From: Qipengyuania psychrotolerans | GTDB lineage: Bacteria > Pseudomonadota > Alphaproteobacteria > Sphingomonadales > Sphingomonadaceae | Reading direction: 5' to 3' | DNA: 64,000 bases | Assembly (NCBI RefSeq): GCF_019711355.1 | Contig: NZ_CP081297.1 | Span: forward strand, 1,116,001 to 1,180,000 | Shown: one piece after another, positions 1-64,000 of the stretch | Layout of the letters: each line of letters begins with the position of its first letter | Numbering within the stretch: the stretch's first letter is position 1 | Position numbers and translations under genes: made by a program | Notes under the pieces: generated by a model | The model's input: only the letters and a program-made list of their open reading frames with translations | The model's database searches: none | Told to the model about the DNA's origin: nothing

Positions 1-70
1 CGCCGAAGACGCCGCACTCTTCGCGCAGCTTGTCGCCGTCCTCATCGAGGAATGGGTGAGTTAAATTCAT
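1..70 (-). CDS. purF: Amidophosphoribosyltransferase, N-terminal fragment
   Basis: Only the first 23 codons lie in the window; the gene runs off the left edge. Read on the minus strand from the ATG at 70 it begins MNLTHPFLDEDGDKL and continues REECGVFG. The EECGVFG block is the hallmark PurF N-terminus, where the cysteine becomes the glutaminase nucleophile after propeptide removal. PurF makes phosphoribosylamine from PRPP and glutamine, the first committed step of purine synthesis. It diverges from the lolC-like gene. The plus-strand reading of the same bases also stays open but resembles nothing. Confidence 0.88.
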   Translation of the reverse strand, partial: MNLTHPFLDEDGDKLREECGVFG

Positions 71-246
71 CTTGCCATCCACGCTGCCAACCGGTGCCGG
101 TCCAATGGCGATGTTGCAGCCTTATTACAAGGGTGATGAGCGCTACAATCGTGGACCGACAGCGGCAATTCATTGCGTGGCCAGAATTGTGTGCCTAAAC
201 GCGGGTCCGTGAAAACCGCACCGTACAACGATAAGCAAGGCCAGCC
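71..246. promoter_or_regulatory. Divergent intergenic region, purF / lolC
   Basis: This 176-base gap between divergently transcribed purF and the lipoprotein-release permease must hold the 5' regulatory sequences of both. A purine-rich stretch at about 233-240 can serve as ribosome binding site for the TTG start at 247. I cannot assign -35/-10 boxes with confidence, and no hairpin or riboswitch fold stands out. Confidence 0.4.
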
Positions 247-1488
247 TTGATCCTCTCTCCATTCGAACGGACTATCGCCATGCGTTACCTGCTTCCGGGC
301 AGGAGCGAGGCGTTCATCGCGCTGGTCGCAGGCATTTCGATTACGGTCGTCATGCTGTCGGTCGCCATGCTGGTGATTGTCATGAGCGTGATGAACGGTT
401 TTCGCGCCGAATTGCTCGACAAAATCGTGGGTCTGAACGGCCATGCAATCGTGCAGGCCTATGGCGGCAAGCTCGATGACTGGGAAAACGTCTTGCAGGA
501 AGTGCGCGAAACGCCTGGTGTCACTGAGGCTTCACCGCTCATAGAACAGCCGCTGCTAACCACCTTCAATGGCAGGGTGGAAGCGATCCTGCTTCGCGGA
601 AACACTGTCCAGGATCTGCGCGAGCTGGGCGAAAAGACGGTCAGTGGTAACATGGACGCCTTGCAGCCCGGCGCGAGCAAGGTCGCGATTGGTGCTCGCC
701 TTGCCGAGAATATCGGGGCGCGAGTGGGTGACACGATTACCATCATCAATCCGCAAGGCCGCTCGACACCATTCGGCACGGTCCCGCGCCAAGTTGGATA
801 TGAAATTGGCGCGATCTTCGAGATAGGGATCTACGACTACGACGGTGCCTTCGTTGTCATGCCGATGCAGGATGCGCAGACCCTGCTGTTGATTGGCGAC
901 ACCGTAGGCATGATCGAAGTCAAGGTGGAGGATCCGGATAAAGTCGGAGAAATCCTGGAGCCGGTCACGGCAAGCTTAACTGGTCGTGCAGTCGTCCAGG
1001 ACTGGAAGACCATCAACTCGACCTTGTTCGAGGCACTTCAGGTTGAACGCGTTGCTATGGCATTTGCACTTAGTTTCATGGTCTTGGTTGCCGCATTTAA
1101 TATACTTTCCAGCCTTGTTATGCTGGTCCGGGCAAAAACTCGCGACATCGCAATCATGCGCACCATGGGTGCGACCAAGCGAAGCCTGACCAAGATTTTT
1201 GTTACGACCGGCTTCACGGTCGGAGCGTTGGGGACAATCGCCGGGCTTTTGCTGGGTGCGCTGGTCCTCACTTTCCGAGAGCAGATCGTTACAGGCATCA
1301 GCTGGATGACCGGCGCGGATCTATGGGACCCGCAGGTGCGTTTCCTCAGCACTATTCCTGCCAAGGTCGACCCTGTAGAAATTGCGATGATCGTTGGTCT
1401 CGCGCTCGTCATGAGTTTCCTGGCTACTCTTTATCCTGCATTGAAGGCGGCCAGCACGGATCCGGTACAGGTGCTGCGCTATGAATAA
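247..1488 (+). CDS. lolC: Lipoprotein-releasing ABC transporter permease, LolC/E (LolF-type) family
   Basis: 413-residue inner-membrane permease that extracts outer-membrane lipoproteins and hands them to LolA. It starts with TTG at 247, giving [15 protein letters not shown], the usual start of this family. One transmembrane helix lies near residues 26-48, a periplasmic domain follows to about residue 265, then three C-terminal helices with the FtsX-type core. It overlaps lolD by 8 bases. Only one permease gene is present, so a homodimer (LolF-type) with LolD is more likely than an enterobacterial LolC/LolE heterodimer. The family call is secure; the C versus F label is inference. Confidence 0.9.
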
Positions 1489-2155
1489 TCCGGTCGTCGA
1501 ATTGAAAGGTCTGACCCGCAGTTTCGAGCAGGGAGGCGAGCGCATCGATGTCTTGCGCGGCGTCGACCTAAAGATCATGCCGGGCGAGATTGTCGCGCTG
1601 CTGGGCCCCTCGGGCTCGGGCAAGTCGACCTTGCTGCAGGCAGTCGGTCTGCTCGAAGGCGGTTTCGGCGGCGAGATTGTGATTGCCGGCCACTCGGCTG
1701 AGAAATCCAATGCGAATGCACGGACCGAACTGCGCCGTGATCATCTTGGATTCGTTTATCAATTCCACCACCTGCTGCCCGATTTCGATGCACGCGAGAA
1801 TGTAGTGCTGCCGCAATTGGTGGCGGGCAGGCCGCGCGAAGAATCAGAGGCGAGGGCAGACGAACTGCTTACCGCATTGGGACTTGGGCACCGATTGACC
1901 CACCGTCCGAACCAGCTTTCTGGCGGCGAGCAGCAACGCGTCGCCGTTGCACGCGGCTTGGCGAACAAGCCTGCACTCGTGCTCGCCGACGAGCCGACCG
2001 GCAATCTCGACGAAGCAACTTCGGACAAGGTGCTGCAACAGTTCCTTGCCCTGGTGCGCGGCGAAGGCAGTGCAGCGATCGTCGCGACACACAATGAGCG
2101 GCTCGCTGCACGCATGGATAGGGTCGTCCGTCTTCACGAAGGCGTTCTGGAATAG
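1481..2155 (+). CDS. lolD: Lipoprotein-releasing ABC transporter ATP-binding protein LolD
   Basis: 224-residue cytoplasmic ATPase powering lipoprotein release. Walker A GPSGSGKS is at residues 42-49, the ABC signature LSGGEQQR lies near residue 146, and Walker B with its glutamate (ALVLADEP) follows near residue 165. The length and the LRGVDL N-terminal region fit LolD rather than MacB. The ATG at 1481 lies inside the end of the permease gene, so the two are translationally coupled and form the complete transporter. Confidence 0.93.
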
Positions 2156-2156
2156 C

Positions 2157-2175
2157 GAACGCATAGTAAGCGTTC
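2157..2175 (+). terminator. Short hairpin after lolD
   Basis: A perfect 6-base inverted repeat (GAACGC / GCGTTC) with a 7-base loop begins two bases after the lolD stop. There is no T-run behind it, so it is at best a weak or Rho-assisted terminator or a 3' end stabiliser. Confidence 0.3.
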
Positions 2176-2263
2176 ATTCGCAGGGCAGCATTGCTCCTCC
2201 ATCGATAGGCAGTATCGTCGCTGGTAGCGGTCTGCCAAGCCCCTTACCGGGAGGAGACCATCG

Positions 2264-2788
2264 ATGTTTACCGCGACTATCGCGCTGATTGCTGCCCAAG
2301 CTACGGGCACAGACGAACCGGCGCCAGCACCCGCACCCCCTCGCTGTGAGGGTGCGCAATTCGAAGCCTTCGACTTCTGGGTCGGTGAATGGACGGTGAC
2401 ACCTGCATCGGGGAGCGAACCCATTGCAGACAGCAAGATCGAAAAGGTAAGCGCCGGTTGCGCAATCCGCGAGAGATGGATGCCCTATCGCGGCGGGCAC
2501 GGTACAAGCCTTTCTGCATATGATCCGCAAACTGGAAACTGGCACCAGCTCTGGGTCGGCGCACAGCCGGGCCGCGTTTTCTTTGATGGAGGACCGCACG
2601 AGGGCAAGATGGTACTCACCGGATATTGGGGGAAAGATGCGCAGGGCAACGCACAGCTTGTGCGCATGACCTACTCGGTGCAAAGCGACGGTTCTGTCCG
2701 TCAGCACGGGCAATCCAGCATTGATCACGGTCTAAGCTGGAGCGACAGTTTCGATCTCATCTACCGCCGCAAGGACGCATCTGAATGA
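2264..2788 (+). CDS. Secreted protein of unknown function, DUF1579-like
   Basis: 174 residues. A good ribosome binding site (GGGAGGAG) precedes the ATG at 2264. The first 15 or so residues are hydrophobic and may be a short signal peptide, followed by a proline-rich linker. The body has the FDFWVGEWTV motif and repeated W/G-rich strands (YDPQTGNWHQLWVG, MVLTGYW), typical of small beta-barrel proteins annotated as DUF1579 or lipocalin-like. No catalytic motif is visible. The stop overlaps the start of the glutathione peroxidase gene by 4 bases, so the two are co-expressed. The function is not known. Confidence 0.65.
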   Translation: MFTATIALIAAQATGTDEPAPAPAPPRCEGAQFEAFDFWVGEWTVTPASGSEPIADSKIEKVSAGCAIRERWMPYRGGHGTSLSAYDPQTGNWHQLWVGAQPGRVFFDGGPHEGKMVLTGYWGKDAQGNAQLVRMTYSVQSDGSVRQHGQSSIDHGLSWSDSFDLIYRRKDASE

Positions 2789-3264
2789 CCACAATTGCCG
2801 ATTTCACCGTAGCCAATAACAAGGGCCAGGAAGTCGACTTGTCCGATAAGCTCGGCAAGGTCCTGCTCGTGGTGAACACGGCAAGCAAATGCGGCTTCAC
2901 GCCGCAGTATGATGGTCTGGAAAAGCTGTTCCAAAAGTACAATGACAAGGGCTTTGAGGTCCTCGCATTTCCCTGCAACCAGTTTGGGGGCCAGGAACCC
3001 GGTGATGCTGACGAGATCGAGCAGTTCTGCAAAGTGAACTTCGGCCTGACCTTCCCGCTAATGGGCAAGGTGGACGTAAACGGCGATCACGCCAGTCCGC
3101 TGTTTGACTGGATGAAGGCGGAGGCACCCGGTCTGATGGGATCGAAATCGATCAAGTGGAACTTCACCAAGTTCCTGATCGACCGCGAAGGCAATGTGGT
3201 GAAGCGTTACGGCTCGGCCGATGCGCCCAAGACTATTGCCAAGGATATCGAGAAGCTCCTGTAA
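2785..3264 (+). CDS. Glutathione peroxidase family thiol peroxidase
   Basis: 159 residues, reducing hydrogen and lipid peroxides with glutathione or, more often in bacteria, thioredoxin. The peroxidatic Cys36 sits in NTASKCGF, Gln70 in FGGQEPG and the catalytic Trp in WNFTKFL. Cys64 in FPCNQF matches the resolving cysteine of thioredoxin-dependent members, which suggests a thioredoxin peroxidase activity like BtuE. No signal peptide is present. It is coupled to the upstream DUF1579-like gene by a 4-base overlap. Confidence 0.92.
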   Translation: MTTIADFTVANNKGQEVDLSDKLGKVLLVVNTASKCGFTPQYDGLEKLFQKYNDKGFEVLAFPCNQFGGQEPGDADEIEQFCKVNFGLTFPLMGKVDVNGDHASPLFDWMKAEAPGLMGSKSIKWNFTKFLIDREGNVVKRYGSADAPKTIAKDIEKLL

Positions 3265-3295
3265 CCTGGCGCAGGTTGCCGACGAAGGTCATCCC

Positions 3296-3625
3296 ATGAT
3301 TGCAGACATCAACCAGTGGTTCCTTTCGCTTGGCGCGGAATACGGGGTCAATCCATATATATTCGGCGGCATCTATGTCGGTGCGATACCGTTCTTCCTT
3401 GCCTCCATTGCGTGGCTGGTGAAGCGCGCGAGGGCAGGCCGTTCAACTGTCGTTCCAACTCTGTGCGCCGGGTTCTGCTTCGTATCGGCTTACATCTATC
3501 TCGCAATCGCTGGACGGAATATTCCGGCTTGGGTGTGGATCTTCCTTGCCGCGCTGATCGTCTACGGGGCCTGGTCCACAATCCGCGATACGCGCCGCAA
3601 GATCGCCGCACCTGACGAAGACTGA
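3296..3625 (+). CDS. Small membrane protein, three predicted helices
   Basis: 109 residues from the ATG at 3296. The reading frame is open further upstream into the peroxidase gene, but that extension is not membrane-like. Hydrophobic segments lie near residues 22-42 (IFGGIYVGAIPFFLA), 53-72 and 77-96, and the C-terminus is charged. I do not recognise a characterised family; uncharacterised sphingomonad membrane proteins of this size are common. It sits 31 bases after the peroxidase gene and probably shares its transcript. Confidence 0.65.
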   Translation: MIADINQWFLSLGAEYGVNPYIFGGIYVGAIPFFLASIAWLVKRARAGRSTVVPTLCAGFCFVSAYIYLAIAGRNIPAWVWIFLAALIVYGAWSTIRDTRRKIAAPDED

Positions 3626-3630
3626 TTTTC

Positions 3631-3648
3631 TTCTCCATCTGTGGAGAA
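3631..3648 (+). terminator. Hairpin between the membrane protein gene and dnaE
   Basis: A perfect 7-base stem (TTCTCCA / TGGAGAA) with a TCTG tetraloop starts 5 bases after the upstream stop codon. No T-run follows on the plus strand. It may end or attenuate the upstream transcript before dnaE, or be a 3' end stabiliser. Confidence 0.4.
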
Positions 3649-3700
3649 TAAGCATGGCTGACGGCTTCCCGAGCGGGGTGTAAATTCCTACTCTAGCGTG

Positions 3701-6700
3701 ATGCCATATAAGCCCTTCGTTCCGCTGCGTGTCCTGTCTGCCTATTCGATGCTCGAAGGTGCCATCGATCCCAAGGCAATGGCCAAGCTGGCGAAGGAGC
3801 GGGGCTTTCCGGCCATAGCAATCGCTGACCGCAACGGCCTTTATGGCGCGGTCATGTTCGCCAATGCATGCAAGGCGGAAGGCATTCAGCCTTTGACCGG
3901 TACGCTGCTGGGCATTGCGCGCGACGAAGAAGGGCGCATCGTCGATTACCTGCCGCTCTATGCCCAGGATGAGCAGGGATATGACAATCTGTGCCACCTG
4001 GTCAGCCGCGCGCATCTCGATCGGCCGCTCGAATTCGAACCGCACATTCGTCTGGAAGACCTCGAAGGGCGAACCGGGGGATTGATCGCCCTGACAGGCG
4101 CAAGCGAAGGCGGGGTGACCCGGTTGCTGGCCGAAGGACAGGTGACCCACGCTGTTGCCATGTTGGACAAGCTGCAGGCCTTGTTCCCTGGGCGCCTCTA
4201 CATCGAGCTTGCGCGGCGCGGGAACGAGATTGAGGAAGGTGCCGAAGAAGCTCTCATCGATCTTGCCTACGATCGGGACCTTCCGCTGGTCGCGACCAAT
4301 CCGGCCAACTATGCCGAGCCGCATATGCACAAGGCCCATGATGCCATGCTGTGCATCGCCAACTCGACCCACGTCGATGCCGATGAGCGGCCACGCTCCA
4401 ATTCCGAGAGCTACGTCAAGACCGCTCACATGATGGAGGAGGCTTTTGCCGACCTCCCCGAAGCGACTGCCAATTCTCTCGTTATCGCCCAGCGCTGTGC
4501 ATATGCGCCGCCCTATCGCGATCCGATCCTGCCCAGCTTGGCGGGCGACGTGGAAGGCGAAGCGCGGATGCTGGAAGCCGATGCGCGCAAGGGTCTGTCC
4601 GCGCGGCTGGAGCCATATGGCGAAATGTCGGCCGAAGATCGCAAGGCCTATTTCGATCGGTTGGAATACGAAGTCGGCATCATCAACCAGATGGGCTTCC
4701 CCGGCTACTTCCTGATCGTTGCCGATTTCATCAAATGGGCCAAGGACCATGATATTCCCGTGGGCCCGGGCCGTGGCTCGGGTGCGGGCAGCGTGGTCGC
4801 GTGGGCGCTTACGATTACCGATCTCGATCCGCTGAAGTTAGGTTTGCTGTTCGAGCGTTTCCTCAATCCGGAACGTGTGTCGATGCCTGACTTCGATATC
4901 GATTTCTGTGAAACGCGCCGCGGCGAGGTGATCCGGTATGTGCAACAGAAGTACGGACACGATCACGTCGCCCAGATCATTACATTCGGTAAGCTGAAAG
5001 CCCGCGCGGTGCTCCGCGATACCGGACGTATCCTGCAGATGAGCTACGGGCACGTGGACCGGATATGCAAGATGGTGCCGAACCATCCGACCGACCCGTG
5101 GACACTGCCAAGGTCGCTCAACGGTTCTGCCGAATTCAAGGCCGAATACGACAGCGATGCGGAGGTCAAACGCCTCATCGATCTGGCAATGCAGTTGGAA
5201 GGCTTCCCTCGCAACAGCTCTACGCACGCCGCCGGCGTCGTTATCGGTGACCGCCCGCTGGCCCAGCTTGTCCCGCTTTACCGCGATCCGCGTTCCGATA
5301 TGCCCGTGACGCAGTACGACATGAAGAATGTCGAAAGCAGCGGCCTGGTGAAGTTCGACTTCCTCGGCCTCAAGACGCTTTCGGTTCTCAAAAAGGCGAC
5401 CGACCTGCTCAAGCAGCGCGAGATCGAAATTGATCTGTCGCTGCTCGAGCTGGATGATCCGTCCGTCTACGAGCTGATGAAATCCGGCAATACCGTGGGT
5501 GTGTTTCAGCTGGAATCCGAAGGTATGCGGCGCACGCTGACCGCCGTGAAGCCGACGAATTTCGGTGACATTATCGCGCTTGTTTCGCTCTACCGTCCCG
5601 GCCCGATGGACAACATCCCCCTGTTCGGAAAGCGTAAGGCGGGTGAGGTCCCGATCGAATATCCGCACGAGAAGCTCGAGGGCATCCTGGCGGAAACCTA
5701 CGGGATTTTCGTCTACCAGGAACAGGTCATGCAGGCAGCCCAGATCCTGGCCGGCTACTCGCTTGGCGACGCAGACTTGCTGCGCCGTGCGATGGGTAAG
5801 AAAGTGCAGGCGGAAATGGACGTGCAGCGCGAACGTTTCGTGATCGGCTGCAAGGAGGTCTCCGGGATCGAGAAAGCAAAGGCCAACGAACTGTTCGATT
5901 TGATCGACAAGTTCGCAGGCTACGGCTTCAACAAATCACACGCGGCCGCTTACGCACTTCTGGCGTATCAAACTGCTTGGATGAAGGCGCATTACCCGGA
6001 AGAATTCTACGCTGCATCCATGTGCTTCGATATGCACCAATCGGAAAAACTCACGATCTTCGTCGACGACGCGCGCCGTCAGGGAGTGGCGGTGCACCCT
6101 CCGTGTCTCAATAATTCCGAGGCGGAATTCTCGGTCGAACAGACCGATACCGGATATGCCGTTCGCTATGCACTGGCCGGAATTCGCAACGTCGGTGAGA
6201 AGGCGATGGAATCGCTGGTCGAGGAACGCGAGGTGTCGGGCAAATTCGAAAGCCTTCAGGACCTTTTCGAGCGCATACCCAAGGGCGCGCTGAATTCGCG
6301 CCAACTCGAAGCTTTGGCAAGCGCGGGCGCCCTCGATGCGCTCGAACCCAACCGTGCCAAAGTGTTCGCAAACGCCGACCTGCTGCTGGCAGTGGCCGAT
6401 GCCGCTGAACGGGAACGGTCGAGCGGGCAGGCGGGTCTGTTCGGCGGGGAAGAAGAGCAGGGCGAGACCCTGCGTCTGAAAGAAGTCGAAGATTGGCCGC
6501 GCGCAGAACGTATGGCCCGCGAGCGAGAGAATTTCGGGTTCTATTTCTCGGCTCATCCAGTTGCGGCATGGAAGGAAGTCGCTTCTGCCAATGGCGCACG
6601 CACCTATGCTTCGCTCATGTCGGGCGGCGCACCCACAGGCGGCCGGTCGAACGCGGTCATGGCCGCCATGGTGGAGAAGGTGAACAAGGGTACGACGAGG

Positions 6701-7174
6701 CGGGGCAAACCATTTGTCCGTGCCGATTTCTCCGATGCATCGGGTCAGTTCAGTGCGGCATGCTTCGAAGAAACCATGGTCGAGAAGTTCCTCAAATGGG
6801 CGGAAGAGCAGACCTGCATCCTGCTTCAGGTGGAGCTCGATTCCCCGAGCCCTGACGAACCGCCCCGGATTACGGTTCGCGGCGGCACTCCGCTTGCCGA
6901 AGTGCGCGGCTCGATGCCGATGATAATGACCGTCGATGTGCTGGACGTGGAGGCACTGGAAGCACTCAAGCTGGAATTGCTTGAAGCCACCGGAGGGCAG
7001 GATGAAGTGCTTGTGACGCTACGGACTGGCGGGGACGAGGATCCGGTCATGCGCCTGGGCCGTAAATTCGCGCTCGATGGTGACCTCGCCGAACGCTTGG
7101 CAAGCGTGCCGAGCCTTGCCAAGGTGCAGCTGGACAAGCGGCGCGGCGGGGCACATCTCCGACTCGTCAGCTGA
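3701..7174 (+). CDS. dnaE: DNA polymerase III subunit alpha
   Basis: 1157-residue replicative polymerase (C family). The N-terminal PHP domain begins FVPLRVLSAYSMLEGA. The polymerase core shows GRGSGAGS near residue 357, the catalytic PDFDIDF near residues 396-402, and the third aspartate region KFDFLGLKTL near residue 552. A tandem HhH region and an OB-fold near residues 950-1050 follow. The length is typical of DnaE1. GTG at 3698 directly precedes the ATG at 3701; ATG is preferred. The upstream ribosome binding site is weak. Confidence 0.96.
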   Translation: MPYKPFVPLRVLSAYSMLEGAIDPKAMAKLAKERGFPAIAIADRNGLYGAVMFANACKAEGIQPLTGTLLGIARDEEGRIVDYLPLYAQDEQGYDNLCHLVSRAHLDRPLEFEPHIRLEDLEGRTGGLIALTGASEGGVTRLLAEGQVTHAVAMLDKLQALFPGRLYIELARRGNEIEEGAEEALIDLAYDRDLPLVATNPANYAEPHMHKAHDAMLCIANSTHVDADERPRSNSESYVKTAHMMEEAFADLPEATANSLVIAQRCAYAPPYRDPILPSLAGDVEGEARMLEADARKGLSARLEPYGEMSAEDRKAYFDRLEYEVGIINQMGFPGYFLIVADFIKWAKDHDIPVGPGRGSGAGSVVAWALTITDLDPLKLGLLFERFLNPERVSMPDFDIDFCETRRGEVIRYVQQKYGHDHVAQIITFGKLKARAVLRDTGRILQMSYGHVDRICKMVPNHPTDPWTLPRSLNGSAEFKAEYDSDAEVKRLIDLAMQLEGFPRNSSTHAAGVVIGDRPLAQLVPLYRDPRSDMPVTQYDMKNVESSGLVKFDFLGLKTLSVLKKATDLLKQREIEIDLSLLELDDPSVYELMKSGNTVGVFQLESEGMRRTLTAVKPTNFGDIIALVSLYRPGPMDNIPLFGKRKAGEVPIEYPHEKLEGILAETYGIFVYQEQVMQAAQILAGYSLGDADLLRRAMGKKVQAEMDVQRERFVIGCKEVSGIEKAKANELFDLIDKFAGYGFNKSHAAAYALLAYQTAWMKAHYPEEFYAASMCFDMHQSEKLTIFVDDARRQGVAVHPPCLNNSEAEFSVEQTDTGYAVRYALAGIRNVGEKAMESLVEEREVSGKFESLQDLFERIPKGALNSRQLEALASAGALDALEPNRAKVFANADLLLAVADAAERERSSGQAGLFGGEEEQGETLRLKEVEDWPRAERMARERENFGFYFSAHPVAAWKEVASANGARTYASLMSGGAPTGGRSNAVMAAMVEKVNKGTTRRGKPFVRADFSDASGQFSAACFEETMVEKFLKWAEEQTCILLQVELDSPSPDEPPRITVRGGTPLAEVRGSMPMIMTVDVLDVEALEALKLELLEATGGQDEVLVTLRTGGDEDPVMRLGRKFALDGDLAERLASVPSLAKVQLDKRRGGAHLRLVS

Positions 7175-7218
7175 TTTTCAGCCTCCGAAAGCGGGGCGGA
7201 GACGAGAGGAGAGACTGA

Positions 7219-8823
7219 ATGCTCGGAGCGATGCAGGATTGGACGATGCGCGTTACCCACGTGATCGATCACGCGGCACGCGAAGCCCCGGACCGCGAGA
7301 TCGTGACCCGTTGGGCCGATGGCAGCGAAACCCGGACCAATTGGGAAGGCATCCGCACTGACGCATTGAAGATGGCGCAGGCGCTTCAGGCACTTGGTCT
7401 CAAGGAAGGTGACAAGGTCGCCAGCCTGGCGATGAACCATTCGCGCCATCTCGTGAGCTGGTACGGCGTGGCGGGCATGGGCGGGGTACTTCATACCGTG
7501 AACCCGCGCCTGTTCGATGACCAGCTCGAGTATATCGTCAATCATGCCGAAGACCGCGTGATGATATACGACGCGGCGTTCCAGCCGATCGTCGACAAGA
7601 TGCGCGACCGCTGGAAGACGGTCGAGCATTACATCTGCTTCGATAGCGGAGAGCATACGACCGCTTTCGAAGACTGGATTGGCGAACAATCCGGCGAATT
7701 CGAATGGGTCGGAGGCAGCGAACGCGATCCTTGCATGATCTGTTACACCAGCGGCACGACCGGCAATCCGAAGGGCGTTCAATACGAGCACCGCAGCACG
7801 GTTCTGCATGCCATGGCTGGCCTCCAGCCCGCAGCATTCAATTTCAGCGCATCATCCGTGATGCTGCCGGTTGTTCCGATGTTCCACGCGGCCAGCTGGG
7901 GTCTGCCTTATGCAGGCGCGATGGCAGGCATCAAGTTTGTCTTTTCCGCAGTCAATGATCCGGCAGTGCTGGACGATTTGATGAAGCGTGAGAAGGTGAC
8001 CGACAGCGCAGGGGTCCCGACCGTCTGGCTGGCCCATTTCCAATATTGCGACAAGGAAGGCATCGATCTTCCTCCGCTGAAAGCGGCGACCATCGGCGGT
8101 TCGGCCGCGCCCAGGTTCATGATCGAGCGGCTGATGAAAAATGGCACCCGCGTCCAGCATGCCTGGGGCATGACCGAAACTTCGCCCATCGGCACGGTAG
8201 GTGGTCCGACCCGGGACTGGGATAGCCTCAGCCTCGATGAGAAGGTCACGCAGACCATGAAGCAGGGACGCCCGATATTCGGCGTGGAGCTGCGCACTAT
8301 CGATCTCGACGATCCGTCCAAGGTGTTGCCGCGCGATGGCAAGACCAGCGGCGCTCTGCAAATTCGCGGCCCATGGGTTGTGAAGCGCTATTTCAAGGCC
8401 GAAGAAGACGCGACCGACAAGGATGGCTGGTTCGACACCGGCGATGTCGGGATGCTCCACCCGGACGGCACGTTGCAACTGACCGACCGGACCAAGGACG
8501 TGATCAAATCGGGCGGAGAATGGATCAGCTCGGTCGAGCTTGAGAACGCTGCAGTTGGTCATCCCGCTGTCGCCGAGGCCGCCTGCATCGGGATGTATCA
8601 TCCCAAGTGGGACGAACGCCCGGTGCTCTTTGTGGTAAAAAAGGAAGGCGAGGATGTCTCGGCCGAGCAGGTCGTGAATTTTCTGTCGGACAAGATCGCC
8701 AAATGGTGGTTGCCCGATGCGGTTGAGTTCGTGAACGACATTCCCCACACAGCCACTGGCAAAATCAGCAAGAAAGACCTGCGCGAGAGGTTCTCGGACT
8801 ACAAACTGGCCGATGTGCAGTAG
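7219..8823 (+). CDS. Fatty-acyl-CoA ligase (AMP-forming, AlkK-like)
   Basis: 534-residue member of the ANL superfamily. The AMP-binding P-loop [12 protein letters not shown] lies near residues 175-186, the adenylation motif WGMTET near residue 316, [10 protein letters not shown] near residue 405, and the C-terminal lysine motif TGKISKKDL near residue 515. The overall pattern fits medium/long-chain fatty acid-CoA ligases of the AlkK type, which activate fatty acids for beta-oxidation. A strong GAGGAGAG ribosome binding site precedes the ATG at 7219. The exact chain length specificity cannot be read from sequence. Confidence 0.88.
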
Positions 8824-8829
8824 GCACAA

Positions 8830-9375
8830 GTGAGCCGCCTGATCCTGCTCAACAAGCCCTTCGGAGTGCTCTCGCAGTTTACCGGCGGCAAGGAAGGTGT
8901 TGAAGACACGCTGGCGCATCTGGTCGATGTGCCGGGTGTCTACCCCGCTGGCAGGCTCGACAAGGATAGCGAAGGGCTGCTGTTGCTGACCGATGACGGG
9001 CGGCTGCAGTCGCGTATCGCCGAACCGCGTTACAAGACGGCCAAGACCTATCTCGTCCAGGTCGAAGGTGCGGCAGATGATGCAGCGCTGGAAAAACTCG
9101 CGCGCGGTGTGGAGCTGAAGGATGGGATCACCGCTCCTGCACGGGTCAAGCGGATCGATGCACCGCCGGTCTGGGACCGCGAGCCCCCGGTCCGTTTCCG
9201 CAAGAGCGTGCCGGACAGCTGGATTGCGCTCGAAATCACTGAAGGCCGCAATCGCCAGGTGCGGCGTATGACGGCGGCAGTTGGCCTGCCGACACTCCGC
9301 CTGATCCGTTGGCGGATCGGCGACTGGAGCGTCGAGGGAATTGCACCAGGCGAATACCAGGAATTGGACGTATGA
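8830..9375 (+). CDS. rluE: 23S rRNA pseudouridine synthase, RluE-type
   Basis: 181 residues, GTG start 6 bases after the ligase stop. The catalytic motif GRLDKDSEGLLLLT contains Asp44. There is no N-terminal S4 domain, and the protein opens directly with LILLNKPFGVLSQF, which is the RluE pattern within the RsuA family. E. coli RluE modifies U2457 of 23S rRNA; the same target is inferred. The conserved EGRNRQVRRM motif is present near residue 138. The gene is probably transcribed with the upstream CoA ligase without functional connection. Confidence 0.88.
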   Translation: MSRLILLNKPFGVLSQFTGGKEGVEDTLAHLVDVPGVYPAGRLDKDSEGLLLLTDDGRLQSRIAEPRYKTAKTYLVQVEGAADDAALEKLARGVELKDGITAPARVKRIDAPPVWDREPPVRFRKSVPDSWIALEITEGRNRQVRRMTAAVGLPTLRLIRWRIGDWSVEGIAPGEYQELDV

Positions 9376-9385
9376 GGAGAGGCAG

Positions 9386-9820
9386 ATGAGCCAGAGCTAT
9401 ATCGACCCGAGCCGCGCAAATTTCGAGGCGTTCAAGAATCTTCCGCGCGACGAGCCAATCCAGATGCTCAACCTCCTGCTGTATCGCGATAAGGCCGAAT
9501 ATCCGGAAGGGCACTTGCATCATGGAAATGGCTGGTCCGGTCGCCGCGCGTATCAGGAATACGGCAAGACCAGCGGCCCGATCTTCCAGCGCGTAGGCGG
9601 CAGCATTGTCTGGCGAGGCACGTTCGAGACGGTTGTAACAGGGCCGGAAGACATGCACTGGCACGACGGGTTCGTGGCGCAGTATCCCAACTCGGGCGCT
9701 TTCTTCGAGATGATCAAGGACCCGGATTACCAGAAGGCAGTGGTCAACCGGACGGCGGCACTAACAGATAGCAGGTTGGTGCGCTTCAAGCCTGTTTCCG
9801 CTGGTGAGGGTTTCGGCTGA
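9386..9820 (+). CDS. DUF1330 domain protein
   Basis: 144 residues from the ATG at 9386, which has a GAGGAGAGGC ribosome binding site. The pattern (IQMLNLLLYR near residue 25, YQEYGKTSGPIF, then a W/H-rich strand and a C-terminal region with YPNSGAFFEMIKDPDYQKA) is that of DUF1330, small dimeric ferredoxin-fold proteins of unknown role. There is no signal peptide. It follows the pseudouridine synthase by 10 bases and is the last plus-strand gene before a convergent gene. Confidence 0.8.
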   Translation: MSQSYIDPSRANFEAFKNLPRDEPIQMLNLLLYRDKAEYPEGHLHHGNGWSGRRAYQEYGKTSGPIFQRVGGSIVWRGTFETVVTGPEDMHWHDGFVAQYPNSGAFFEMIKDPDYQKAVVNRTAALTDSRLVRFKPVSAGEGFG

Positions 9821-9821
9821 T

Positions 9822-9838
9822 CGTCGGCGCTGCCGGCG
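9822..9838. terminator. Candidate terminator hairpin between convergent genes
   Basis: A 7-base GC-rich stem (CGTCGGC / GCCGGCG, one G-U pair in RNA) with a 3-base loop immediately follows the DUF1330 stop codon. A CCCTTTT stretch lies 12-18 bases further on. Its position between two convergent genes supports a terminator role; the loop is short and the T-tract distant, so confidence is modest. Confidence 0.38.
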
Positions 9839-9859
9839 AGGGGACTGCGCCCTTTTGCT

Positions 9860-11107
9860 TCAGCTCGACTTGAGGACAAAGAACACGATAGCCATCGCCG
9901 ACATAATCACGATACCGCTGAGGCTTAGCAACCTAATCGCCCGACTAGGCCGCGCATCGTCAGGCATGTCGCAGCGGGTGATCACGAGGTGATTCAGCAG
10001 CGCGATGACGGGTCCCACTACGAAGTAGATCGACGTAACAAGATCGATGAAGACGCTGAAGCTTTGCATCATCGAAGCCAGGATCAGAACTGTGAGCGCT
10101 GCGATCAGACCGAGGAAAACTGCGTAGCTGCGCTCCGAGGCTCTTCCCCCGACATTTCCCAAATATTCCTGATGGACTGCTCCAAACCCTCTGGCGGCGC
10201 CGTCGAATGACGCGATCATGGTCGTCGCCATGACGCACAGGGCAGCAATTGCCGCCAGATACGCAGGTATCGGGCCAAGAGTTTCACGGTAAAGATTGAT
10301 GATCTGCGCCGCCAAGTCCGCAGCGCCGGATTCTGGAGCAACATTCCCGGAATGCATGACCCCTGCACCCATGACGCAGAAGCAGACAGCCAGGAAGCCG
10401 GTGAGCAAATAGGAGCCGAGGAATCCCGACCTCATCGTTTTGACCGGCAGCCGGTCACGCTCTTCCTCTTTCTCCTGTGACTTTAAAGTCCACAATGAAA
10501 CCTGGACCGATTGGCCAATGGGGCTGGGCATGAAGCCCGCCAGCGCGACCACAAACATCAGGGCCAGCGGGTCGGCCATCCATTCGAAATTCGTCAGACT
10601 TGGCAATTGAACGCGCGGAAGTGCAATTGCTGAAGCTGCAATCGTGGCCACGGTCAGGAATGCAATGAGCAGCTTGTTGACGCGATCAAGCCAGCCGTAA
10701 CCGCCGATCATTAGCAGCATCAAGGTCGCTCCGATTGCCATTACTGCCAGCAGCAGGATCGGCAGGTCCAATCCGGTAACGGCTGCAAGGATGGCCGCCG
10801 TAGTCGCGCTGACCGCGGCGAGGCCGATGGGTGCGATGGTCAGCGATGTTACGGCATAGAGGATAACCGCCCATACGCCCAGTTCGCGGTACCCGCCGAT
10901 AATGGTTTTGCGGGTTGCATGGGCGTAATCCATCCCAAACCGAAAGGCAGGGTATTTCAGGAAGTTGATCAGCACGATCACCAATACCAGTGCCAGCCCG
11001 AACATCGCTCCGGCCCGCGTGGACTGGACCAGATGGGATACACCGATAGCCGAGCCTGAAAAGACCAGTCCCGGCCCGGCAGCTCGTTGCCAGTCGCTAA
11101 ATTTCAT
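9860..11107 (-). CDS. Nramp-related membrane transporter, atypical metal site
   Basis: 415 residues with about eleven hydrophobic helices, aligning by eye with the Nramp fold. The N-terminus has AGPGLVFSGSAIGVSH where canonical Nramp has GPG followed by DPGN, so GVSH replaces the metal-binding DPGN in helix 1. The helix 6 A-x-x-MPH motif reads AGFMPSPIGQ, losing the histidine next to the metal methionine. It is therefore a family relative with unknown substrate rather than a confirmed Mn2+/Fe2+ importer. It is monocistronic on the minus strand; a TATAAC-like -10 lies about 75 bases upstream with a loose TTGAAT -35. Confidence 0.8.
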   Translation of the reverse strand: MKFSDWQRAAGPGLVFSGSAIGVSHLVQSTRAGAMFGLALVLVIVLINFLKYPAFRFGMDYAHATRKTIIGGYRELGVWAVILYAVTSLTIAPIGLAAVSATTAAILAAVTGLDLPILLLAVMAIGATLMLLMIGGYGWLDRVNKLLIAFLTVATIAASAIALPRVQLPSLTNFEWMADPLALMFVVALAGFMPSPIGQSVQVSLWTLKSQEKEEERDRLPVKTMRSGFLGSYLLTGFLAVCFCVMGAGVMHSGNVAPESGAADLAAQIINLYRETLGPIPAYLAAIAALCVMATTMIASFDGAARGFGAVHQEYLGNVGGRASERSYAVFLGLIAALTVLILASMMQSFSVFIDLVTSIYFVVGPVIALLNHLVITRCDMPDDARPSRAIRLLSLSGIVIMSAMAIVFFVLKSS

Positions 11108-11242
11108 AGTGCCCCCACAGAATTAGGTTTGCTGAGCGACCAAGCAACTTGGGAAGCGTAGACTGCGAAAGACGTTATAGGCAATCAGTCTTGTTCAGAT
11201 TCAAGAGTATTGTCGGCTATTTGGCGTTTCCCAATCAAGAAT

Positions 11243-12340
11243 TCATAACAAGCGCAGCTGCCCGCCAACCGCAGGAGGTCTGAATTGCGTGCAATCCAGC
11301 TCGAATTTCGCCTTGCTCATACCTGCCCGCTTGCACGCGACCCGGAACCGCGCGCGGAAAAGATCGGCCCACACACCAGTCGGTTTCAGGCGAGTGAAGA
11401 AGTTAGGGTCGTTGTCTTTCCCGGCGCGGATTGAACGCACGATACTCATGACCTTATCCCCGCGTTCGGGATAGTGGACCGACAGCCATTCGCGGAATAG
11501 CGGGGCCACTTCGTGTGGCAAGCGCAATGGAATCCAGCCCACGCTCTCGACACCGATTGCAGAAGCGCGCTGGACGATTTCTTCCATGAATTCGTCGGTT
11601 ATTGCAGGAATTACCGGTGCCACCGAACAGTGTGTCGGCACGCCTGCTTCCACCAGTTTTTGCAATGCAGAGAGCCGCTTGGCAGGGGAAGCGGCGCGCG
11701 GTTCCAGTTTGCCGGAAAGCTTGGGGTCGAGGCTGGTTACCGAGATTGCGACCGCAACCAGCCTCCGCTTGGCCATATCAGCAATGAGATCGAGGTCATC
11801 GATAACCCGGTCCGATTTGGTTGTAATGGTTACCGGATGCCGGGCATCAAGGCACACCTCGAGCAGCTGCCGCGTGATGCGATATTGCCGCTCAATCGGT
11901 TGGTAGGGATCGGTGTTGGTCCCTATCGCAATGGGTTTGGGCTTGTACTTCGGCTTCGCCAGCGTTGCTCGCAGCAGCTCTGCCGCGTTTGGCTTAGCGA
12001 AAAGCCGAGTCTCGAAGTCGAGACCCGGGGAAAGGTCATGATAGGCGTGCGTCGGCCGGGCAAAGCAATAGACGCAGCCATGCTCGCACCCGCGATAGGC
12101 ATTGATCGAACGATCGAAGAAGATGTCGGGCGACTGGTTGAAGCTGAGGATGGTCCTGGGCTTCTCCTCCGTAACGAAGGTGCGCAGTTTTGTCGGCGGA
12201 CCGTCCAGCGCCTCCATATGATCGCGCCAATCACCATCTACCGCGCGCTCGGCCAATCCGAAGCGCGTTGGAACAGACGCGGATTGCGCGCCGCGGCCTG
12301 AAATTGGCGATTCGTTGGTTGGCTCCATGCATGAGAACAT
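11243..12340 (-). CDS. PA0069-family radical SAM protein
   Basis: 365 residues. The radical SAM cluster motif is CEHGCVYC (CX3CX2C), close to residue 80, followed by FARPTHAYHDLSPG and GTNTDPYQPIE. These mark the PA0069/Rv2578c family, distantly related to spore photoproduct lyase. Its substrate is not established; a DNA-repair link has been suggested only by homology. A second ATG lies 12 bases inside (12328) and cannot be excluded as start. It lies between the Nramp-like gene and moaB on the same strand, 30 bases downstream of moaB. Confidence 0.85.
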   Translation of the reverse strand: MFSCMEPTNESPISGRGAQSASVPTRFGLAERAVDGDWRDHMEALDGPPTKLRTFVTEEKPRTILSFNQSPDIFFDRSINAYRGCEHGCVYCFARPTHAYHDLSPGLDFETRLFAKPNAAELLRATLAKPKYKPKPIAIGTNTDPYQPIERQYRITRQLLEVCLDARHPVTITTKSDRVIDDLDLIADMAKRRLVAVAISVTSLDPKLSGKLEPRAASPAKRLSALQKLVEAGVPTHCSVAPVIPAITDEFMEEIVQRASAIGVESVGWIPLRLPHEVAPLFREWLSVHYPERGDKVMSIVRSIRAGKDNDPNFFTRLKPTGVWADLFRARFRVACKRAGMSKAKFELDCTQFRPPAVGGQLRLL

Positions 12341-12370
12341 ACATGGAACAAAAGAATTCCGGAAGGGGTA

Positions 12371-12898
12371 TCAGCGTTCCTGCAGGCGCGGCATCAGATC
12401 GACGAAATTACAGGGCCGATGCCGGCTGTCCAACTGGTGCGCGAGGATCTTGTCCCAGCCATCTTTGACCGCGCCGTTCGAACCGGGAAGCGCGAATATA
12501 TAGGTTCCCCGCGCAAGCACTGCACATGCCCGGCTCTGGATCGTGCTGGTGCCGATGCTCTCGATACTGATGTAGCGGAAATATTCACCGAAGCCGGGAA
12601 TGTCCTTGTCCTTTACCCGGTCAAGCGCCTCGGGTGTGACATCGCGGCCCGTCAAGCCAGTCCCACCGGTCGTGATGATCGCATCGATCTGGTCATCGTC
12701 AATCCAGCGATGGAGGTGCGCGGCGATCTCGTTCTTGTCGTCCTTGCTGATTTCGCGGGTAGCAAGGGTGTGACCAGCCGCTTCGATCCGCGAGGCAAGA
12801 ATATCGCCGGAAGTGTCGTCGTCCGATTGCCGGCTGTCCGAAACGGTCAGGAGCGCGATATTGATTGGCTTGAAAGCGAGTGTCTGGTCAATCGCCAT
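12371..12898 (-). CDS. moaB: Molybdenum cofactor biosynthesis protein B
   Basis: 175 residues from the ATG at 12898, whose A is shared with the TGA of the upstream transglycosylase gene (TGATG). MoaB/MogA-fold proteins bind molybdopterin and adenylate it. The conserved TTGGTGLTGRDVTPEA and LPGSNGAVKDGWD motifs are present near residues 76 and 138. An in-frame extension of 9 codons exists upstream but would lie inside the transglycosylase gene. No other molybdopterin gene lies nearby. Confidence 0.92.
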   Translation of the reverse strand: MAIDQTLAFKPINIALLTVSDSRQSDDDTSGDILASRIEAAGHTLATREISKDDKNEIAAHLHRWIDDDQIDAIITTGGTGLTGRDVTPEALDRVKDKDIPGFGEYFRYISIESIGTSTIQSRACAVLARGTYIFALPGSNGAVKDGWDKILAHQLDSRHRPCNFVDLMPRLQER

Positions 12899-14619
12899 CA
12901 GCGCGTCCTTGGAAATTGGGGCCAATCATTCTGGGCCAGCGCAGTGCGGCTGTCGGCGACGGCTTCGGCCTGGCGCAAATACATCCAGTAATTGCGCATC
13001 ACGATCGAGACATATCCGCGCGTTTCCCAATAGGGAATCGATTCCATCCAGAGCAGCGGATCGCCTTGATCATTGATCTCGGTATTCCAGCGCGCCACAG
13101 GTGTCGGCCCCGCGTTGTATGCTGCCATTACCTTGGGCAAATGACCGCGAGTGTATCCCGCCTCCGCCAGAGCCTGCAGCGCGCGTTGTCCAAAAGCGAG
13201 GTTGACGCGGGCATCCTTGAGATCTGCGCCGGAACTCATGTTGATCGATGCAGCGTATTCTCGCGCAGCAATGGGACGTATCTGCATGAGACCGATCGCA
13301 TTCGCAGGGCTGACGACCGTCTCCCGGAAATTGGATTCCTGAAGCGCGTGAGCGAAGGCGAGGGCGGGGTCCACCTTCCAGCCTCCCGATGGCTGATGAT
13401 ACGCGACCGGCCAGCGAAGGTTTGGCGGAGAAGCAGCGCCGCGCGGCGCGTTATAGGCCATGAAGGTTTGTGTCTGTGCCAAGCCCAGAGCACGGGCAAG
13501 CCGGGTCAGTGCAGGAAAATCGGAGGGCGAAACCCGGCGAGCCTGCCAGCGAAGCGCTTCATCTGCCAGGTCACGCCGCCCGACTTCAGCGAGCATCACC
13601 GCTTCGCGGACTGCGCTCTGGGTGCTCAGGCGTTGCCAGTCTTGCGAGGTGAGGTCCGGGGAAGCATGGTCGCCGGGCAGTTGCTGCGCCAATTGCTCAA
13701 GCGCCAGCATTCCGTAAAGTGTTTCGGAAAAGCGTCCAGCGCCGCGTAGCTGCTCATCTGCCTTGTCGGGTTCGCGGCACCTGATCAATGCGCGCGCTGC
13801 CCAGTAGTGGGCAGCGGCGGTGAGCGATGAATTGGTAGAACCTCCGGCACTCCGGCGGAAAAAGTCGGCGGCGGTTGCGCAGTCGCCTATACGCCATGAG
13901 GCAAGACCAGCGACCCAGTCGCCTTCCGCAACCCAGGCTCCTGAACCCTGACCGACAAGCTGGGCCATCCCGAAGGCTTCGATGTCGCGGTTCTCGATGT
14001 AATAGGACCACGCGATCCGCTGCCGCCATTCGGCGCGGGCCTCGCGCGAGAGGGAGGCATCGACACCGTCCAGAAGTAACCTTGCGCCGTCGGGATCGTC
14101 ATTGGAAATCCTCTCGAGGATCGCACTTTTCACCGGCTCGGGCATGGTCCCGTCGTCGACCGAGCGGGGGCGGATACGCTTGGTGGAACCGGGCTGCCGG
14201 ATGAGCTGGCGCTCCGCTGGGAGAGAGGGCGCATTTTGCAGGCCGCGGGTCTGGCCGAGACGGATGATGCCTTCAGCCTCGGGGAGTCCCGCATAGCTAT
14301 TCAGCCAAGCTTCTATTCTGGGCAGTTCAATGCGCGGGCTTTCAGGATGCAGATAATACGCGGCCAGCGCCGAGCCGTGGAGTGGACCGCTCCCGCGCTG
14401 GGAAAGCATCACCTCGACGCGGTCCCAGTTCCGGCTTTCGATCGCCTCGAACAACGAGGCATAATACAGGCGATCTTCCTGCGAGAGAAGCTGCGGCAGG
14501 GCTGCCGAATGAGAACGGGTAAAATAGGCAAGGCTGTCGGAGCCTTGCGCGGTAGCAGCAGAGGGGGCGACAGCGACAATTGCAGCCGCGCTTGCACTTA
14601 GGAGCAGGCGTTTGATCAT
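12898..14619 (-). CDS. slt: Soluble lytic murein transglycosylase, Slt70-like
   Basis: 573-residue periplasmic enzyme that cleaves MurNAc-GlcNAc bonds with 1,6-anhydro product formation. The N-terminal signal peptide begins MIKRLLLSASAAAIV and ends AATAQ. A long alpha-superhelical region (TPR-like U domain) precedes the C-terminal SLT domain with catalytic Glu428 in HALQESNF, then AIGLMQI and the AYNAGP motif. The ATG at 14619 overlaps the upstream stop as ATGA, so expression is coupled to the glycosylase-like gene. The frame stays open upstream but the extension lacks a signal peptide. Confidence 0.93.
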   Translation of the reverse strand: MIKRLLLSASAAAIVAVAPSAATAQGSDSLAYFTRSHSAALPQLLSQEDRLYYASLFEAIESRNWDRVEVMLSQRGSGPLHGSALAAYYLHPESPRIELPRIEAWLNSYAGLPEAEGIIRLGQTRGLQNAPSLPAERQLIRQPGSTKRIRPRSVDDGTMPEPVKSAILERISNDDPDGARLLLDGVDASLSREARAEWRQRIAWSYYIENRDIEAFGMAQLVGQGSGAWVAEGDWVAGLASWRIGDCATAADFFRRSAGGSTNSSLTAAAHYWAARALIRCREPDKADEQLRGAGRFSETLYGMLALEQLAQQLPGDHASPDLTSQDWQRLSTQSAVREAVMLAEVGRRDLADEALRWQARRVSPSDFPALTRLARALGLAQTQTFMAYNAPRGAASPPNLRWPVAYHQPSGGWKVDPALAFAHALQESNFRETVVSPANAIGLMQIRPIAAREYAASINMSSGADLKDARVNLAFGQRALQALAEAGYTRGHLPKVMAAYNAGPTPVARWNTEINDQGDPLLWMESIPYWETRGYVSIVMRNYWMYLRQAEAVADSRTALAQNDWPQFPRTR

Positions 14620-15404
14620 GTGGTCCATTCGAGCCAGCGGTTCCAGAAATTGCGGCGGCGCTGCGCCGATCGAGAAAGTTCGGCGAGGTCGGGCGCAAGC
14701 AGCAGCGGTACTGTGTTGTCGCCGATGTCCATCCCAACCGGTTCGTGCGACTGTTGCGCAGGAATTCCGAACAGGGGCGCAAGTCCGCGTCCGAACACGA
14801 GCACCCGCTGGGGAGCGGCAAGCGCGATATGATGCTTGGTGATTGCGGCCATGCCGCCGCTTGCAAGCTCGCTCCATTCGGGAAGCGTAGCGGGAGCGGG
14901 CAGGGCGCTGGCCAGATACACCTCATGGGGCGCGATGTTCATGGCGCGCATTATTGCACCGGCGAATTGGCCGGCGCTTCCCGACAGCAATGCATCGCCA
15001 TCATCACCATATGGCTCGCCGACCAGCACCATCAGACGCGATTGAGCGACTCCGCGCGGAGGAAGCCGACCTTCGGGTCCCGCAGGAGCCAGTGAAGGCT
15101 CGCTCAGCCACCACTCGCGAAATTTTGCCAGGTCTTGCGGCCACGCGTCCGGAGTGCCGCCGATCGTCCCGGCTGCGGGCGCTTTCTCAAACGCACGTTC
15201 AATTGGCGTTTGCTTTGGTTCCTCGACCCGTTTGACGGGCTTGGGCGCCGCTACGGCCTGTTCCGTTTCCGGTTCAGCTAGCCAGCTTGACGGCTCATCG
15301 GAATAATCCAGGTCGACACCCGCTTCGCGCCACCAGTCGAAGGCAGCTTCGAGCGCGTCGGCAGAGGCAAAATCGCCGTTTTGTGAGGGGTTTTCGTCCA
15401 TCAT
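14616..15404 (-). CDS. Uracil-DNA glycosylase superfamily protein, diverged
   Basis: 262 residues from the ATG at 15404 (an in-frame start at 15458 is possible). An acidic, variable N-terminus of about 90 residues is followed by the glycosylase-like fold. Motif 1 reads GEPYGDDGDALLSGSAGQF, resembling the family 4 GEAPG block with a shorter spacing. The C-terminal HPS motif of family 4 enzymes is not seen; the matching segment reads LLAPDLAELS. No four-cysteine Fe-S ligand set is visible either. It is a family relative whose activity is doubtful. It diverges from ETF-QO. Confidence 0.75.
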   Translation of the reverse strand: MMDENPSQNGDFASADALEAAFDWWREAGVDLDYSDEPSSWLAEPETEQAVAAPKPVKRVEEPKQTPIERAFEKAPAAGTIGGTPDAWPQDLAKFREWWLSEPSLAPAGPEGRLPPRGVAQSRLMVLVGEPYGDDGDALLSGSAGQFAGAIMRAMNIAPHEVYLASALPAPATLPEWSELASGGMAAITKHHIALAAPQRVLVFGRGLAPLFGIPAQQSHEPVGMDIGDNTVPLLLAPDLAELSRSAQRRRNFWNRWLEWTT

Positions 15405-15484
15405 CCGTCTGCTCAAGGTCTTGACCTCGAACGCCTCAACAATCAAGGCATCGCGCAAGCGAATAGCGACGAAAAGAGAGAGAC

Positions 15485-17131
15485 ATGAGCGAACGTGAAT
15501 CCATGCCCTGCGACGTCGTCATCATCGGGGGCGGCGTTGCCGGCCTCGCTGCGGCGATCCGGTTGAAACAGATCAACGAGGAACTGGAAGTCGTTGTCCT
15601 CGAAAAAGGCAGCGAAATCGGGGCGCACATTCTCTCGGGCGCAGTCGTAGATCCCAAGGCCTTGGACGAACTCCTGCCCGAGTGGCGCGATATGGACTGC
15701 CCGATGGCGCAAACGCCGGTGACCGAAAATCATCATTGGGTTCTGTCCGCCAACGGCAAATCCGACCTTCCAGAATTCATGATGCCGCCCTTCATGTCGA
15801 ACAAGGGCAAGTACACCGGATCGCTTGGCAACTTGTCGCGCTGGCTGGGCGAGCAGGCCGAAGGTATGGGCGTCATGGTTTTCCCGGGCTTCCCCGCATC
15901 GGAAGTCTTGTTCGACGATAAGGGTGCGGTGACCGGTGTCGTCACGCAGGACATGGGCATCGCGGAGGATGGCAGTCACAAGGGCGATTACCAGCCGGGG
16001 ATGGAAATCCACGCCAAGTATACACTGTTCGCAGAAGGTGCCCGCGGCAACCTGACCAAGAAAATGAAGGCGAAATACGACCTTGAGGCGGATTGCCAGC
16101 CGCAGGTATACGGCCTCGGAATCAAGGAATTGTGGGACGTCGATCCCGCCAAGCACGAGCCGGGCAAGGTGATCCATACGCAGGGCTGGCCCCTGTCGGA
16201 GAGCGATACGTGGGGCGGCGGTTTCATCTACCACCAGGCCGCCGGACAGGTTGCGATCGGCTTCGTGACGTCGCTTGATTACAAGAACCCTTACGTTTCG
16301 CCGTATCAGGAATTCCAGCGTTACAAGCATCACCCGGCGATTGCTGAACTGCTCGAAGGCGGCAAGCGCGTGGCCTATGGCGCACGCGTCATTAATGAGG
16401 GTGGTTGGCAGAGTGTCCCGAAGCTTGCTTTCCCGGGAGGGGCGCTGATCGGCTGTGCGGCTGGCTTTGTGAACGTGCCGCGCATCAAGGGCAGCCACAC
16501 CGCCATGAAGAGCGGGATGCTGGCAGCCGAAAGCATAGCTAGCGCTGTTGCCGCGGGAAGCGAGCATACTGAGCTGATGGACTATGATGCCGCCGTGCGA
16601 GCAAGCTGGATCGCGGATGAGCTCAAGCTGGTGAAGAATGCCCAGCCCGCCGTGGCCAAATTCGGCGGCGATATCGGTACGATCCTGGCAGGAGCCGACA
16701 TGTGGATGCGAACGCTCAAGATCGGGCTTCCCTTCACGATGAAGCACCACCGAGACTATGAAACGCTCGAGCGTGCCGATCTTCACAAGAAGATCGCGTA
16801 TCCCAAGCCCGACGGCGTGCTCAGCTTCGACCGCCTGACCAACGTCGCCTACAGTTATACAAATCATGCCGAGGACCAGCCAGTCCACCTACAGGTCTGC
16901 GACCGTGAATTGCAGCGAGAAAGCGAGCTGGAAGTATTCGCCGGACCATCGACGCGGTATTGCCCGGCAGGCGTCTACGAATGGATCGAGGAAGAGGGCC
17001 AGGAGCCAAGGTTCCAGATCAATTCGCAGAACTGCGTCCACTGCAAGACCTGCGATATCAAGGACCCGAACCAGAACATCGAATGGACCACGCCCGAAGG
17101 CGGCGGCGGACCGAACTATCCGAATATGTGA
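15485..17131 (+). CDS. etfD: Electron transfer flavoprotein-ubiquinone oxidoreductase
   Basis: 548-residue membrane-associated flavoprotein that passes electrons from ETF (fatty-acid and amino-acid dehydrogenases) to ubiquinone. The FAD-binding Rossmann motif IIGGGVAGLAAAI lies near residues 13-25. The C-terminal [4Fe-4S] site has CPAGVYEW, then NCVHCKTCDIKDP near residues 517-529. Length and both ends match the full-length family. A GAGAGAGAC ribosome binding site precedes the ATG at 15485. It fits with the beta-oxidation genes elsewhere in the window (CoA ligase, thiolase). Confidence 0.95.
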   Translation: MSERESMPCDVVIIGGGVAGLAAAIRLKQINEELEVVVLEKGSEIGAHILSGAVVDPKALDELLPEWRDMDCPMAQTPVTENHHWVLSANGKSDLPEFMMPPFMSNKGKYTGSLGNLSRWLGEQAEGMGVMVFPGFPASEVLFDDKGAVTGVVTQDMGIAEDGSHKGDYQPGMEIHAKYTLFAEGARGNLTKKMKAKYDLEADCQPQVYGLGIKELWDVDPAKHEPGKVIHTQGWPLSESDTWGGGFIYHQAAGQVAIGFVTSLDYKNPYVSPYQEFQRYKHHPAIAELLEGGKRVAYGARVINEGGWQSVPKLAFPGGALIGCAAGFVNVPRIKGSHTAMKSGMLAAESIASAVAAGSEHTELMDYDAAVRASWIADELKLVKNAQPAVAKFGGDIGTILAGADMWMRTLKIGLPFTMKHHRDYETLERADLHKKIAYPKPDGVLSFDRLTNVAYSYTNHAEDQPVHLQVCDRELQRESELEVFAGPSTRYCPAGVYEWIEEEGQEPRFQINSQNCVHCKTCDIKDPNQNIEWTTPEGGGGPNYPNM

Positions 17132-17132
17132 G

Positions 17133-17453
17133 ATGGCACGTATTCCGCTCCCACCACCGTTCGAAGCGAGCTTTGAAGGTCCTGAAGGGCGCTATTCCGC
17201 TAGCTACGTGCCTCGTGGTGAGTGGGACGATGGCCTCGTCCGCGTTAATATTGCCTCGCATGAAATGTGGTGGGGCGTAGAAATCGCCGAGCAGGAGGGC
17301 ACTAGTCTAAGTGTCTGCGGCATCACTTCGGGGACTCAAGAGATTTGGAACGACGTTTTCTGGTTCGAAATCATTTGCTCGCCTGAACCGAAAAGCATCA
17401 GGTATTGGGGCGACCGCATCATCTGGCGCGAAGATTCTGCTGTAATTGATTGA
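17133..17453 (+). CDS. Small protein of unknown function
   Basis: 106 residues starting with ATG at 17133, one base after the ETF-QO stop. It is acidic and tryptophan-rich (EMWWGVEI, IWNDVFWFEI, YWGDRIIW), with no signal peptide or membrane segment. I do not recognise a family. Tight spacing on both sides, with an 8-base overlap if ispE starts at 17446, supports it being a real gene in an etfD-ispE operon. Confidence 0.6.
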   Translation: MARIPLPPPFEASFEGPEGRYSASYVPRGEWDDGLVRVNIASHEMWWGVEIAEQEGTSLSVCGITSGTQEIWNDVFWFEIICSPEPKSIRYWGDRIIWREDSAVID

Positions 17454-18273
17454 GCCCGGAAAGACCTTGCACGAAACCGCCTACGCAAAAATCAACCTCG
17501 CGCTGCATGTCCGCAGGCGGCGCGAGGATGGCTATCATGAGTTGGAAACCGTCTTCGCGTTCGTCGATTCAGGCGATGTCCTGACAGCGACGATTGCCGA
17601 TGTGGACCGGGTGCAGAACTTCGGCGAGTTTGCTTCGGCCCTCGACAATCCACTGGATAATCTTGTCGCCAAGGCGCTTGGCAAGCTGCCGCGAGCAAGC
17701 GGCCTTTCAGTATCTTTGGAGAAGAACCTGCCGGTTGCAGCGGGCCTTGGTGGCGGTTCGGCGGATGCTGGAGCGGTATTCCGCATCGTGCGTGAGATGT
17801 TCAGCCTCCCGGAAGATTGGCAGGAACGTGCGGCCTCCTTGGGGGCTGATGTTCCGGCCTGTATCGAGAGCAGGACTTGCATTGGCCGAGGGATCGGCAC
17901 GCATCTGGAGCGTGCCGATGATAGCCTAGCCGGCACCCCGGTCCTGTTGGTGAACCCTAGGGAGGCTTTGGCCACGGGACCTGTGTTCAAGCAATGGGAT
18001 GGCAAGGACCGCGGGCCAATGCCTGGCGGCACGGTGGTTCAAATTGCAAAGGCGGGGCGCAACGACCTTGAAGCGCCCGCGATCGAACTTTGCCCAGTTA
18101 TTGCCCGGGTACTTGATGAACTGCGCGGAACAGACCCGTTCCTCGCCCGTATGTCGGGCTCGGGCGCGACGTGTTTTGCGCTGTTCAAGGATTTTGCCGC
18201 CAGAGATGCGGCAGCCGACTGGATTGCCGCAAAGCAGCCGGGATGGTGGCAATTAAGAGGCGCTCTTCGATGA
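17446..18273 (+). CDS. ispE: 4-diphosphocytidyl-2-C-methyl-D-erythritol kinase
   Basis: 275-residue GHMP kinase of the MEP isoprenoid pathway, phosphorylating CDP-methylerythritol. The substrate motif AYAKINLALHV is near the N-terminus. The ATP-binding loop LPVAAGLGGGSADAG lies near residues 93-107, and the third GHMP motif MSGSGATCFAL near residue 235. Both candidate starts are TTG. The one at 17467 has a better ribosome binding site (GGAAAG) and gives MHETAYAKINL, so the true protein may be 7 residues shorter. Confidence 0.92.
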   Translation: MIEPGKTLHETAYAKINLALHVRRRREDGYHELETVFAFVDSGDVLTATIADVDRVQNFGEFASALDNPLDNLVAKALGKLPRASGLSVSLEKNLPVAAGLGGGSADAGAVFRIVREMFSLPEDWQERAASLGADVPACIESRTCIGRGIGTHLERADDSLAGTPVLLVNPREALATGPVFKQWDGKDRGPMPGGTVVQIAKAGRNDLEAPAIELCPVIARVLDELRGTDPFLARMSGSGATCFALFKDFAARDAAADWIAAKQPGWWQLRGALR

Positions 18274-18998
18274 TGATCGACAATTTGCCCTATCGCCAGG
18301 TCGGCACAGACGACCTGCGAACCGGCGGTCTACTTTGTGTAGCCGACCACGCATCGAATTTCGTGCCTGACGATATCGAACTTGGCATCGACCGCTCGCT
18401 GCTTGACCAGCATATCGCTGTCGACATCGGGGTGGAAGGTATTGCCGACCGGCTGGCCCGGCGGCACGGTATCCCCGCTCACATCGCCTGCGTCAGCCGG
18501 CTCGTTTGTGATTTCCACCGCAATGAAGATGATCGCGCCGTTGTCCCGACGGAAAGCGATGGCCGTCTGATTGCCGGGAACATCGGTGCGGACGTGGAAG
18601 ATCGCCTCAATCGTTTCCACCGGCCATATCACGAAGCCATGTCCAAATTGATCGAGAAGGCCAAGCCGCGAATGATCGTAGCTTTACATAGCTTTACGCC
18701 ATCACTTGAAACAAGCGATGAAGAGCGGCCGTGGGAAGTGTCGCTGCTTCACAACCAGGATGATCGGGCGGCCCGCCATGCAATCAGGCTCTTTTCGGAA
18801 CAGGGCCTCACCGTGGGCGACAACGTGCCATATTCGGGCAAGCAGCTTAACGCGACAATGGACCGTCATGCGGAGGCCGCAGGCATTCCCTATTGCACTG
18901 TCGAGATCCGGCAGGACCATATCGCCAACAAGGCCGGGCAGGCCCGCTGGGCGGTCATGCTTGCCGACGTCATGGGGCGTGTCGCTCTCGAGGTCTGA
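18270..18998 (+). CDS. N-formylglutamate amidohydrolase family protein
   Basis: 242 residues from the ATG at 18270, overlapping the ispE stop as ATGA. The family motifs are CVADHASNFVP near residue 20, CDFHRNEDD near residue 78, and ALHSFTPS near residue 135, with conserved histidines that bind zinc in relatives. HutG-type members hydrolyse N-formylglutamate in histidine breakdown. No other hut gene is near, so the substrate is uncertain; many sphingomonads carry this copy outside hut clusters. Confidence 0.87.
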   Translation: MMIDNLPYRQVGTDDLRTGGLLCVADHASNFVPDDIELGIDRSLLDQHIAVDIGVEGIADRLARRHGIPAHIACVSRLVCDFHRNEDDRAVVPTESDGRLIAGNIGADVEDRLNRFHRPYHEAMSKLIEKAKPRMIVALHSFTPSLETSDEERPWEVSLLHNQDDRAARHAIRLFSEQGLTVGDNVPYSGKQLNATMDRHAEAAGIPYCTVEIRQDHIANKAGQARWAVMLADVMGRVALEV

Positions 18999-19113
18999 CT
19001 TCCGGCGTCTAAAGGCGAGCTTGGGCAATCTGCGGTAATTCTGCCGCGTGATACCCGTTATGCTCCGGTGATCTGTCTGCTAGGAGTGAAAGCTCCAGAC
19101 CGCGAGGATTGCC

Positions 19114-20970
19114 ATGCCTGCCTATCGTTCACGTACTACCACCCATGGCCGCAATATGGCCGGCGCCCGAGGGCTATGGCGCGCGACGGGCATGAAGGAC
19201 GAAGATTTCGGCAAGCCCATCATTGCCGTGGTCAACAGCTTCACCCAGTTCGTGCCGGGACACGTTCACCTCAAGGATCTGGGCCAATTGGTAGCTCGCC
19301 AGATCGAACAAGCGGGCGGCGTCGCCAAGGAATTCAATACCATCGCAGTCGATGATGGCATCGCGATGGGCCACGACGGGATGCTCTATTCGCTCCCCAG
19401 CCGTGATCTGATTGCAGACAGCGTCGAATATATGGTCAACGCCCACTGCGCCGATGCGATGGTCTGCATTTCCAACTGCGACAAGATCACACCTGGCATG
19501 CTGATGGCCGCGATGCGCCTCAACATCCCGGCCGTGTTCGTTTCTGGCGGTCCAATGGAAGCCGGAAAGGTGGTCTGGGACGGCAAGGAAAAGGCGCTCG
19601 ATCTCGTAGATGCGATGGTCGCGGCGGCCGACGAATCCTATACCGACGAACAGGTGCTGGAAATCGAACGCTCGGCCTGTCCGACCTGCGGTTCGTGTTC
19701 AGGGATGTTCACGGCAAATTCCATGAATTGCCTGACCGAGGCGCTTGGGCTGTCGCTTCCGGGCAATGGCTCGACCCTCGCGACCCACGCCGACAGGCAG
19801 GGCTTGTTCGAAAGGGCAGGGCGGCTCGTCGTCACTCTCGCGAAACGGTACTATGAGGAGGACGACGAGAGCGTCTTGCCCCGGACAATCGCGAGTTTTG
19901 AAGCGTTTGAGAATGCGATGAGCCTCGATATAGCGATGGGCGGTTCGACCAACACCGTCTTGCACCTGCTCGCAGCTGCGCACGAAGCTGGAGTCGATTT
20001 TACCATGGAAGATATCGACCGCCTGAGCCGCAAGGTGCCATGCCTGTCCAAGGTAGCCCCGGCCAAGGACGATGTTCACATGGAGGACGTGCACCGTGCG
20101 GGCGGGATCATGTCGATCCTTGGTGAGCTCGAGAAAGCTGGCTTGCTGCATACCGCGCTTCCCACGGTCCACAGCCCAACGATGGGCGATGCCCTGGATG
20201 ACTGGGACATCGGTCGCACCAAGAACAACAAGGTTCGCGAATTCTTCTCCGCTGCACCGGGCGGCGTCCCCACGCAGACTGCGTTCAGCCAGTCGCGTCG
20301 CTGGGAATCGCTGGATACCGACCGCGAAAATGGTGTGATCCGCAGCGCAGAACATGCTTTTAGTCAGGATGGCGGCCTGGCAGTGCTCTATGGCAATATC
20401 GCCCGTGACGGCTGCATTGTTAAAACCGCCGGCGTGGACGAGAGCATCCTCAAATTCACCGGTTCTGCGAAGGTCTATGAAAGCCAAGACGATGCCGTCA
20501 CCGCTATCCTGACCGAGCAGGTGGTCGAGGGCGATGTCGTCGTGATCCGCTATGAGGGACCACGCGGCGGGCCCGGGATGCAAGAGATGCTCTATCCCAC
20601 CAGCTATCTCAAATCGAAGGGCCTCGGTGCGGCCTGCGCACTCCTGACCGACGGCCGGTTTTCTGGCGGAACTTCCGGCCTGTCCATAGGCCATGTCTCT
20701 CCAGAAGCAGCTGAGGGCGGCGCAATTGCGCTGGTGGAAGATGGTGACCGCATCGAGATCGATATCCCGAACCGCACTATCCACCTTGCCGTCAGCGACG
20801 CGGAAATGGATCGCCGCCGCGCGGCAATGGATGCCAAGGGAGACACGGCCTGGATGCCTGTGAGCAAGCGGGACCGGGCGATCTCGCCAGCCCTTCAGGC
20901 TTACGCCGCAATGACGACATCTGCGGCGAAGGGTGCGATCCGCGATGTTTCTCAGCTGAAGCGGCGCTAA
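19114..20970 (+). CDS. ilvD: Dihydroxy-acid dehydratase
   Basis: 618-residue enzyme of valine, isoleucine and pantothenate synthesis. Iron-sulfur cysteines lie in [11 protein letters not shown] and [11 protein letters not shown]. The N-terminus ([19 protein letters not shown]) and the whole length closely follow the E. coli-type IlvD. The C-terminal [15 protein letters not shown] block is intact. The preceding 115-base gap probably holds its promoter; no leader peptide rich in branched-chain codons was seen, so attenuation is not indicated. Confidence 0.97.
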
Positions 20971-21017
20971 GGCCGACAAGCTTGCGATCGAGACGCTGAA
21001 GTGGCAGCGCGTGGTTC

Positions 21018-21368
21018 ATGCGCAAAACAGTCATTTTCGCGGCAATCTGGATGGGCGCGTGCTCATCCGAACCGGCCCCAGCACCAGAGGTCGCCGAGCA
21101 GGGCGGCGTCTCGGTCGAATGCGCGCTCGGCGGGACGGAGAAATTTTCATCCGAATGCTTTTTGGTTGAAGCGGAGGCCGGGACCGACACGAAGTTCGTG
21201 GTCCGTCATCCGGATGGCGGCTTTCGTCTATTAGCACTTTCTGAGAGTCCGACCGGTTTTGAGGCTCACGACGGAGCAGCCGTTTCTTTGAGTGAGCGGG
21301 ATGGAGATTGGGTCGTGCTGACCATCGAAGGTGACCGGTACAGGTGGAAAGAGCCGCTTGATGAGTGA
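21018..21368 (+). CDS. Putative small lipoprotein
   Basis: 116 residues. The N-terminus MRKTVIFAAIWMGAC ends in a lipobox-like MGAC with Cys15, followed by a proline/alanine-rich linker. The mature part is beta-rich with two further cysteines. It is unrecognised. It overlaps the start of the NAD(P)HX repair gene by 8 bases, which supports it as a real, co-translated gene. The ribosome binding site is weak. Confidence 0.6.
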   Translation: MRKTVIFAAIWMGACSSEPAPAPEVAEQGGVSVECALGGTEKFSSECFLVEAEAGTDTKFVVRHPDGGFRLLALSESPTGFEAHDGAAVSLSERDGDWVVLTIEGDRYRWKEPLDE

Positions 21369-22746
21369 TCCTGTCCTGACCGTCGCTCAGATGCGGGCGG
21401 CCGAGCAAGCCGTCATGGACCATGGCACCAGTGAGTGGGAATTGATGCACCGCGCTGGCACAGGCGCTGCGCTATGGGTAAGCCGGATGGCTGCGGGTCG
21501 CCCGGTGACGGTCCTTTGCGGACCCGGAAACAATGGCGGCGACGGTTATGTGATTGCCGAAACCCTGCGGATGGACGGATACAACGTAACGGTAATCGCG
21601 CCCATCGATCCTAAGACCGAAACTGCCTCGACGGCGAAGACGAAATTCGGGGGCACCGTGGTACCCAGCGGATCGCTTGCGGCACCGGTCGTGGTGGATT
21701 GCCTGTTTGGCTATGGACTTGATCGGGAAGTCAGCGGTGACTTCACGAAATTGCTTGAAGAGCTCAAGTCATCTAATTGTTTTAAAATAGCTATAGATGT
21801 GCCCAGTTCGGTGGCGAGTGATGATGGCAAGTTGCTAGGCCCATGCGTTGATTATGACCTGACATTGGCATTGGGCGCCTGGAAACCGGCACATTTCCTG
21901 ATGCCGGCAGCCGCTATCATGGGCATCAAACGGCTTGTCCCGCTCGCTTTGCCGATGATGGAAGGGGCTGCCGAGCTATCGCATCGCCCATCCTTCGCAA
22001 TACCGGCTGCTGACACGCACAAATACAAGCGCGGTCTGGTTGCTGTTGTTGAAGGTGAAATGCCGGGCGCTGGCCTGCTTGCGAGCATGGCAGCGATGCG
22101 ATCAGGCGCCGGTTACGTAAAACTGCTTGGTGATCACTCGCACCCTGATGCTCCCGCTGATCTGGTTCTGGAATCGGGCGATCTTGATGAGTTGCTGTCT
22201 GACGAGCGTATAGGCTGTGTTCTGGCCGGACCGGGGCTCGGCCGGACACGGCAATCACGCGAACAATTGCAGGCTGTTCTTTCAAGCGGGAAACGCTGCG
22301 TCATCGATGCAGATGCGCTCCACCTGCTCGACAGGGCATCTTTGTCTGGCATCAATCCAGCCAGGATAATCGTGACGCCGCACGAAGGCGAATTGGCGGC
22401 GCTGTGCAAAGCGTTTGACGTCACGGCGCTGGACAAACTTGGCAGAGCGAGGGCTTTGCATGATGCGGCAGGCGTGACTGTTCTGGCGAAAGGACCGGAT
22501 ACGATCCTGACCGGGTCCGGACGGACGATCTTTTTCCCGCGCGGCTCAAGTTGGCTTTCCGTCGCCGGTTCAGGCGATGTATTGGCCGGCATATTGGCCT
22601 CACGCTTCGCTCATCATCACGATCCGCTGGCAGCCTCGCAGGAGGCAGTCTGGCTGCATAACGAGGCTGCGCGCAGATCAGGCCCGGCTTTTTGCGCGAG
22701 CGATCTTGCCGGCGCGGTAGGGCAAGCCTTTGGAGCATTTTTGTGA
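21361..22746 (+). CDS. nnr: Bifunctional NAD(P)H-hydrate epimerase / ADP-dependent dehydratase
   Basis: 461 residues from the ATG at 21361, inside the end of the previous gene. It repairs hydrated NAD(P)H. The N-terminal YjeF_N epimerase domain shows GPGNNGGDGYVIAETL near residues 50-65; the C-terminal carbohydrate-kinase-like dehydratase shows VLAGPGLG, TPHEGELA and the catalytic AGSGDVLAGILA near residue 402. A short AT-rich patch at 21776-21806 (codons for SSNCFKIAID) stands out from the local GC-rich sequence but does not break the frame. Confidence 0.94.
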   Translation: MSDPVLTVAQMRAAEQAVMDHGTSEWELMHRAGTGAALWVSRMAAGRPVTVLCGPGNNGGDGYVIAETLRMDGYNVTVIAPIDPKTETASTAKTKFGGTVVPSGSLAAPVVVDCLFGYGLDREVSGDFTKLLEELKSSNCFKIAIDVPSSVASDDGKLLGPCVDYDLTLALGAWKPAHFLMPAAAIMGIKRLVPLALPMMEGAAELSHRPSFAIPAADTHKYKRGLVAVVEGEMPGAGLLASMAAMRSGAGYVKLLGDHSHPDAPADLVLESGDLDELLSDERIGCVLAGPGLGRTRQSREQLQAVLSSGKRCVIDADALHLLDRASLSGINPARIIVTPHEGELAALCKAFDVTALDKLGRARALHDAAGVTVLAKGPDTILTGSGRTIFFPRGSSWLSVAGSGDVLAGILASRFAHHHDPLAASQEAVWLHNEAARRSGPAFCASDLAGAVGQAFGAFL

Positions 22747-23939
22747 GCGAAACTGAGACGATATTGCGCATTGCAGCCAAGGGTGATGGCGTCACCGCGT
22801 CTGGCAGGCATATCTCCGGAGCGGTCACCGGTGACGTCGTCGCGCCGGACGGTTCGATCACGCTTGGACCGCACCATGTCGAGCCACCCTGCCGTCATTT
22901 CGGCAAGTGCGGCGGCTGCCAGTTGCAGCAAGCCGACGATGATGCGTTGCGCCGCTTCGTGACGGAGCGGGTTGCGCTCTCTGCGGAGGGCCAGGACCTG
23001 GAGGTTGGCGAACTGCTCGCGACCCACCTGTCCCCGCCACTGAGCCGGCGCCGTGCCACTTTGCATGGCCAGCGGGCGGGCAAGGGCGCTGTCCTTGGTT
23101 TCCGCGAAGGACGCAGCAATCGGATCGTCGATATGCGGGAATGCCCTGTGCTCGCACCCGAACTGTTCGCGCTGGTCGCGCCATGTCGCAATCTGATCGC
23201 GAAATATGCCGGCAAGGGTCCGGTTGATATTGCCCTGACCCTGGCGGACCAAGGGATCGATTGCGCGATCAAGGGCATCGAGACTTCTGGACTTCAGGCA
23301 ACCGAAGAAATGCTGGAATTTGCAAAAGCCAATTCTCTGGCGCGCCTTTCGCTCGACCAGGGTTACGGACCTGAAACGGTGTGGGAGCCCGAACCGGTTA
23401 CGGTGACCTTGGGCGGGGTCGCGGTGCCTTTGACGTTTGGCGCGTTTCTGCAGCCGACCCGCGACGGAGAAGCTGCACTGCTTGCCGATGCGCGCGACTG
23501 GTTAAGCGGTGCGCAGACTATTGCCGACCTGTTTTCAGGTCTCGGAACCTTTGCTTTTGCACTCGCCGATCCTGCCAAGGTGCTGGCGGTCGAGGCTGCC
23601 CGCGATGCCCATCTGGCTTGCAAGGGCGCGGCAAATGCCCGCCGGTTGCCGGTTCACGCGATGCACCGCGACTTGTTCCGCAATCCGCTGGAGAGCGCCG
23701 AGATTTCGCGTTTCTCGGCCATTCTTCTTGATCCGCCGCGAGCAGGAGCACGGGAACAGGTCGCTCAAATTGCAGCGAGCGAGGTAAACCGTGTGGTCTA
23801 TGTCAGCTGCAATCCCTCAAGTTGGGGGCGCGATGCGAAGACATTGGTCGAGGCGGGCTTCCGGATCGAGAAATTGCGTCCCGTCGGGCAGTTCCGCTGG
23901 TCGACCCACGTCGAGCTGACCAGCCTCTTTACCCGCTAG
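22743..23939 (+). CDS. Class I SAM-dependent RNA methyltransferase, TrmA/RumA family
   Basis: 398 residues, GTG start at 22743 overlapping the previous stop as GTGA. It methylates C5 of a uridine in rRNA or tRNA. Fe-S cysteines are in CRHFGKCGGCQLQ near residues 57-69. Methyltransferase motifs are FLQPTRDGE, DLFSGLGTFAF, LDPPRAGA and the catalytic cysteine in YVSCNPSSWGRD. There is no clear N-terminal TRAM domain beyond a shortened ILRIAAKGDG strand. Target (RlmD-like U1939 or other) cannot be fixed from sequence. It ends 4 bases into the convergent hydrolase gene. Confidence 0.9.
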   Translation: MSETETILRIAAKGDGVTASGRHISGAVTGDVVAPDGSITLGPHHVEPPCRHFGKCGGCQLQQADDDALRRFVTERVALSAEGQDLEVGELLATHLSPPLSRRRATLHGQRAGKGAVLGFREGRSNRIVDMRECPVLAPELFALVAPCRNLIAKYAGKGPVDIALTLADQGIDCAIKGIETSGLQATEEMLEFAKANSLARLSLDQGYGPETVWEPEPVTVTLGGVAVPLTFGAFLQPTRDGEAALLADARDWLSGAQTIADLFSGLGTFAFALADPAKVLAVEAARDAHLACKGAANARRLPVHAMHRDLFRNPLESAEISRFSAILLDPPRAGAREQVAQIAASEVNRVVYVSCNPSSWGRDAKTLVEAGFRIEKLRPVGQFRWSTHVELTSLFTR

Positions 23940-24709
23940 CGGCGCAGCGCTTCCAAGACCTGGGCTAGCAGCCATTCTCTCGCGTGCGGCTCTGCATAGG
24001 AGTGCCCTGAACCCGAGCAGAGATGTATCCGCTCATCGGGACCCCAGTGCTCTGCAAAGATCTGTGCTGTACGGTCGTTCTCGGCCAGCAGGAACCGGAT
24101 TTGCCCACTGAAAGCCTCGAGGCCGGCCTTCATTTCCTCGGTCAGCGGCGATGTACTGGTCCCAATACTGGAAGCCTGTTTGAGACCATTCTTCAGCTTG
24201 CGGAAATCCACTCCGCCGGTCAGCAGACGCCAGATTTCACTCGGGTCGACCAGCTTACCGCGATACCTCGAGCGAACTGCCGAGGGCGGGGGCAACGCAT
24301 CATCATGATCGGCAAGTGTCCACGGATTGCTCAGCACGAGCCGGTCGCAACCCGCTCCCCCTGCGATCGCCAGCGCAGTTGCGGCATCGCAATTCCCGAA
24401 ACCGACCACACGTGACATTTGCGGGGCAAGGGCGCGGAAAGATTGCAGGGCCGCCGCGATATCCTTGCGTGACTTGAGATAGCCGCGGTCTTCACCGTCG
24501 CTATCGCCAATCCCGCGGCGATCAAAGCGGAACACCGGAAAGCCTGCCTTGGCCACTTCTGCGGCGAGGCGAGATTGCCAGCCAAAGGCACCAGCTCGCG
24601 GTTCCTGACCGCCCGTCACAATAAGCAATCCGGACGTGCCCGGTGCATTGTCGAGCGTCCCGGCGAGGTTCAGTCCGCTACAATGAAAAGCGAGGTGGTG
24701 GCGGCTCAT
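23936..24709 (-). CDS. Exosortase A-associated hydrolase 1 (alpha/beta hydrolase)
   Basis: 257 residues from the ATG at 24709, which overlaps the upstream stop as ATGA. It fits the alpha/beta-hydrolase family that accompanies exosortase A loci (TIGR03100 type). The oxyanion-side strand GLLIVTGGQEPRAGA, FRFDRRGIGDSDG, and the elbow VVGFGNCDAATAL are visible; the elbow residue is Cys in GNCDA rather than the Ser of GxSxG. The C-terminal SGSGHSYAEP supplies the catalytic His. It is the last gene of a minus-strand operon with an ACP. Substrate unknown; thioesterase or acyl transfer is inference. Confidence 0.83.
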   Translation of the reverse strand: MSRHHLAFHCSGLNLAGTLDNAPGTSGLLIVTGGQEPRAGAFGWQSRLAAEVAKAGFPVFRFDRRGIGDSDGEDRGYLKSRKDIAAALQSFRALAPQMSRVVGFGNCDAATALAIAGGAGCDRLVLSNPWTLADHDDALPPPSAVRSRYRGKLVDPSEIWRLLTGGVDFRKLKNGLKQASSIGTSTSPLTEEMKAGLEAFSGQIRFLLAENDRTAQIFAEHWGPDERIHLCSGSGHSYAEPHAREWLLAQVLEALRR

Positions 24710-25386
24710 TTTGCTGCGAGCTCGCTTGCGATGATGGCAGCGATTGACGCGGCTTGCCTGGCGCTGTCGGATGATTCCGACTGTAGCCAAGGAGGGCTTC
24801 CGGCGACTTGCGCATGTGCGATTTCTGCGTGGGTTGCCGAGGTGGCGTCCGTCGCTTCAATCAATTCGCGCACCATGTCCCCTCCAAGGTCCCAGCCAGC
24901 AATCAGACCGCCAGAGCGCGCGGCAGTCTCGACAATTTCCGACGCACTGCGCGGAGAGCCCGCTTCGCTTGCCGCAAGACTTTGCGCGCGGGCCATCGTG
25001 CGAAGCGTCTGGGAAGGAGCGGCAGGGGCGTAGACCCAGCCTGGCAAGGACCGAGGCGCCAGAATTGACGCCGTGCGTACCGCAAGCACGTGAGTAGCAT
25101 TGAATTGGACAGCTGCCGCTTGTGCGGCATGCTGCCAACCCGAAAGCGTCTGATTGCCCTGGGCGGCAAGGCTTTCATTCCAGCCTCCAAGGTCAGGAAT
25201 GACACTGGTGATGTGTTGTTCGGATAATTGCTGCGCGACCCCGAAAAGCAGCCGCCGCAGCTTGTTGGCCTCATCGAATAGCGGCGGGAGTATCAACAGT
25301 CTGCTGGAGCCAGAACCTTTGGCGATGTAAGCCATTTCCTCGCTTGTCCCACCATCACAGAGGGGGGCAGGCCAGCTTTCGTACAT
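24706..25386 (-). CDS. Exosortase A-associated hydrolase 2-like protein, degenerate
   Basis: 226 residues. The N-terminal LLILPPLFDEANKLRRLL corresponds to the PPFAEEMNK-RRM block of exosortase A hydrolase 2 (TIGR03101 type), and IPDLGGWNES follows as in alpha/beta hydrolases. No GxSxG or clear nucleophile elbow is present, and the C-terminal half is alanine/serine-rich and diverged. It may be a non-catalytic partner of hydrolase 1, to which it is coupled by a 4-base overlap. The family call rests on the N-terminal block and the neighbourhood. Confidence 0.65.
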   Translation of the reverse strand: MYESWPAPLCDGGTSEEMAYIAKGSGSSRLLILPPLFDEANKLRRLLFGVAQQLSEQHITSVIPDLGGWNESLAAQGNQTLSGWQHAAQAAAVQFNATHVLAVRTASILAPRSLPGWVYAPAAPSQTLRTMARAQSLAASEAGSPRSASEIVETAARSGGLIAGWDLGGDMVRELIEATDATSATHAEIAHAQVAGSPPWLQSESSDSARQAASIAAIIASELAAK

Positions 25387-25397
25387 ATGATTGCGGC

Positions 25398-25706
25398 TCA
25401 GCCTTCGATGATCTTGGCTTCGGCAAAGGCCAGTAGGCCGCCATATGTTTCCAGCATTTCACCGTCGACGTCATCATCTTCGATGATGATCGCAAGACGA
25501 TCTTCCATTTCGGTCAGAAGCGTCGCTACGGCCATGGAATCCAGTTCGGGAAGGTGTCCGAACAAGCCGGTGTCGCCGTCAAACTCCTCGACCTGCTGCG
25601 CATCCAGCGCCAGGACGTCACACAAGATACCGCGCAGCGTCGTATCGATCGAGCTGCGGCTCGGCCCGGTGGCCTCGGCTGTTGCGGTCTCGGACATAGG
25701 TATCAA
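25398..25706 (-). CDS. Acyl carrier protein, exosortase A locus
   Basis: 102 residues, acidic, with the phosphopantetheine motif LPELDSMAV; the carrier serine is Ser57. It is longer than FabF-pathway AcpP because of a 15-20 residue N-terminal extension, a trait of specialised carriers. Start choice: TTG at 25706 has AGGGA 5 bases upstream; the ATG at 25697 would give a protein 3 residues shorter. It sits between the GNAT-like gene and the two hydrolases, opposite an AMP-forming ligase, which suggests it carries the activated acyl or aminoacyl intermediate of this locus. Confidence 0.85.
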   Translation of the reverse strand: MIPMSETATAEATGPSRSSIDTTLRGILCDVLALDAQQVEEFDGDTGLFGHLPELDSMAVATLLTEMEDRLAIIIEDDDVDGEMLETYGGLLAFAEAKIIEG

Positions 25707-25736
25707 AACATTCCCTGCTGAAAAGCGGCTGTCGCC

Positions 25737-26726
25737 TTAGCTGCGCAGTTTCTGCGGTGCAAGGCGGCGTATGGACTGCTTGATGATCGCGCCCCAGGAC
25801 GAAGGCTGGCGCCAATCGAGGCAGGTGAGGGCGTAGCGTGGTCGGCGATGCTCCATCCAGTCGCTTTTATATGCATCAGTGCCTGTGCCGAAGTCGACCA
25901 GGGTCACCTTATCAGTGTCTATTACATGCTCGAACATGGCGGCAGTCAAAGTCGTGCCTGCCGACAGCGGATTCGCCTCCTCGATATGGGCAAGCTTGTG
26001 GATGTAGGCGGTGCCCTTCTCCACGGTCCAGAATTGCGCGGCGACCGGTTTGCCATCTGCTCTCGCGATGCCGAGACGCAGGTGCCCAAGTTCGCCTTCG
26101 CGGCGAGCGAACGCTTCGAGGAGGTCTTCTCGTTCCTCGGAAGGTTTCCAGCTTTTGGCGTAGATATCCTGATAAATACGCCAATTATCTTCATGAAATA
26201 CCGTATCTATCTCGATATCGACCTTCTTGCCTTTACGCTTGAGGGTAGTGCGCATCTGGCCGGATCTGTAGGACCAGTACTCGGCAAAACTTCGACCATC
26301 GACGTATAGGATATGATTTTCATCGCAGGGTTTGCGGAACACCATCCAGCCGGCCGACCGAAACGCTGATTGCAGACGGTCCACGCAATCGTCTTCTCCA
26401 GGCACAAGTCGAAGATCGATCCGACGGGTTCGTTTCCTGAGGTCCCTTGCGATGGCCCTAAGCGTTTCGTCAGCCCATTCGTCATTGCTGCCCCAAATCC
26501 GCCAGGAGAAGGTGAACCAGTTCGACAGGCTTTCCAGGCCGTTGGGGCCTTCCATCAGAGGAAGCGCGACCCGCCTGTATTCGCTTTCACCCAGTGCGAT
26601 TACCGGCCTGGTCCCGTAATCCTGTAAAAGCGCATACCAATCAAAGCGGTCGAAAGGTCCCGCGGGTTCATGCGACACCTCTTGCAGTTTCGTAACGGTG
26701 TCGTGATAGCTGACACTGATGACCAC
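25737..26726 (-). CDS. GNAT/FemAB-like (BioF2-type) acyltransferase
   Basis: 329 residues from a GTG at 26726 that has a GGGGGA ribosome binding site; the frame remains open to 26765 and beyond. The C-terminal half has the acetyltransf_6 pattern (GQMRTTLKRKGKK, YAKSWKPSE, PVAAQFWTVEKGTAYIHKLA, GTTLTAAMFEHVID, DFGTGTDAYKSDW). Proteins of this kind transfer acyl or aminoacyl groups, often in cell-surface assembly. It leads the minus-strand operon with the carrier protein and lies back to back with the ligase gene, so the two arms share a short divergent promoter region. Confidence 0.82.
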   Translation of the reverse strand: MVISVSYHDTVTKLQEVSHEPAGPFDRFDWYALLQDYGTRPVIALGESEYRRVALPLMEGPNGLESLSNWFTFSWRIWGSNDEWADETLRAIARDLRKRTRRIDLRLVPGEDDCVDRLQSAFRSAGWMVFRKPCDENHILYVDGRSFAEYWSYRSGQMRTTLKRKGKKVDIEIDTVFHEDNWRIYQDIYAKSWKPSEEREDLLEAFARREGELGHLRLGIARADGKPVAAQFWTVEKGTAYIHKLAHIEEANPLSAGTTLTAAMFEHVIDTDKVTLVDFGTGTDAYKSDWMEHRRPRYALTCLDWRQPSSWGAIIKQSIRRLAPQKLRS

Positions 26727-26763
26727 CGGATATCCCCCGACCGGAAATTTGCAGCCTGATCCC

Positions 26764-28269
26764 ATGCCCTATCCACTGGATCAACTGGCGGAGCGCGGCG
26801 ATGCACAGGCGCGGGCGCTGGTGCTTCGCGATCGGACGCTGACTTTCGGCGAGCTGCGTGAGCGAGTCAGCCTCCTCGCTGGATGGCTTGCGGATCGATT
26901 CGACCATGGACAGCGCATTGCAACATGGGCAGCCAAGGGTGAATTGACCTGCCTGATGCCTTTGGCGGCGGCCAGAGCAGGGGTAGTTCATGTTCCCATC
27001 AATCCCCTGCTGAAGCGCGCGCAGGTGGCCCATATCCTCGAGGACAGCGGTTCAGCGGGGTTGATTGCCACGCCAGCCCGCCTGAAATCGCTTCAGGTCG
27101 GCGATGCAGCGGACAGCTGCGAACTTGTTTCCGAAGAAGATATCTTTCCGATGGCGGTGGATCACGGACGGTCCCTCAAACCATCCAGCCATGATCCGGC
27201 TGATCTTGCCGCCATACTGTACACCAGCGGATCTACCGGACGGCCCAAGGGCGTGATGCTTAGTCACGCGAACCTCTGGCTCGGCGCCGTTTCCGTGGCC
27301 CATTACCTCGGCATGGCCAGCGACGATGTAACGCTTGCGGTGCTTCCGCTAAGCTTCGACTATGGGCAAAGCCAATTGCTCAGCACGTGGTACGCCGGTG
27401 GCTGCGCCGTGCCGCTGGATTACCTGTTCCCGAAAGACGTGGCGAAAGCCTGTGCAAAGCATCGCGTCACCACGCTTGCTGCAGTTCCCCCTTTGTGGGT
27501 GCAACTGTGCGAGATTGAATGGTCAGAAGATGCGAGCCGCTCGATGCGGAGGATCACTAATAGCGGCGGCGCATTGACGCCCGAATTGATCACAAGTTTG
27601 CGCGGTATATTCCCGAAAACTCGAATTTTTCCGATGTATGGCCTGACCGAAGCATTCCGCTCGACCTTTCTCGACCCGGATCTGGTGATGGAGCATCCGA
27701 CGTCTATGGGGACAGCGATCCCTTTCGCAGAGATCCTGGTGATTGATGATCAGGGCAAGATTGCCGAACCGGGTGCGGAGGGGGAACTCGTTCATTGCGG
27801 GCCGCTGGTGGCGCAAGGGTACTGGAATGACTCAAAGCGTACTGCGGAGCGGTTCAGACCCGCTCCAGTTGCTTCGGCATACGGGGGAACTGCTGTCTGG
27901 TCGGGCGACCGGGTTCGGCGTGATGCGAATGGCCTTTTGTATTTTGTCGGCCGCCGCGATGCGATGATCAAGAGCTCAGGCAACCGAATAAGTCCTCACG
28001 AGATCGAAAGCGCTGCCATGGCGACCAATCTCGTCGCTGAAGCGGTCGCAATCGGCGTCCCTGACTACGCGCTTGGCCAAGCGATCCACCTTGTCCTCAG
28101 GGCGAAATCTGCAGAGGAGGCAGGTGTGGAAACGAAACTGAAGCGCCTCTTGGCCCGTGAGCTACCCAATTTCATGCAACCCCACGCCATTCATTGGCGT
28201 GAGACGATGCCGATCAATCCCAACGGCAAGATTGACCGCGCTGCGCTGGCAAAGGAACTTGGGGCATGA
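26764..28269 (+). CDS. Acyl-CoA ligase (AMP-forming), exosortase A-associated
   Basis: 501 residues from ATG 26764 (an in-frame ATG at 26719 exists). The P-loop motif LYTSGSTGRPKG lies near residues 152-163, MYGLTEAFRSTF near residue 292 and the C-terminal lysine in NPNGKIDRAAL near residue 492. It matches the ligase subfamily tied to exosortase A loci (TIGR03098 type). With an adjacent carrier protein it probably acts as an acyl-AMP:ACP ligase; substrate unknown. It overlaps the decarboxylase gene by 4 bases (ATGA). Confidence 0.9.
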   Translation: MPYPLDQLAERGDAQARALVLRDRTLTFGELRERVSLLAGWLADRFDHGQRIATWAAKGELTCLMPLAAARAGVVHVPINPLLKRAQVAHILEDSGSAGLIATPARLKSLQVGDAADSCELVSEEDIFPMAVDHGRSLKPSSHDPADLAAILYTSGSTGRPKGVMLSHANLWLGAVSVAHYLGMASDDVTLAVLPLSFDYGQSQLLSTWYAGGCAVPLDYLFPKDVAKACAKHRVTTLAAVPPLWVQLCEIEWSEDASRSMRRITNSGGALTPELITSLRGIFPKTRIFPMYGLTEAFRSTFLDPDLVMEHPTSMGTAIPFAEILVIDDQGKIAEPGAEGELVHCGPLVAQGYWNDSKRTAERFRPAPVASAYGGTAVWSGDRVRRDANGLLYFVGRRDAMIKSSGNRISPHEIESAAMATNLVAEAVAIGVPDYALGQAIHLVLRAKSAEEAGVETKLKRLLARELPNFMQPHAIHWRETMPINPNGKIDRAALAKELGA

Positions 28270-29492
28270 AACCGGTGGGTCCGATTCCCGAAGGCTATTC
28301 GGCAATTGATGGCGAGCTCGCGATCAGTGGGAGGCGCGTCTCCCAGCTTGTCGAAGAGGCGGGCCGGACTCCGTTATTCGTTTATTCAAAAGACCTGATT
28401 GCTCAAAGAATGGCCCACCTGCGGGGCGCTATGCCGGGCAGGATAAAGGTCAATTATGCTATAAAAGCCAATAGCTTTGCACCACTTCTTGAGTTCATAT
28501 CCAAAGAAGTTGAAGGGCTTGATATCGCTTCGGGCGGAGAGCTCGAAATACTCCAGGCACTGGGTATCGCAGGCGAGCGTATCAGTTTCGCCGGGCCCGG
28601 AAAGCGGGATGCGGAGCTGGAGGCTGCGATTGCTGCCGGAGCAACCCTCAATCTCGAAAGCGAAAACGAGGCGGCGCGCGCCTTGGCCATTGGCGAGCGG
28701 CTTGGCATCACACCGCGGCTTGCGATCCGGGTTAATCCCGATTTCGAGCTCAAAGGCTCTGGAATGAAAATGGGTGGCGGTGCGAAACCCTTCGGAATCG
28801 ATGCGGAACGTGTGCCGAAACTCGCGAAGGAAATTACCGATGCAGGCTGCGAGTGGCGCGGGTTACACATTTTTACCGGATCCCAGGCGCTAGGGGCGGA
28901 TGCCGTAATTGAGGCTCAGAACAATATCCTCGATCTGGCGGACAGGATTGCCAAAGAGGCAGGATTGAAACTGCCGAAACTCAATATGGGCGGGGGTTTC
29001 GGGATTCCCTATTTCGCCGGTGACACCGCACTGGACATAGAATCTGTTGGTCATTCGCTCTCTAAGAGACTGGAGAATCTACCAGAAAGCCTCGATGGCG
29101 CGGAGCTTTTCATTGAACTTGGCAGGTATCTGGTGGGCGAGGCTGGGGTGTACCTGACGCGGATCATCGACCGGAAAGTAAGCCACGGGGAGACCTATCT
29201 CGTAACTGACGGTGGCCTCCATCATCAATTGGCGGCGTCGGGCAATTTCGGGACCGTTGTAAGGCGGAACTATCCGGTAGCAATCGCATCGCACTTCGGG
29301 TCAGAACCTACTGAAATTGCTAACATTGTCGGCTGCCTGTGCACTCCGCTGGACCGATTGGCGGACAAGGCGCATCTGCCCCGGGCCGAGGTAGGCGACC
29401 TCGTTGCCGTGTTCTGCGCCGGTGCATACGGCGCCAGCGCCTCTCCAAGCGCATTTCTTGGACAAGGGCCTGCAAAAGAAGTCCTGATTTGA
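28266..29492 (+). CDS. PLP-dependent decarboxylase, exosortase A-associated
   Basis: 408 residues of the fold III (ornithine/diaminopimelate/arginine) decarboxylase group, TIGR03099 type. The PLP lysine is Lys67 in NYAIKAN; the phosphate-binding glycine loop is NMGGGFGIPY, and the C-terminal active-site segment is FCAGAYGASASP, carrying the cysteine used across the dimer interface. Amino-acid specificity is not readable. Its coupling to an AMP-forming ligase implies that it supplies, or reshapes, an amine or amino acid for the ligase/ACP pathway; this is inference. Confidence 0.9.
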   Translation: MKPVGPIPEGYSAIDGELAISGRRVSQLVEEAGRTPLFVYSKDLIAQRMAHLRGAMPGRIKVNYAIKANSFAPLLEFISKEVEGLDIASGGELEILQALGIAGERISFAGPGKRDAELEAAIAAGATLNLESENEAARALAIGERLGITPRLAIRVNPDFELKGSGMKMGGGAKPFGIDAERVPKLAKEITDAGCEWRGLHIFTGSQALGADAVIEAQNNILDLADRIAKEAGLKLPKLNMGGGFGIPYFAGDTALDIESVGHSLSKRLENLPESLDGAELFIELGRYLVGEAGVYLTRIIDRKVSHGETYLVTDGGLHHQLAASGNFGTVVRRNYPVAIASHFGSEPTEIANIVGCLCTPLDRLADKAHLPRAEVGDLVAVFCAGAYGASASPSAFLGQGPAKEVLI

Positions 29493-29653
29493 GACGCCTG
29501 CGATTTTCGTGGTAAAGCCAAGCGATTCCGCGGCTTCCGACACCTATGACTAACGGTATGTTCACCTTTTTCCGGCAACACGGCATGTGAAATTGGGAAT
29601 AGTGCGCGGCGTGCAATGTGTGTGCCGTGCAGGTTACGACAGGGAATTTGCGA
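29493..29653 (+). promoter_or_regulatory. Upstream region of the polysaccharide export genes
   Basis: This 161-base gap is the only sizeable break in the plus-strand arm of the locus and probably holds its second promoter. It contains a 7-base inverted repeat CACGGCA (29579-29585) / TGCCGTG (29623-29629) spaced 37 bases, and a GACAGGGAA ribosome-binding stretch before 29654. No convincing sigma-54 -24/-12 pair was found, although XrtA loci elsewhere are often linked to PrsK/PrsR. Confidence 0.4.
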
Positions 29654-30295
29654 ATGCGTTCGATCCGTTTCACTGCCTCGATTGCCGTGCTTTGCGCCGG
29701 CCTTTCGCTGGGCGGCTGCGCGACCACCGGCGGTGACGAACTGCCACCGGCGACTTTTGTCGCCTTGCAGGAAGAGCCCGGCGAAGAATACGTAATCGGT
29801 CCTCTCGACGAGTTGACCATCCACGTCTGGCGCAATCCCGAACTCGGGGCCGAGAAGATCCAGGTTCGTCCTGATGGGCGTGTCACGATCCCCTTGGTCA
29901 AGGATCTGCCAGCCGTCGGCAAAACGCCGTCCATGCTGGAAGAAGATATCCGTCTCCAGCTGAGCCAGTATATCGAAGATCCGCTTGTATCGGTCATCGT
30001 AAACGAGTTTGCTGGCACCTTCAGTCAGCAAATTCGCATTGTCGGTGCGACAGAGAAGCCTGCTTCGCTTCCATACCGTGCAAACATGACCGTGCTTGAT
30101 GCCATGATCTCGGTCGGTGGATTGAGCGAATTTGCCGCGGGCAACCGTTCCAAGCTGATCCGTTTCGATAAGGAGGCGGGCACACAGCGTGAATATGCGC
30201 TGCGCCTGACTGATCTGCTCAAGCGGGGCGACAGCGACGCCAATGTTCTGCTGCGTCCCGGAGACGTCATCATCATTCCCGAAAGCGCCTTCTAA
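29654..30295 (+). CDS. epsE: XrtA-system polysaccharide export lipoprotein (Wza-like)
   Basis: 213 residues from ATG 29654. The signal peptide ends in the lipobox LGGC with Cys22. The Poly_export (SLBB) domain follows: YVIGPLDELTIHVWRNPEL, then VRPDGRVTIPLV, and a second SLBB strand region PYRANMTVLDAMISVGGL ending in LLRPGDVIIIPES. It forms the outer-membrane/periplasmic exit channel for the polysaccharide. The short length is normal for the exosortase-linked subfamily. It starts the export block, 14 bases before the chain-length determinant. Confidence 0.92.
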   Translation: MRSIRFTASIAVLCAGLSLGGCATTGGDELPPATFVALQEEPGEEYVIGPLDELTIHVWRNPELGAEKIQVRPDGRVTIPLVKDLPAVGKTPSMLEEDIRLQLSQYIEDPLVSVIVNEFAGTFSQQIRIVGATEKPASLPYRANMTVLDAMISVGGLSEFAAGNRSKLIRFDKEAGTQREYALRLTDLLKRGDSDANVLLRPGDVIIIPESAF

Positions 30296-30309
30296 GGAAG
30301 AGCGGGGGC

Positions 30310-31830
30310 ATGCAGGACATTATCGACCAGTTTCGCAGCGCGCTGCACACGATCTGGAACCGCCGCTGGATAGCCTTGGCGGTGGCCTGGGCCGTTTGCG
30401 TGCTTGGATGGCTGGCCGTGGCAATGATCCCGAACAGCTATGAGAGCCGCGCCCGCATTTTCGTCGAGCTTGACGATGTACTGGGTGAGGAACTCGACAT
30501 TGCCAACGGCGGTGAAGAGGCGATTACTCGCGTCCGCCAAACCCTGACCAGCGCGAACAATCTGGAAAAAATCATCCGGTCGACCCAGCTAGGTGACAAG
30601 GTCCAGACCGATATCGAGATGCAGTCGGCGATCGCCAACCTGTCGGACAAGATCCGAGTCAGCCTGCAACAGGACAATCTGTTCGAAATCACTGCGACCA
30701 TCGGGCAGGGCAGCTTGTCTGACGCAGAAAATGCCAAGCTTTCCCAGGAAGTCGTCCAGCGGATGATCGACCTGTTCCGCGAACAGAACATCGCCGACAA
30801 CCGCGGAGACGTGGCGCAGACGATGATCTTCCTCGAGCAGCAGCTCGAAGAGCGCAAGAAAGAGCTCGAGACGATCGAGCAACGCCGCCTTGCGTTTGAA
30901 GCCGCTAATCCAGAAGCTGTTGTGGGAGCGGGGGCCAGCGCTTTGCGATTGCAGAACATGCGCAGTGAAATGCGTAATGTGGATGCCGATATTTCTGCCG
31001 CTCAAAGCGCTTTAGCAGCAATCAACGGTCAGATTGCCGGCACGCCGCGCACAATCGTCATGCCCGGTTCGGGCGGCGGCGCACGCGGTGCATTGATGCA
31101 GGCCGAGGCACAGCTTTCGAGCATGAGATCCCGCGGACTGACTGACAACCACCCCGACGTGATTTCTCAGACGCGGCAGGTCGAAGCACTTCGTCGCCAG
31201 ACGGCTGCAGAACCTGCGGATGCTGGTGGCTCGCTCAACCCGGCATATAGCTCGCTCGTCTCGATACGGACCGAACGTCAGGCTAACGTGCAAGCGTTGC
31301 AGGCACGTAAGGTCGCTCTTCAATCCGATATTTCCGCATTGATTGCATCGCAGGCTCAGGAACCCGCCGTAGCGGCTGAAGCGCGCCGTATCAGCCGCGA
31401 CTATGAAGTCCAGAAAGAGAAATACGACGAACTTCTTCAAAGCCGCGAGAGGATGCGCGTGCGGGGAGATTACGAGACCAATCGCAACTCTTTCCAGTTC
31501 GACGTCATTGATCCGCCGATCCTGCCGCAGAAGCCTGCAGCCCCCAACCGACCGATATTGCTGATTGGGGTTCTTCTGGCGGGCCTGCTCGCCGGAGCAG
31601 GGATTGCGTTCATGTTGGGTTTGCTCCGTTCGAGCTTCACGACTGCCGAGCGCCTGGAAAAAGCGCTGGAGCTGCCGGTAATCGGCACGGTTTCGCGTTC
31701 GCCAACGGAAAAAACCCGCATCCTTGAGAAACTTCGGTTGAAGCAATTCCTGGCCGGATCGGCAGGCTTGGCGGGCATCTGTCTTCTGCTGCTGCTGGTC
31801 GAGATCATCCAAGTCGGCTCGGTGGCTTGA
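30310..31830 (+). CDS. epsF: XrtA-system chain length determinant (Wzz/GumC-like)
   Basis: 506 residues. One transmembrane helix lies near residues 20-37 (ALAVAWAVCVLGWLAV), a long periplasmic coiled-coil follows (heptad-rich segments such as EQQLEERKKELETIEQ near 177-192), then PPILPQKPAAPNRP and a second helix near 415-435, with a third C-terminal hydrophobic segment. This is the polysaccharide co-polymerase architecture that sets chain length, here without a fused kinase domain. The kinase is the next gene. Confidence 0.92.
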   Translation: MQDIIDQFRSALHTIWNRRWIALAVAWAVCVLGWLAVAMIPNSYESRARIFVELDDVLGEELDIANGGEEAITRVRQTLTSANNLEKIIRSTQLGDKVQTDIEMQSAIANLSDKIRVSLQQDNLFEITATIGQGSLSDAENAKLSQEVVQRMIDLFREQNIADNRGDVAQTMIFLEQQLEERKKELETIEQRRLAFEAANPEAVVGAGASALRLQNMRSEMRNVDADISAAQSALAAINGQIAGTPRTIVMPGSGGGARGALMQAEAQLSSMRSRGLTDNHPDVISQTRQVEALRRQTAAEPADAGGSLNPAYSSLVSIRTERQANVQALQARKVALQSDISALIASQAQEPAVAAEARRISRDYEVQKEKYDELLQSRERMRVRGDYETNRNSFQFDVIDPPILPQKPAAPNRPILLIGVLLAGLLAGAGIAFMLGLLRSSFTTAERLEKALELPVIGTVSRSPTEKTRILEKLRLKQFLAGSAGLAGICLLLLLVEIIQVGSVA

Positions 31831-31834
31831 GGAG

Positions 31835-32836
31835 ATGAGCGTGAACAAGCCCACCAATATCTCTGCCGACGATCGGGAAAAATCGGCCAAACGCGCTTCG
31901 CTTCTCGAAAAGGCGAGCGACGCATTTGGTCTCGACAACCTTTCCCCGGCGGCGGTTCCCGTCATGCTGGAGAGCGACAAGGCGAAGAAGTTCGCTTCGA
32001 AGCGAAAAGTAACTGAGCAACCAGCGATTGCCGATCAACCGGTTCCGTCGCCTTCCGCAAACACGCCTACGAAGTTGGAACGACCTGCCGAAGTGCCAGC
32101 AGTGGCTTTCTCTGGCGACAGACAAACAGTTGCGCGCGAATTGCTGCGAGATCAGGGACTGATTGATCCGGATGGCGGCGCGTCGCGGCTCCTTGAAGAA
32201 TTCCGCATTGTGAAACGGCAGGTTCTTGCGACTGCCAAGGTCGAGGGCTCCGCCGCTTCGCGCAGGGTTTTGGTATGTTCGCCGCATCCGAACGAAGGCA
32301 AGACGTTCTGCGCTTTGAACCTTGCTCTGGCGATGGCCGCCGAACGTGACGGCGAAGTCCTGCTCATCGACGCCGATTTCGGAAAACCTTCCATTCTCTC
32401 GAAGCTCGGGCTTCATAGCGATACCGGTTTTATGGACGTGCTTGCCGACCCTTCGGCCCATGTCGAGGATCATGTCGTGGGGACCGATATACCCGGCCTC
32501 TGGGTCCTAGGCGCTGGTGCGCGGACTGGCCGTGATAGCGAATATCTGGCCAGCGAGCGCACATGGGAAGTGCTGAACCGCCTGACGCGCGGCGCGCCCA
32601 ATCGTATGATTGTTTTCGACAGTCCTCCGGCGCTTGCCGCAACTCCGGCTAGCGAACTGGCCAAGCATGTCGGGCAAGCATTGCTGGTGGCTCGCGCCGA
32701 TTCCACGGGACAGGTTGCCCTGGAGGATGCAATCGACCTCCTCTCTGCCTGCCCCGACATCCGCCTCCTTCTCAACGACGCCACGTTCAGCCCAAGCGGG
32801 CGAAAGTTCGGCAGTTATTACGGATATGGGGAGTGA
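31835..32836 (+). CDS. epsG: XrtA-system tyrosine-kinase-like P-loop protein
   Basis: 333 residues. The N-terminal 110 residues are low-complexity and likely disordered. The Walker A' motif HPNEGKT is at residues 151-157, Walker A-like strand VLLIDADFGKPS follows, and Walker B reads IVFDSPPAL. The C-terminal GSYYGYGE provides a small tyrosine cluster as expected for BY-kinases. It is the cytoplasmic partner of the chain-length determinant upstream (4-base gap) and controls polymerisation and export by cyclic autophosphorylation in relatives. Confidence 0.9.
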   Translation: MSVNKPTNISADDREKSAKRASLLEKASDAFGLDNLSPAAVPVMLESDKAKKFASKRKVTEQPAIADQPVPSPSANTPTKLERPAEVPAVAFSGDRQTVARELLRDQGLIDPDGGASRLLEEFRIVKRQVLATAKVEGSAASRRVLVCSPHPNEGKTFCALNLALAMAAERDGEVLLIDADFGKPSILSKLGLHSDTGFMDVLADPSAHVEDHVVGTDIPGLWVLGAGARTGRDSEYLASERTWEVLNRLTRGAPNRMIVFDSPPALAATPASELAKHVGQALLVARADSTGQVALEDAIDLLSACPDIRLLLNDATFSPSGRKFGSYYGYGE

Positions 32837-32843
32837 TCTGGCG

Positions 32844-34484
32844 ATGAAGCGGATCACTAACCTGGCAGCGATTCTCGCGTTCGCCTTTGCTTCTCCGGCC
32901 GCGGCGCAGGAGATGGGAGATGAAGATAGTTCGCGGGGTTCGGCTCAGCAGGCGGACCGCACGCGCATCGATCCGTATATCGAGGCGTCCCAGATATTCA
33001 CCTGGCAGTTTTACCCGGTCGACGAGCTAGTCACCTACACCCAGCTGGCCGCCGGTGTGGATGCGCAAATTCGCGGCCGCAACAGCGGGGCCGCCGTCGC
33101 GCTTCGCTATGAGCGCAATTTTGCCTGGAACGAGAATGCTCGCGACAATGATACTCTGACCGGCATTGTCCGCGGTTATACCGCGATAGTGCCGCGCACC
33201 CTCCAGATCGAAGCCGGTGCGCTCGCCAGCAGGACGCGTGTCGATCGTGCCGGGGGCTCGGTCCTCGCGCCAATCGTAGGGGACGATGACAATGTCTCCC
33301 AGACCTACGCGCTCTACGCCGGGCCGACTCTCACCACTCGCGTGGACGACGTCAAAATCGATGCCAACTACCGTATCGGCTATACCCGTGTTGAGGGTCC
33401 GGATTTTGTGACACTCGGCGGCAATGCCGTGGATGTGTTTGACGAAAGCATCTCGCAATCAGCGATGGTTCGCGCTGCAACCTCGGTGGGTGTTCCGTTT
33501 CCAATCGGCGTCGGTGTGGGCGCAGGCTATTATCAGGAAGACATCGACAATCTCGACCAGCGCGTACGCGATGCCTATGTCCGCGGCGATTTGACAGTCC
33601 CGGTTAATCCGACGCTTGCAATCGTGGCGGGGGCCGGATTGGAAAACGTCGAGGTCTCTGCGCGAGATGCCGTGCGCGACGTTGAAGGCAACCCGATTAT
33701 CGGCCCCGATGGCCGCTTTCTCGTGGATTCCGACAGTCCGCGCCGCATCGCATATGAAGCAGATGGCTTGATTTGGGATGTCGGCGTTATCTGGCGCCCG
33801 AGCAGCCGTACCGAATTGCAGGCAAGCTTCGGCCGCCGGTACGACAGCGACACCTATTACGGCAGCTTCACATGGAAGCCTACCAGTCGCTCGAACCTGG
33901 GCATTGCAGTATATGATTCCATCCAGGGCTTCGGCGGCACAGTGACCAATGCCCTGTCGGCACTACCTACCGATTTCGAAGTCATTCGCGATCCGATCAC
34001 CGGTGACATCACGGGATGCACCAGCCCGACAATCGGCAGCAATTGCCTGTCGGGTCTGCTGGGCTCGGTCCGCTCGTCCGTGTTTCGCGGACGCGGTGTC
34101 GCAGCCAGCTATACCCAGCAGGTCGGCCTCATGACGGCGGGAATTGCAGCAGGTTACGACAACCGCAAATTCATTGCAGCGCCCGAGACGGTGCTGGCCA
34201 TCGCCAATGATATCGTCGACGAATCCTACTATATCACGACCGGAGTGAGCGGCCCGATCTGGAGCGGTAGCTTCTCGGTGAACAGCTTCGCCAATTGGTT
34301 CGACAGCGGTATCGGCGATCTGGGTGATACCTTCAGCTACGGCAGTGCAGCGACATATCAGCAAAGCGTCTGGCGGAACCTGTCGGCGCGCGCTGCACTG
34401 TCTATCTACGCAGTCGACAACGAGATTACCGACGCCGATATTCGCGCGGCGAGTGCACTTCTCGGCCTGCGCTACGATTTCTGA
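32844..34484 (+). CDS. XrtA-associated outer-membrane beta-barrel protein
   Basis: 546 residues from ATG 32844, 7 bases after the previous stop. A signal peptide MKRITNLAAILAFAFASPAAAQ is followed by a chain of amphipathic beta strands (YIEASQIFTWQFYPVD, AALRYERNF-like, ASYTQQVGLMTAGIAAGYD) and a C-terminal strand ALLGLRYDF ending in Phe, the usual outer-membrane barrel signature. It matches the uncharacterised TIGR03016-type PEP-CTERM-associated family. It may act as the polysaccharide exit porin or surface scaffold. Two cysteines near residues 392 and 399 in CTSPTIGSNC may form a loop disulfide. Confidence 0.85.
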   Translation: MKRITNLAAILAFAFASPAAAQEMGDEDSSRGSAQQADRTRIDPYIEASQIFTWQFYPVDELVTYTQLAAGVDAQIRGRNSGAAVALRYERNFAWNENARDNDTLTGIVRGYTAIVPRTLQIEAGALASRTRVDRAGGSVLAPIVGDDDNVSQTYALYAGPTLTTRVDDVKIDANYRIGYTRVEGPDFVTLGGNAVDVFDESISQSAMVRAATSVGVPFPIGVGVGAGYYQEDIDNLDQRVRDAYVRGDLTVPVNPTLAIVAGAGLENVEVSARDAVRDVEGNPIIGPDGRFLVDSDSPRRIAYEADGLIWDVGVIWRPSSRTELQASFGRRYDSDTYYGSFTWKPTSRSNLGIAVYDSIQGFGGTVTNALSALPTDFEVIRDPITGDITGCTSPTIGSNCLSGLLGSVRSSVFRGRGVAASYTQQVGLMTAGIAAGYDNRKFIAAPETVLAIANDIVDESYYITTGVSGPIWSGSFSVNSFANWFDSGIGDLGDTFSYGSAATYQQSVWRNLSARAALSIYAVDNEITDADIRAASALLGLRYDF

Positions 34485-34497
34485 TAAGGACGTTTCG

Positions 34498-35700
34498 ATG
34501 TACGAGGAATTCTACGGCTTCTCTGAGCGCCCTTTCCAGTTAACACCGGATCCGGCGTTCTATTTCGAAAGCATCACGCACAGGAAGGCCCTGAGCTACC
34601 TCGGCTATGGCCTGAACCAGGGCGAGGGCTTCGTTGTCATCACCGGTGAAGTCGGCGCCGGTAAGTCCACGCTGGTCGCCCACCTCAAACAAAAGCTCGA
34701 TGATCGCCGCATGACTGTTGGTGAAGTGGTGACCAGCGCGCTTGACGGCGAAGAAATGATTCACGTTGCAGCGCGCAGTTTCGGCCTCGACGTCGACGGC
34801 GGCGACAAGGCGAGCGCGCTCGCTGCGATTGAACAGTTCCTGCATGAAGAGGCCCGCCAAGGCCGCCGGGTTTTGCTCATCGTCGACGAGGCGCAGAACC
34901 TCTCGATCGGTGCGCTGGAAGAGCTCAGGATGCTCTCGAACTTCCAGCTCGGATCGCATCCCTTGTTGCAGACCCTGCTGCTTGGCCAGCCGGAATTCAA
35001 ACACCTGCTCGCTCAGTCTGACGAACTTGAACAGCTTCGCCAGCGCGTGATTGCAGCGCATCATCTCGAAGCGATGCAGCCAGGCGAGATGGAGCCTTAT
35101 GTCTCCCACCGCCTAGAGCATGCAGGCTGGACCGGAAATCCGGAATTTGCCAGCGGCGTGTGGCCGCGCCTTCACAAGGCCACGCATGGTATTCCGCGCA
35201 AGGTCAACCAGGTGATGAACCGCCTGCTATTGATGGGTTCGCTCGAAGAGCAGGCTGTGCTTGAAGTCGATATGCTCGACGCGGTCATTGAAGAGATGGC
35301 GGTCGATGCATCTGCTGACGACGGCTCTGCCGACCCGCGCGTAAGGCCAGATCGAAATCTTCCAGCCAGCGACGCTATCGCAAGGGCGCGCACACAAGCA
35401 GCGCCTCCTGCCGCAATGTCTAAAGCGGATGGTGAAGCGCGGCAAAAGGGCCTTCTCGATGCGCAGATCGAGGCCATTGAGGGGGCATTCGCCGAGCGGG
35501 ACAAGCAAATGGTTTCGCTTCGCAGCGAAGTACAGAAGCTTGCGGCCACTCGCGCCGATGGCGGCGAAATGCCAGGTGACCTTGGTGACCGTCTGGCTGC
35601 TATCGAAGCGCGCCTCGACGAGCAGGAACGCTCGCTACGGCATGTGCTTGCGATGATGATCGACTATTTCGAGTCGGCCAGCACCCGCGAAGCTGCCTGA
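34498..35700 (+). CDS. XrtA-associated AAA ATPase (ExeA-like)
   Basis: 400 residues from ATG 34498. The N-terminus MYEEFYGFSERPFQLTPDP is the signature of ExeA/GspA-like ATPases. Walker A GEVGAGKST is at residues 50-58, Walker B VLLIVDEAQNL near residue 125. The C-terminal third, after about residue 280, is charged with heptad-like helices. It fits the TIGR03015-type XrtA-associated ATPase. Role inferred: energising or organising envelope assembly; no peptidoglycan-binding domain is evident. Confidence 0.9.
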   Translation: MYEEFYGFSERPFQLTPDPAFYFESITHRKALSYLGYGLNQGEGFVVITGEVGAGKSTLVAHLKQKLDDRRMTVGEVVTSALDGEEMIHVAARSFGLDVDGGDKASALAAIEQFLHEEARQGRRVLLIVDEAQNLSIGALEELRMLSNFQLGSHPLLQTLLLGQPEFKHLLAQSDELEQLRQRVIAAHHLEAMQPGEMEPYVSHRLEHAGWTGNPEFASGVWPRLHKATHGIPRKVNQVMNRLLLMGSLEEQAVLEVDMLDAVIEEMAVDASADDGSADPRVRPDRNLPASDAIARARTQAAPPAAMSKADGEARQKGLLDAQIEAIEGAFAERDKQMVSLRSEVQKLAATRADGGEMPGDLGDRLAAIEARLDEQERSLRHVLAMMIDYFESASTREAA

Positions 35701-35724
35701 CGGCGCTGGGGGCGGGGGCAGACC

Positions 35725-36597
35725 ATGGGAGAAAGCAGCATCGTCAACGGCCTTTCGGTCGACGTCGAGGACTGGTTTCAAGTCGGCGCTTTCGAAGACA
35801 CGCTGAAACGCGAGGATTGGGATAGCCTCCAATTGCGGGTCGGTGACAATGTCGCCCGTATTCTCGACCTTTTTGATGAAGCCGGAGTGAAGGCAACGTT
35901 CTTCACGCTTGGCTGGGTGGCAGAACGCAACAAGCAGGCCATGCGCGCCATCGTTGACCGCGGTCACGAGCTCGCCAGCCACGGCTATGATCACACGCGC
36001 GTATTCAAGTTTACCCGCCAGGAATTTGGCGAAGACCTCGCAAGAGCGCAGGCGATCCTCGAGGACGCCGGCGGCGCTCCCATCAATGGCTACCGTGCGC
36101 CAAGCTTCTCCATCGACGCCCGCAACCCTTGGGCACATGAAGTGCTGGCCGAGCACGGTTATGTCTATTCTTCAAGCGTGGCACCGGTAGTTCACGATCA
36201 CTACGGTTGGCGGGAAGCGCCTCGGTTCGCGTTCAATCCGGTTCCGGGAAGCGACCTCGTGGAAATCCCGGTCACGACCGCCCTGCTTGCAAATCGCCGT
36301 CTTGCAGCGGGTGGGGGCGGCTTCTTCAGAGTGCTGCCCTACGGATTCAGCACTTGGGCCATCAAACAGGTCAACCGCACAGACGGGCGGCCCGCGGTCT
36401 TTTATTTCCATCCATGGGAAGTCGATCCGGACCAGCCGCGCGTTACGAATGCTCCGCTACGCTCTCGGCTGCGGCATTACACAAACCTTTCCAAGATGGC
36501 CGGCAAGCTGAGCGATTTGCTCGGTGATTTTGCCTGGGGCCGGATGGATGAACTGGCCGAGCGGGAAAAGGCGCGCGCACTGGACTGGGCGGCGTGA
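35725..36597 (+). CDS. XrtA-system polysaccharide deacetylase
   Basis: 290 residues, carbohydrate esterase 4 fold with C-terminal DUF3473. Metal and catalytic residues are visible: Asp13 and Asp16 in SVDVEDWF, His86 and His90 in SHGYDHT, the arginine motif GYRAPSFSID near residue 119, and the C-terminal His in YFHPWEVDP. It removes N-acetyl groups from the polysaccharide, making it cationic. No signal peptide is present, as usual for this subfamily. It overlaps the FemAB gene by 4 bases (GTGA). Confidence 0.92.
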   Translation: MGESSIVNGLSVDVEDWFQVGAFEDTLKREDWDSLQLRVGDNVARILDLFDEAGVKATFFTLGWVAERNKQAMRAIVDRGHELASHGYDHTRVFKFTRQEFGEDLARAQAILEDAGGAPINGYRAPSFSIDARNPWAHEVLAEHGYVYSSSVAPVVHDHYGWREAPRFAFNPVPGSDLVEIPVTTALLANRRLAAGGGGFFRVLPYGFSTWAIKQVNRTDGRPAVFYFHPWEVDPDQPRVTNAPLRSRLRHYTNLSKMAGKLSDLLGDFAWGRMDELAEREKARALDWAA

Positions 36598-37655
36598 ACG
36601 CTCCGCTGGCCTTGCAAGAAACCGTTCGCCAAGCTGATCTAACGGATCAGTTAGAGGTGCAGCGGATCGAAGCTTTCGTAGCTGAGCTTTCGGGTACCGC
36701 GTTTCACCGCCCTTCATGGCTGCGCGCTATCGAAACCGGGACGGGCCAGAATGCACTTGGCCTTGTGACTGAGAGGACTGGAGCCATCACGGGCTGGCTG
36801 CCGCTAAGCGATATTCACTCGCCGCTTTTCGGACGCGCGCTGGTGTCCAGCGGATTCGGGGTCGGCGGCGGTGTTCTTTGTGCAGATGAAGGTTCGGTCG
36901 CCCCGCTTTGCGCCGCAGCTGTAGAATTGGCGCAGCGCCATGGTGCGACGTCGATCGAACTACGCAGCGAGTTAGCAGTCGAAGATTGGCAATTCGTCGA
37001 GGGCAAGCACGCTGGGTTCGAGGCGGGCTTAGCGGGCGATGACGAAGCACAGCTACTCGCGATCCCGCGCAAAGCACGCGCTGAAGTTCGCAAGGGCCTG
37101 AAGAACAATCTCGAGATAACCACGGGACGTTCTCCAAAGGATTTGGCTGCGCATTATGCCTGCTATTCCGAAAGCGTCCGGAATCTGGGTACGCCCGTCT
37201 TTCCCAAGTCTTTGTTTGCGGCCGTGATCGAAGAGTTTGGCGATGACGCTGACATTCTCACCGTCAGCCACCAGGGCATGCCCATCGCAAGTGTTCTCTC
37301 ACTGTATCATGAAGGCTCCGTGATGCCTTACTGGGGCGGAGGAGGCTTGGCGGCACGCAGTCTGCGAGCCAACGAGCGCATGTATTACGAGTTGATGTGT
37401 CACGCGCGCCGACGCGGCTGTGTGAAGTTCGACTTCGGCCGCTCCAAACTCGGCAGCGGTCCATACAGTTTCAAGAAGAACTGGGGCTTCGAACCGCAGC
37501 CGCTGACCTACCGGACATGGGCTGCCTCAAGCCAGAAGGCGCGCAATATTGACCCGACAGATGAAGGGTATTCGGCCAAGATCAAGCTTTGGAAAAAGCT
37601 GCCGCTACCGGTAGCGAACCTGATCGGCCCTTGGATCGCCCGCGGACTTGGCTGA
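36594..37655 (+). CDS. FemAB-family XrtA-associated protein
   Basis: 353 residues, GTG start at 36594. The FemAB/GNAT double-fold pattern is present: FHRPSWLRAIETGTGQ near residue 40, ATSIELRSEL near residue 117, RKARAEVRKGLKN near residue 160, and SLYHEGSVMPYWGG near residue 235, then FDFGRSKLGSGPYSFKKNWGF. It matches the TIGR03019-type protein of XrtA loci. FemAB relatives attach amino acids to cell-wall precursors from aminoacyl-tRNA; here the donor and acceptor are unknown, and the locus's own carrier protein is a possible donor (inference). Confidence 0.88.
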   Translation: MNAPLALQETVRQADLTDQLEVQRIEAFVAELSGTAFHRPSWLRAIETGTGQNALGLVTERTGAITGWLPLSDIHSPLFGRALVSSGFGVGGGVLCADEGSVAPLCAAAVELAQRHGATSIELRSELAVEDWQFVEGKHAGFEAGLAGDDEAQLLAIPRKARAEVRKGLKNNLEITTGRSPKDLAAHYACYSESVRNLGTPVFPKSLFAAVIEEFGDDADILTVSHQGMPIASVLSLYHEGSVMPYWGGGGLAARSLRANERMYYELMCHARRRGCVKFDFGRSKLGSGPYSFKKNWGFEPQPLTYRTWAASSQKARNIDPTDEGYSAKIKLWKKLPLPVANLIGPWIARGLG

Positions 37656-37659
37656 AGAC

Positions 37660-38874
37660 ATGGGCGAGATACTTTTCCTGGCGCACCGCATTCCGTTTCC
37701 GCCTAACCGTGGTGACAAGATACGCTCGCACCATCTGCTCAATGCGCTCGCGCAGATCAAGCCGGTCCATGTCGCGACATTTGCCGAGACGGCGGAAGAC
37801 CGTGCCTGCGAAGATCAGCTGGCAGAAGTTTCCGCTTCGCATTGCCTGCTGGGTCGAACGAAGCCCCTAGCTCTTGCCGGGATGGAGGCAATCTTATCCA
37901 AAAGACCGGTGAGCTTGGCAGCATTCGACAGCCGCAAACTGCGCGACTGGATCGCAGCCACGCTGGCGACAAGGCCGATTGATACCATCGTGGTTTTTTC
38001 AGGTCAGATGGGCCAGTTTGTGCCGCATGATTTTCGTGGACGCGTGATCGTGGATTTGTGCGACGTCGACAGTGCGAAATTTGCTGCCTATGCGGCAGAC
38101 GGTCAGCGGGTGTGGATCAACCGCCGCGAGGCTGAACTTCTGAGCGCAGAAGAGGCGCGACTAGTAGGCTTGGCAGATGCAACGATCCTGATCAGCGAGC
38201 AAGAAGCGCGCCTGCTGGCAGATCGAATTGGCGTAAATGATCAGGCACAAATCCGTGCGGTCGGAAACGGGATCGATGCTTCATTCTTCGATCCGGGAAA
38301 GACGCAGCCACATCCTGAGCTCTCATCAGACGCCGCGCATTTCGTCTTCACGGGACAGATGGACTACCCGCCGAATGTCGCGGCAGTTACGCGGTTTGCC
38401 CGGTCGATCCTGCCGAAGGTGGGCGGAGAAATCGCGGCGCAATTCCACATCGTGGGCCGCGCGCCATCCGCGGAAGTCTTGCGATTGGGCCAGCTTCCGC
38501 ATGTGACAGTATGGGGAGAGGTTGCTGACGTCCGCCCGTTCATCGCTGTCGCAACAGCGGTTGTCGCGCCGCTGACGATCGCGCGCGGGGTGCAAAACAA
38601 AGTCCTTGAAGCGATGGCTATGGCTCGTCCCGTCGTGCTGACGCCAGAGGCGGCTACCGGGATTGGCGCTGCCGATGGGAGCCATTTTCTGGTGCGCCGC
38701 GAGGATGAGGCATTCGCAGACGCTTTAGCGGCCCTTCACAATGGTGAGGTGGACGGAGCCGCACTCGGTCAAGCCGCCCGCACTTACGTCCTCAATTCGA
38801 TGAGCTGGGATGCAGTTTACCGCACCTTAGCGGAGATCGTCGATACATCGCAAAGCAAGAGCGATGCTGCCTGA
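37660..38874 (+). CDS. XrtA-associated glycosyltransferase (TIGR03087-type)
   Basis: 404 residues from ATG 37660; a TTG 12 bases upstream is an alternative start. GT4-like: N-terminal LAHRIPFPPNRGDKIRSH, the central FTGQMDYPPNVAAV and C-terminal GVQNKVLEAMAMARPVV carrying the conserved acidic EAMAM motif. It transfers a sugar in polysaccharide assembly. No membrane helices are obvious. It overlaps the exosortase gene by 11 bases. Donor and acceptor sugars unknown. Confidence 0.9.
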   Translation: MGEILFLAHRIPFPPNRGDKIRSHHLLNALAQIKPVHVATFAETAEDRACEDQLAEVSASHCLLGRTKPLALAGMEAILSKRPVSLAAFDSRKLRDWIAATLATRPIDTIVVFSGQMGQFVPHDFRGRVIVDLCDVDSAKFAAYAADGQRVWINRREAELLSAEEARLVGLADATILISEQEARLLADRIGVNDQAQIRAVGNGIDASFFDPGKTQPHPELSSDAAHFVFTGQMDYPPNVAAVTRFARSILPKVGGEIAAQFHIVGRAPSAEVLRLGQLPHVTVWGEVADVRPFIAVATAVVAPLTIARGVQNKVLEAMAMARPVVLTPEAATGIGAADGSHFLVRREDEAFADALAALHNGEVDGAALGQAARTYVLNSMSWDAVYRTLAEIVDTSQSKSDAA

Positions 38875-39859
38875 AGCGGCCATCGATCAACCCGGACAAG
38901 CCGAGCTTGGCCAGTGGAAATCGGCCTGCCTGCGCCTCGCCGTTGCTTGGGCGCTGCTGTTTGCCGTGACCTTCGCCGAGTGGGCCGAGATGGCCCATCA
39001 ATGGTGGAACATAGACACCTATAGCCACATCCTCCTGATCCCGCCGATTATTGCTTGGTTGACCTGGCTGCGGCGCGCAGAGCTTGCTCGGGTCAGCCCG
39101 CAAGGGTGGTGGCCAGGTGCCCTTTGGCTTGTATCTGGGCTGGGCCTTTGGACGGTTGGACGTGGGCTGGATATCAACCTGATTGCGCAGACAGGGACCG
39201 TGACAGCATTCCAGGGCGCGGTGATTGCAATTCTGGGCCTGCGCGCGAGCCTGCTGCTTGCGTTCCCGCTCTTCTACTCGTTCTTTCTGGTACCGTTCGG
39301 TGACGAGATTATCCCTCAATTGCAGGCAATAACCGCTCACATCACGACCTGGCTGACCATTGCAAGCGGGATCGATACTGTGTCGGACGGTATCTATATC
39401 GATACACCGGCGGGCCTGTTTATCGTGGCGGAAGCGTGCTCCGGGGTGAAATTCCTGATCGCGATGGTCGCACTCGGTGTGCTGGTGGCACATACGTGTT
39501 TCATGAGCTGGAGAAGCCGGGCCCTGCTGATGTTGGCCTGTATCGTGGTGCCGATCATTGCCAATGGCATCCGCGCATGGGCGACGATTTTCATAGCGCA
39601 GTATATCGGTGCCGAGGCCGCGGGCAGCTTCGATCATGTCGTCTATGGCTGGTTTTTCTTCGGCATTGTTATTGCGATGGTTTTGGGCGTCGCGTGGCGC
39701 TGGTTTGAACGTGATCCTGAGGATGCGGGCTTCAGCGCCGCGCAGGTCGCCGGCCTTGAGCTGGTCCAGCGTCAACGGGCCGCACCCGCAACACAGCTGG
39801 TCTTCGCCGCAGTCCTATTGATCACTTCGGCTTTTGCCGTTCTGGCGCGACTGGTCTAG
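38864..39859 (+). CDS. xrtA: Exosortase A, single-domain
   Basis: 331-residue multi-pass membrane cysteine protease-transpeptidase that cleaves PEP-CTERM sorting tails. The triad is intact: Cys192 in EACSGVKFL, Arg237 in NGIRAW, His258 in FDHVVYGWFFF. Eight or more hydrophobic helices precede and contain it. Proteobacterial XrtA is usually near 500 residues with a C-terminal EpsI (DUF3485) domain; here the protein stops just after one extra hydrophobic segment (VFAAVLLITSAFAVLARLV), and the next gene begins 11 bases later, so EpsI is absent from this copy. Confidence 0.9.
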   Translation: MLPEAAIDQPGQAELGQWKSACLRLAVAWALLFAVTFAEWAEMAHQWWNIDTYSHILLIPPIIAWLTWLRRAELARVSPQGWWPGALWLVSGLGLWTVGRGLDINLIAQTGTVTAFQGAVIAILGLRASLLLAFPLFYSFFLVPFGDEIIPQLQAITAHITTWLTIASGIDTVSDGIYIDTPAGLFIVAEACSGVKFLIAMVALGVLVAHTCFMSWRSRALLMLACIVVPIIANGIRAWATIFIAQYIGAEAAGSFDHVVYGWFFFGIVIAMVLGVAWRWFERDPEDAGFSAAQVAGLELVQRQRAAPATQLVFAAVLLITSAFAVLARLV

Positions 39860-39870
39860 GGCTTGCCGCC

Positions 39871-41769
39871 ATGTGCGGGATCGCGGGTGTTTTCCATTAC
39901 GAGACGATGAAACCGGTCGATCCCAAGCGGGTCGAGGTGATGACGAATGCGCTTGCGCATCGCGGGCCTGACGGTGCCGGTGTCTGGACAGGGCAAGGTA
40001 TCGGACTGGGCCATCGCCGCCTCTCGATTATAGATCTGGAAGGCTCGCCGCAGCCAATGCATTCGTCTGACGGACGCGCGGTGATCGTCTTCAATGGCGA
40101 GATCTACAATTACCGGTCATTGCGCCGCGAGTTGGTGCAGGCTGGCGCCAGGTTCAACACCGAAGGCGATACCGAAGTTATCCTTGCCGCTTGGCAGAAG
40201 TGGGGTCCGGATTGCCTTTCGCGGCTCGACGGGATGTTCGCGTTCGCGCTTTACGATCTGGGCCGCAGACAGCTGTTCCTTGCCCGTGACAGGCTGGGGG
40301 TCAAACCGCTCTATATGGCGCGTATGCCGGGCGGCGCACTCGCATTCGCGAGCGAGCTAAAGGGGCTGCTGGCCCATCCGCTGATGCGGCGCGAGATCGA
40401 TCCTCTGGCCATCGAAGACTACATGACCTGGGGTTATGTCCCTGATCATCGTGCGGTCCTCAAAAATGTCGACAAGCTGCCTGCCGGCCATTTCATGCTG
40501 CTGGATCATGGCAAACCTGTGCCGGCGCCGCAGAAATGGTGGGATGTGTCTTTTGCGGAGCGCGAGAAGGGAAGTCTCGAAGATCATTCCGCGCAGCTCC
40601 TCCATCACTTGCGGGAAGGTGTCACCAGCCGGATGGTAGCAGATGTGCCGTTGGGCGCGTTCCTGTCAGGCGGGGTCGACAGCTCATCGGTCGTGGCCCT
40701 GATGTCCGAGGCCAGCACGAGGCCGGTCACAAGTTGCTCGATCGGTTTCGATGTCGAGAGTGTGGATGAGACGACCTACGCCCGGCAGGTCGCCAAATTG
40801 TTCGATACCGATCATCACGAACGCATCGTGTCCGCCGACCAGTTCAGCGAAATTGACCGGATCGCCAAGATATTTGACGAACCATTCGCCGATGCCAGCG
40901 CACTGCCGACACTCAGGGTTTGCGAGCTTGCGCGCGAGCACGTCACCGTCGCTCTGTCAGGTGATGGAGCGGATGAAGCGCTGGCGGGGTATCGTCGGCA
41001 AATTTTCCAGCTGCGCGAAGAACAGGCTCGCTCAATGATCCCGTCGGCATTGCGCGAGCCGGTATTCGGCAGTCTCGGCCGATTTTGGCCCAAGGCCGAC
41101 TGGGCACCGCAACCGCTGCGTGCAAAGACCACGTTCCTGTCGCTCGCGCAAAGCGGAGAGGCTGGATATGCCAGGGCGCTGGCAATCCTTGCGCCGGAAC
41201 AGCGTGCTGCGCTGTTTGGTGAGGAAATGCTCAAGGCGCGCCGAGACTATCGGGCGGAGCAACCTTTCGAACAACTGATGCGGAACGCACCAGCACGGAG
41301 CGGGCTCGACTGCGCGCAGTATGCCGATCTCAAATTCTGGCTGCCGGGCGACATCCTGACCAAGACAGATCGCACGAGCATGGCGGTCGGTCTGGAAGCG
41401 CGCGAACCCTTGCTGGATCACCGCATGATAGAGTTTGCTGCTCGCCTGCCTGTCCGCGAACGGATCAGGGGCAAGACCGGCAAGTGGCTGATGAAGCACA
41501 CAATGGAACGCTACCTTCCGGCAGACATACTCTACCGCCAGAAACAGGGTTTTGTGACCCCCCTGGCCCAGTGGTTCCGAGGACCGCTCGCAAGCGAGGC
41601 GCGGCGCATTTCTTCCAGCAGCCTGCTTGTCGATAGCGGATGGTTCGCCCGCAAATCGCTTTCACGACTTGCGGACGACCATATTTCCGGGCGGTCCGAT
41701 CACGGACGCACCCTGTGGCAATTGCTGATGCTCGAACGGTCGCTCGTTCACTTGCAGCCTGGCGCTTAA
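39871..41769 (+). CDS. XrtA-system amidotransferase (asparagine synthase-like)
   Basis: 632 residues. The N-terminal class II glutaminase begins MCGIAGVFHY with Cys2 as nucleophile, and the synthetase P-loop LSGGVDSSSVVAL lies near residue 267. It matches the exosortase-1-associated amidotransferase family (TIGR03108 type), which differs from AsnB by length and context. It probably amidates a carboxyl group on the polysaccharide or its precursor. It ends the plus-strand locus, overlapping the convergent pirin gene by 4 bases. Confidence 0.93.
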   Translation: MCGIAGVFHYETMKPVDPKRVEVMTNALAHRGPDGAGVWTGQGIGLGHRRLSIIDLEGSPQPMHSSDGRAVIVFNGEIYNYRSLRRELVQAGARFNTEGDTEVILAAWQKWGPDCLSRLDGMFAFALYDLGRRQLFLARDRLGVKPLYMARMPGGALAFASELKGLLAHPLMRREIDPLAIEDYMTWGYVPDHRAVLKNVDKLPAGHFMLLDHGKPVPAPQKWWDVSFAEREKGSLEDHSAQLLHHLREGVTSRMVADVPLGAFLSGGVDSSSVVALMSEASTRPVTSCSIGFDVESVDETTYARQVAKLFDTDHHERIVSADQFSEIDRIAKIFDEPFADASALPTLRVCELAREHVTVALSGDGADEALAGYRRQIFQLREEQARSMIPSALREPVFGSLGRFWPKADWAPQPLRAKTTFLSLAQSGEAGYARALAILAPEQRAALFGEEMLKARRDYRAEQPFEQLMRNAPARSGLDCAQYADLKFWLPGDILTKTDRTSMAVGLEAREPLLDHRMIEFAARLPVRERIRGKTGKWLMKHTMERYLPADILYRQKQGFVTPLAQWFRGPLASEARRISSSSLLVDSGWFARKSLSRLADDHISGRSDHGRTLWQLLMLERSLVHLQPGA

Positions 41770-42464
41770 CCGGCGTCTACCAACACGACTTCAGCGTCTT
41801 CCAGCGCTTCGACGACAATCTCGCTCTCACCCGTCACGGCAATGCCATCGCGGGGCTGGGCGTCTTTGCCGTTGACCCTGATCTTGCCGGTGGGCGCGAC
41901 CAGGTACTGGTGACGACTGGAGTCGGTTTTCCAGATCGCGCTTTGACCCGCAGAGAGCGTTGCGGCAGCGACTTTTGCGTCGGTGCGAATGGAAAGCGCA
42001 TCGTCTTTGTCCGGTGTACCACTGGCCAGGATCTCGAAACCTCCATCGCGGTTCGCTTTCGGAAATTCACGCTGGCCCCAGCCTGGTTTCTCACCCTGCC
42101 GATCGGGCAGGATCCAGATCTGGAAAAGCGTGGTCTCTTCGCTTTCGAGATTGAATTCTGCATGGGTAATACCCGTGCCCGCGCTCATGACCTGGACGTC
42201 CCCGGCACCGGTGCGGCCTTCGTTTCCAAGGCTGTCGCGGTGACTGATCGCGCCCTTCCGGACGAAGGTCACGATTTCCATGTCGCGGTGGGGGTGGGGC
42301 GGGAAGCCGCTTTGCGCTGCAATCGTGTCGTCGTTCCAGACGCGAATTTTACCCCAACCCATGCGGTCGGGATCATGATAGCTCGCGAAACTGAAATGAT
42401 GGCGTGCGTCCAGCCAGCCGTGGTCTGCGTGGCCGAGCGTTTTGAAAGGTCGAATATCAATCAT
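41766..42464 (-). CDS. Pirin family bicupin
   Basis: 232 residues from ATG 42464 (GAGAGATT ribosome binding site); the frame is open further upstream but without pirin-like sequence. Metal-ligand histidines lie in PHPHRDMEIVTF near residue 55 and in THAEFN near residue 100. The YhhW-type quercetinase-like pirins bind a metal in the N-terminal cupin. Physiological role unknown. It is the last gene of the sdhB-thioesterase-zapE-pirin minus-strand run, 70 bases after zapE. Confidence 0.88.
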   Translation of the reverse strand: MIDIRPFKTLGHADHGWLDARHHFSFASYHDPDRMGWGKIRVWNDDTIAAQSGFPPHPHRDMEIVTFVRKGAISHRDSLGNEGRTGAGDVQVMSAGTGITHAEFNLESEETTLFQIWILPDRQGEKPGWGQREFPKANRDGGFEILASGTPDKDDALSIRTDAKVAAATLSAGQSAIWKTDSSRHQYLVAPTGKIRVNGKDAQPRDGIAVTGESEIVVEALEDAEVVLVDAG

Positions 42465-42534
42465 GGATAATCTCTCATCGGCGGGGATGATGAGCCGCCG
42501 GAATGACCGTGAGATAGGGTTACATTCAGCTCGA

Positions 42535-43650
42535 TCAAGTGCCTTGGCCGTGGCCCCGCGCCATGTAGTCTTGGCTCTGCATTTCCTTGAGGCGGCTGAC
42601 TGTGCGTTCGAACTCGAATGAACCGTCACCCGAGGGGTACAAATCTTCCGGCGCTGCTGCTGCCGCAGCGAACAGCTTCACGTTATTTTCGTACAGTGCA
42701 TCGATAAGTTTTGTGAACCGGATCGCTTCGTTGCGATATTCCGGCGAAAGTTGCGGGATGCCGACCACGATGACGGTATGGTATGCATGGGCAATCGCCA
42801 GATAGTCGGCAGCACCGCGGTTTTCTCCGCATAGGCGTTTGAAGCTGAATACGCCGACGCCTTTGAAACTCTTCGGGACGTGAAGTGTGCGCCCTCCGCC
42901 AAGATCAAGCTCGCCGCTCGGCACATTGTCGGCGTCTTCCGGAGCATAGTCCGTCAAGCGGAAGAAGGCCTCCCGAACCTGCGCCGTGGCATCTTCGCCA
43001 ATGGGGGTATGCCAACTGTCCAGATCTCCGAGCCGGTCGAGCCGGTAATCGGTTGGTCCGTTGAGAGGAACGACATCCAGTTCCTCCTGCACCAGATCGA
43101 TGAACGGCAAGAAGAGCGACCGGTTCAGTCCGTCCTTGTACAAATCTTTGGGAGGCCGGTTGCTGGTCGTGACGACGGTGACACCTTCATCGCAAATCAG
43201 CGCCGTGAAGAGCCGCGCCATGATAGCCGCATCGGCAGTGTTGTTCACGACCATCTCGTCAAAAGCGAGGCAGCGGACCTCATCGGCAATGCGACGTGCG
43301 ACCGGAGCGATCGGATTGCCGGCCTCCTTGGCACGCTCGTCGCGGATCATTGCATCAACCTGCAACATGAATTCATGAAAGTGGACGCGCCGCTTCTCCT
43401 TGATCGACAAGCTGTCGACGAACAGGTCCATTAGCATCGATTTGCCGCGCCCAACGCCGCCCCACATGTAAACGCCCTGTGGGCGGGTCTTCTTCGCCTG
43501 AAACAGACGAGACAGGAGGCCGCCCGGCTCATCGGACTCCAAGTCTTTCTGGAGACGGTCGAGCCGTTCTGCTGCACGGCGCTGATCGGGATCGGGCTGC
43601 AGCTCATCTGCGGCTACCAGCCGCTCGTAACGGGCGAGCATTCCGCTCAT
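42535..43650 (-). CDS. zapE: Cell division protein ZapE / AFG1-family ATPase
   Basis: 371 residues from ATG 43650, overlapping the upstream thioesterase stop as ATGA. Walker A GGVGRGKS near residue 64 and Walker B CLAFDEMVV near residue 127 are intact. E. coli ZapE destabilises FtsZ rings; eukaryotic AFG1 acts on mitochondrial respiratory proteins. Linkage here to sdhB is in keeping with the respiratory connection but does not prove it. Confidence 0.92.
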   Translation of the reverse strand: MSGMLARYERLVAADELQPDPDQRRAAERLDRLQKDLESDEPGGLLSRLFQAKKTRPQGVYMWGGVGRGKSMLMDLFVDSLSIKEKRRVHFHEFMLQVDAMIRDERAKEAGNPIAPVARRIADEVRCLAFDEMVVNNTADAAIMARLFTALICDEGVTVVTTSNRPPKDLYKDGLNRSLFLPFIDLVQEELDVVPLNGPTDYRLDRLGDLDSWHTPIGEDATAQVREAFFRLTDYAPEDADNVPSGELDLGGGRTLHVPKSFKGVGVFSFKRLCGENRGAADYLAIAHAYHTVIVVGIPQLSPEYRNEAIRFTKLIDALYENNVKLFAAAAAAPEDLYPSGDGSFEFERTVSRLKEMQSQDYMARGHGQGT

Positions 43651-44117
43651 TGCGGTTCGGGGCGTGGGCGCATTTTCTTGACGATGCCGGAGAACGCGCA
43701 AACCACGTCGTCTTCCTGCACCACGGTTCCGCGGATGAAGACCATGCTGCCGGTTTCGCGGATCAACTCACAAACCGCATCCAGCGACCTCGAAGGATCG
43801 CCTGCGCCGACGAATTGCGTGGATAGTTCGAGCGTCACCGACGGTCCGGCATTGCCGGTGCCAATCGTATGCATCGTGGTGAAAAGCGATATGTCGATGA
43901 GCGAGAGCGTTACCGCCCCATGGATGATACGCTGGAGGTTTTCATGACGCCGCTCGGGAAACATGCGCAGGCGTGCGCGGCCGTCGTCGTCGACCCGTGT
44001 GATGAGCTTGCCCATCACGGCGCCATTAAACAGCGTATCGTCTTTTAGATTCCAGTGACGCCAACCCGGATTCTCCGGATCAGGACCGTGTTCGAAAACT
44101 GTATCAGAGAGCCTCAC
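43647..44117 (-). CDS. PaaI-type hotdog-fold thioesterase
   Basis: 156 residues, GTG start at 44117, one base after the sdhB stop. The PaaI pattern is visible: ENLQRIIHGAVTLSLID near residue 59, TLELSTQFVGAG near residue 96, and VCAFSGIVKK at the C-terminus. It would hydrolyse acyl-CoA esters; substrate unknown. Tight coupling on both sides places it firmly in the sdhB-zapE operon. Confidence 0.85.
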   Translation of the reverse strand: MRLSDTVFEHGPDPENPGWRHWNLKDDTLFNGAVMGKLITRVDDDGRARLRMFPERRHENLQRIIHGAVTLSLIDISLFTTMHTIGTGNAGPSVTLELSTQFVGAGDPSRSLDAVCELIRETGSMVFIRGTVVQEDDVVCAFSGIVKKMRPRPEPQ

Positions 44118-44118
44118 G

Positions 44119-44901
44119 TCAGATTGCGCGTTCGGCCATCATTTTCTTCGTTTCGGCGATGGCCTTGGCAGGGCTGAGGCCCTTGGGGCAGACATTCGCG
44201 CAGTTCATGATGGTGTGACAGCGATACAGCCGGAATGGGTCTTCTAGCTGGTCAAGACGCTCGCCCGTCATTTCATCACGGCTGTCAGCAAGCCAGCGAT
44301 AGGCCTGAAGCAGGATAGCCGGCCCGAGGAACTTGTCCGAGTTCCACCAATAGCTCGGGCACGCCGTCGAGCAGCATGCGCACAGGATGCATTCGTATAG
44401 GCCGTCCAGCTTCTCGCGCTGCTCGGGTGACTGCAGCCGCTCCTTGCCACTGGGGGTCGGACTGACCGTCTGGAGCCAGGGCCGGATCGAGGCATATTGG
44501 GCATAAAAATGAGTGAAATCGGGTACCAGATCCTTCACCACATCCATGTGGGGCAGGGGGGTGATGCGAATTTCACCCTTCAGATCATCAATGGCTGTCG
44601 TGCAGGCCAGGCCGTTCTTGCCGTTGAGATTCATCGAGCAAGACCCGCATATACCCTCGCGGCACGAGCGGCGGAACGTCAGCGTTGGGTCGATCTCGTT
44701 CTTGATCTTGAACAGGGCGTCCAGGACCATCGGACCGCAATCATCCAGATCCAGCTCGAACGTATCGTAGCGTGGGTTTTCGCCGGTGTCGGGATCATAG
44801 CGATAAATTTTGAATTTCTTCACCCGGCCCGCGCCATCGGCTTTGTGCGCACGGCCCTTGCCGCTGATCTTAGAGTTCTTCGGGAGGGTGAAAGTTGCCA
44901 T
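44119..44901 (-). CDS. sdhB: Succinate dehydrogenase iron-sulfur subunit
   Basis: 260 residues from ATG 44901. It carries the three clusters that pass electrons from SdhA FAD to quinone: [2Fe-2S] ligands in [12 protein letters not shown] and C of LACTTAI, [4Fe-4S] in [12 protein letters not shown], and [3Fe-4S] with [14 protein letters not shown]. Full length. sdhC, sdhD and sdhA are not adjacent on this side; upstream is the divergent HAD gene, so the complex is encoded at more than one place, or the other genes lie outside this window. Confidence 0.96.
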
Positions 44902-45022
44902 TTCGAAGCGATCCTGTTGCTTTACGCAACCCATCTAGCGTTTCGCGCGTGTGGCGCAAGGGTTCGATCCCGCAATTCCAGGTTCCCTTGCCTGCGAGGG
45001 CTCATCATGGCAGCGGTCGCGC

Positions 45023-45694
45023 GTGCGAATTGCAATATACGATCTCGACCGGACCCTGACCCGGAGCCCGACATTCACGCCTTTCCTTGCCTTTGGCGCG
45101 AGCAAGGTCGCGCCGTGGCGTCTGGGTTTTATGCCGGTTTGGATCCTCGCGATGGTGGGCTACCGGATCGGCCTCTATTCTCGCACTGCGCTTAAGCGCT
45201 TTGGCATGAAAACGATGCTCGGCAATGTGGACGTTCGGAGACTGCATGAGGTCGGCGAGGATTATGCTCGAGCGCGGATTGCAGCACCCGGCCTCATGTC
45301 CGGGACGATGCAACTGCTGGATGAGGACCGCGCGGCGGGTGCGCGGCTCATGATTGCGACTGCGGCCTTTGACTTTTACGCTGCGAGCTTCGCAGAACGA
45401 TTGGGCTTCGAAGCGCTTGTCGCAACGCGATGGGATGGTTCGACCATCCCGGGCGGCAACTGTTATGGCGAAACCAAGAAGGACCGAGTCCTCGACTGGT
45501 TCGCCGAGGAGGGCATCGACCGATCTGCCTGCAGCGTGCGGTTCGTCAGCGATAGTTTCGCCGATGGCCCGATGCTTGACTGGTCAGATGAACCAATCTT
45601 CGCCACGGGATCGCCCGCCGAGACGGCAAAAGCGAAAGCAAGAGGCTGGCGGGTGATAGACCCGCGCTATGGACTACCGAGTACCGAAGGCTAA
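45023..45694 (+). CDS. HAD-IB family phosphatase
   Basis: 223 residues from GTG 45023, which places the nucleophile motif YDLDRTLT right at the N-terminus as is normal; the frame is open upstream to 44951. The third motif is SDSFADGPML near residue 175. SerB/PSP-like HAD-IB enzymes dephosphorylate phosphoserine or phospholipid head-groups. Substrate unknown. It diverges from sdhB and may lead the flippase-nucleotidyltransferase-methyltransferase series downstream. Confidence 0.83.
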   Translation: MRIAIYDLDRTLTRSPTFTPFLAFGASKVAPWRLGFMPVWILAMVGYRIGLYSRTALKRFGMKTMLGNVDVRRLHEVGEDYARARIAAPGLMSGTMQLLDEDRAAGARLMIATAAFDFYAASFAERLGFEALVATRWDGSTIPGGNCYGETKKDRVLDWFAEEGIDRSACSVRFVSDSFADGPMLDWSDEPIFATGSPAETAKAKARGWRVIDPRYGLPSTEG

Positions 45695-45807
45695 CAAGCT
45701 GGATCAGGGAGTAACTCCGCTCTCCAGAGGCCCGCCAGAGTGCGCGGTGTCGGCTGCTTCGAAGCGCGCAATTGCACGCTTGTCACATTTCGTCCAAAGG
45801 ACCGCCC

Positions 45808-47139
45808 ATGCAGCCGCTCAATGAACCTGCGCAGCGCCGCGACGGGTTGTCCAATATCTTGCGAAACCTGGCTTGGATCCTCGGGGGCAAGGGCTTCGGG
45901 GCCGTGTGCAGTTTCTTCTACCTTGCGATCCTTGCCCGTTCCCTAGGGCTAAAGGACTTCGGGCACTTTTCGCTGATATTCGGCACAGCACAGGCCCTGG
46001 TCGCGGTCGCCGGTTTCCAGACCTGGCAGACATTGGTACGTTTTGGCGCGCAGCCAGTCCTCGAGAAAAACCATCCCCGGTTCGGTCGACTAATATGGTT
46101 CTGTACTTCGGCAGACGTGCTGGGTGCGGTGACAGGATGCGGGATCGCGGCGATCCTTTATTTCGGGTTCGCCCAGATACTGGATTTGAACCCGCAATAT
46201 ACGATGATGGGCTTCCTGTTCGCCTGCGCGTTGATGTGGTCCAGATTGACCACTCCGAGCGGCATCGTCCGGGTGCTGGGGCGCTTCGACGTGGGAATGT
46301 ATATCGAGGCGATAATTCCAACCGGCAGGTTGATCGCCAGCGGTATTATCGTGTTGACAGGCGCAAGTGTTGCCAAGTTCCTGTTTGCATGGGCCTTCTT
46401 CGACCTGCTGTCAGCGCTGTGTTACTGGATCGCTGCTCGCCGTCTGGCGCCCGAAGCATTCGACCGTAAATATTTCGGCCAATGGCGCGAGATGCTCGAT
46501 GAGAACGAAGGTGTGCGCGGCTTTTTTGGCGTGACGTATGTTGCGACAACACTGGATGCGACGGTGCGGCAAGGTCCGCTGCTGGCGGTCGGATATTTCC
46601 TCGGCACCAGTGCGGCAGGACTTTACCGCTTAGCTGACCAACTCGCTCAAGGCGTGAAACAGTTCGCGGTCCTGATTGCGCGCGCCGTTCTGCCAGAATT
46701 CGCGGTTTCGCAGATGGCAGATGAAGCGCACCGCTTCGAAGGTCTGGTGCGCACGGTCACGCACATAGCTGCTCTCGCCGGCGTTGTGGTGCTCGTCCTT
46801 GCGATCTTCCTTGGCGAACCCCTGTTGGTCCTGATCGGCGGAGAAGATTACGCGAAGGGTGCGGTCGTCCTGATCCCGCTGGCGGTTGGCGCTGCATTCG
46901 AATTGGCGAGCGTTTCCTATGAACCGATGCTCTATTCGACCGGACACGCGATGTATGCGCTTCGGGTGAGGGTCCTCTCGCTGGCCGTCCTGATCGGAGC
47001 GATCATCGCATTTGTCTCGTACGGCCCGGTTGGAGTTGGCTGGGCAGTGGCGTTGGCCATGAGTGTCTTCTATCTCGCCATGAGCATCACCGTCTGGATC
47101 ATCTTGCGCCAAATGCGCAGCAAAGCAGCCTCAGAATGA
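45808..47139 (+). CDS. Oligosaccharide flippase (Wzx/MOP superfamily)
   Basis: 443 residues from ATG 45808, with an AAAGGA ribosome binding site. About twelve hydrophobic segments; N-terminal NLAWILGGKGFGAVCSFF and SLGLKDFGHFSLIFG are typical of lipopolysaccharide-O-unit flippases. It moves a polyprenol- or lipid-linked sugar across the inner membrane. No glycosyltransferase is adjacent, so its cargo is unknown; it could serve the XrtA locus 4 kb away. ATGA overlap with the nucleotidyltransferase. Confidence 0.87.
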   Translation: MQPLNEPAQRRDGLSNILRNLAWILGGKGFGAVCSFFYLAILARSLGLKDFGHFSLIFGTAQALVAVAGFQTWQTLVRFGAQPVLEKNHPRFGRLIWFCTSADVLGAVTGCGIAAILYFGFAQILDLNPQYTMMGFLFACALMWSRLTTPSGIVRVLGRFDVGMYIEAIIPTGRLIASGIIVLTGASVAKFLFAWAFFDLLSALCYWIAARRLAPEAFDRKYFGQWREMLDENEGVRGFFGVTYVATTLDATVRQGPLLAVGYFLGTSAAGLYRLADQLAQGVKQFAVLIARAVLPEFAVSQMADEAHRFEGLVRTVTHIAALAGVVVLVLAIFLGEPLLVLIGGEDYAKGAVVLIPLAVGAAFELASVSYEPMLYSTGHAMYALRVRVLSLAVLIGAIIAFVSYGPVGVGWAVALAMSVFYLAMSITVWIILRQMRSKAASE

Positions 47140-47897
47140 CGTTTTCGGCTCTCGTGCTGGCAGGAACTCGCCCTGGAGGAGATCCGCTGGCCGGCGCGGA
47201 AGGGAAGCCGCACAAAGCCCTGATCGAGATTGGCGGCATACCACTTCTTGAAAGGGTGGTCACCGCACTCAAAAACGCCGGGGCGGAGCGCATAGGTGTT
47301 TCTTGCGATCACCCTGCGGTAATCGATCTCTCTAAGCGTCTCGATGTGGAAATTATGCCCCCAGGCACGGGACCGAGCCAAAGCGCTGCATTGGCATTTG
47401 AGGCCATCGGCTCACCAATGGTTGTGACTACCGCTGATCATGCACTCTTGGCAGCTGCATGGATCAGGTATCTGATCGAACAAACCCCCGCGGATGCCGA
47501 TGTGGGGATCATGCTGGCCCGGCGTGATAAAATCGAACAGCGGCTTCCGGAAAGCCGCAGGACCTATCTCAAGTTTGCCGATGGATCCTGGTCGGGCTGC
47601 AATCTGTTCCTGCTGCAAAAGCCGGACGCGAGAAAGGCGATGGACAGCTGGCAAGCTGTCGAAGGAGATCGCAAGCGCCCATGGCGGATAGTGGGAAGGT
47701 TGGGGCTCGCTACCCTCATGTCATACGCCACCGGGCGTTTGACGATGAAAGACGGCATCGAAAGACTCGGCAGGCGCATGGGTATCAATGCAGCCTTGGT
47801 CGAAGCGCCAGACGGGCTTGCGGCAGTCGATGTGGACAAGCTGGAAGATCTCAATGATATCCGAAGGTTACTCGAAGAAGGTGCGTTCCCAAGCTAA
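47136..47897 (+). CDS. MobA-like nucleotidyltransferase
   Basis: 253 residues. The N-terminal LVLAGTRPGGDPLA followed by KPHKALIEIGGIPLLERV is the NTP-transferase signature (LAG-x-R-x-G-x-D/x-K). TTADHALLA near residue 93 supplies the metal-binding aspartate. GT-A fold proteins of this type make NDP-sugars, CDP-alcohols or molybdopterin nucleotides. The C-terminal 60 residues match no standard hexapeptide domain. Its coupling to a flippase favours activation of a sugar or polar head group for a surface lipid. Confidence 0.82.
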   Translation: MTFSALVLAGTRPGGDPLAGAEGKPHKALIEIGGIPLLERVVTALKNAGAERIGVSCDHPAVIDLSKRLDVEIMPPGTGPSQSAALAFEAIGSPMVVTTADHALLAAAWIRYLIEQTPADADVGIMLARRDKIEQRLPESRRTYLKFADGSWSGCNLFLLQKPDARKAMDSWQAVEGDRKRPWRIVGRLGLATLMSYATGRLTMKDGIERLGRRMGINAALVEAPDGLAAVDVDKLEDLNDIRRLLEEGAFPS

Positions 47898-47960
47898 AAG
47901 CTATTTTCAGCTGCTGCTTTTCAGGCATAGTGAGCGCCTGACTGGGTAGGAGAGGCCCGC

Positions 47961-48596
47961 ATGGGAGTGCGCAGTTTCTACGATCGACACGTGATGCCGC
48001 GCATGATCACTTTGGCTTGTGGTCAGCGGGGTATAGAAAAGCGGCGAATGCAAGTTGTGCCGCTGGCCGAGGGGCGAGTATTTGAACTTGGCTGCGGGGG
48101 CGGCCTTAATCAGGCGCTCTACAATACCCAGCGGGTTACGGGCTTTGCCGGTATCGACCCCAACAAGAAGTTGCTTGATGCAGCCCGGAAGCGTGCTTCC
48201 GATCGCGGTTGGGACGCTGACATTCGGGAAGGCGTCGGCGAAGATATTCCGTTCTCTGACGGCTCGTTTGATACGGCAGTCTGCACCTACACCTTATGCA
48301 CCGTGGAGGAGCCGGCACAGGTTCTGAGCGAGATGCGGCGCATTTTGAAGCCAGGGGGTCGATTGCTGTTTCTTGAGCATGGCCGCGCCCCCGATGCCAA
48401 AGTGGCAGAATGGCAGGAACGGATCGAACCGTTCTGGAAACCCATGGCCGGTGGGTGTCACCTGACCAGGACCGTAGGCTCCACCTTGCGCGGTGCTGGG
48501 TTTGACGTCGCGCCGTTGGGGCAAGCCTATCTCCCGCGCACCCCGAAAGTAATGGGATGGATGGAGTGGGGCGTAGCCACGCGGGCTGGAGTGTAA
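47961..48596 (+). CDS. Class I SAM-dependent methyltransferase
   Basis: 211 residues. Motif I FELGCGGGLNQAL lies near residue 40, the acidic loop GIDPNKKLLDAARKR near residue 62, and ILKPGGRLLFLEHGR near residue 127. The sequence YDRHVMPRMITLACG at the N-terminus resembles phospholipid N-methyltransferase-like or thiopurine-like small methyltransferases. The substrate cannot be fixed. 63 bases separate it from the nucleotidyltransferase; GTAGGAGAGG is a strong ribosome binding site. Confidence 0.82.
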   Translation: MGVRSFYDRHVMPRMITLACGQRGIEKRRMQVVPLAEGRVFELGCGGGLNQALYNTQRVTGFAGIDPNKKLLDAARKRASDRGWDADIREGVGEDIPFSDGSFDTAVCTYTLCTVEEPAQVLSEMRRILKPGGRLLFLEHGRAPDAKVAEWQERIEPFWKPMAGGCHLTRTVGSTLRGAGFDVAPLGQAYLPRTPKVMGWMEWGVATRAGV

Positions 48597-48603
48597 TGGC
48601 AGA

Positions 48604-48637
48604 ACCGCCCGCCAGCCCTGGAGGCGTGACGGGCGGT
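48604..48637. terminator. Bidirectional terminator candidate, methyltransferase / rne
   Basis: An 8-base GC-rich inverted repeat (ACCGCCCG / CGGGCGGT) with an 18-base loop occupies most of the 50-base gap between two convergent genes. The arm is followed by CCCAATTAG on the plus strand, without a clean T-run. Position and stem strength make it the likely joint transcript end. Confidence 0.45.
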
Positions 48638-48646
48638 CCCAATTAG

Positions 48647-51358
48647 TTATTCACCGAAAGTGCGTTGCCACCAACCGCGCTTGGCTTTGCTGCCATCCGC
48701 CGCGCTTTCGTCAGCATCGTCGGCTTTTTTCGCAGAGGGTTTGGGCGCCTCGCTTGGTGCGTTAACGACAGGCGTGGCTTCTTTGGCCTGTTCTGCGTCG
48801 CCTTCGGGAGCCTTTTTCGCGCGAGTTCGCTTCGGCTTAGCCGGTGCTTCAGCGGTCGTTTCCGCTTCTGCATCGACTTTCTTTTTCCGCGTGCGCTTGG
48901 GCTTGGCTTCCGCTTCTGCAGCGGGAACCTCGGCATTTGAAGCTTCAGGTTCAGCCTTCTTGCGCCGCGTGCGCTTGGGCTTCTCCACAGGTGCAACCTC
49001 GTCTGTGGATTCAGTCTCAGGCGTGTCGTCGACTACCTTTTTCTTACGAGGGGCGCGCTTGCGCTTGGGTTTCTCTTCCTCAGCGGCCTTCTCTGCTGTT
49101 TCGGAGGCACCGTCGGGTCCAGCCACCACAGCCATATCTTCGACGACCTGCTCAGACACCTGTTCAAGATTTGCGGCATCTTCCGATGTCACTTCATCAG
49201 AATTGCTTCCGCGTCCACGACCACCCCGGCGGCGACCGCCACGGCGGCGACGTTTCTTGGGCTTGTTCTCGCTGTCGTCATCATCGGCATGTGAGGTCTC
49301 GGAGACCCCATCATCGTCGTCGCCCTCGGTTTCTTCCGAGGTGTCCTGATCACGGTTCTTGTTGCGCCCGCGGCCACCACGGCGACGGCGACGCTTCTTG
49401 TTCTGGCGATCATCATCGTCTTGCGCTTCTTCTTCGACGATTTCGTCTTCGATATCGTCGTCGTCAAAGTCTTCGTCGTCGACGATTGTGTCGAACTTCG
49501 GCGCTTCCTTCGGCTTGGGACCGTGGCTGGTGACGCTCATCTTGGCGCCTTCATCTTCGCCTTCAGGCACGATTTCAGCCGTCACACCATAGCGCTTTTC
49601 GATCTCGATCAGATCGTTGCGCTTCTCGTTGAGAAGATAGATTGCCGCTTCCGTGCTGGCGCCCAGGCGTATGCGGGTTCCCTTGCCCTTGGCAGCTTCT
49701 TCTTCGATCAGACGCAGTGCTGAAAGGCCTGCGGAACTTGCCGTCCGGACAAGACCGGTTCCATCACAATGCGGACACTCGCGCGTGGTCGCTTCGAGGA
49801 CGCCTGTACGCAGACGCTGCCGGCTCATTTCCATGAGTCCGAAACTGGAGATTCGTCCAACCTGAATGCGGGCACGGTCGCTCTTGAGAGCGTCTTTCAT
49901 CGCCCGCTCGACCTTGCGGGTGTTCGAGTGATGCTCCTGGTCGATAAAGTCGATTACGACGAGACCGGCCATGTCGCGAAGGCGCAGCTGGCGTGCGATT
50001 TCCTTGGCGGCTTCGAGATTCGTGTGAAGCGCCGTCTGTTCGATGTTGTGTTCTTTGGTCGATCGACCGGAGTTGATGTCGATCGACACGAGCGCTTCGG
50101 TCGGATTGATGACAAGGTACCCGCCCGATTTGAGCTGGACGACCGGATCGTACATCGCTTTGAGTTGATCTTCTGCGCCATAGCGCTGGAACAGCGGCAC
50201 GGGATCGACATACTGCTTCACCCTGCGCGCATGGCTGGGCATCAGCATTTTCATGAAAGCCTTCGCGGATTTGAATCCGTTTTCGCCTTCGACGATGACT
50301 TCTTCGATCTCGCGATTGTAGATGTCGCGGATCGCGCGCTTGATCAGGTCGCTGTCCGAATGGATCAACGCCGGCGCGGCAGAAGACAGCGTTTTCTCGC
50401 GGATCTCGTCCCACAGGCGGGCGAGATAGTCGAAATCGCGCTTGATTTCGGTCTTGGTGCGCGAAAGCCCCGCAGTACGAACAATCAGACCCATCGTCTT
50501 GGGAAGGCTGAGATCGCCGACGATCTGCTTGAGGCGCTTGCGGTCGCTGGCCGAATTGATCTTGCGCGAAATGCCGCCGCCGTGGCTGCTGTTCGGCATG
50601 AGGACTGTGTAGCGTCCAGCAAGGCTGAGGTAGGTAGTCAGTGCGGCGCCCTTGTTGCCGCGCTCTTCCTTTACGACCTGGACGAGCAATACCTGTCGGC
50701 GCTGGATAACGTCCTGGATCTTGTAACGACGACGAAGAGCCATGCGCTTTGCGCGAGCTTCGTCGACTTCCTTGGCGCGGCTGCGGCCCTTGCCCTGACG
50801 ACGACCGCGACCGCGTTCGCCACGACCGCGGCCTGACTGCTTTTCGTTTTCTTCCGAATCGCTGTCGTCATCATCATCGTCATCGCCATCGAGATGGCCT
50901 TCTTCGATGGTGGCTACGTTGTCCTTGTCGGACGTGTCGACTTCTTCAAGACCGTCTTCGGCGAGGTCTTCGGCGAGGGCTTCAGAGCTTTCATCTTCGG
51001 CGTCATACTCGTCGCCAGGCAGTTCACCGCGATCTTCCTCTTCGGCGCGCAGGCGTTGCTCTTCCTCAGCCGCTTCGGCTTCGGCTTCGAGCAGGGCAGC
51101 ACGATCTTCCTTGGGAATCTGGTAATAGTCGGGATGGATTTCGCTGAATGCGAGGAAACCATGCCGGTTGCCGCCGAAATCGACGAACGCGGCTTGCAAC
51201 GAAGGCTCGACCCTCGTGACCTTGGCTAGATAGATGTTTCCTTTAATCTGCTTCTTGTCGGCAGATTCGAAGTCGAATTCCTCAATTCGGTTTCCCTTGA
51301 GGACTGCCACCCGGGTTTCTTCCTGGTGGCGCGCGTCGATTAGCATGCGCGTTGCCAT
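48647..51358 (-). CDS. rne: Ribonuclease E
   Basis: 903-residue endoribonuclease and degradosome scaffold. The catalytic core shows the aspartate motifs SIDINSGRS near residue 426 and VVIDFIDQEHH near residue 465, then Zn-link CPHCDGTG near residue 525. The S1 domain is split by an insertion of about 120 residues (roughly 85-205): glutamate/aspartate-rich, with a run of eight aspartates, then RG-rich (SGRGRGERGRGRRQGKGR). The C-terminus has acidic and RGG-like tracts, four KPKRTRxKK-type repeats, and ends GWWQRTFGE; GWW is the known PNPase-docking motif of Caulobacter RNase E. Confidence 0.95.
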   Translation of the reverse strand: MATRMLIDARHQEETRVAVLKGNRIEEFDFESADKKQIKGNIYLAKVTRVEPSLQAAFVDFGGNRHGFLAFSEIHPDYYQIPKEDRAALLEAEAEAAEEEQRLRAEEEDRGELPGDEYDAEDESSEALAEDLAEDGLEEVDTSDKDNVATIEEGHLDGDDDDDDDSDSEENEKQSGRGRGERGRGRRQGKGRSRAKEVDEARAKRMALRRRYKIQDVIQRRQVLLVQVVKEERGNKGAALTTYLSLAGRYTVLMPNSSHGGGISRKINSASDRKRLKQIVGDLSLPKTMGLIVRTAGLSRTKTEIKRDFDYLARLWDEIREKTLSSAAPALIHSDSDLIKRAIRDIYNREIEEVIVEGENGFKSAKAFMKMLMPSHARRVKQYVDPVPLFQRYGAEDQLKAMYDPVVQLKSGGYLVINPTEALVSIDINSGRSTKEHNIEQTALHTNLEAAKEIARQLRLRDMAGLVVIDFIDQEHHSNTRKVERAMKDALKSDRARIQVGRISSFGLMEMSRQRLRTGVLEATTRECPHCDGTGLVRTASSAGLSALRLIEEEAAKGKGTRIRLGASTEAAIYLLNEKRNDLIEIEKRYGVTAEIVPEGEDEGAKMSVTSHGPKPKEAPKFDTIVDDEDFDDDDIEDEIVEEEAQDDDDRQNKKRRRRRGGRGRNKNRDQDTSEETEGDDDDGVSETSHADDDDSENKPKKRRRRGGRRRGGRGRGSNSDEVTSEDAANLEQVSEQVVEDMAVVAGPDGASETAEKAAEEEKPKRKRAPRKKKVVDDTPETESTDEVAPVEKPKRTRRKKAEPEASNAEVPAAEAEAKPKRTRKKKVDAEAETTAEAPAKPKRTRAKKAPEGDAEQAKEATPVVNAPSEAPKPSAKKADDADESAADGSKAKRGWWQRTFGE

Positions 51359-51426
51359 TGATAATTCTCCATGCGCGGCGGGGCGGGGCGTACCCGACCT
51401 TCCTGCTGCGCCATTGTGTGTGAAAT

Positions 51427-51451
51427 CCGCCGCCTGAGTTCAGGCGTGCGG
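51427..51451 (-). promoter_or_regulatory. Strong hairpin in the rne upstream region
   Basis: Inner stem CGCCTG / CAGGCG with a 4-base loop (51431-51446), extended by CCGC / GCGG across a single-base bulge, giving ten GC-rich pairs. It lies 69-93 bases upstream of the rne ATG, so in the 5' untranslated region if transcription starts further out. RNase E autoregulates through its own 5' region in enterobacteria; a similar role here is inference. Confidence 0.45.
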
Positions 51452-51706
51452 CGTTAGCGGACCGGGAAAGAGCACTGCGATTGCTCAACCGGTTATTCGT
51501 GTCTGCAGCCGAAGCACAACGCGTATTTCGCATTGCTCCACCCGCCGTCGCTGAAGCCTTTCCGCCAAGCGGAGCTTCATTCGCGAAAGGGGATGAGTGC
51601 GTGTGCTGCATCAACCTGTACAAATAAGGGCCGCACCGGGATGGTGGGGCAGAAACGGAGGAGGCATCCCTCTTCGTCGCGGTGTGTCGCGCCGATCGGA
51701 GGCACC

Positions 51707-51766
51707 ATGCCGTTAATGATCGCGCTAGCACCGTGGGTTTCTAACGGCAACTGTATTGCGCAATAA
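51707..51766 (+). CDS. Possible 19-residue leader peptide upstream of the amidase gene
   Basis: ATG at 51707 has GGAGG four bases upstream, a better site than the amidase gene itself has. It would encode MPLMIALAPWVSNGNCIAQ, then TAA, ending 29 bases before the amidase ATG. Its 3' end contains the palindrome TATTGCGCAATA. It could be a leader ORF coupling translation, or chance. No homology is known to me. Confidence 0.25.
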   Translation: MPLMIALAPWVSNGNCIAQ

Positions 51767-51795
51767 GCCTACGAAGCCTTAACTATTTGGTGACC

Positions 51796-52659
51796 ATGAT
51801 ACTTCGTATGCAAATCCTGCCCCCGCTCTTCGTGACTTTGGCCTCGCTGGCCGGGGCGGTGGGACTTGCATATTCAAGCGGCCTGGCCGGGAAAGAACCC
51901 GGGCTGGTCCTTCGCACGGAGCTGCCTTCCGTGGCCGGCGATGTCACGCTGCCCGAAGTATTTGGCAGCGACGAGCTTCCGCTGATTGTGATTGATCCGG
52001 GGCATGGGGGTTTTGACCCGGGTGCGACTGCATCCGGATATCGCGAGAAAACCCTGGTGCTGGGACTTGCGCGTGCGCTGCGCGATGAGCTGGAAGCGAG
52101 AAATATCGCTCGTGTCGCGCTGACCCGTGATGACGACAGTTACCTTTTGCACAGCGAACGATCGGACATGGCCCGGCGCCTTGGTGCCGATTTGTTTTTG
52201 TCCATCCACGCTGACAGTGCCGGGGAGCATGGCGAAGTCGAAGGCGCGAGCATTTACACTCTTTCAAACCGCGCATCGAGCCAGGCAGCGGCAAGATTCG
52301 CCGCCCGGGAAAATGCCGCCGACACCCTCAACGGTGTCGAGCTTGTTCGCGATAGTGACAGCGTGAACGATATTCTGGTCGAGCTGTCGCAGCGCCGCAG
52401 TCAGCAGGAAGCAAACGATTTCGCCCGCCTGATTGAACGTGCGGGAGAGGGCACGCTCGCGTTTCATCCGCAGCCGCGCCGATCCGCTGCCTTAAAGGTC
52501 CTCCGAGCCCCGGATATCCCATCGGTTCTTTTCGAGAGCGGCTATATTACCAACGAGGCTGACGCGCGGCGTCTTGCATCTGAGGATGGCAGGCAGGAAT
52601 TTGCCGATGTGATGGGCCGCGCAATCTCGCTTTATTTCTCGCGGCGTGACGAAAGCTGA
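51796..52659 (+). CDS. amiC: N-acetylmuramoyl-L-alanine amidase (Amidase_3)
   Basis: 287 residues from ATG 51796 (TTG 51787, GTG 51790 and ATG 51808 are alternatives). A hydrophobic N-terminus near residues 5-25 exports it. The zinc amidase domain follows: VIDPGHGGFDPGA with the first His, EKTLVLGLA with the Glu ligand, DLFLSIHADS with the second His, and catalytic Glu in LFESGYITN. No AMIN domain is visible. It cleaves the stem peptide from septal peptidoglycan. Next gene is PBP1A, a common alphaproteobacterial pairing. Confidence 0.92.
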   Translation: MILRMQILPPLFVTLASLAGAVGLAYSSGLAGKEPGLVLRTELPSVAGDVTLPEVFGSDELPLIVIDPGHGGFDPGATASGYREKTLVLGLARALRDELEARNIARVALTRDDDSYLLHSERSDMARRLGADLFLSIHADSAGEHGEVEGASIYTLSNRASSQAAARFAARENAADTLNGVELVRDSDSVNDILVELSQRRSQQEANDFARLIERAGEGTLAFHPQPRRSAALKVLRAPDIPSVLFESGYITNEADARRLASEDGRQEFADVMGRAISLYFSRRDES

Positions 52660-52723
52660 CACTTTAAGCGATTCTTGTTCTGGCGCCGTGCTGAAATCGC
52701 GTGCTAAAGGCCCGCGCTGAAAT

Positions 52724-55240
52724 ATGAGTGACACGACCTATCTCGAATATGTGCGCACGCGCCTGACCGGCGATCCGGCTCGGTTTATCAGCTGGATGCG
52801 TGAGAACTGGCACGAAAGCCGCCGCCTGCGGGTGGTGACTTATCTCGTCGGTATAGCGGTCATGTTGCTGGTCCTTCTGTGGGCGTCGCTGGCGCGCAAT
52901 CTTCCTGATGCAGAATCGCTGCTGGAATATGAGACACCGCTGCCCACCGTTGTGCGCGGCGTCGATGGCGAGATCGTACACTCCTACGCCCGCGAACGGC
53001 GCGTCCAGTTACAGTATGTGGATTTTCCGCGTCCGATGATCGAGGCCTTTCTGTCGGCTGAGGACAAGACGTTTTTCACCCATGGCGGGGTCGATTTCAC
53101 CGGCACCCTCAATGCAGTTGTCGATTACGCCGTCAAATTCGGATCGGGCGAGCGAGCGGTGGGCGGATCCACCATAACGCAGCAGGTCGCGAAGAACCTG
53201 CTGCTGGGTGATGAGTACTCAGTGACGCGCAAAGTGAAGGAAATGCTCCTCGCACAGCGCATCGAGCAGGTCCTCACCAAGCAAGAGATCATCGAGCTTT
53301 ATCTCAATGAAATTCCGCTGGGCCGGCGGAGCTTCGGTGTCCAGGCTGCCTCGCGCGCATACTTCGACAAGGATGTTGCAGACCTCGACCTGCATGAAAC
53401 CGCGTTTCTCGCAATTCTGCCTAAAGCTCCTGAGCGTTACGGGCGTGAGCGGTACCGCGATCTTGCGGTGACGCGGCGCAATTTCGTGCTCGATCAGATG
53501 GTCGCGAACGATTTTGTCACGCAGGCCGCTGCCAATACCGCAAAGGCTCAACCGCTTGGCCTCGTCCAGCAACGCAGCGAACGGTCTGCAGATGCTGGAT
53601 ACTTCCTCGAAGAAGTTCGCCGCCAGTTGATCGACGACTTTGGCGAGACGGCCGAGGATGGGGGCAACAGTGTCTACTCTGGCGGGCTCTGGGTGCGAAC
53701 CTCTCTCGACACCGAATTGCAGGACGCAGCGCGCGATGCGCTAAGAGCCCAATTGCTGAGTTATCACGGTAATCGCGGCTACACCGGCCCGCTCGCGACC
53801 CTCAATCCCGACAACGGCAGCCTCCATTCGCAGCTCGCGTCTTCCAACCTCGGTATCAATTACCGTGATTGGCGAGTTGGGGTGATTACCGCAGGCGGAT
53901 CATCACCGACCATCGGGCTGACCGACGGTGAAGATTACCCCCTATCTGGCGCGCCAGATAATTTGAAAATTGGCGATGTCGTCGCGGCTGAGAAATCGGG
54001 TTCCGGATACCTTTTGCGCGCTGTGCCGCAGGTATCGGGAGCCTTCCTTGCAGAGGCTCCGCAAACCGGCCGCATCCTGGCAATGCAGGGCGGGTTCGAC
54101 AGCCGGCTAGGAAGCTTCAACCGTGCAACACAGGCGCTGCGCCAGCCCGGTTCAACCATCAAGCCGTTCGTTTATGCTGCGGCGCTCGACAATGGAATGA
54201 CCCCCGCCACTCAGGTTCCCGACCAGACATTCTGCGTTTGGCAGGGTGCTCAGCTGGGTGAGAAGTGCTTCCGCAATTTCGGCGGCGGCGGCGGCGGCGA
54301 ACATACCCTGCGCTGGGGCCTTGAGCAGAGCCGCAATCTAATGACCGTTCACATCGCCGATGACACGGGGATGCAGAATGTAACCAGTACGATCGCGCGC
54401 GTCGGAATAGGCGATTACGACCCCTATTACTCCTTCGCACTTGGCGCAGGCGACACTACGGTCGCGCGCATGGTCAACGCTTACGCAGCTTTGGCAAACT
54501 GGGGCAGGCAGAACGAAGGCAGCGTGATCGACTACGTGCAAGACCGCCGGGGGAAGGTCATCTTCCGTTCGGACAAGCGCGAATGCACATCATGCAGCAT
54601 GGAAGAATGGGACGGCCAGCCCATGCCCCGGTTCGAACCTTCGGGTAAGCAGGTTCTCGATCCGCGCACAGCTTTCCAGATGGTGCACATGCTGCAAGGC
54701 GTGGTCACTCGCGGCACTGCCGTGCGGCTGCGCAGCCTGGAGCTACCACTGTTCGGCAAGACCGGCACCACCAACGGTCCAACCAATGCGTGGTTCGTAG
54801 GCGGCACGCCGGATATTATTGCCGGGATGTATGTCGGCTTTGACCAACCACGCAATCTGGGTGGCTGGGTGCAAGGCGGGAACACCGCTGCGCCGATCAT
54901 GAAGCGGTTCGTGGAGGAAACCAAGGATCGCTGGACAGCGCAGGACTTTATTGCGCCTCCCGGCATACGCATGGTCAAGATCGACAGGCGTACGGGTAAG
55001 CGCGTGTTCGAAGGCACTCCATCGAATGACCCCAATGCCGCTGTGATCTGGGAGGCGTTCAAGCCAGACACGGAACCACCGCGTTCAACCCGTTCCGATG
55101 AACTCGCTGCAAAGCGCGCCGAGATTTTGGAGCTTATCCGCCGAGCCCGGCAAGGGGTGAGGGCAGACCGCGCGTCAAACTCGTCCAGTCGTGACGAACC
55201 AGCCGGCGATTTCGTCGAGGATAACGAAGGCCTCTACTAG
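52724..55240 (+). CDS. mrcA: Penicillin-binding protein 1A
   Basis: 838-residue bifunctional peptidoglycan synthase. A transmembrane anchor lies near residues 40-62. The GT51 transglycosylase domain shows SAEDKTFFTHGG with the catalytic Glu, and GGSTITQQVAKNLLL near residue 147. The transpeptidase has Ser477 in GSTIKPF, the SRN motif in EQSRNLMT, and KTGTT with Lys679. An OB-like insert lies between. The C-terminus is charged and probably unstructured. An unusual run of glycines (FGGGGGGEH) occurs near residue 520. Confidence 0.95.
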   Translation: MSDTTYLEYVRTRLTGDPARFISWMRENWHESRRLRVVTYLVGIAVMLLVLLWASLARNLPDAESLLEYETPLPTVVRGVDGEIVHSYARERRVQLQYVDFPRPMIEAFLSAEDKTFFTHGGVDFTGTLNAVVDYAVKFGSGERAVGGSTITQQVAKNLLLGDEYSVTRKVKEMLLAQRIEQVLTKQEIIELYLNEIPLGRRSFGVQAASRAYFDKDVADLDLHETAFLAILPKAPERYGRERYRDLAVTRRNFVLDQMVANDFVTQAAANTAKAQPLGLVQQRSERSADAGYFLEEVRRQLIDDFGETAEDGGNSVYSGGLWVRTSLDTELQDAARDALRAQLLSYHGNRGYTGPLATLNPDNGSLHSQLASSNLGINYRDWRVGVITAGGSSPTIGLTDGEDYPLSGAPDNLKIGDVVAAEKSGSGYLLRAVPQVSGAFLAEAPQTGRILAMQGGFDSRLGSFNRATQALRQPGSTIKPFVYAAALDNGMTPATQVPDQTFCVWQGAQLGEKCFRNFGGGGGGEHTLRWGLEQSRNLMTVHIADDTGMQNVTSTIARVGIGDYDPYYSFALGAGDTTVARMVNAYAALANWGRQNEGSVIDYVQDRRGKVIFRSDKRECTSCSMEEWDGQPMPRFEPSGKQVLDPRTAFQMVHMLQGVVTRGTAVRLRSLELPLFGKTGTTNGPTNAWFVGGTPDIIAGMYVGFDQPRNLGGWVQGGNTAAPIMKRFVEETKDRWTAQDFIAPPGIRMVKIDRRTGKRVFEGTPSNDPNAAVIWEAFKPDTEPPRSTRSDELAAKRAEILELIRRARQGVRADRASNSSSRDEPAGDFVEDNEGLY

Positions 55241-55329
55241 ACAGCTTTCCGTTTGAAGGTGCCCGCCGCTTTACAATCGGCGCTCGCGCGTTAGGTGGAC
55301 GGGCCAAGGGATTACAAGGAATTTGCGCT

Positions 55330-56457
55330 ATGCGTGCCGAAGGGCAGGCTCATATTGATCGTATCGCCGCCGCGTTGGGACTGGTTCGCCAGTCGCTCGA
55401 CTGGGAGCGCGCTCTGCGCCGGCTCGACGAACTTGACGCCCGTGTTCAGGACCCCACGCTTTGGGATGATCCGAAGCAGGCACAGGCGATCACTCAGGAA
55501 CAGAAACGCCTCGAAACCGCGATAAATACGGTTCGCGAAATCGAGAGTGAAATGAACGATGCCGTCGAATTCGTCGAGATGGGCGATGCGGAAGGCGACG
55601 AAGAAGTGGTGCAGGAAGGGCTGGCCAGCCTCGCCAAGCTTGCCGACCGTGCGGATCGGGACAAGGTGCAGGCGCTGCTTTCGGGTGAAGCGGATGGCAA
55701 TGACACCTATCTCGAAATCCATGCAGGTGCGGGCGGTACGGAAAGCCAGGACTGGGCTGAAATGCTCTTCCGGATGTACACCCGCTGGGCCGAGCGGCGC
55801 GGCTTCAAGGTCGAAACGGTGGAATACCAGGCCGGCGACCAGGCCGGGATCAAGTCGGCAACGCTGCTGATCAAGGGTGAGAACGCCTATGGTTATGCCA
55901 AGACCGAAAGCGGTGTGCATCGCCTGGTTCGGATAAGTCCTTACGACAGCTCTGCCCGCCGCCATACCAGCTTCAGTTCGGTCTGGGTCTATCCCGTAAT
56001 CGATGACGATATCGACATCGAGATCAATCCGTCAGACCTCAAGATCGACACGTACCGTGCATCGGGCGCGGGCGGTCAGCACGTAAACACCACCGATTCC
56101 GCAGTGCGCATTACGCACCAGCCGACCGGTATTGTCGTGGCGAGCCAGAACGACCGAAGCCAGCACAAGAACCGCGCAACGGCTATGGGCATGTTGAAAG
56201 CGCGCCTGTTCGAGCGCGAGATGGCAGAGCGCGAGGCTGTTGCTTCCGGGGAATACCAGGAAAAGAGCGACATTGGCTGGGGCCATCAGATCCGCAGCTA
56301 TGTCTTGCAGCCCTACCAGATGGTGAAGGACCTTCGCACCGGCGTCACTTCGCCCAATCCGGACGATGTGCTGGACGGCGCAGTCGATCAGTTTATCTCC
56401 GCAGCACTCGCCCAGCTCGTAACGGGCGAAACGGTCGAGGTGGAGGATACCGAGTGA
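55330..56457 (+). CDS. prfB: Peptide chain release factor 2
   Basis: 375 residues, recognising UGA and UAA. The GGQ motif is at 248-250 in GAGGQHVNTTDS. The codon-recognition tripeptide, SPF in E. coli RF2, reads SPY in ISPYDSSARRHTSF, a common alphaproteobacterial form. The gene is one open frame, without the programmed +1 frameshift of E. coli prfB, and starts at the usual position near MRAEGQAHIDRI. It overlaps the following gene by 4 bases (GTGA). Confidence 0.96.
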   Translation: MRAEGQAHIDRIAAALGLVRQSLDWERALRRLDELDARVQDPTLWDDPKQAQAITQEQKRLETAINTVREIESEMNDAVEFVEMGDAEGDEEVVQEGLASLAKLADRADRDKVQALLSGEADGNDTYLEIHAGAGGTESQDWAEMLFRMYTRWAERRGFKVETVEYQAGDQAGIKSATLLIKGENAYGYAKTESGVHRLVRISPYDSSARRHTSFSSVWVYPVIDDDIDIEINPSDLKIDTYRASGAGGQHVNTTDSAVRITHQPTGIVVASQNDRSQHKNRATAMGMLKARLFEREMAEREAVASGEYQEKSDIGWGHQIRSYVLQPYQMVKDLRTGVTSPNPDDVLDGAVDQFISAALAQLVTGETVEVEDTE

Positions 56458-57173
56458 AGTTTCGCATCGTCACCGTCCTTTGCGTGCTCATCTTGGGCGG
56501 ATGCGATGTGACTGTCGGCGATGATGAGGCCATCAACACCTTCCCTGAACCGGACAGACCCGTTTCGGAGATCGGTTCGAATCAATTCTCGACCGAAGAC
56601 GCCCGTGACAGCCGCGGCGAGGCCCAGAAGGTCATGGATCTGGCCGAAATCGGCCCCGGTATGACGGTGGCCGATATCGGCGCCGGAGATGGTTACTACA
56701 CCGTCCGTCTCGCGCCCCGGGTAGGGAACAAAGGCAGGGTCTTGGCGCAAGACATTGACGGAGATGCGCTTATGCGGCTCGGGCGGCGTGTCGAACGTGA
56801 AGGCTTGCGCAACATTTCCATCCGCAAGGGTCAGCCTGACGACCCGATGCTTCCGGCCAACAGTTTTGATCGCATTTTCATGGTCCACATGTATCATGAA
56901 ATTCAGCAGCCCTACGCGTTTCTGTGGAATATGTGGCCGAGCCTGCGCGAAGGCGGGCAGGTTATCGTGGTCGACGTAGATCGCCCAACCGACCAGCACG
57001 GCATCGATCCGCTTCTCTTGTCGTGCGAATTTCGCCGCGTCGGATATGAATTGGTCGAGTTCAAGGCGGCGCCCGAATTGTCGGGGTACTATGCACAGTT
57101 CAAGGCAGCCGCTAACAGGCCAGAGCCTAAAGACATAAAGCCTTGCCGGACCGACGAGATCGAACTGGACTAG
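56454..57173 (+). CDS. Methyltransferase-fold lipoprotein
   Basis: 239 residues, GTG start at 56454. The N-terminus MKFRIVTVLCVLILGGC is a lipoprotein signal with lipobox LGGC and Cys17. The rest is a class I SAM methyltransferase-like domain: VADIGAGDGYYTVRL near residue 79, RVLAQDIDGDALMRL near residue 97, FDRIFMVHMYHEI near residue 140, and GGQVIVVDVDRP near residue 166. It fits the group of exported proteins annotated as predicted methyltransferases. Since free SAM is not expected in the periplasm, true function is open. Confidence 0.8.
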   Translation: MKFRIVTVLCVLILGGCDVTVGDDEAINTFPEPDRPVSEIGSNQFSTEDARDSRGEAQKVMDLAEIGPGMTVADIGAGDGYYTVRLAPRVGNKGRVLAQDIDGDALMRLGRRVEREGLRNISIRKGQPDDPMLPANSFDRIFMVHMYHEIQQPYAFLWNMWPSLREGGQVIVVDVDRPTDQHGIDPLLLSCEFRRVGYELVEFKAAPELSGYYAQFKAAANRPEPKDIKPCRTDEIELD

Positions 57174-57208
57174 CCGCAGGCCAGGGCCGCAACGAGAGAG
57201 AGAATTAC

Positions 57209-58615
57209 ATGAGTTTCAAGGGTCTTAGCCCCATCGTTTATGGCGGCCGCGAAGTCTGGCCGCTGGTCGAAGGCGGGAAGGGCGTTTCAGCCACAAACCA
57301 TGCAAGCTCCGGTGCCTGGGCAGCCGCTGGCGGCATCGGGACGGTCAGCGCGGTCAATGCAGATAGCTATGACGAGGATGGAAACCCCATCCCGCAGGTC
57401 TATCCGCAGGCAACGCGCAAGGAACGCTTTGAACAGCTTGTCCGGTACGGAATTGACGGCGCAACCGAGCAGGTGAAGCGCGCTCATGAAATTTCGGGCG
57501 GGAAGGGCGCGATCAACATCAATGTGTTGTGGGAAATGGGCGGCGCACAGCAGGTTCTCGAAGGTGTGCTGGAAAACTGCCCCGGGCTTGTGACCGGTGT
57601 CACCTGTGGCGCTGGCATGCCGTACAAACTTGCCGAGATCGCTGCAAAGTATAACGTCCACTACCTGCCGATCGTAAGCTCAGCCCGTGCATTTCGCGCG
57701 CTCTGGAAGCGGAGTTATTCGAAAGTCCCGCACCTGATGGCGGCTGTCGTTTACGAAGATCCATGGCTGGCAGGTGGGCATAACGGTCTTTCCAATGCCG
57801 AGGATCCGCGCAAGCCCGAAGATCCCTATCCACGCGTCAAGGCGCTTCGCGAAACGATGCGCGCAGAAGGCGTGTCGGAAGATACCGCGATCGTGATGGC
57901 CGGCGGTGTGTGGTTCCTGCGCGAATGGAACGACTGGATCGACAATCCCGAACTGGGCAAGATCATGTTCCAGTTTGGCACTCGTCCATTGCTGACCGAG
58001 GAAAGCCCGATTCCGCAGGTCTGGAAAGACATGCTGCGAACCGTTGAGCCGGGTGATGTGTTACTCCACAAATTCAGCCCGACCGGTTTCTATTCCAGCG
58101 CGGTAAAGACCCCGTTCCTGTATGATCTGATGCATCGGTCGGAACGCCAGATTCCTATCTTCAAGCGTGACCAGGAAGAGGGCACGATCCCCTTGGCCGA
58201 TCACGGGAAGGCCAAATATTTCTTCGTACATCCCGGAGACCAGCGCAAGGCGCAGGCTTGGATGGCAGAAGGCTTTACCGAAGCACTCAAGACGCCAGAC
58301 GAAACGGTTGTTTTTGCCACTCCGGAAAGCGCCGAGCAAATCCGTGAAGACCAGCAAAACTGCATGGGCTGTCTGTCGCACTGCCAGTTCTCGAGCTGGA
58401 AGGACCATGACAATCATACAACGGGCCGGTTGGCTGATCCGCGGAGCTTCTGCATCCAGAAAACCCTGCAGGACATCGCCCATGGCGGAGACCCGGACGA
58501 AAACCTGGCCTTCGCAGGACACGCTGCATATCGCTTCAAGCAGGACCCGTTCTATTCCAACAACTACACGCCGAGCGTGAAGCAGTTGGTGGAGCGCATC
58601 CTTACCGGGGATTGA
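57209..58615 (+). CDS. Nitronate monooxygenase-like flavoprotein with cysteine cluster
   Basis: 468 residues from ATG 57209, after a GAGAGAGAGA ribosome binding site. A TIM-barrel FMN-dependent 2-nitropropane dioxygenase/enoyl reductase-like fold is indicated by TGVTCGAGMPYKLAEIA, VHYLPIVSSARAFR, MAAVVYEDPWLAGGHNG and MFQFGTRPLLTEE. Longer than usual because of a C-terminal segment with Cys385, Cys388, Cys392 and Cys415 (CMGCLSHC, then SFCIQK), a pattern suitable for an iron-sulfur cluster. Substrate unknown. Confidence 0.82.
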   Translation: MSFKGLSPIVYGGREVWPLVEGGKGVSATNHASSGAWAAAGGIGTVSAVNADSYDEDGNPIPQVYPQATRKERFEQLVRYGIDGATEQVKRAHEISGGKGAININVLWEMGGAQQVLEGVLENCPGLVTGVTCGAGMPYKLAEIAAKYNVHYLPIVSSARAFRALWKRSYSKVPHLMAAVVYEDPWLAGGHNGLSNAEDPRKPEDPYPRVKALRETMRAEGVSEDTAIVMAGGVWFLREWNDWIDNPELGKIMFQFGTRPLLTEESPIPQVWKDMLRTVEPGDVLLHKFSPTGFYSSAVKTPFLYDLMHRSERQIPIFKRDQEEGTIPLADHGKAKYFFVHPGDQRKAQAWMAEGFTEALKTPDETVVFATPESAEQIREDQQNCMGCLSHCQFSSWKDHDNHTTGRLADPRSFCIQKTLQDIAHGGDPDENLAFAGHAAYRFKQDPFYSNNYTPSVKQLVERILTGD

Positions 58616-58621
58616 GCCCAA

Positions 58622-59050
58622 TCAACGCCAGAGCTGCATAGCACGAATCGCGTCGGGCATCGTTTCGTCGGTGTCAGGACGCGAGATCGTTCGTTCGACG
58701 ATCTGCCATTTACGTTTGATTTTCGACTTGCGCCAAAGGTCCATCAGCCAGGTCTGGCCGGTCCAGGGAGTGTCGCCCATTCTTGCATCCAGCGTAAGCT
58801 GGGTGGCGAAGACGGCCACGGACCCGTGCCTTCGCACATAGACCTCGTCGAAGCGGTATTCCATGAGCTTGAAGCGCGTGGTTGCCGCTTCCAACCAGCT
58901 TGCGCGGTCCAGAATTGCGGCCTTGGTCGAGCCGAGCAGGAAAATGAAATCCCGCGAGGCAAGCGACTTCATCTGGTTGCGATCACGTTGCATCCATGCG
59001 CGCATCCAAAGGTGCTCAAGCGCTTCGATTTTCGAGGCAAATTCGTCCAT
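58622..59050 (-). CDS. NTF2-like / DUF4440 protein
   Basis: 142 residues from ATG 59050 (a TTG 30 bases upstream is possible). The small cone-shaped NTF2-like pattern is seen: FASKIEALEHLWMRAWMQRD at the N-terminus, DFIFLLGST, and the strand ending in WQIVERTISRP. No signal peptide. It is convergent with the flavoprotein gene, with only 6 bases between stops. Function unknown; family members include ketosteroid isomerases and many orphans. Confidence 0.72.
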   Translation of the reverse strand: MDEFASKIEALEHLWMRAWMQRDRNQMKSLASRDFIFLLGSTKAAILDRASWLEAATTRFKLMEYRFDEVYVRRHGSVAVFATQLTLDARMGDTPWTGQTWLMDLWRKSKIKRKWQIVERTISRPDTDETMPDAIRAMQLWR

Positions 59051-59103
59051 GCACCCAGCAATACTATGCTCGGGTTGCAATGCAACGCGGTTGGTCGCTT
59101 TGC

Positions 59104-60117
59104 TTAGGCGAGACCGGTGAGAACCTGGTCCGGCGGCCTATGGCCATCAGCCCACATGCGGATGTTTGCGATGACCTTGATGCCCGATTCTTCGCGGCCC
59201 TCCTGCGTGGCACTGCCGATATGGGGCAGGGTCATGACATTGGGATGCTTGATCAGTCGCGGGTCGACGTTTGGCTCATCAGGAAAAACATCGAGGCCTG
59301 CACCCAGAAGGCGCCCGCTCTCGAGCGCTGCGATCAAGGCTTCCTGATCGACCAGGTCGCCTCGGGCGGTATTGATGAGACTGGCACCTTCTTTCATCAG
59401 TCCGATGATGCGGGCATCGATCATACCGCGGGTCTCAGGCGTAGCCGGACAATGAAGCGTCAGAATGTCGCTGGTCGCAACGAGTTCATCGAGCGTTTCT
59501 ACCCACTGAGCGCTGAACATCCGCTCGATGGCTTCGGGCAATCTTTTTCGGTTGTGATACTGGATCTCAAGGCCGAAAGCCCGCGCCCTGTGCGCGACGG
59601 CTTGTCCAATCCGGCCCATACCGACGATCCCGAGCTTCTTGCCCCCGAGTTTGCGGCCCAGCATCGCTGTGGGTGCCCAGCCGGTCCACTGACCGCTGCG
59701 GATCAACTCGACACCCTCGCGGACGCGGCGCGGAACTCCGATAATTCCCGCCATCGTTAGATCTGCAGTATCATCGGTGAAGACGCCCGGAGTATTGGTG
59801 ACGATGATCTTGCGCTTGGACGCTGCCTTGAGGTCGATGTGCTCGGTTCCGGCGCCGAAATTGGCGATCAGGCCAAGGTCTGGGCCAGCGGCTGCGATAA
59901 TCTCTTCATCAATGCGGTCAGTGACCGTCGGAACCAGCACGTCACAGTGCTGCAAGCCTTCGATCAGGCTTTCGCGGTCCAGCGGCCTATCGGCAGGGTT
60001 GAGGCGTGCATCGAAGAGATCGCTCATCCGCTGCTCGACATTTACATCGAGGTGCCGGGTGACGAACACGCGCGGAGTGCGATCCAGGCGCTTTGAAGGT
60101 GTGTCATTTGAGGTCAT
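59104..60117 (-). CDS. D-2-hydroxyacid dehydrogenase (glyoxylate/hydroxypyruvate reductase type)
   Basis: 337 residues from ATG 60117. The NAD(P) Rossmann motif GIVGMGRIGQAVAHRA lies near residue 160; catalytic Arg in NTARGDLVD, Glu in FPDEPNVDP and His in LPHIGSAT are intact. It matches the D-glycerate dehydrogenase/GyaR group reducing hydroxypyruvate or glyoxylate. It diverges from the SH3-domain gene. Confidence 0.9.
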   Translation of the reverse strand: MTSNDTPSKRLDRTPRVFVTRHLDVNVEQRMSDLFDARLNPADRPLDRESLIEGLQHCDVLVPTVTDRIDEEIIAAAGPDLGLIANFGAGTEHIDLKAASKRKIIVTNTPGVFTDDTADLTMAGIIGVPRRVREGVELIRSGQWTGWAPTAMLGRKLGGKKLGIVGMGRIGQAVAHRARAFGLEIQYHNRKRLPEAIERMFSAQWVETLDELVATSDILTLHCPATPETRGMIDARIIGLMKEGASLINTARGDLVDQEALIAALESGRLLGAGLDVFPDEPNVDPRLIKHPNVMTLPHIGSATQEGREESGIKVIANIRMWADGHRPPDQVLTGLA

Positions 60118-60165
60118 TGTCCCGTTCGCTACGCTTAGGTGCGGGAAACGGTCAAGCGGAGCTTG

Positions 60166-60666
60166 ATGCCAATGGCTGGTCAACCTAAACGATTAGCGAT
60201 GTTTGCACGCCTTTTTGCCTTTTTCTTGCTTACCGCGGCCGCGCTTACGCCGCTCACCGCGCAAGAACGTGAAGTGCCGTATTGGGCAAGCATCCGGGCG
60301 ACCGAGCTCAACCTGCGTGTTGGCCCAAGCGCCGATTACAAGATCGACTGGGTCTATCGCCGCAAGGGACTGCCGGTGAAAGTCATCCGCGTGATGGAAG
60401 GCTGGCGCTTGATCGAGGATCCCGATGGAACGAGGGGCTGGGTCGTCCAGAGGCTCCTGACCCCCGATCGCGGAGCCATCGTTATCGGCGAGGGCGAAAG
60501 TGCCATTTACGCCGATCCCAATGCGACCTCGAAGGTCAAGTGGCGGATCGAACCCGGAGTTGTTGGCAAGCTGGGTGATTGCGAACAGGGATGGTGCGAA
60601 TTTTCAGTCGGCAATCGCGCCGGCTATGTTCCACAACAGCGGTTGTGGGGCGCCGGAGAACCTTAA
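60166..60666 (+). CDS. Secreted SH3-domain protein
   Basis: 166 residues from ATG 60166, with GGAG four bases upstream; ATGs at 60172 and 60199 are alternatives. A signal peptide (FARLFAFFLLTAAALTPLTAQ) precedes two bacterial SH3-like units: ATELNLRVGPSADYKIDWVY with GWRLIEDPDGTRGWV, then a second from about residue 100 ending AGYVPQQRLWG. This matches SH3_4-type periplasmic proteins, thought to bind cell-wall or peptide ligands. No enzymatic domain. Confidence 0.82.
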   Translation: MPMAGQPKRLAMFARLFAFFLLTAAALTPLTAQEREVPYWASIRATELNLRVGPSADYKIDWVYRRKGLPVKVIRVMEGWRLIEDPDGTRGWVVQRLLTPDRGAIVIGEGESAIYADPNATSKVKWRIEPGVVGKLGDCEQGWCEFSVGNRAGYVPQQRLWGAGEP

Positions 60667-60680
60667 TTCCCTTCCGAGTC

Positions 60681-61052
60681 CTAGGGCTGCTCTGGTGGCT
60701 TGCCGATGGCAGCTTCATCCACTTTGGCGACATCCTCTGACGGCCCGCTTTCAAAGCAGCTTTCTGGTTCGCTCCCGTCTGGATCATAGCAAATCTGATC
60801 GCCGTTGAGGCGCCATGTCCCGATCTCTATGGGATTGCCGTCGCCGTCTTGCTCGCTGTAGCTACCGTCCGCACCCAGTGTATGCCGGACGCGGCTTCCG
60901 TCCGGCAGTGTCGCTTCGTACGTCCCGGCGATGTCTTCAGGGGAGGGTGCGGCGGGCGAAGGGGCGGGTTCCGGTTCGATCTGGTTGCATCCAGCAAGCA
61001 GGATGCAACCAGCCGCTATTTCGAATCCTCGAATGCCGTAAAATCGCCCCAT
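60681..61052 (-). CDS. Putative small lipoprotein
   Basis: 123 residues from ATG 61052. The signal ends with lipobox LAGC (Cys22), then a proline/glutamate-rich linker and a compact beta domain (IAGTYEATLPDG, HTLGADGSY, GTWRLNGDQICY) with a probable disulfide between CYDP and SCFE. The beta part recalls small secreted META/lipocalin-like proteins, but I do not assign a family. It lies 22 bases after the thiolase gene, on the same strand. Confidence 0.62.
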   Translation of the reverse strand: MGRFYGIRGFEIAAGCILLAGCNQIEPEPAPSPAAPSPEDIAGTYEATLPDGSRVRHTLGADGSYSEQDGDGNPIEIGTWRLNGDQICYDPDGSEPESCFESGPSEDVAKVDEAAIGKPPEQP

Positions 61053-61074
61053 AAGCTGCCGCGCCAATTCCTGA

Positions 61075-62271
61075 TCAGACCAGCTCAACCGCCACGGCTG
61101 TCGCTTCGCCGCCGCCGATGCAAAGCGAGGCCACACCGCGCTTCTTGCCTTGCTGCTTGAGGGCGTTGAGCAGGGTTACGATAATGCGTGTTCCGCTGGC
61201 GCCAATGGGATGCCCAAGCGCCGTGCCGCCGCCGTTCACATTGATCTTGTCATGCGGAATGCCGATGTCGCGCATGGCGAACATGGCGACACATGCGAAG
61301 GCTTCGTTGACCTCCCAAAGTTCCACGTCATCAGCCGACCAGCCGGCCTTCTCCAAGACCTTGTTAATTGCGCCGACCGGGGCGACGGTGAACTCCGACG
61401 GTTCCTGTGCGTGCGCAGCCATGGCCACAATCCTGGCGACCGGTTTCTGGCCATTTGCCTTGGCGATGCTCTCGCGGGTCAGCACCACTGCTGCTGCGCC
61501 ATCCGAGATAGATGACGAGGTTGCCGCAGTAATTGTGCCATCTTTTGCGAATGCGGGGCGAAGCTGAGGGATCTTGTCTGGACGACCTTTGCCCGGCTGC
61601 TCGTCATGCTCTACCGTGACGTCGCCTTTGCGCGTGGAGAAGGTCACGGGAACGACTTCATCAGCAAAAGCGCCGCCTTCGATTGCGGCATTGGCGCGGC
61701 GGAGCGACTCGATTGAATACTCGTCCATCTGCTCGCGCGTCAGCTGGTACTCGTTCGCCGTGTCCTGTGCGAAAGTCCCCATTGCACGGCCTTCTTCGTA
61801 GGCATCTTCCAGACCGTCGAGGAACATGTGATCGTAAGCGGTGTCATGGCCCAGACGTGCACCGGAGCGATGCTTCTTGAGCAGATATGGCGCATTGGTC
61901 ATGCTTTCCATGCCGCCAGCCACCACGAAATCGACGGTACCGCTGGCCAGAGCTTCTGCGCCCATGATGACGGTTTGCATTCCGCTGCCGCAGACCTTGT
62001 TGACGGTGGTCGCCTGAACAGACTTCGGAAGGCCGGCCTTGATCGAAGCCTGCCGGGCCGGAGCCTGTCCGAGACCGGCGGGGAGCACACAGCCCATGTA
62101 TGTACGATCGAATTTGTCCACTGCGACGCCCGAGCGTTCAACCGCTGCCTTGACCGCGGTCGCACCGAGGTCGGTTGCCGAAACGTCTGCAAGTGCACCC
62201 TGCATACCCCCCATCGGTGTGCGAGCGTAAGACAGGAAAACGATCGGGTCGTTCGCGGAGAACTGGGTCAT
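61075..62271 (-). CDS. Acetyl-CoA C-acetyltransferase (thiolase II)
   Basis: 398 residues. The acyl-accepting Cys94 is in NKVCGSGMQ; the catalytic His is in GGTALGHPIGASG and the base Cys in SLCIGGGEA. The overall pattern is biosynthetic/degradative acetoacetyl-CoA thiolase (AtoB/PhaA-like). It would act in ketone body or polyhydroxybutyrate metabolism or short-chain beta-oxidation. It diverges from the aldehyde dehydrogenase gene; no phaB or phaC is adjacent. Confidence 0.93.
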   Translation of the reverse strand: MTQFSANDPIVFLSYARTPMGGMQGALADVSATDLGATAVKAAVERSGVAVDKFDRTYMGCVLPAGLGQAPARQASIKAGLPKSVQATTVNKVCGSGMQTVIMGAEALASGTVDFVVAGGMESMTNAPYLLKKHRSGARLGHDTAYDHMFLDGLEDAYEEGRAMGTFAQDTANEYQLTREQMDEYSIESLRRANAAIEGGAFADEVVPVTFSTRKGDVTVEHDEQPGKGRPDKIPQLRPAFAKDGTITAATSSSISDGAAAVVLTRESIAKANGQKPVARIVAMAAHAQEPSEFTVAPVGAINKVLEKAGWSADDVELWEVNEAFACVAMFAMRDIGIPHDKINVNGGGTALGHPIGASGTRIIVTLLNALKQQGKKRGVASLCIGGGEATAVAVELV

Positions 62272-62375
62272 GCTTGTGCTAATCCTTCGGTTCTGGAATA
62301 TCGGTTGCCAATGGCGACTTATGTGTTGCCCAATAATCTAGTGCTGCATCGCAGCAATATCAAATGGAGAGAATG

Positions 62376-63806
62376 ATGCCGGACGAGCGTACAGGCGAGA
62401 TGGAAGAAATTCTGCGTAAACAGCGCGCTGCCCATCATCAGATGCGGCCCGAGCCGATGGCGCTTCGCAAGGACCGTATCGAACGGGCCAACAAGCTGCT
62501 CAAGGATCATTCCGAGGATCTGTGCAAAGCCATGAGCGCGGATTTCGGCAATCGCTCGCCGATGCAATCGATGATGACCGACATTGTAGGGACCATCAAT
62601 TTCGGGAAATATTGCCTGAAACGCATGGATGGCTGGGCAAAAGTCGACAAGCGCCACGTCCAGTTCCCGCTCGGCCTGCTCGGTGCAAAAGCCGAGGTCC
62701 GATATGAACCCAAGGGCGTCGTGGGTATATTGAGTCCGTGGAATTTCCCGGTCAACCTCACCTTCGGCCCGCTCATGCAGATATTTGCAGCGGGTAACCG
62801 GGCGATGATCAAGCCGAGTGAATTCACCGAGAAAACCAGCCAAATGATGAAGGAGTTGGTTGAGCAATACTTCTCGCCTGACGAATGCGCCGTTTTTACT
62901 GGTGGACCCGAAATCGCCGCCGCATTTTCCGAACTGCCATTCGATCACCTCGTATTTACAGGCTCGACGCCGACAGGTCGCAAGGTGATGGAGGCTGCTT
63001 CCAAGAACCTCGTCCCGGTGACTTTGGAGCTTGGCGGGAAAAGCCCGGTTTTCATGGGAGAAAGTGCCGACTTCGCCAAGGCGGGGGAACGCATCGCCAT
63101 GGGCAAGATGATGAACGCGGGCCAGATATGCCTGGCACCTGACTATCTGTATGTGCCTGAAAGCAAGCAGGACGAAGCGATCCACGGCGTGTGGCAAGGA
63201 ACAGCGAACATGTATCCCACGCTTCTCGATAACGACGACTACGCCAGTGTCGTCACCGATCGCCATTTCGACAGGCTTCAGGATATGGTTGCCGATGCGC
63301 GCGACAAGGGCGCCGAGGTCATCGAGGTGAATCCTGGCAATGAGGATTTCTCGAACACCAACAGCCGGAAGATGCCGCTCACGATCCTCAAGAATGTCAC
63401 CGAGGACATGAAGGCGATGCAGGAAGAGATTTTCGGGCCGGTCCTGCCCGTCAAAACTTACAAGAACGTCGATGAAGCGATCAACTATGTAAATGAACAC
63501 GATCGCCCGCTCGGCCTGTATTATTTCGGCCAGGATTCGGGCGAGCAATCCAAGGTCCTGTCCAAGACAATCAGTGGCGGCGTGACGGTGAATGATGTGG
63601 TGTTCCATGTTTCTATGGAAGACCTGCCGTTCGGCGGCGTCGGTTCATCGGGCATGGGAAGCTACCACGGGGTGGAGGGTTTTCGCGAATTCAGCCACGC
63701 CCGCAGCGTGTACACCCAGCCAAAGATCGACGTTGCCAAGCTGGCGGGCTTCAAGCCGCCCTATGGCGATGCCACGAAGAAGGCGATCGACAAGATGATG
63801 AAGTGA
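62376..63806 (+). CDS. calB: Coniferyl aldehyde dehydrogenase-like NAD(P)-dependent dehydrogenase
   Basis: 476 residues from ATG 62376, which has GGAGAGA just upstream (62366-62372); ATG 62364 is an alternative. Catalytic Glu lies in LELGGKSP and catalytic Cys in NAGQICLAPDY. SPWNFPVNL, VFTGSTPTGRKV and EEIFGPVLPV are family blocks. The C-terminal region, with a hydrophobic/basic tail after SVYTQPK, resembles coniferyl aldehyde dehydrogenase rather than BetB/GabD. Real substrate may be medium-chain aliphatic aldehydes. Confidence 0.87.
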   Translation: MPDERTGEMEEILRKQRAAHHQMRPEPMALRKDRIERANKLLKDHSEDLCKAMSADFGNRSPMQSMMTDIVGTINFGKYCLKRMDGWAKVDKRHVQFPLGLLGAKAEVRYEPKGVVGILSPWNFPVNLTFGPLMQIFAAGNRAMIKPSEFTEKTSQMMKELVEQYFSPDECAVFTGGPEIAAAFSELPFDHLVFTGSTPTGRKVMEAASKNLVPVTLELGGKSPVFMGESADFAKAGERIAMGKMMNAGQICLAPDYLYVPESKQDEAIHGVWQGTANMYPTLLDNDDYASVVTDRHFDRLQDMVADARDKGAEVIEVNPGNEDFSNTNSRKMPLTILKNVTEDMKAMQEEIFGPVLPVKTYKNVDEAINYVNEHDRPLGLYYFGQDSGEQSKVLSKTISGGVTVNDVVFHVSMEDLPFGGVGSSGMGSYHGVEGFREFSHARSVYTQPKIDVAKLAGFKPPYGDATKKAIDKMMK

Positions 63807-63816
63807 TGTTGGGGAA

Positions 63817-63850
63817 GACCGGCGATGTTATCTCGCGAAAATCGCCGGTC
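63817..63850 (+). terminator. Perfect 10-base inverted repeat after the aldehyde dehydrogenase gene
   Basis: GACCGGCGAT / ATCGCCGGTC form a perfect 10-base stem around a 14-base loop that itself contains TCGCGA. It begins 10 bases after the stop codon. No T-run follows, so the terminator call rests on stem strength and position. Confidence 0.5.
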
Positions 63851-63982
63851 GAACCTTCATTCGCCAGTTATTGGCATTTTGTGCAACCTATCATGCGGGA
63901 ATTGGGCCTTTCCCACCCTTGCACCAGCCACGCGAGGGGCCTAGAGGCGTCCGCGAACCAAGCCCTCGCTTAGGAATCATTC

Positions 63983-64000
63983 GTGGTCGACCTCGAACAA
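63983..64000 (+). CDS. Start of a further gene (fragment)
   Basis: GTG at 63983, with AGGA 10 bases upstream, opens a frame reading MVDLEQ to the window edge. Many sphingomonad acyl-CoA dehydrogenases begin MVD-x-x-x-F, but six codons cannot support a name. Treat only as a probable start. Confidence 0.25.

Follow-up and report, generated by a model that had tools for sequence, protein, structure and literature searches.

In the AFC-BC11 pathway of Burkholderia, AfcQ, AfcK and AfcP are reported to load aspartate through its side chain and to decarboxylate it on the carrier, as shown in vitro. For the bolagladins, also from Burkholderia, the published account proposes the same loading and decarboxylation by BolO, BolC and BolN and includes a bolN deletion. 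As described there, both sets combine a VinN-type ligase, a stand-alone carrier and a BtrK-like PLP decarboxylase, like the module described here. However, they feed lipopeptides and have KAS III-like enzymes nearby, whereas our module lies in an exosortase A locus with a GNAT protein of predicted FemX fold and a hydrolase-related pair. In the VinN/VinL/VinO system of vicenistatin (Streptomyces), VinN is reported to load 3-methylaspartate via its side-chain carboxylate, and decarboxylation follows. This is the order of reactions that we propose, but in vicenistatin the next stages are protection by an alanine and a polyketide synthase, and no such gene is among the module's six. In the butirosin pathway, the enzyme that loads BtrI is of a different kind, not a VinN-type ligase. 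BtrK belongs to the same decarboxylase family as the module's enzyme and has glutamate as its substrate, acting on an L-glutamyl-carrier according to its PDB title and PMC7857480.

FemX/FemA and Sbb17/Sba18 share the predicted fold of the GNAT protein, but take the aminoacyl group from tRNA. PanD would yield the same compound, beta-alanine, if the module's substrate were aspartate and the product were released; however, it is an unrelated pyruvoyl enzyme that uses free aspartate. The families TIGR03098 to TIGR03101 carry names but no pathway in the family libraries searched. In the open-licence literature, we found neither biochemistry on any TIGR03098 or TIGR03099 protein nor a pathway account under these family names. 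One Burkholderia EPS-cluster gene is listed as TIGR03100 in PMC3584217, and the words decarboxylase, ligase, acyl carrier, hydrolase and asparagine synth are absent from Haft 2006 (PMC1569441).

Six genes beside an exosortase A locus

We analyzed a 64-kb stretch of DNA, called the window here. The original prediction had placed a six-gene module in it, and a check of ORFs against NCBIfam and Pfam profiles bears this out, with all six present. The features are as follows.

23936..24709, minus strand: hydrolase 1 (TIGR03100); Cys nucleophile codon 24389-24391; ORF open from 24790
24706..25386, minus strand: hydrolase 2 homologue, probable pseudo-hydrolase; nucleophile-elbow Arg codon 25075-25077
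25398..25706, minus strand: stand-alone carrier protein (PF00550); phosphopantetheine Ser codon 25536-25538
25737..26765, minus strand: PF13480 GNAT protein with predicted FemX/aminoacyl-transferase fold (Pfam and predicted structure)
26709..26763, no strand: divergent spacer between two conserved coding starts (from sequence); the annotated ORFs overlap there
26719..28269, plus strand: predicted VinN-type adenylating ligase (TIGR03098); Asp214, Ser282, Arg314
28266..29492, plus strand: BtrK-like fold-type III PLP decarboxylase (TIGR03099); Lys67, Cys359, Thr360
29618..41769, plus strand: exosortase A polysaccharide locus (context; TIGR family profiles)

The minus-strand genes for hydrolase 1, hydrolase 2, the carrier and the GNAT protein stand back to back with the plus-strand ligase and decarboxylase genes, whose ORFs share 4 bases. 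Hydrolase 1 probably starts at 24709, with an ATGA overlap with hydrolase 2, and the carrier starts at TTG 25706 or ATG 25697. The ligase possibly starts at ATG 26764, and the spacer probably holds both promoters. The adjoining locus contains TIGR03027, 03007, 03018, 03016, 03015, the 03006 deacetylase, 03019 (FemAB), 03087, XrtA (TIGR03109) and 03108, with the TIGR03018 and TIGR03016 matches under their cut-offs. We rejected the TIGR03006 polysaccharide deacetylase as a module member, as it scores over its cut-off in all 8 XrtA genomes that lack the carrier, ligase and decarboxylase (hereafter the trio).

We propose, with a probability of roughly 0.7, that the module carries out decarboxylation of a carrier-bound amino acid. 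This reading draws on family membership, conservation of substrate residues, co-occurrence and the separability of the trio. The enzyme activities, the choice of aspartate over glutamate and the whole of the last step are what we infer.

Ligase, carrier and decarboxylase

The ligase scores 624.2 bits against TIGR03098, over the curated cut-off of 592.35. Among solved structures, its best match formed by one continuous stretch is VinN (PDB 3wvn, 174.4 bits), and in the alignment its Asp214, Ser282 and Arg314 occupy the substrate positions of VinN Asp230, Ser299 and Arg331. Both the Asp and the Arg are kept in 49/49 partner ligases (all those over 190 bits to the window's ligase, plus L111, minus L123, a repeat of the window's ligase itself, and the NRPS L110) versus 0/11 other ligases of the same genome (11 of 12 others, L127 lying outside the alignment). 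Among these 11 controls, Asp at position 230 appears in none by the finer alignment and in two by the faster one, neither with Arg331. VinN Lys330 is replaced by Phe in the window's ligase, and VinN Phe231 by Tyr there and by Ala in other members; because these residues differ from VinN, glutamate or a different acidic amino acid is a possible substrate. The best reading is a predicted VinN-type ligase that activates an acidic amino acid via its side-chain carboxylate. The carrier scores 25.3 bits against PF00550 (cut-off 20.8) and 43.8 bits against the solved structure 2lki_A, and of 60 carrier matches only the second fragment of L107 lacks its Ser motif. The earlier suggestion that the ligase acts on the carrier is supported. 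In the first step, the ligase would take an acidic alpha-amino acid, most probably L-aspartate, adenylate its side-chain carboxylate and load it, side chain first, onto the carrier phosphopantetheine.

The decarboxylase scores 578.3 bits against TIGR03099, where the curated cut-off is 478.45. Its best solved relative is BtrK, at 233.8 bits versus 149.8 for the best diaminopimelate decarboxylase. In a tree that excludes L099 and L100 (same genes as L085 and L086), and in which the VinO and AfcP sequences and two further relatives from the window's own genome, L104 and L105 (no alignment row), are not placed, it groups with BtrK (55 rows, 95/90), apart from LysA (13 rows, 100/100). BtrK sits on a long branch in this tree. 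The catalytic Cys is followed by Glu in 13/13 sampled LysA rows (CE[ST][GS]D), and by Thr in the window's enzyme (LCTPLD). Against the LysA family TIGR01048 the enzyme reaches 242.8 bits, under the cut-off of 297.9, and the same genome has a separate LysA at 435.4 bits. Identity as a diaminopimelate, ornithine or arginine decarboxylase was rejected on the motif, the tree and the separate LysA.

The original prediction had given the decarboxylase a task of its own, making an amine from ornithine, lysine, arginine or diaminopimelate; its closeness to BtrK, the LCTPLD motif and the genome's own LysA do not support this role. Spelled out in full, that scheme has a fatty or other acid loaded by the ligase and an amine produced independently by the decarboxylase from a free basic amino acid, with the GNAT protein joining the two. 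Family names alone would allow this, and the enzyme folds permit it, but the substrate residues of the ligase, the BtrK placement and the lost LysA motif Glu all speak against it, and the six genes include none that would make the acid. We regard this scheme as improbable. It is more likely that ligase and decarboxylase act in sequence on one carrier-bound amino acid. In this second step, the BtrK-like PLP enzyme would remove the free alpha-carboxyl on the carrier and leave an omega-aminoacyl thioester, which would be a beta-alanyl thioester if aspartate is used. On-carrier decarboxylation of an acidic amino acid is likely, and aspartate is somewhat favored over glutamate as the substrate.

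The GNAT protein and the hydrolase pair

The GNAT protein scores 68.2 bits against PF13480 (cut-off 22). Its structure model (pLDDT 93.4) matches FemX, FemA and Sbb17 in predicted fold, with 8-14% identity to FemX/FemA and Sbb17/Sba18 in structural alignments. A search of solved structures returned only chance matches to unrelated viral proteins. From 64 rows of GNAT proteins and 63 of hydrolase 1, 53 and 52 respectively entered the structure-model alignments, window included. An acyltransferase had been expected in the module, and the model bears this out in the form of a predicted aminoacyl-transferase fold. Many exosortase A loci have no such GNAT protein, which therefore cannot be the sole transferase. 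In the rhizobial loci L107, L108 and L040, an upstream ORF looks GNAT-like by eye and has no Pfam match, and we do not claim it as a GNAT protein.

Hydrolase 1 scores 213.7 bits against TIGR03100, over the curated cut-off of 168.45. Structure comparison supports an alpha/beta hydrolase fold, and its Cys134, Asp and His are invariant in 52/52 aligned rows. Our calls of TIGR03100 presence include 26 positives that come from our own profile instead of the curated cut-off; among the 11 genomes scored as lacking it, 10 have matches under the cut-off (best 58.1 bits). Hydrolase 2 reaches 24.3 bits against TIGR03101, far under the cut-off of 202.75, and we take it as a diverged homologue of that family because it has the same place and the same Arg elbow as its positional counterparts. 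Arg stands at the nucleophile elbow in 90/90 sequences, and in L061 the homologue is fused to hydrolase 1. Of the two diverged alpha/beta hydrolases described earlier, one stands, with a conserved Cys nucleophile, but the other, with its conserved Arg, is probably not a hydrolase.

The third step would apply to exosortase A genomes. There the aminoacyl group would be handled by a complex of Cys-hydrolase and pseudo-hydrolase, together with the FemX-fold GNAT protein if the locus has one, and would pass to a polysaccharide or envelope acceptor or be released. The carrier is proposed as the GNAT donor, in place of tRNA. Transfer of the product to polysaccharide or envelope in these genomes is a tentative proposal, put at slightly under even odds. 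A different use of the carrier would be to supply mainly fatty acyl groups to a TIGR03694-type exosortase-associated acyltransferase, with the ligase and decarboxylase as unrelated neighbors. A TIGR03694 gene does adjoin the ligase-decarboxylase pair in L053 (269.2 bits) and L054 (245.7 bits; cut-off 111.95). However, none was found among the six module genes and ten genes of the adjoining locus in the window, no carrier accompanies the pair in L053, and the trio stays together where nearly all else is lost. We consider this use highly improbable.

Distribution, a separable core and a possible link to coenzyme A

A profile search of 398 Pseudomonadota genomes found TIGR03099 over its cut-off in 30. 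All 30 have TIGR03098, 29 of them over the cut-off and G126 at 548.7 bits. Ligase and decarboxylase share a 20-kb stretch in 29/30, the exception being G102, where they are 1.9 Mb apart. The carrier lies in that stretch in 29/30, a nearby partner carrier being expected of a BtrK/VinO/AfcP-type decarboxylase; in G318, carrier and hydrolases are far from ligase and decarboxylase. The association of module genes exceeds chance. Recurrence outside this genome, which the original prediction called for, was thus observed, and its picture of a small thiotemplate pathway embedded among polysaccharide genes is supported. Among 23 fetched loci whose decarboxylase falls under the TIGR03099 cut-off, 11 have no ligase match nearby. 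This count, the split parts in G102 and G318, the long branch of BtrK and its different loading enzyme are points against the module reading.

The trio mostly adjoins a surface-polysaccharide locus, and the module is not restricted to XrtA genomes. XrtA is over its cut-off in 27 of the 30, with no match in G107 and G396 and a match under the cut-off in G155 (127.7 bits), and no exosortase was seen in the annotated flanks of the S. meliloti and Aureimonas plasmid loci. The XrtA-only genome G368 has a TIGR03098-like ligase under the cut-off (420.8 bits). Seven fetched relatives keep the trio without the GNAT protein, the hydrolases and most adjacent polysaccharide genes; this count leaves out L182, scored "no polysaccharide genes" only because its contig ends there, and includes L152, judged from its place to be the G155 locus. 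Loss of XrtA and hydrolase 1 was checked genome-wide for G396, G155 and G107, and by fetched flanks for the other trio-only loci. The trio is under purifying selection in the trio-only loci tested. We computed Ka/Ks on six pairs of such loci and four controls and rely on two of the pairs; among the remaining four, three have at least one saturated Ks, and L150-L161 yields 0.11, 0.10 and 0.09. Carrier, ligase and decarboxylase are therefore a separable core, which some bacteria keep after losing most polysaccharide genes.

This separability bears on another reading, in which the trio of this bacterial family serves mainly in place of PanD, as a source of free beta-alanine from which pantothenate and coenzyme A are made, with polysaccharide use secondary. 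Its chemistry is compatible with that proposed for the module. Our scan covered two beta-alanine routes, panD and the GAD/PanP family PF00282. panD is absent from 30/30 TIGR03099 genomes versus 171/368 others (Fisher 6e-10, a raw value that ignores ancestry), and therefore coenzyme A synthesis may draw its beta-alanine from the trio, although ancestry confounds the link: 19 of the 30 genomes come from one family. All 19 sampled genomes of that family, the window's own, have TIGR03099, and 16 lack PF00282, including the window genome and the two without XrtA over cut-off. panC is present in 29/30 TIGR03099 genomes, but G338 has the trio and no panC match. The trio is also kept, under purifying selection where tested, in loci without GNAT, hydrolases and most polysaccharide genes. 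As far as Table A2 of PMC7142369 goes, Erythrobacter sp. SD-21 has panB and panC and no ADC, PYD2, PYD3, AAM, GabT or GAD; this strain is the source of our trio-only locus L136. However, the same table gives GAD for two other Erythrobacter strains. A 4HBT hotdog thioesterase, a possible product releaser, lies within ~3 kb of the trio in 6/6 trio-only loci scanned, but may be a chance neighbor because the window's full locus has one at its side too (43650-44117).

Other genomes argue against this role. panD is also missing in 7/8 XrtA genomes without the trio, and in 8/11 sampled genomes of family f43, only two of which have TIGR03099. G327 has neither panD nor TIGR03099, yet PF00282 is present. 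In families f40 and f83, probably gammaproteobacteria, PF00282 occurs in 4/4 trio genomes, within a few kb of panC in two. We hold coenzyme A supply as the main job to be rather unlikely. It is doubtful, though worth stating, that both uses hold together, with the trio giving Erythrobacteraceae and other PanD-less bacteria a route via beta-alanine to pantothenate and coenzyme A and, in exosortase A genomes, also acting as the source of beta-alanyl groups placed on surface polysaccharide via the FemX-fold transferase and the Cys-hydrolase/pseudo-hydrolase complex.

The module reading assigns a putative reaction to each core gene and points to residues and substrates. The function would no longer be that of an "exosortase accessory" but that of a movable unit supplying omega-aminoacyl groups, found in loci for polysaccharides and for natural products alike. 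If the link to beta-alanine is true, it would close a gap in how a common group of marine bacteria makes coenzyme A.

Gene layout and the hydrolase pair

The window genome is a single contig of 2.74 Mb. ORF and profile searches of the window recovered all six open reading frames of the original prediction, placed as it had stated, and the exosortase A (XrtA) polysaccharide locus comes after the ligase and decarboxylase genes on the plus strand. Translational overlaps are present between ligase and decarboxylase and between hydrolase 2 and hydrolase 1, which suggests that the six genes form two divergent operons.

Genes of the module (window 23936..29492) and an outlying thioesterase gene
Minus strand: hydrolase 1, TIGR03100
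Minus strand: hydrolase 2, TIGR03101 at only 24.3 bits
Minus strand: stand-alone carrier, PF00550
Minus strand: GNAT protein, PF13480
Plus strand: ligase, TIGR03098
Plus strand: PLP decarboxylase, TIGR03099
43650-44117, minus strand: 4HBT thioesterase-family gene, just past the exosortase A locus on the side away from the module

Hydrolase 1 has a Cys that is invariant in 52/52 aligned rows, plus Asp and His; feruloyl esterases, DcsB, and GrgF all fit its model (pLDDT 84.6) to a similar degree. Hydrolase 2 has an Arg at the position matching this Cys (90/90). The two are fused in genome G126, where hydrolase 2 spans residues 44–298 and hydrolase 1 residues 321–616 of a 620-residue frame. This single protein suggests that the pair forms a complex.

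The carrier, ligase, and decarboxylase trio

VinN is the best single-stretch solved match of the ligase at 174.4 bits, with multidomain synthetases scoring higher by summing two stretches. Asp214, Ser282, and Arg314 align with the VinN substrate residues Asp230, Ser299, and Arg331. Both the Asp and the Arg are found in 49/49 partner ligases (over 190 bits to the window ligase, plus that of L111) and in 75/77 ligases of named relatives, the remaining two being gapped at the Asp. Together they occur in none of the 11 other ligases of the window genome and none of the 11 other adenylating enzymes within the loci.

The top solved relative of the decarboxylase is BtrK (233.8 bits), an L-glutamyl-[BtrI carrier] decarboxylase, followed by diaminopimelate decarboxylase (149.8 bits); the window genome encodes a separate LysA (435.4 bits). 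We aligned the window protein with those of 52 neighborhoods (29 over the TIGR03099 cut-off, 23 under), nine plasmid loci, and LysA proteins; BtrK and the A. aeolicus protein were entered as printed stretches only. Following the catalytic Cys, 13/13 LysA rows have CE[ST][GS]D, and at this site the TIGR03099 rows and BtrK carry LCTP or a near form, with LCTP in 80/80 named relatives. In a 78-row maximum-likelihood tree, one group of 55 rows (95/90) holds BtrK, on a long branch, together with TIGR03099 members, their below-cut-off cousins, and natural-product clusters. LysA is separate from it (100/100), as are ten rows whose motif is LCTG, LCTS, or LCTPK (99/94). A further type III PLP enzyme, encoded at L079–L084, has HV[YF]AASG and LCTG/LCTS motifs and forms a clade of its own; L080, L083, and L084 have a similar gene set downstream of it (about 395, 145, and 460 aa). 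BtrK's group is described as working on conjugated amino acids (excerpt of PMC7857480).

The carrier Ser motif is retained in 59/60 matches of a first set searched with a loose pattern, and as ELDS/EFDS in 71/71 named loci. Among solved structures, the carrier is closest to 2lki_A (43.8 bits), titled a “putative uncharacterized protein”. The carrier gene at L107:13145-13508, next to the ligase and decarboxylase genes on pSymB of S. meliloti ml45, spans two overlapping frames and may be interrupted in this strain.

In the AFC-BC11 pathway, as excerpted from PMC12186527, a VinN-type ligase loads L-Asp via its side chain, and a PLP enzyme then removes a carboxyl group while the amino acid is carrier-bound; both steps were reconstituted in vitro. 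Mainly because of this precedent and the VinN-type residues, we propose that the trio decarboxylates a carrier-bound acidic amino acid, and we infer aspartate, not glutamate, as the substrate.

Co-occurrence with exosortase A and a separable core

Among 398 Pseudomonadota genomes, TIGR03099 is over cut-off in 30, XrtA in 35, and both in 27 (Fisher 1.5e-31), leaving eight XrtA genomes lacking the module and three module genomes lacking XrtA over cut-off. Hydrolase 1 is present in 27/27 genomes with both (26 within the locus by a custom profile; elsewhere in the genome in G318) and over cut-off in 0/8 XrtA-only and 0/3 TIGR03099-only genomes.

Seven loci among 80 named relatives retain the trio, while the flanks fetched with them contain no gene for either hydrolase, the GNAT protein, polysaccharide export, FemAB, or XrtA; two further such loci, on 3-kb contigs, are not counted among them. 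Gene-by-gene maps were made for six of the seven. Remnants of the lost locus persist, namely a TIGR03015-like ATPase in L135 (308.2 bits) and L136 (314.6 bits; cut-off 324.5) and a deacetylase in L152. On a 41-row tree, the eight “no polysaccharide” rows, one of them a contig-end artefact, require five changes, at least four forced by well-supported branches. Ka/Ks is 0.05–0.16 for all three genes in two trio-only pairs, similar to the adjoining rlmD, although Ks ≥1 makes these values rough. Given these loci and the low Ka/Ks, the trio is useful even without an adjacent polysaccharide locus.

At L041:7239-10491 (genome G396), the trio lies alone between a pyridine-nucleotide oxidoreductase gene (PF07992; thioredoxin reductase-like by eye) and truA (TIGR00071); G396 has no XrtA, TIGR03006, or TIGR03100 over cut-off. 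L111:8944-13028, on a Streptomyces sp. CA-256286 plasmid, carries a BtrK-like gene (annotated lysA), holo-ACP synthase, VinN-type ligase, and carrier adjoining ectA/ectB/ectoine synthase and a P450, and is likely a natural-product cluster built on the same trio. Unlike the exosortase A context, L109 (Burkholderia cenocepacia replicon) groups ligase and decarboxylase with ORFs that by eye resemble KAS III, acyl-CoA dehydrogenase, and LuxR/LuxI. TIGR03694 exosortase-associated acyltransferase genes directly adjoin the pair at L053:10865-11632 and L054:8526-9347.

Possible beta-alanine supply

The aspartate decarboxylase gene panD, whose product gives beta-alanine, is present in 197/398 genomes and in 0/30 with TIGR03099; panC is present in 36/38 genomes tested. 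Much of the panD-TIGR03099 association is explained by ancestry, and several panD-less genomes also lack the trio. PF00282 (GAD/PanP family) is absent from 16/19 genomes of the window's family. In 6/10 tested genomes of families f40/f83, a PF00282 decarboxylase gene, probably PanP, is no more than about 4 kb from panC (e.g., G375:C11:57575-59990). For Erythrobacter sp. SD-21, which has a trio-only locus, Table A2 of PMC7142369 lists panB and panC and, of the scored beta-alanine routes, only PYD1; it lists GAD in two other Erythrobacter strains. A 4HBT thioesterase gene lies near the trio in 6/6 trio-only loci scanned, a near neighbor where the exosortase A locus is lost.

Carrier-bound decarboxylation is already known from natural products. 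In the open-licence papers searched, we found no account of trio chemistry in exosortase A or other polysaccharide loci, nor of the residue evidence, separable core, or panD pattern. Because of the panD, panC, and PF00282 pattern, the SD-21 entry, and the nearby thioesterase, beta-alanine supply is a serious possibility for the trio's use.
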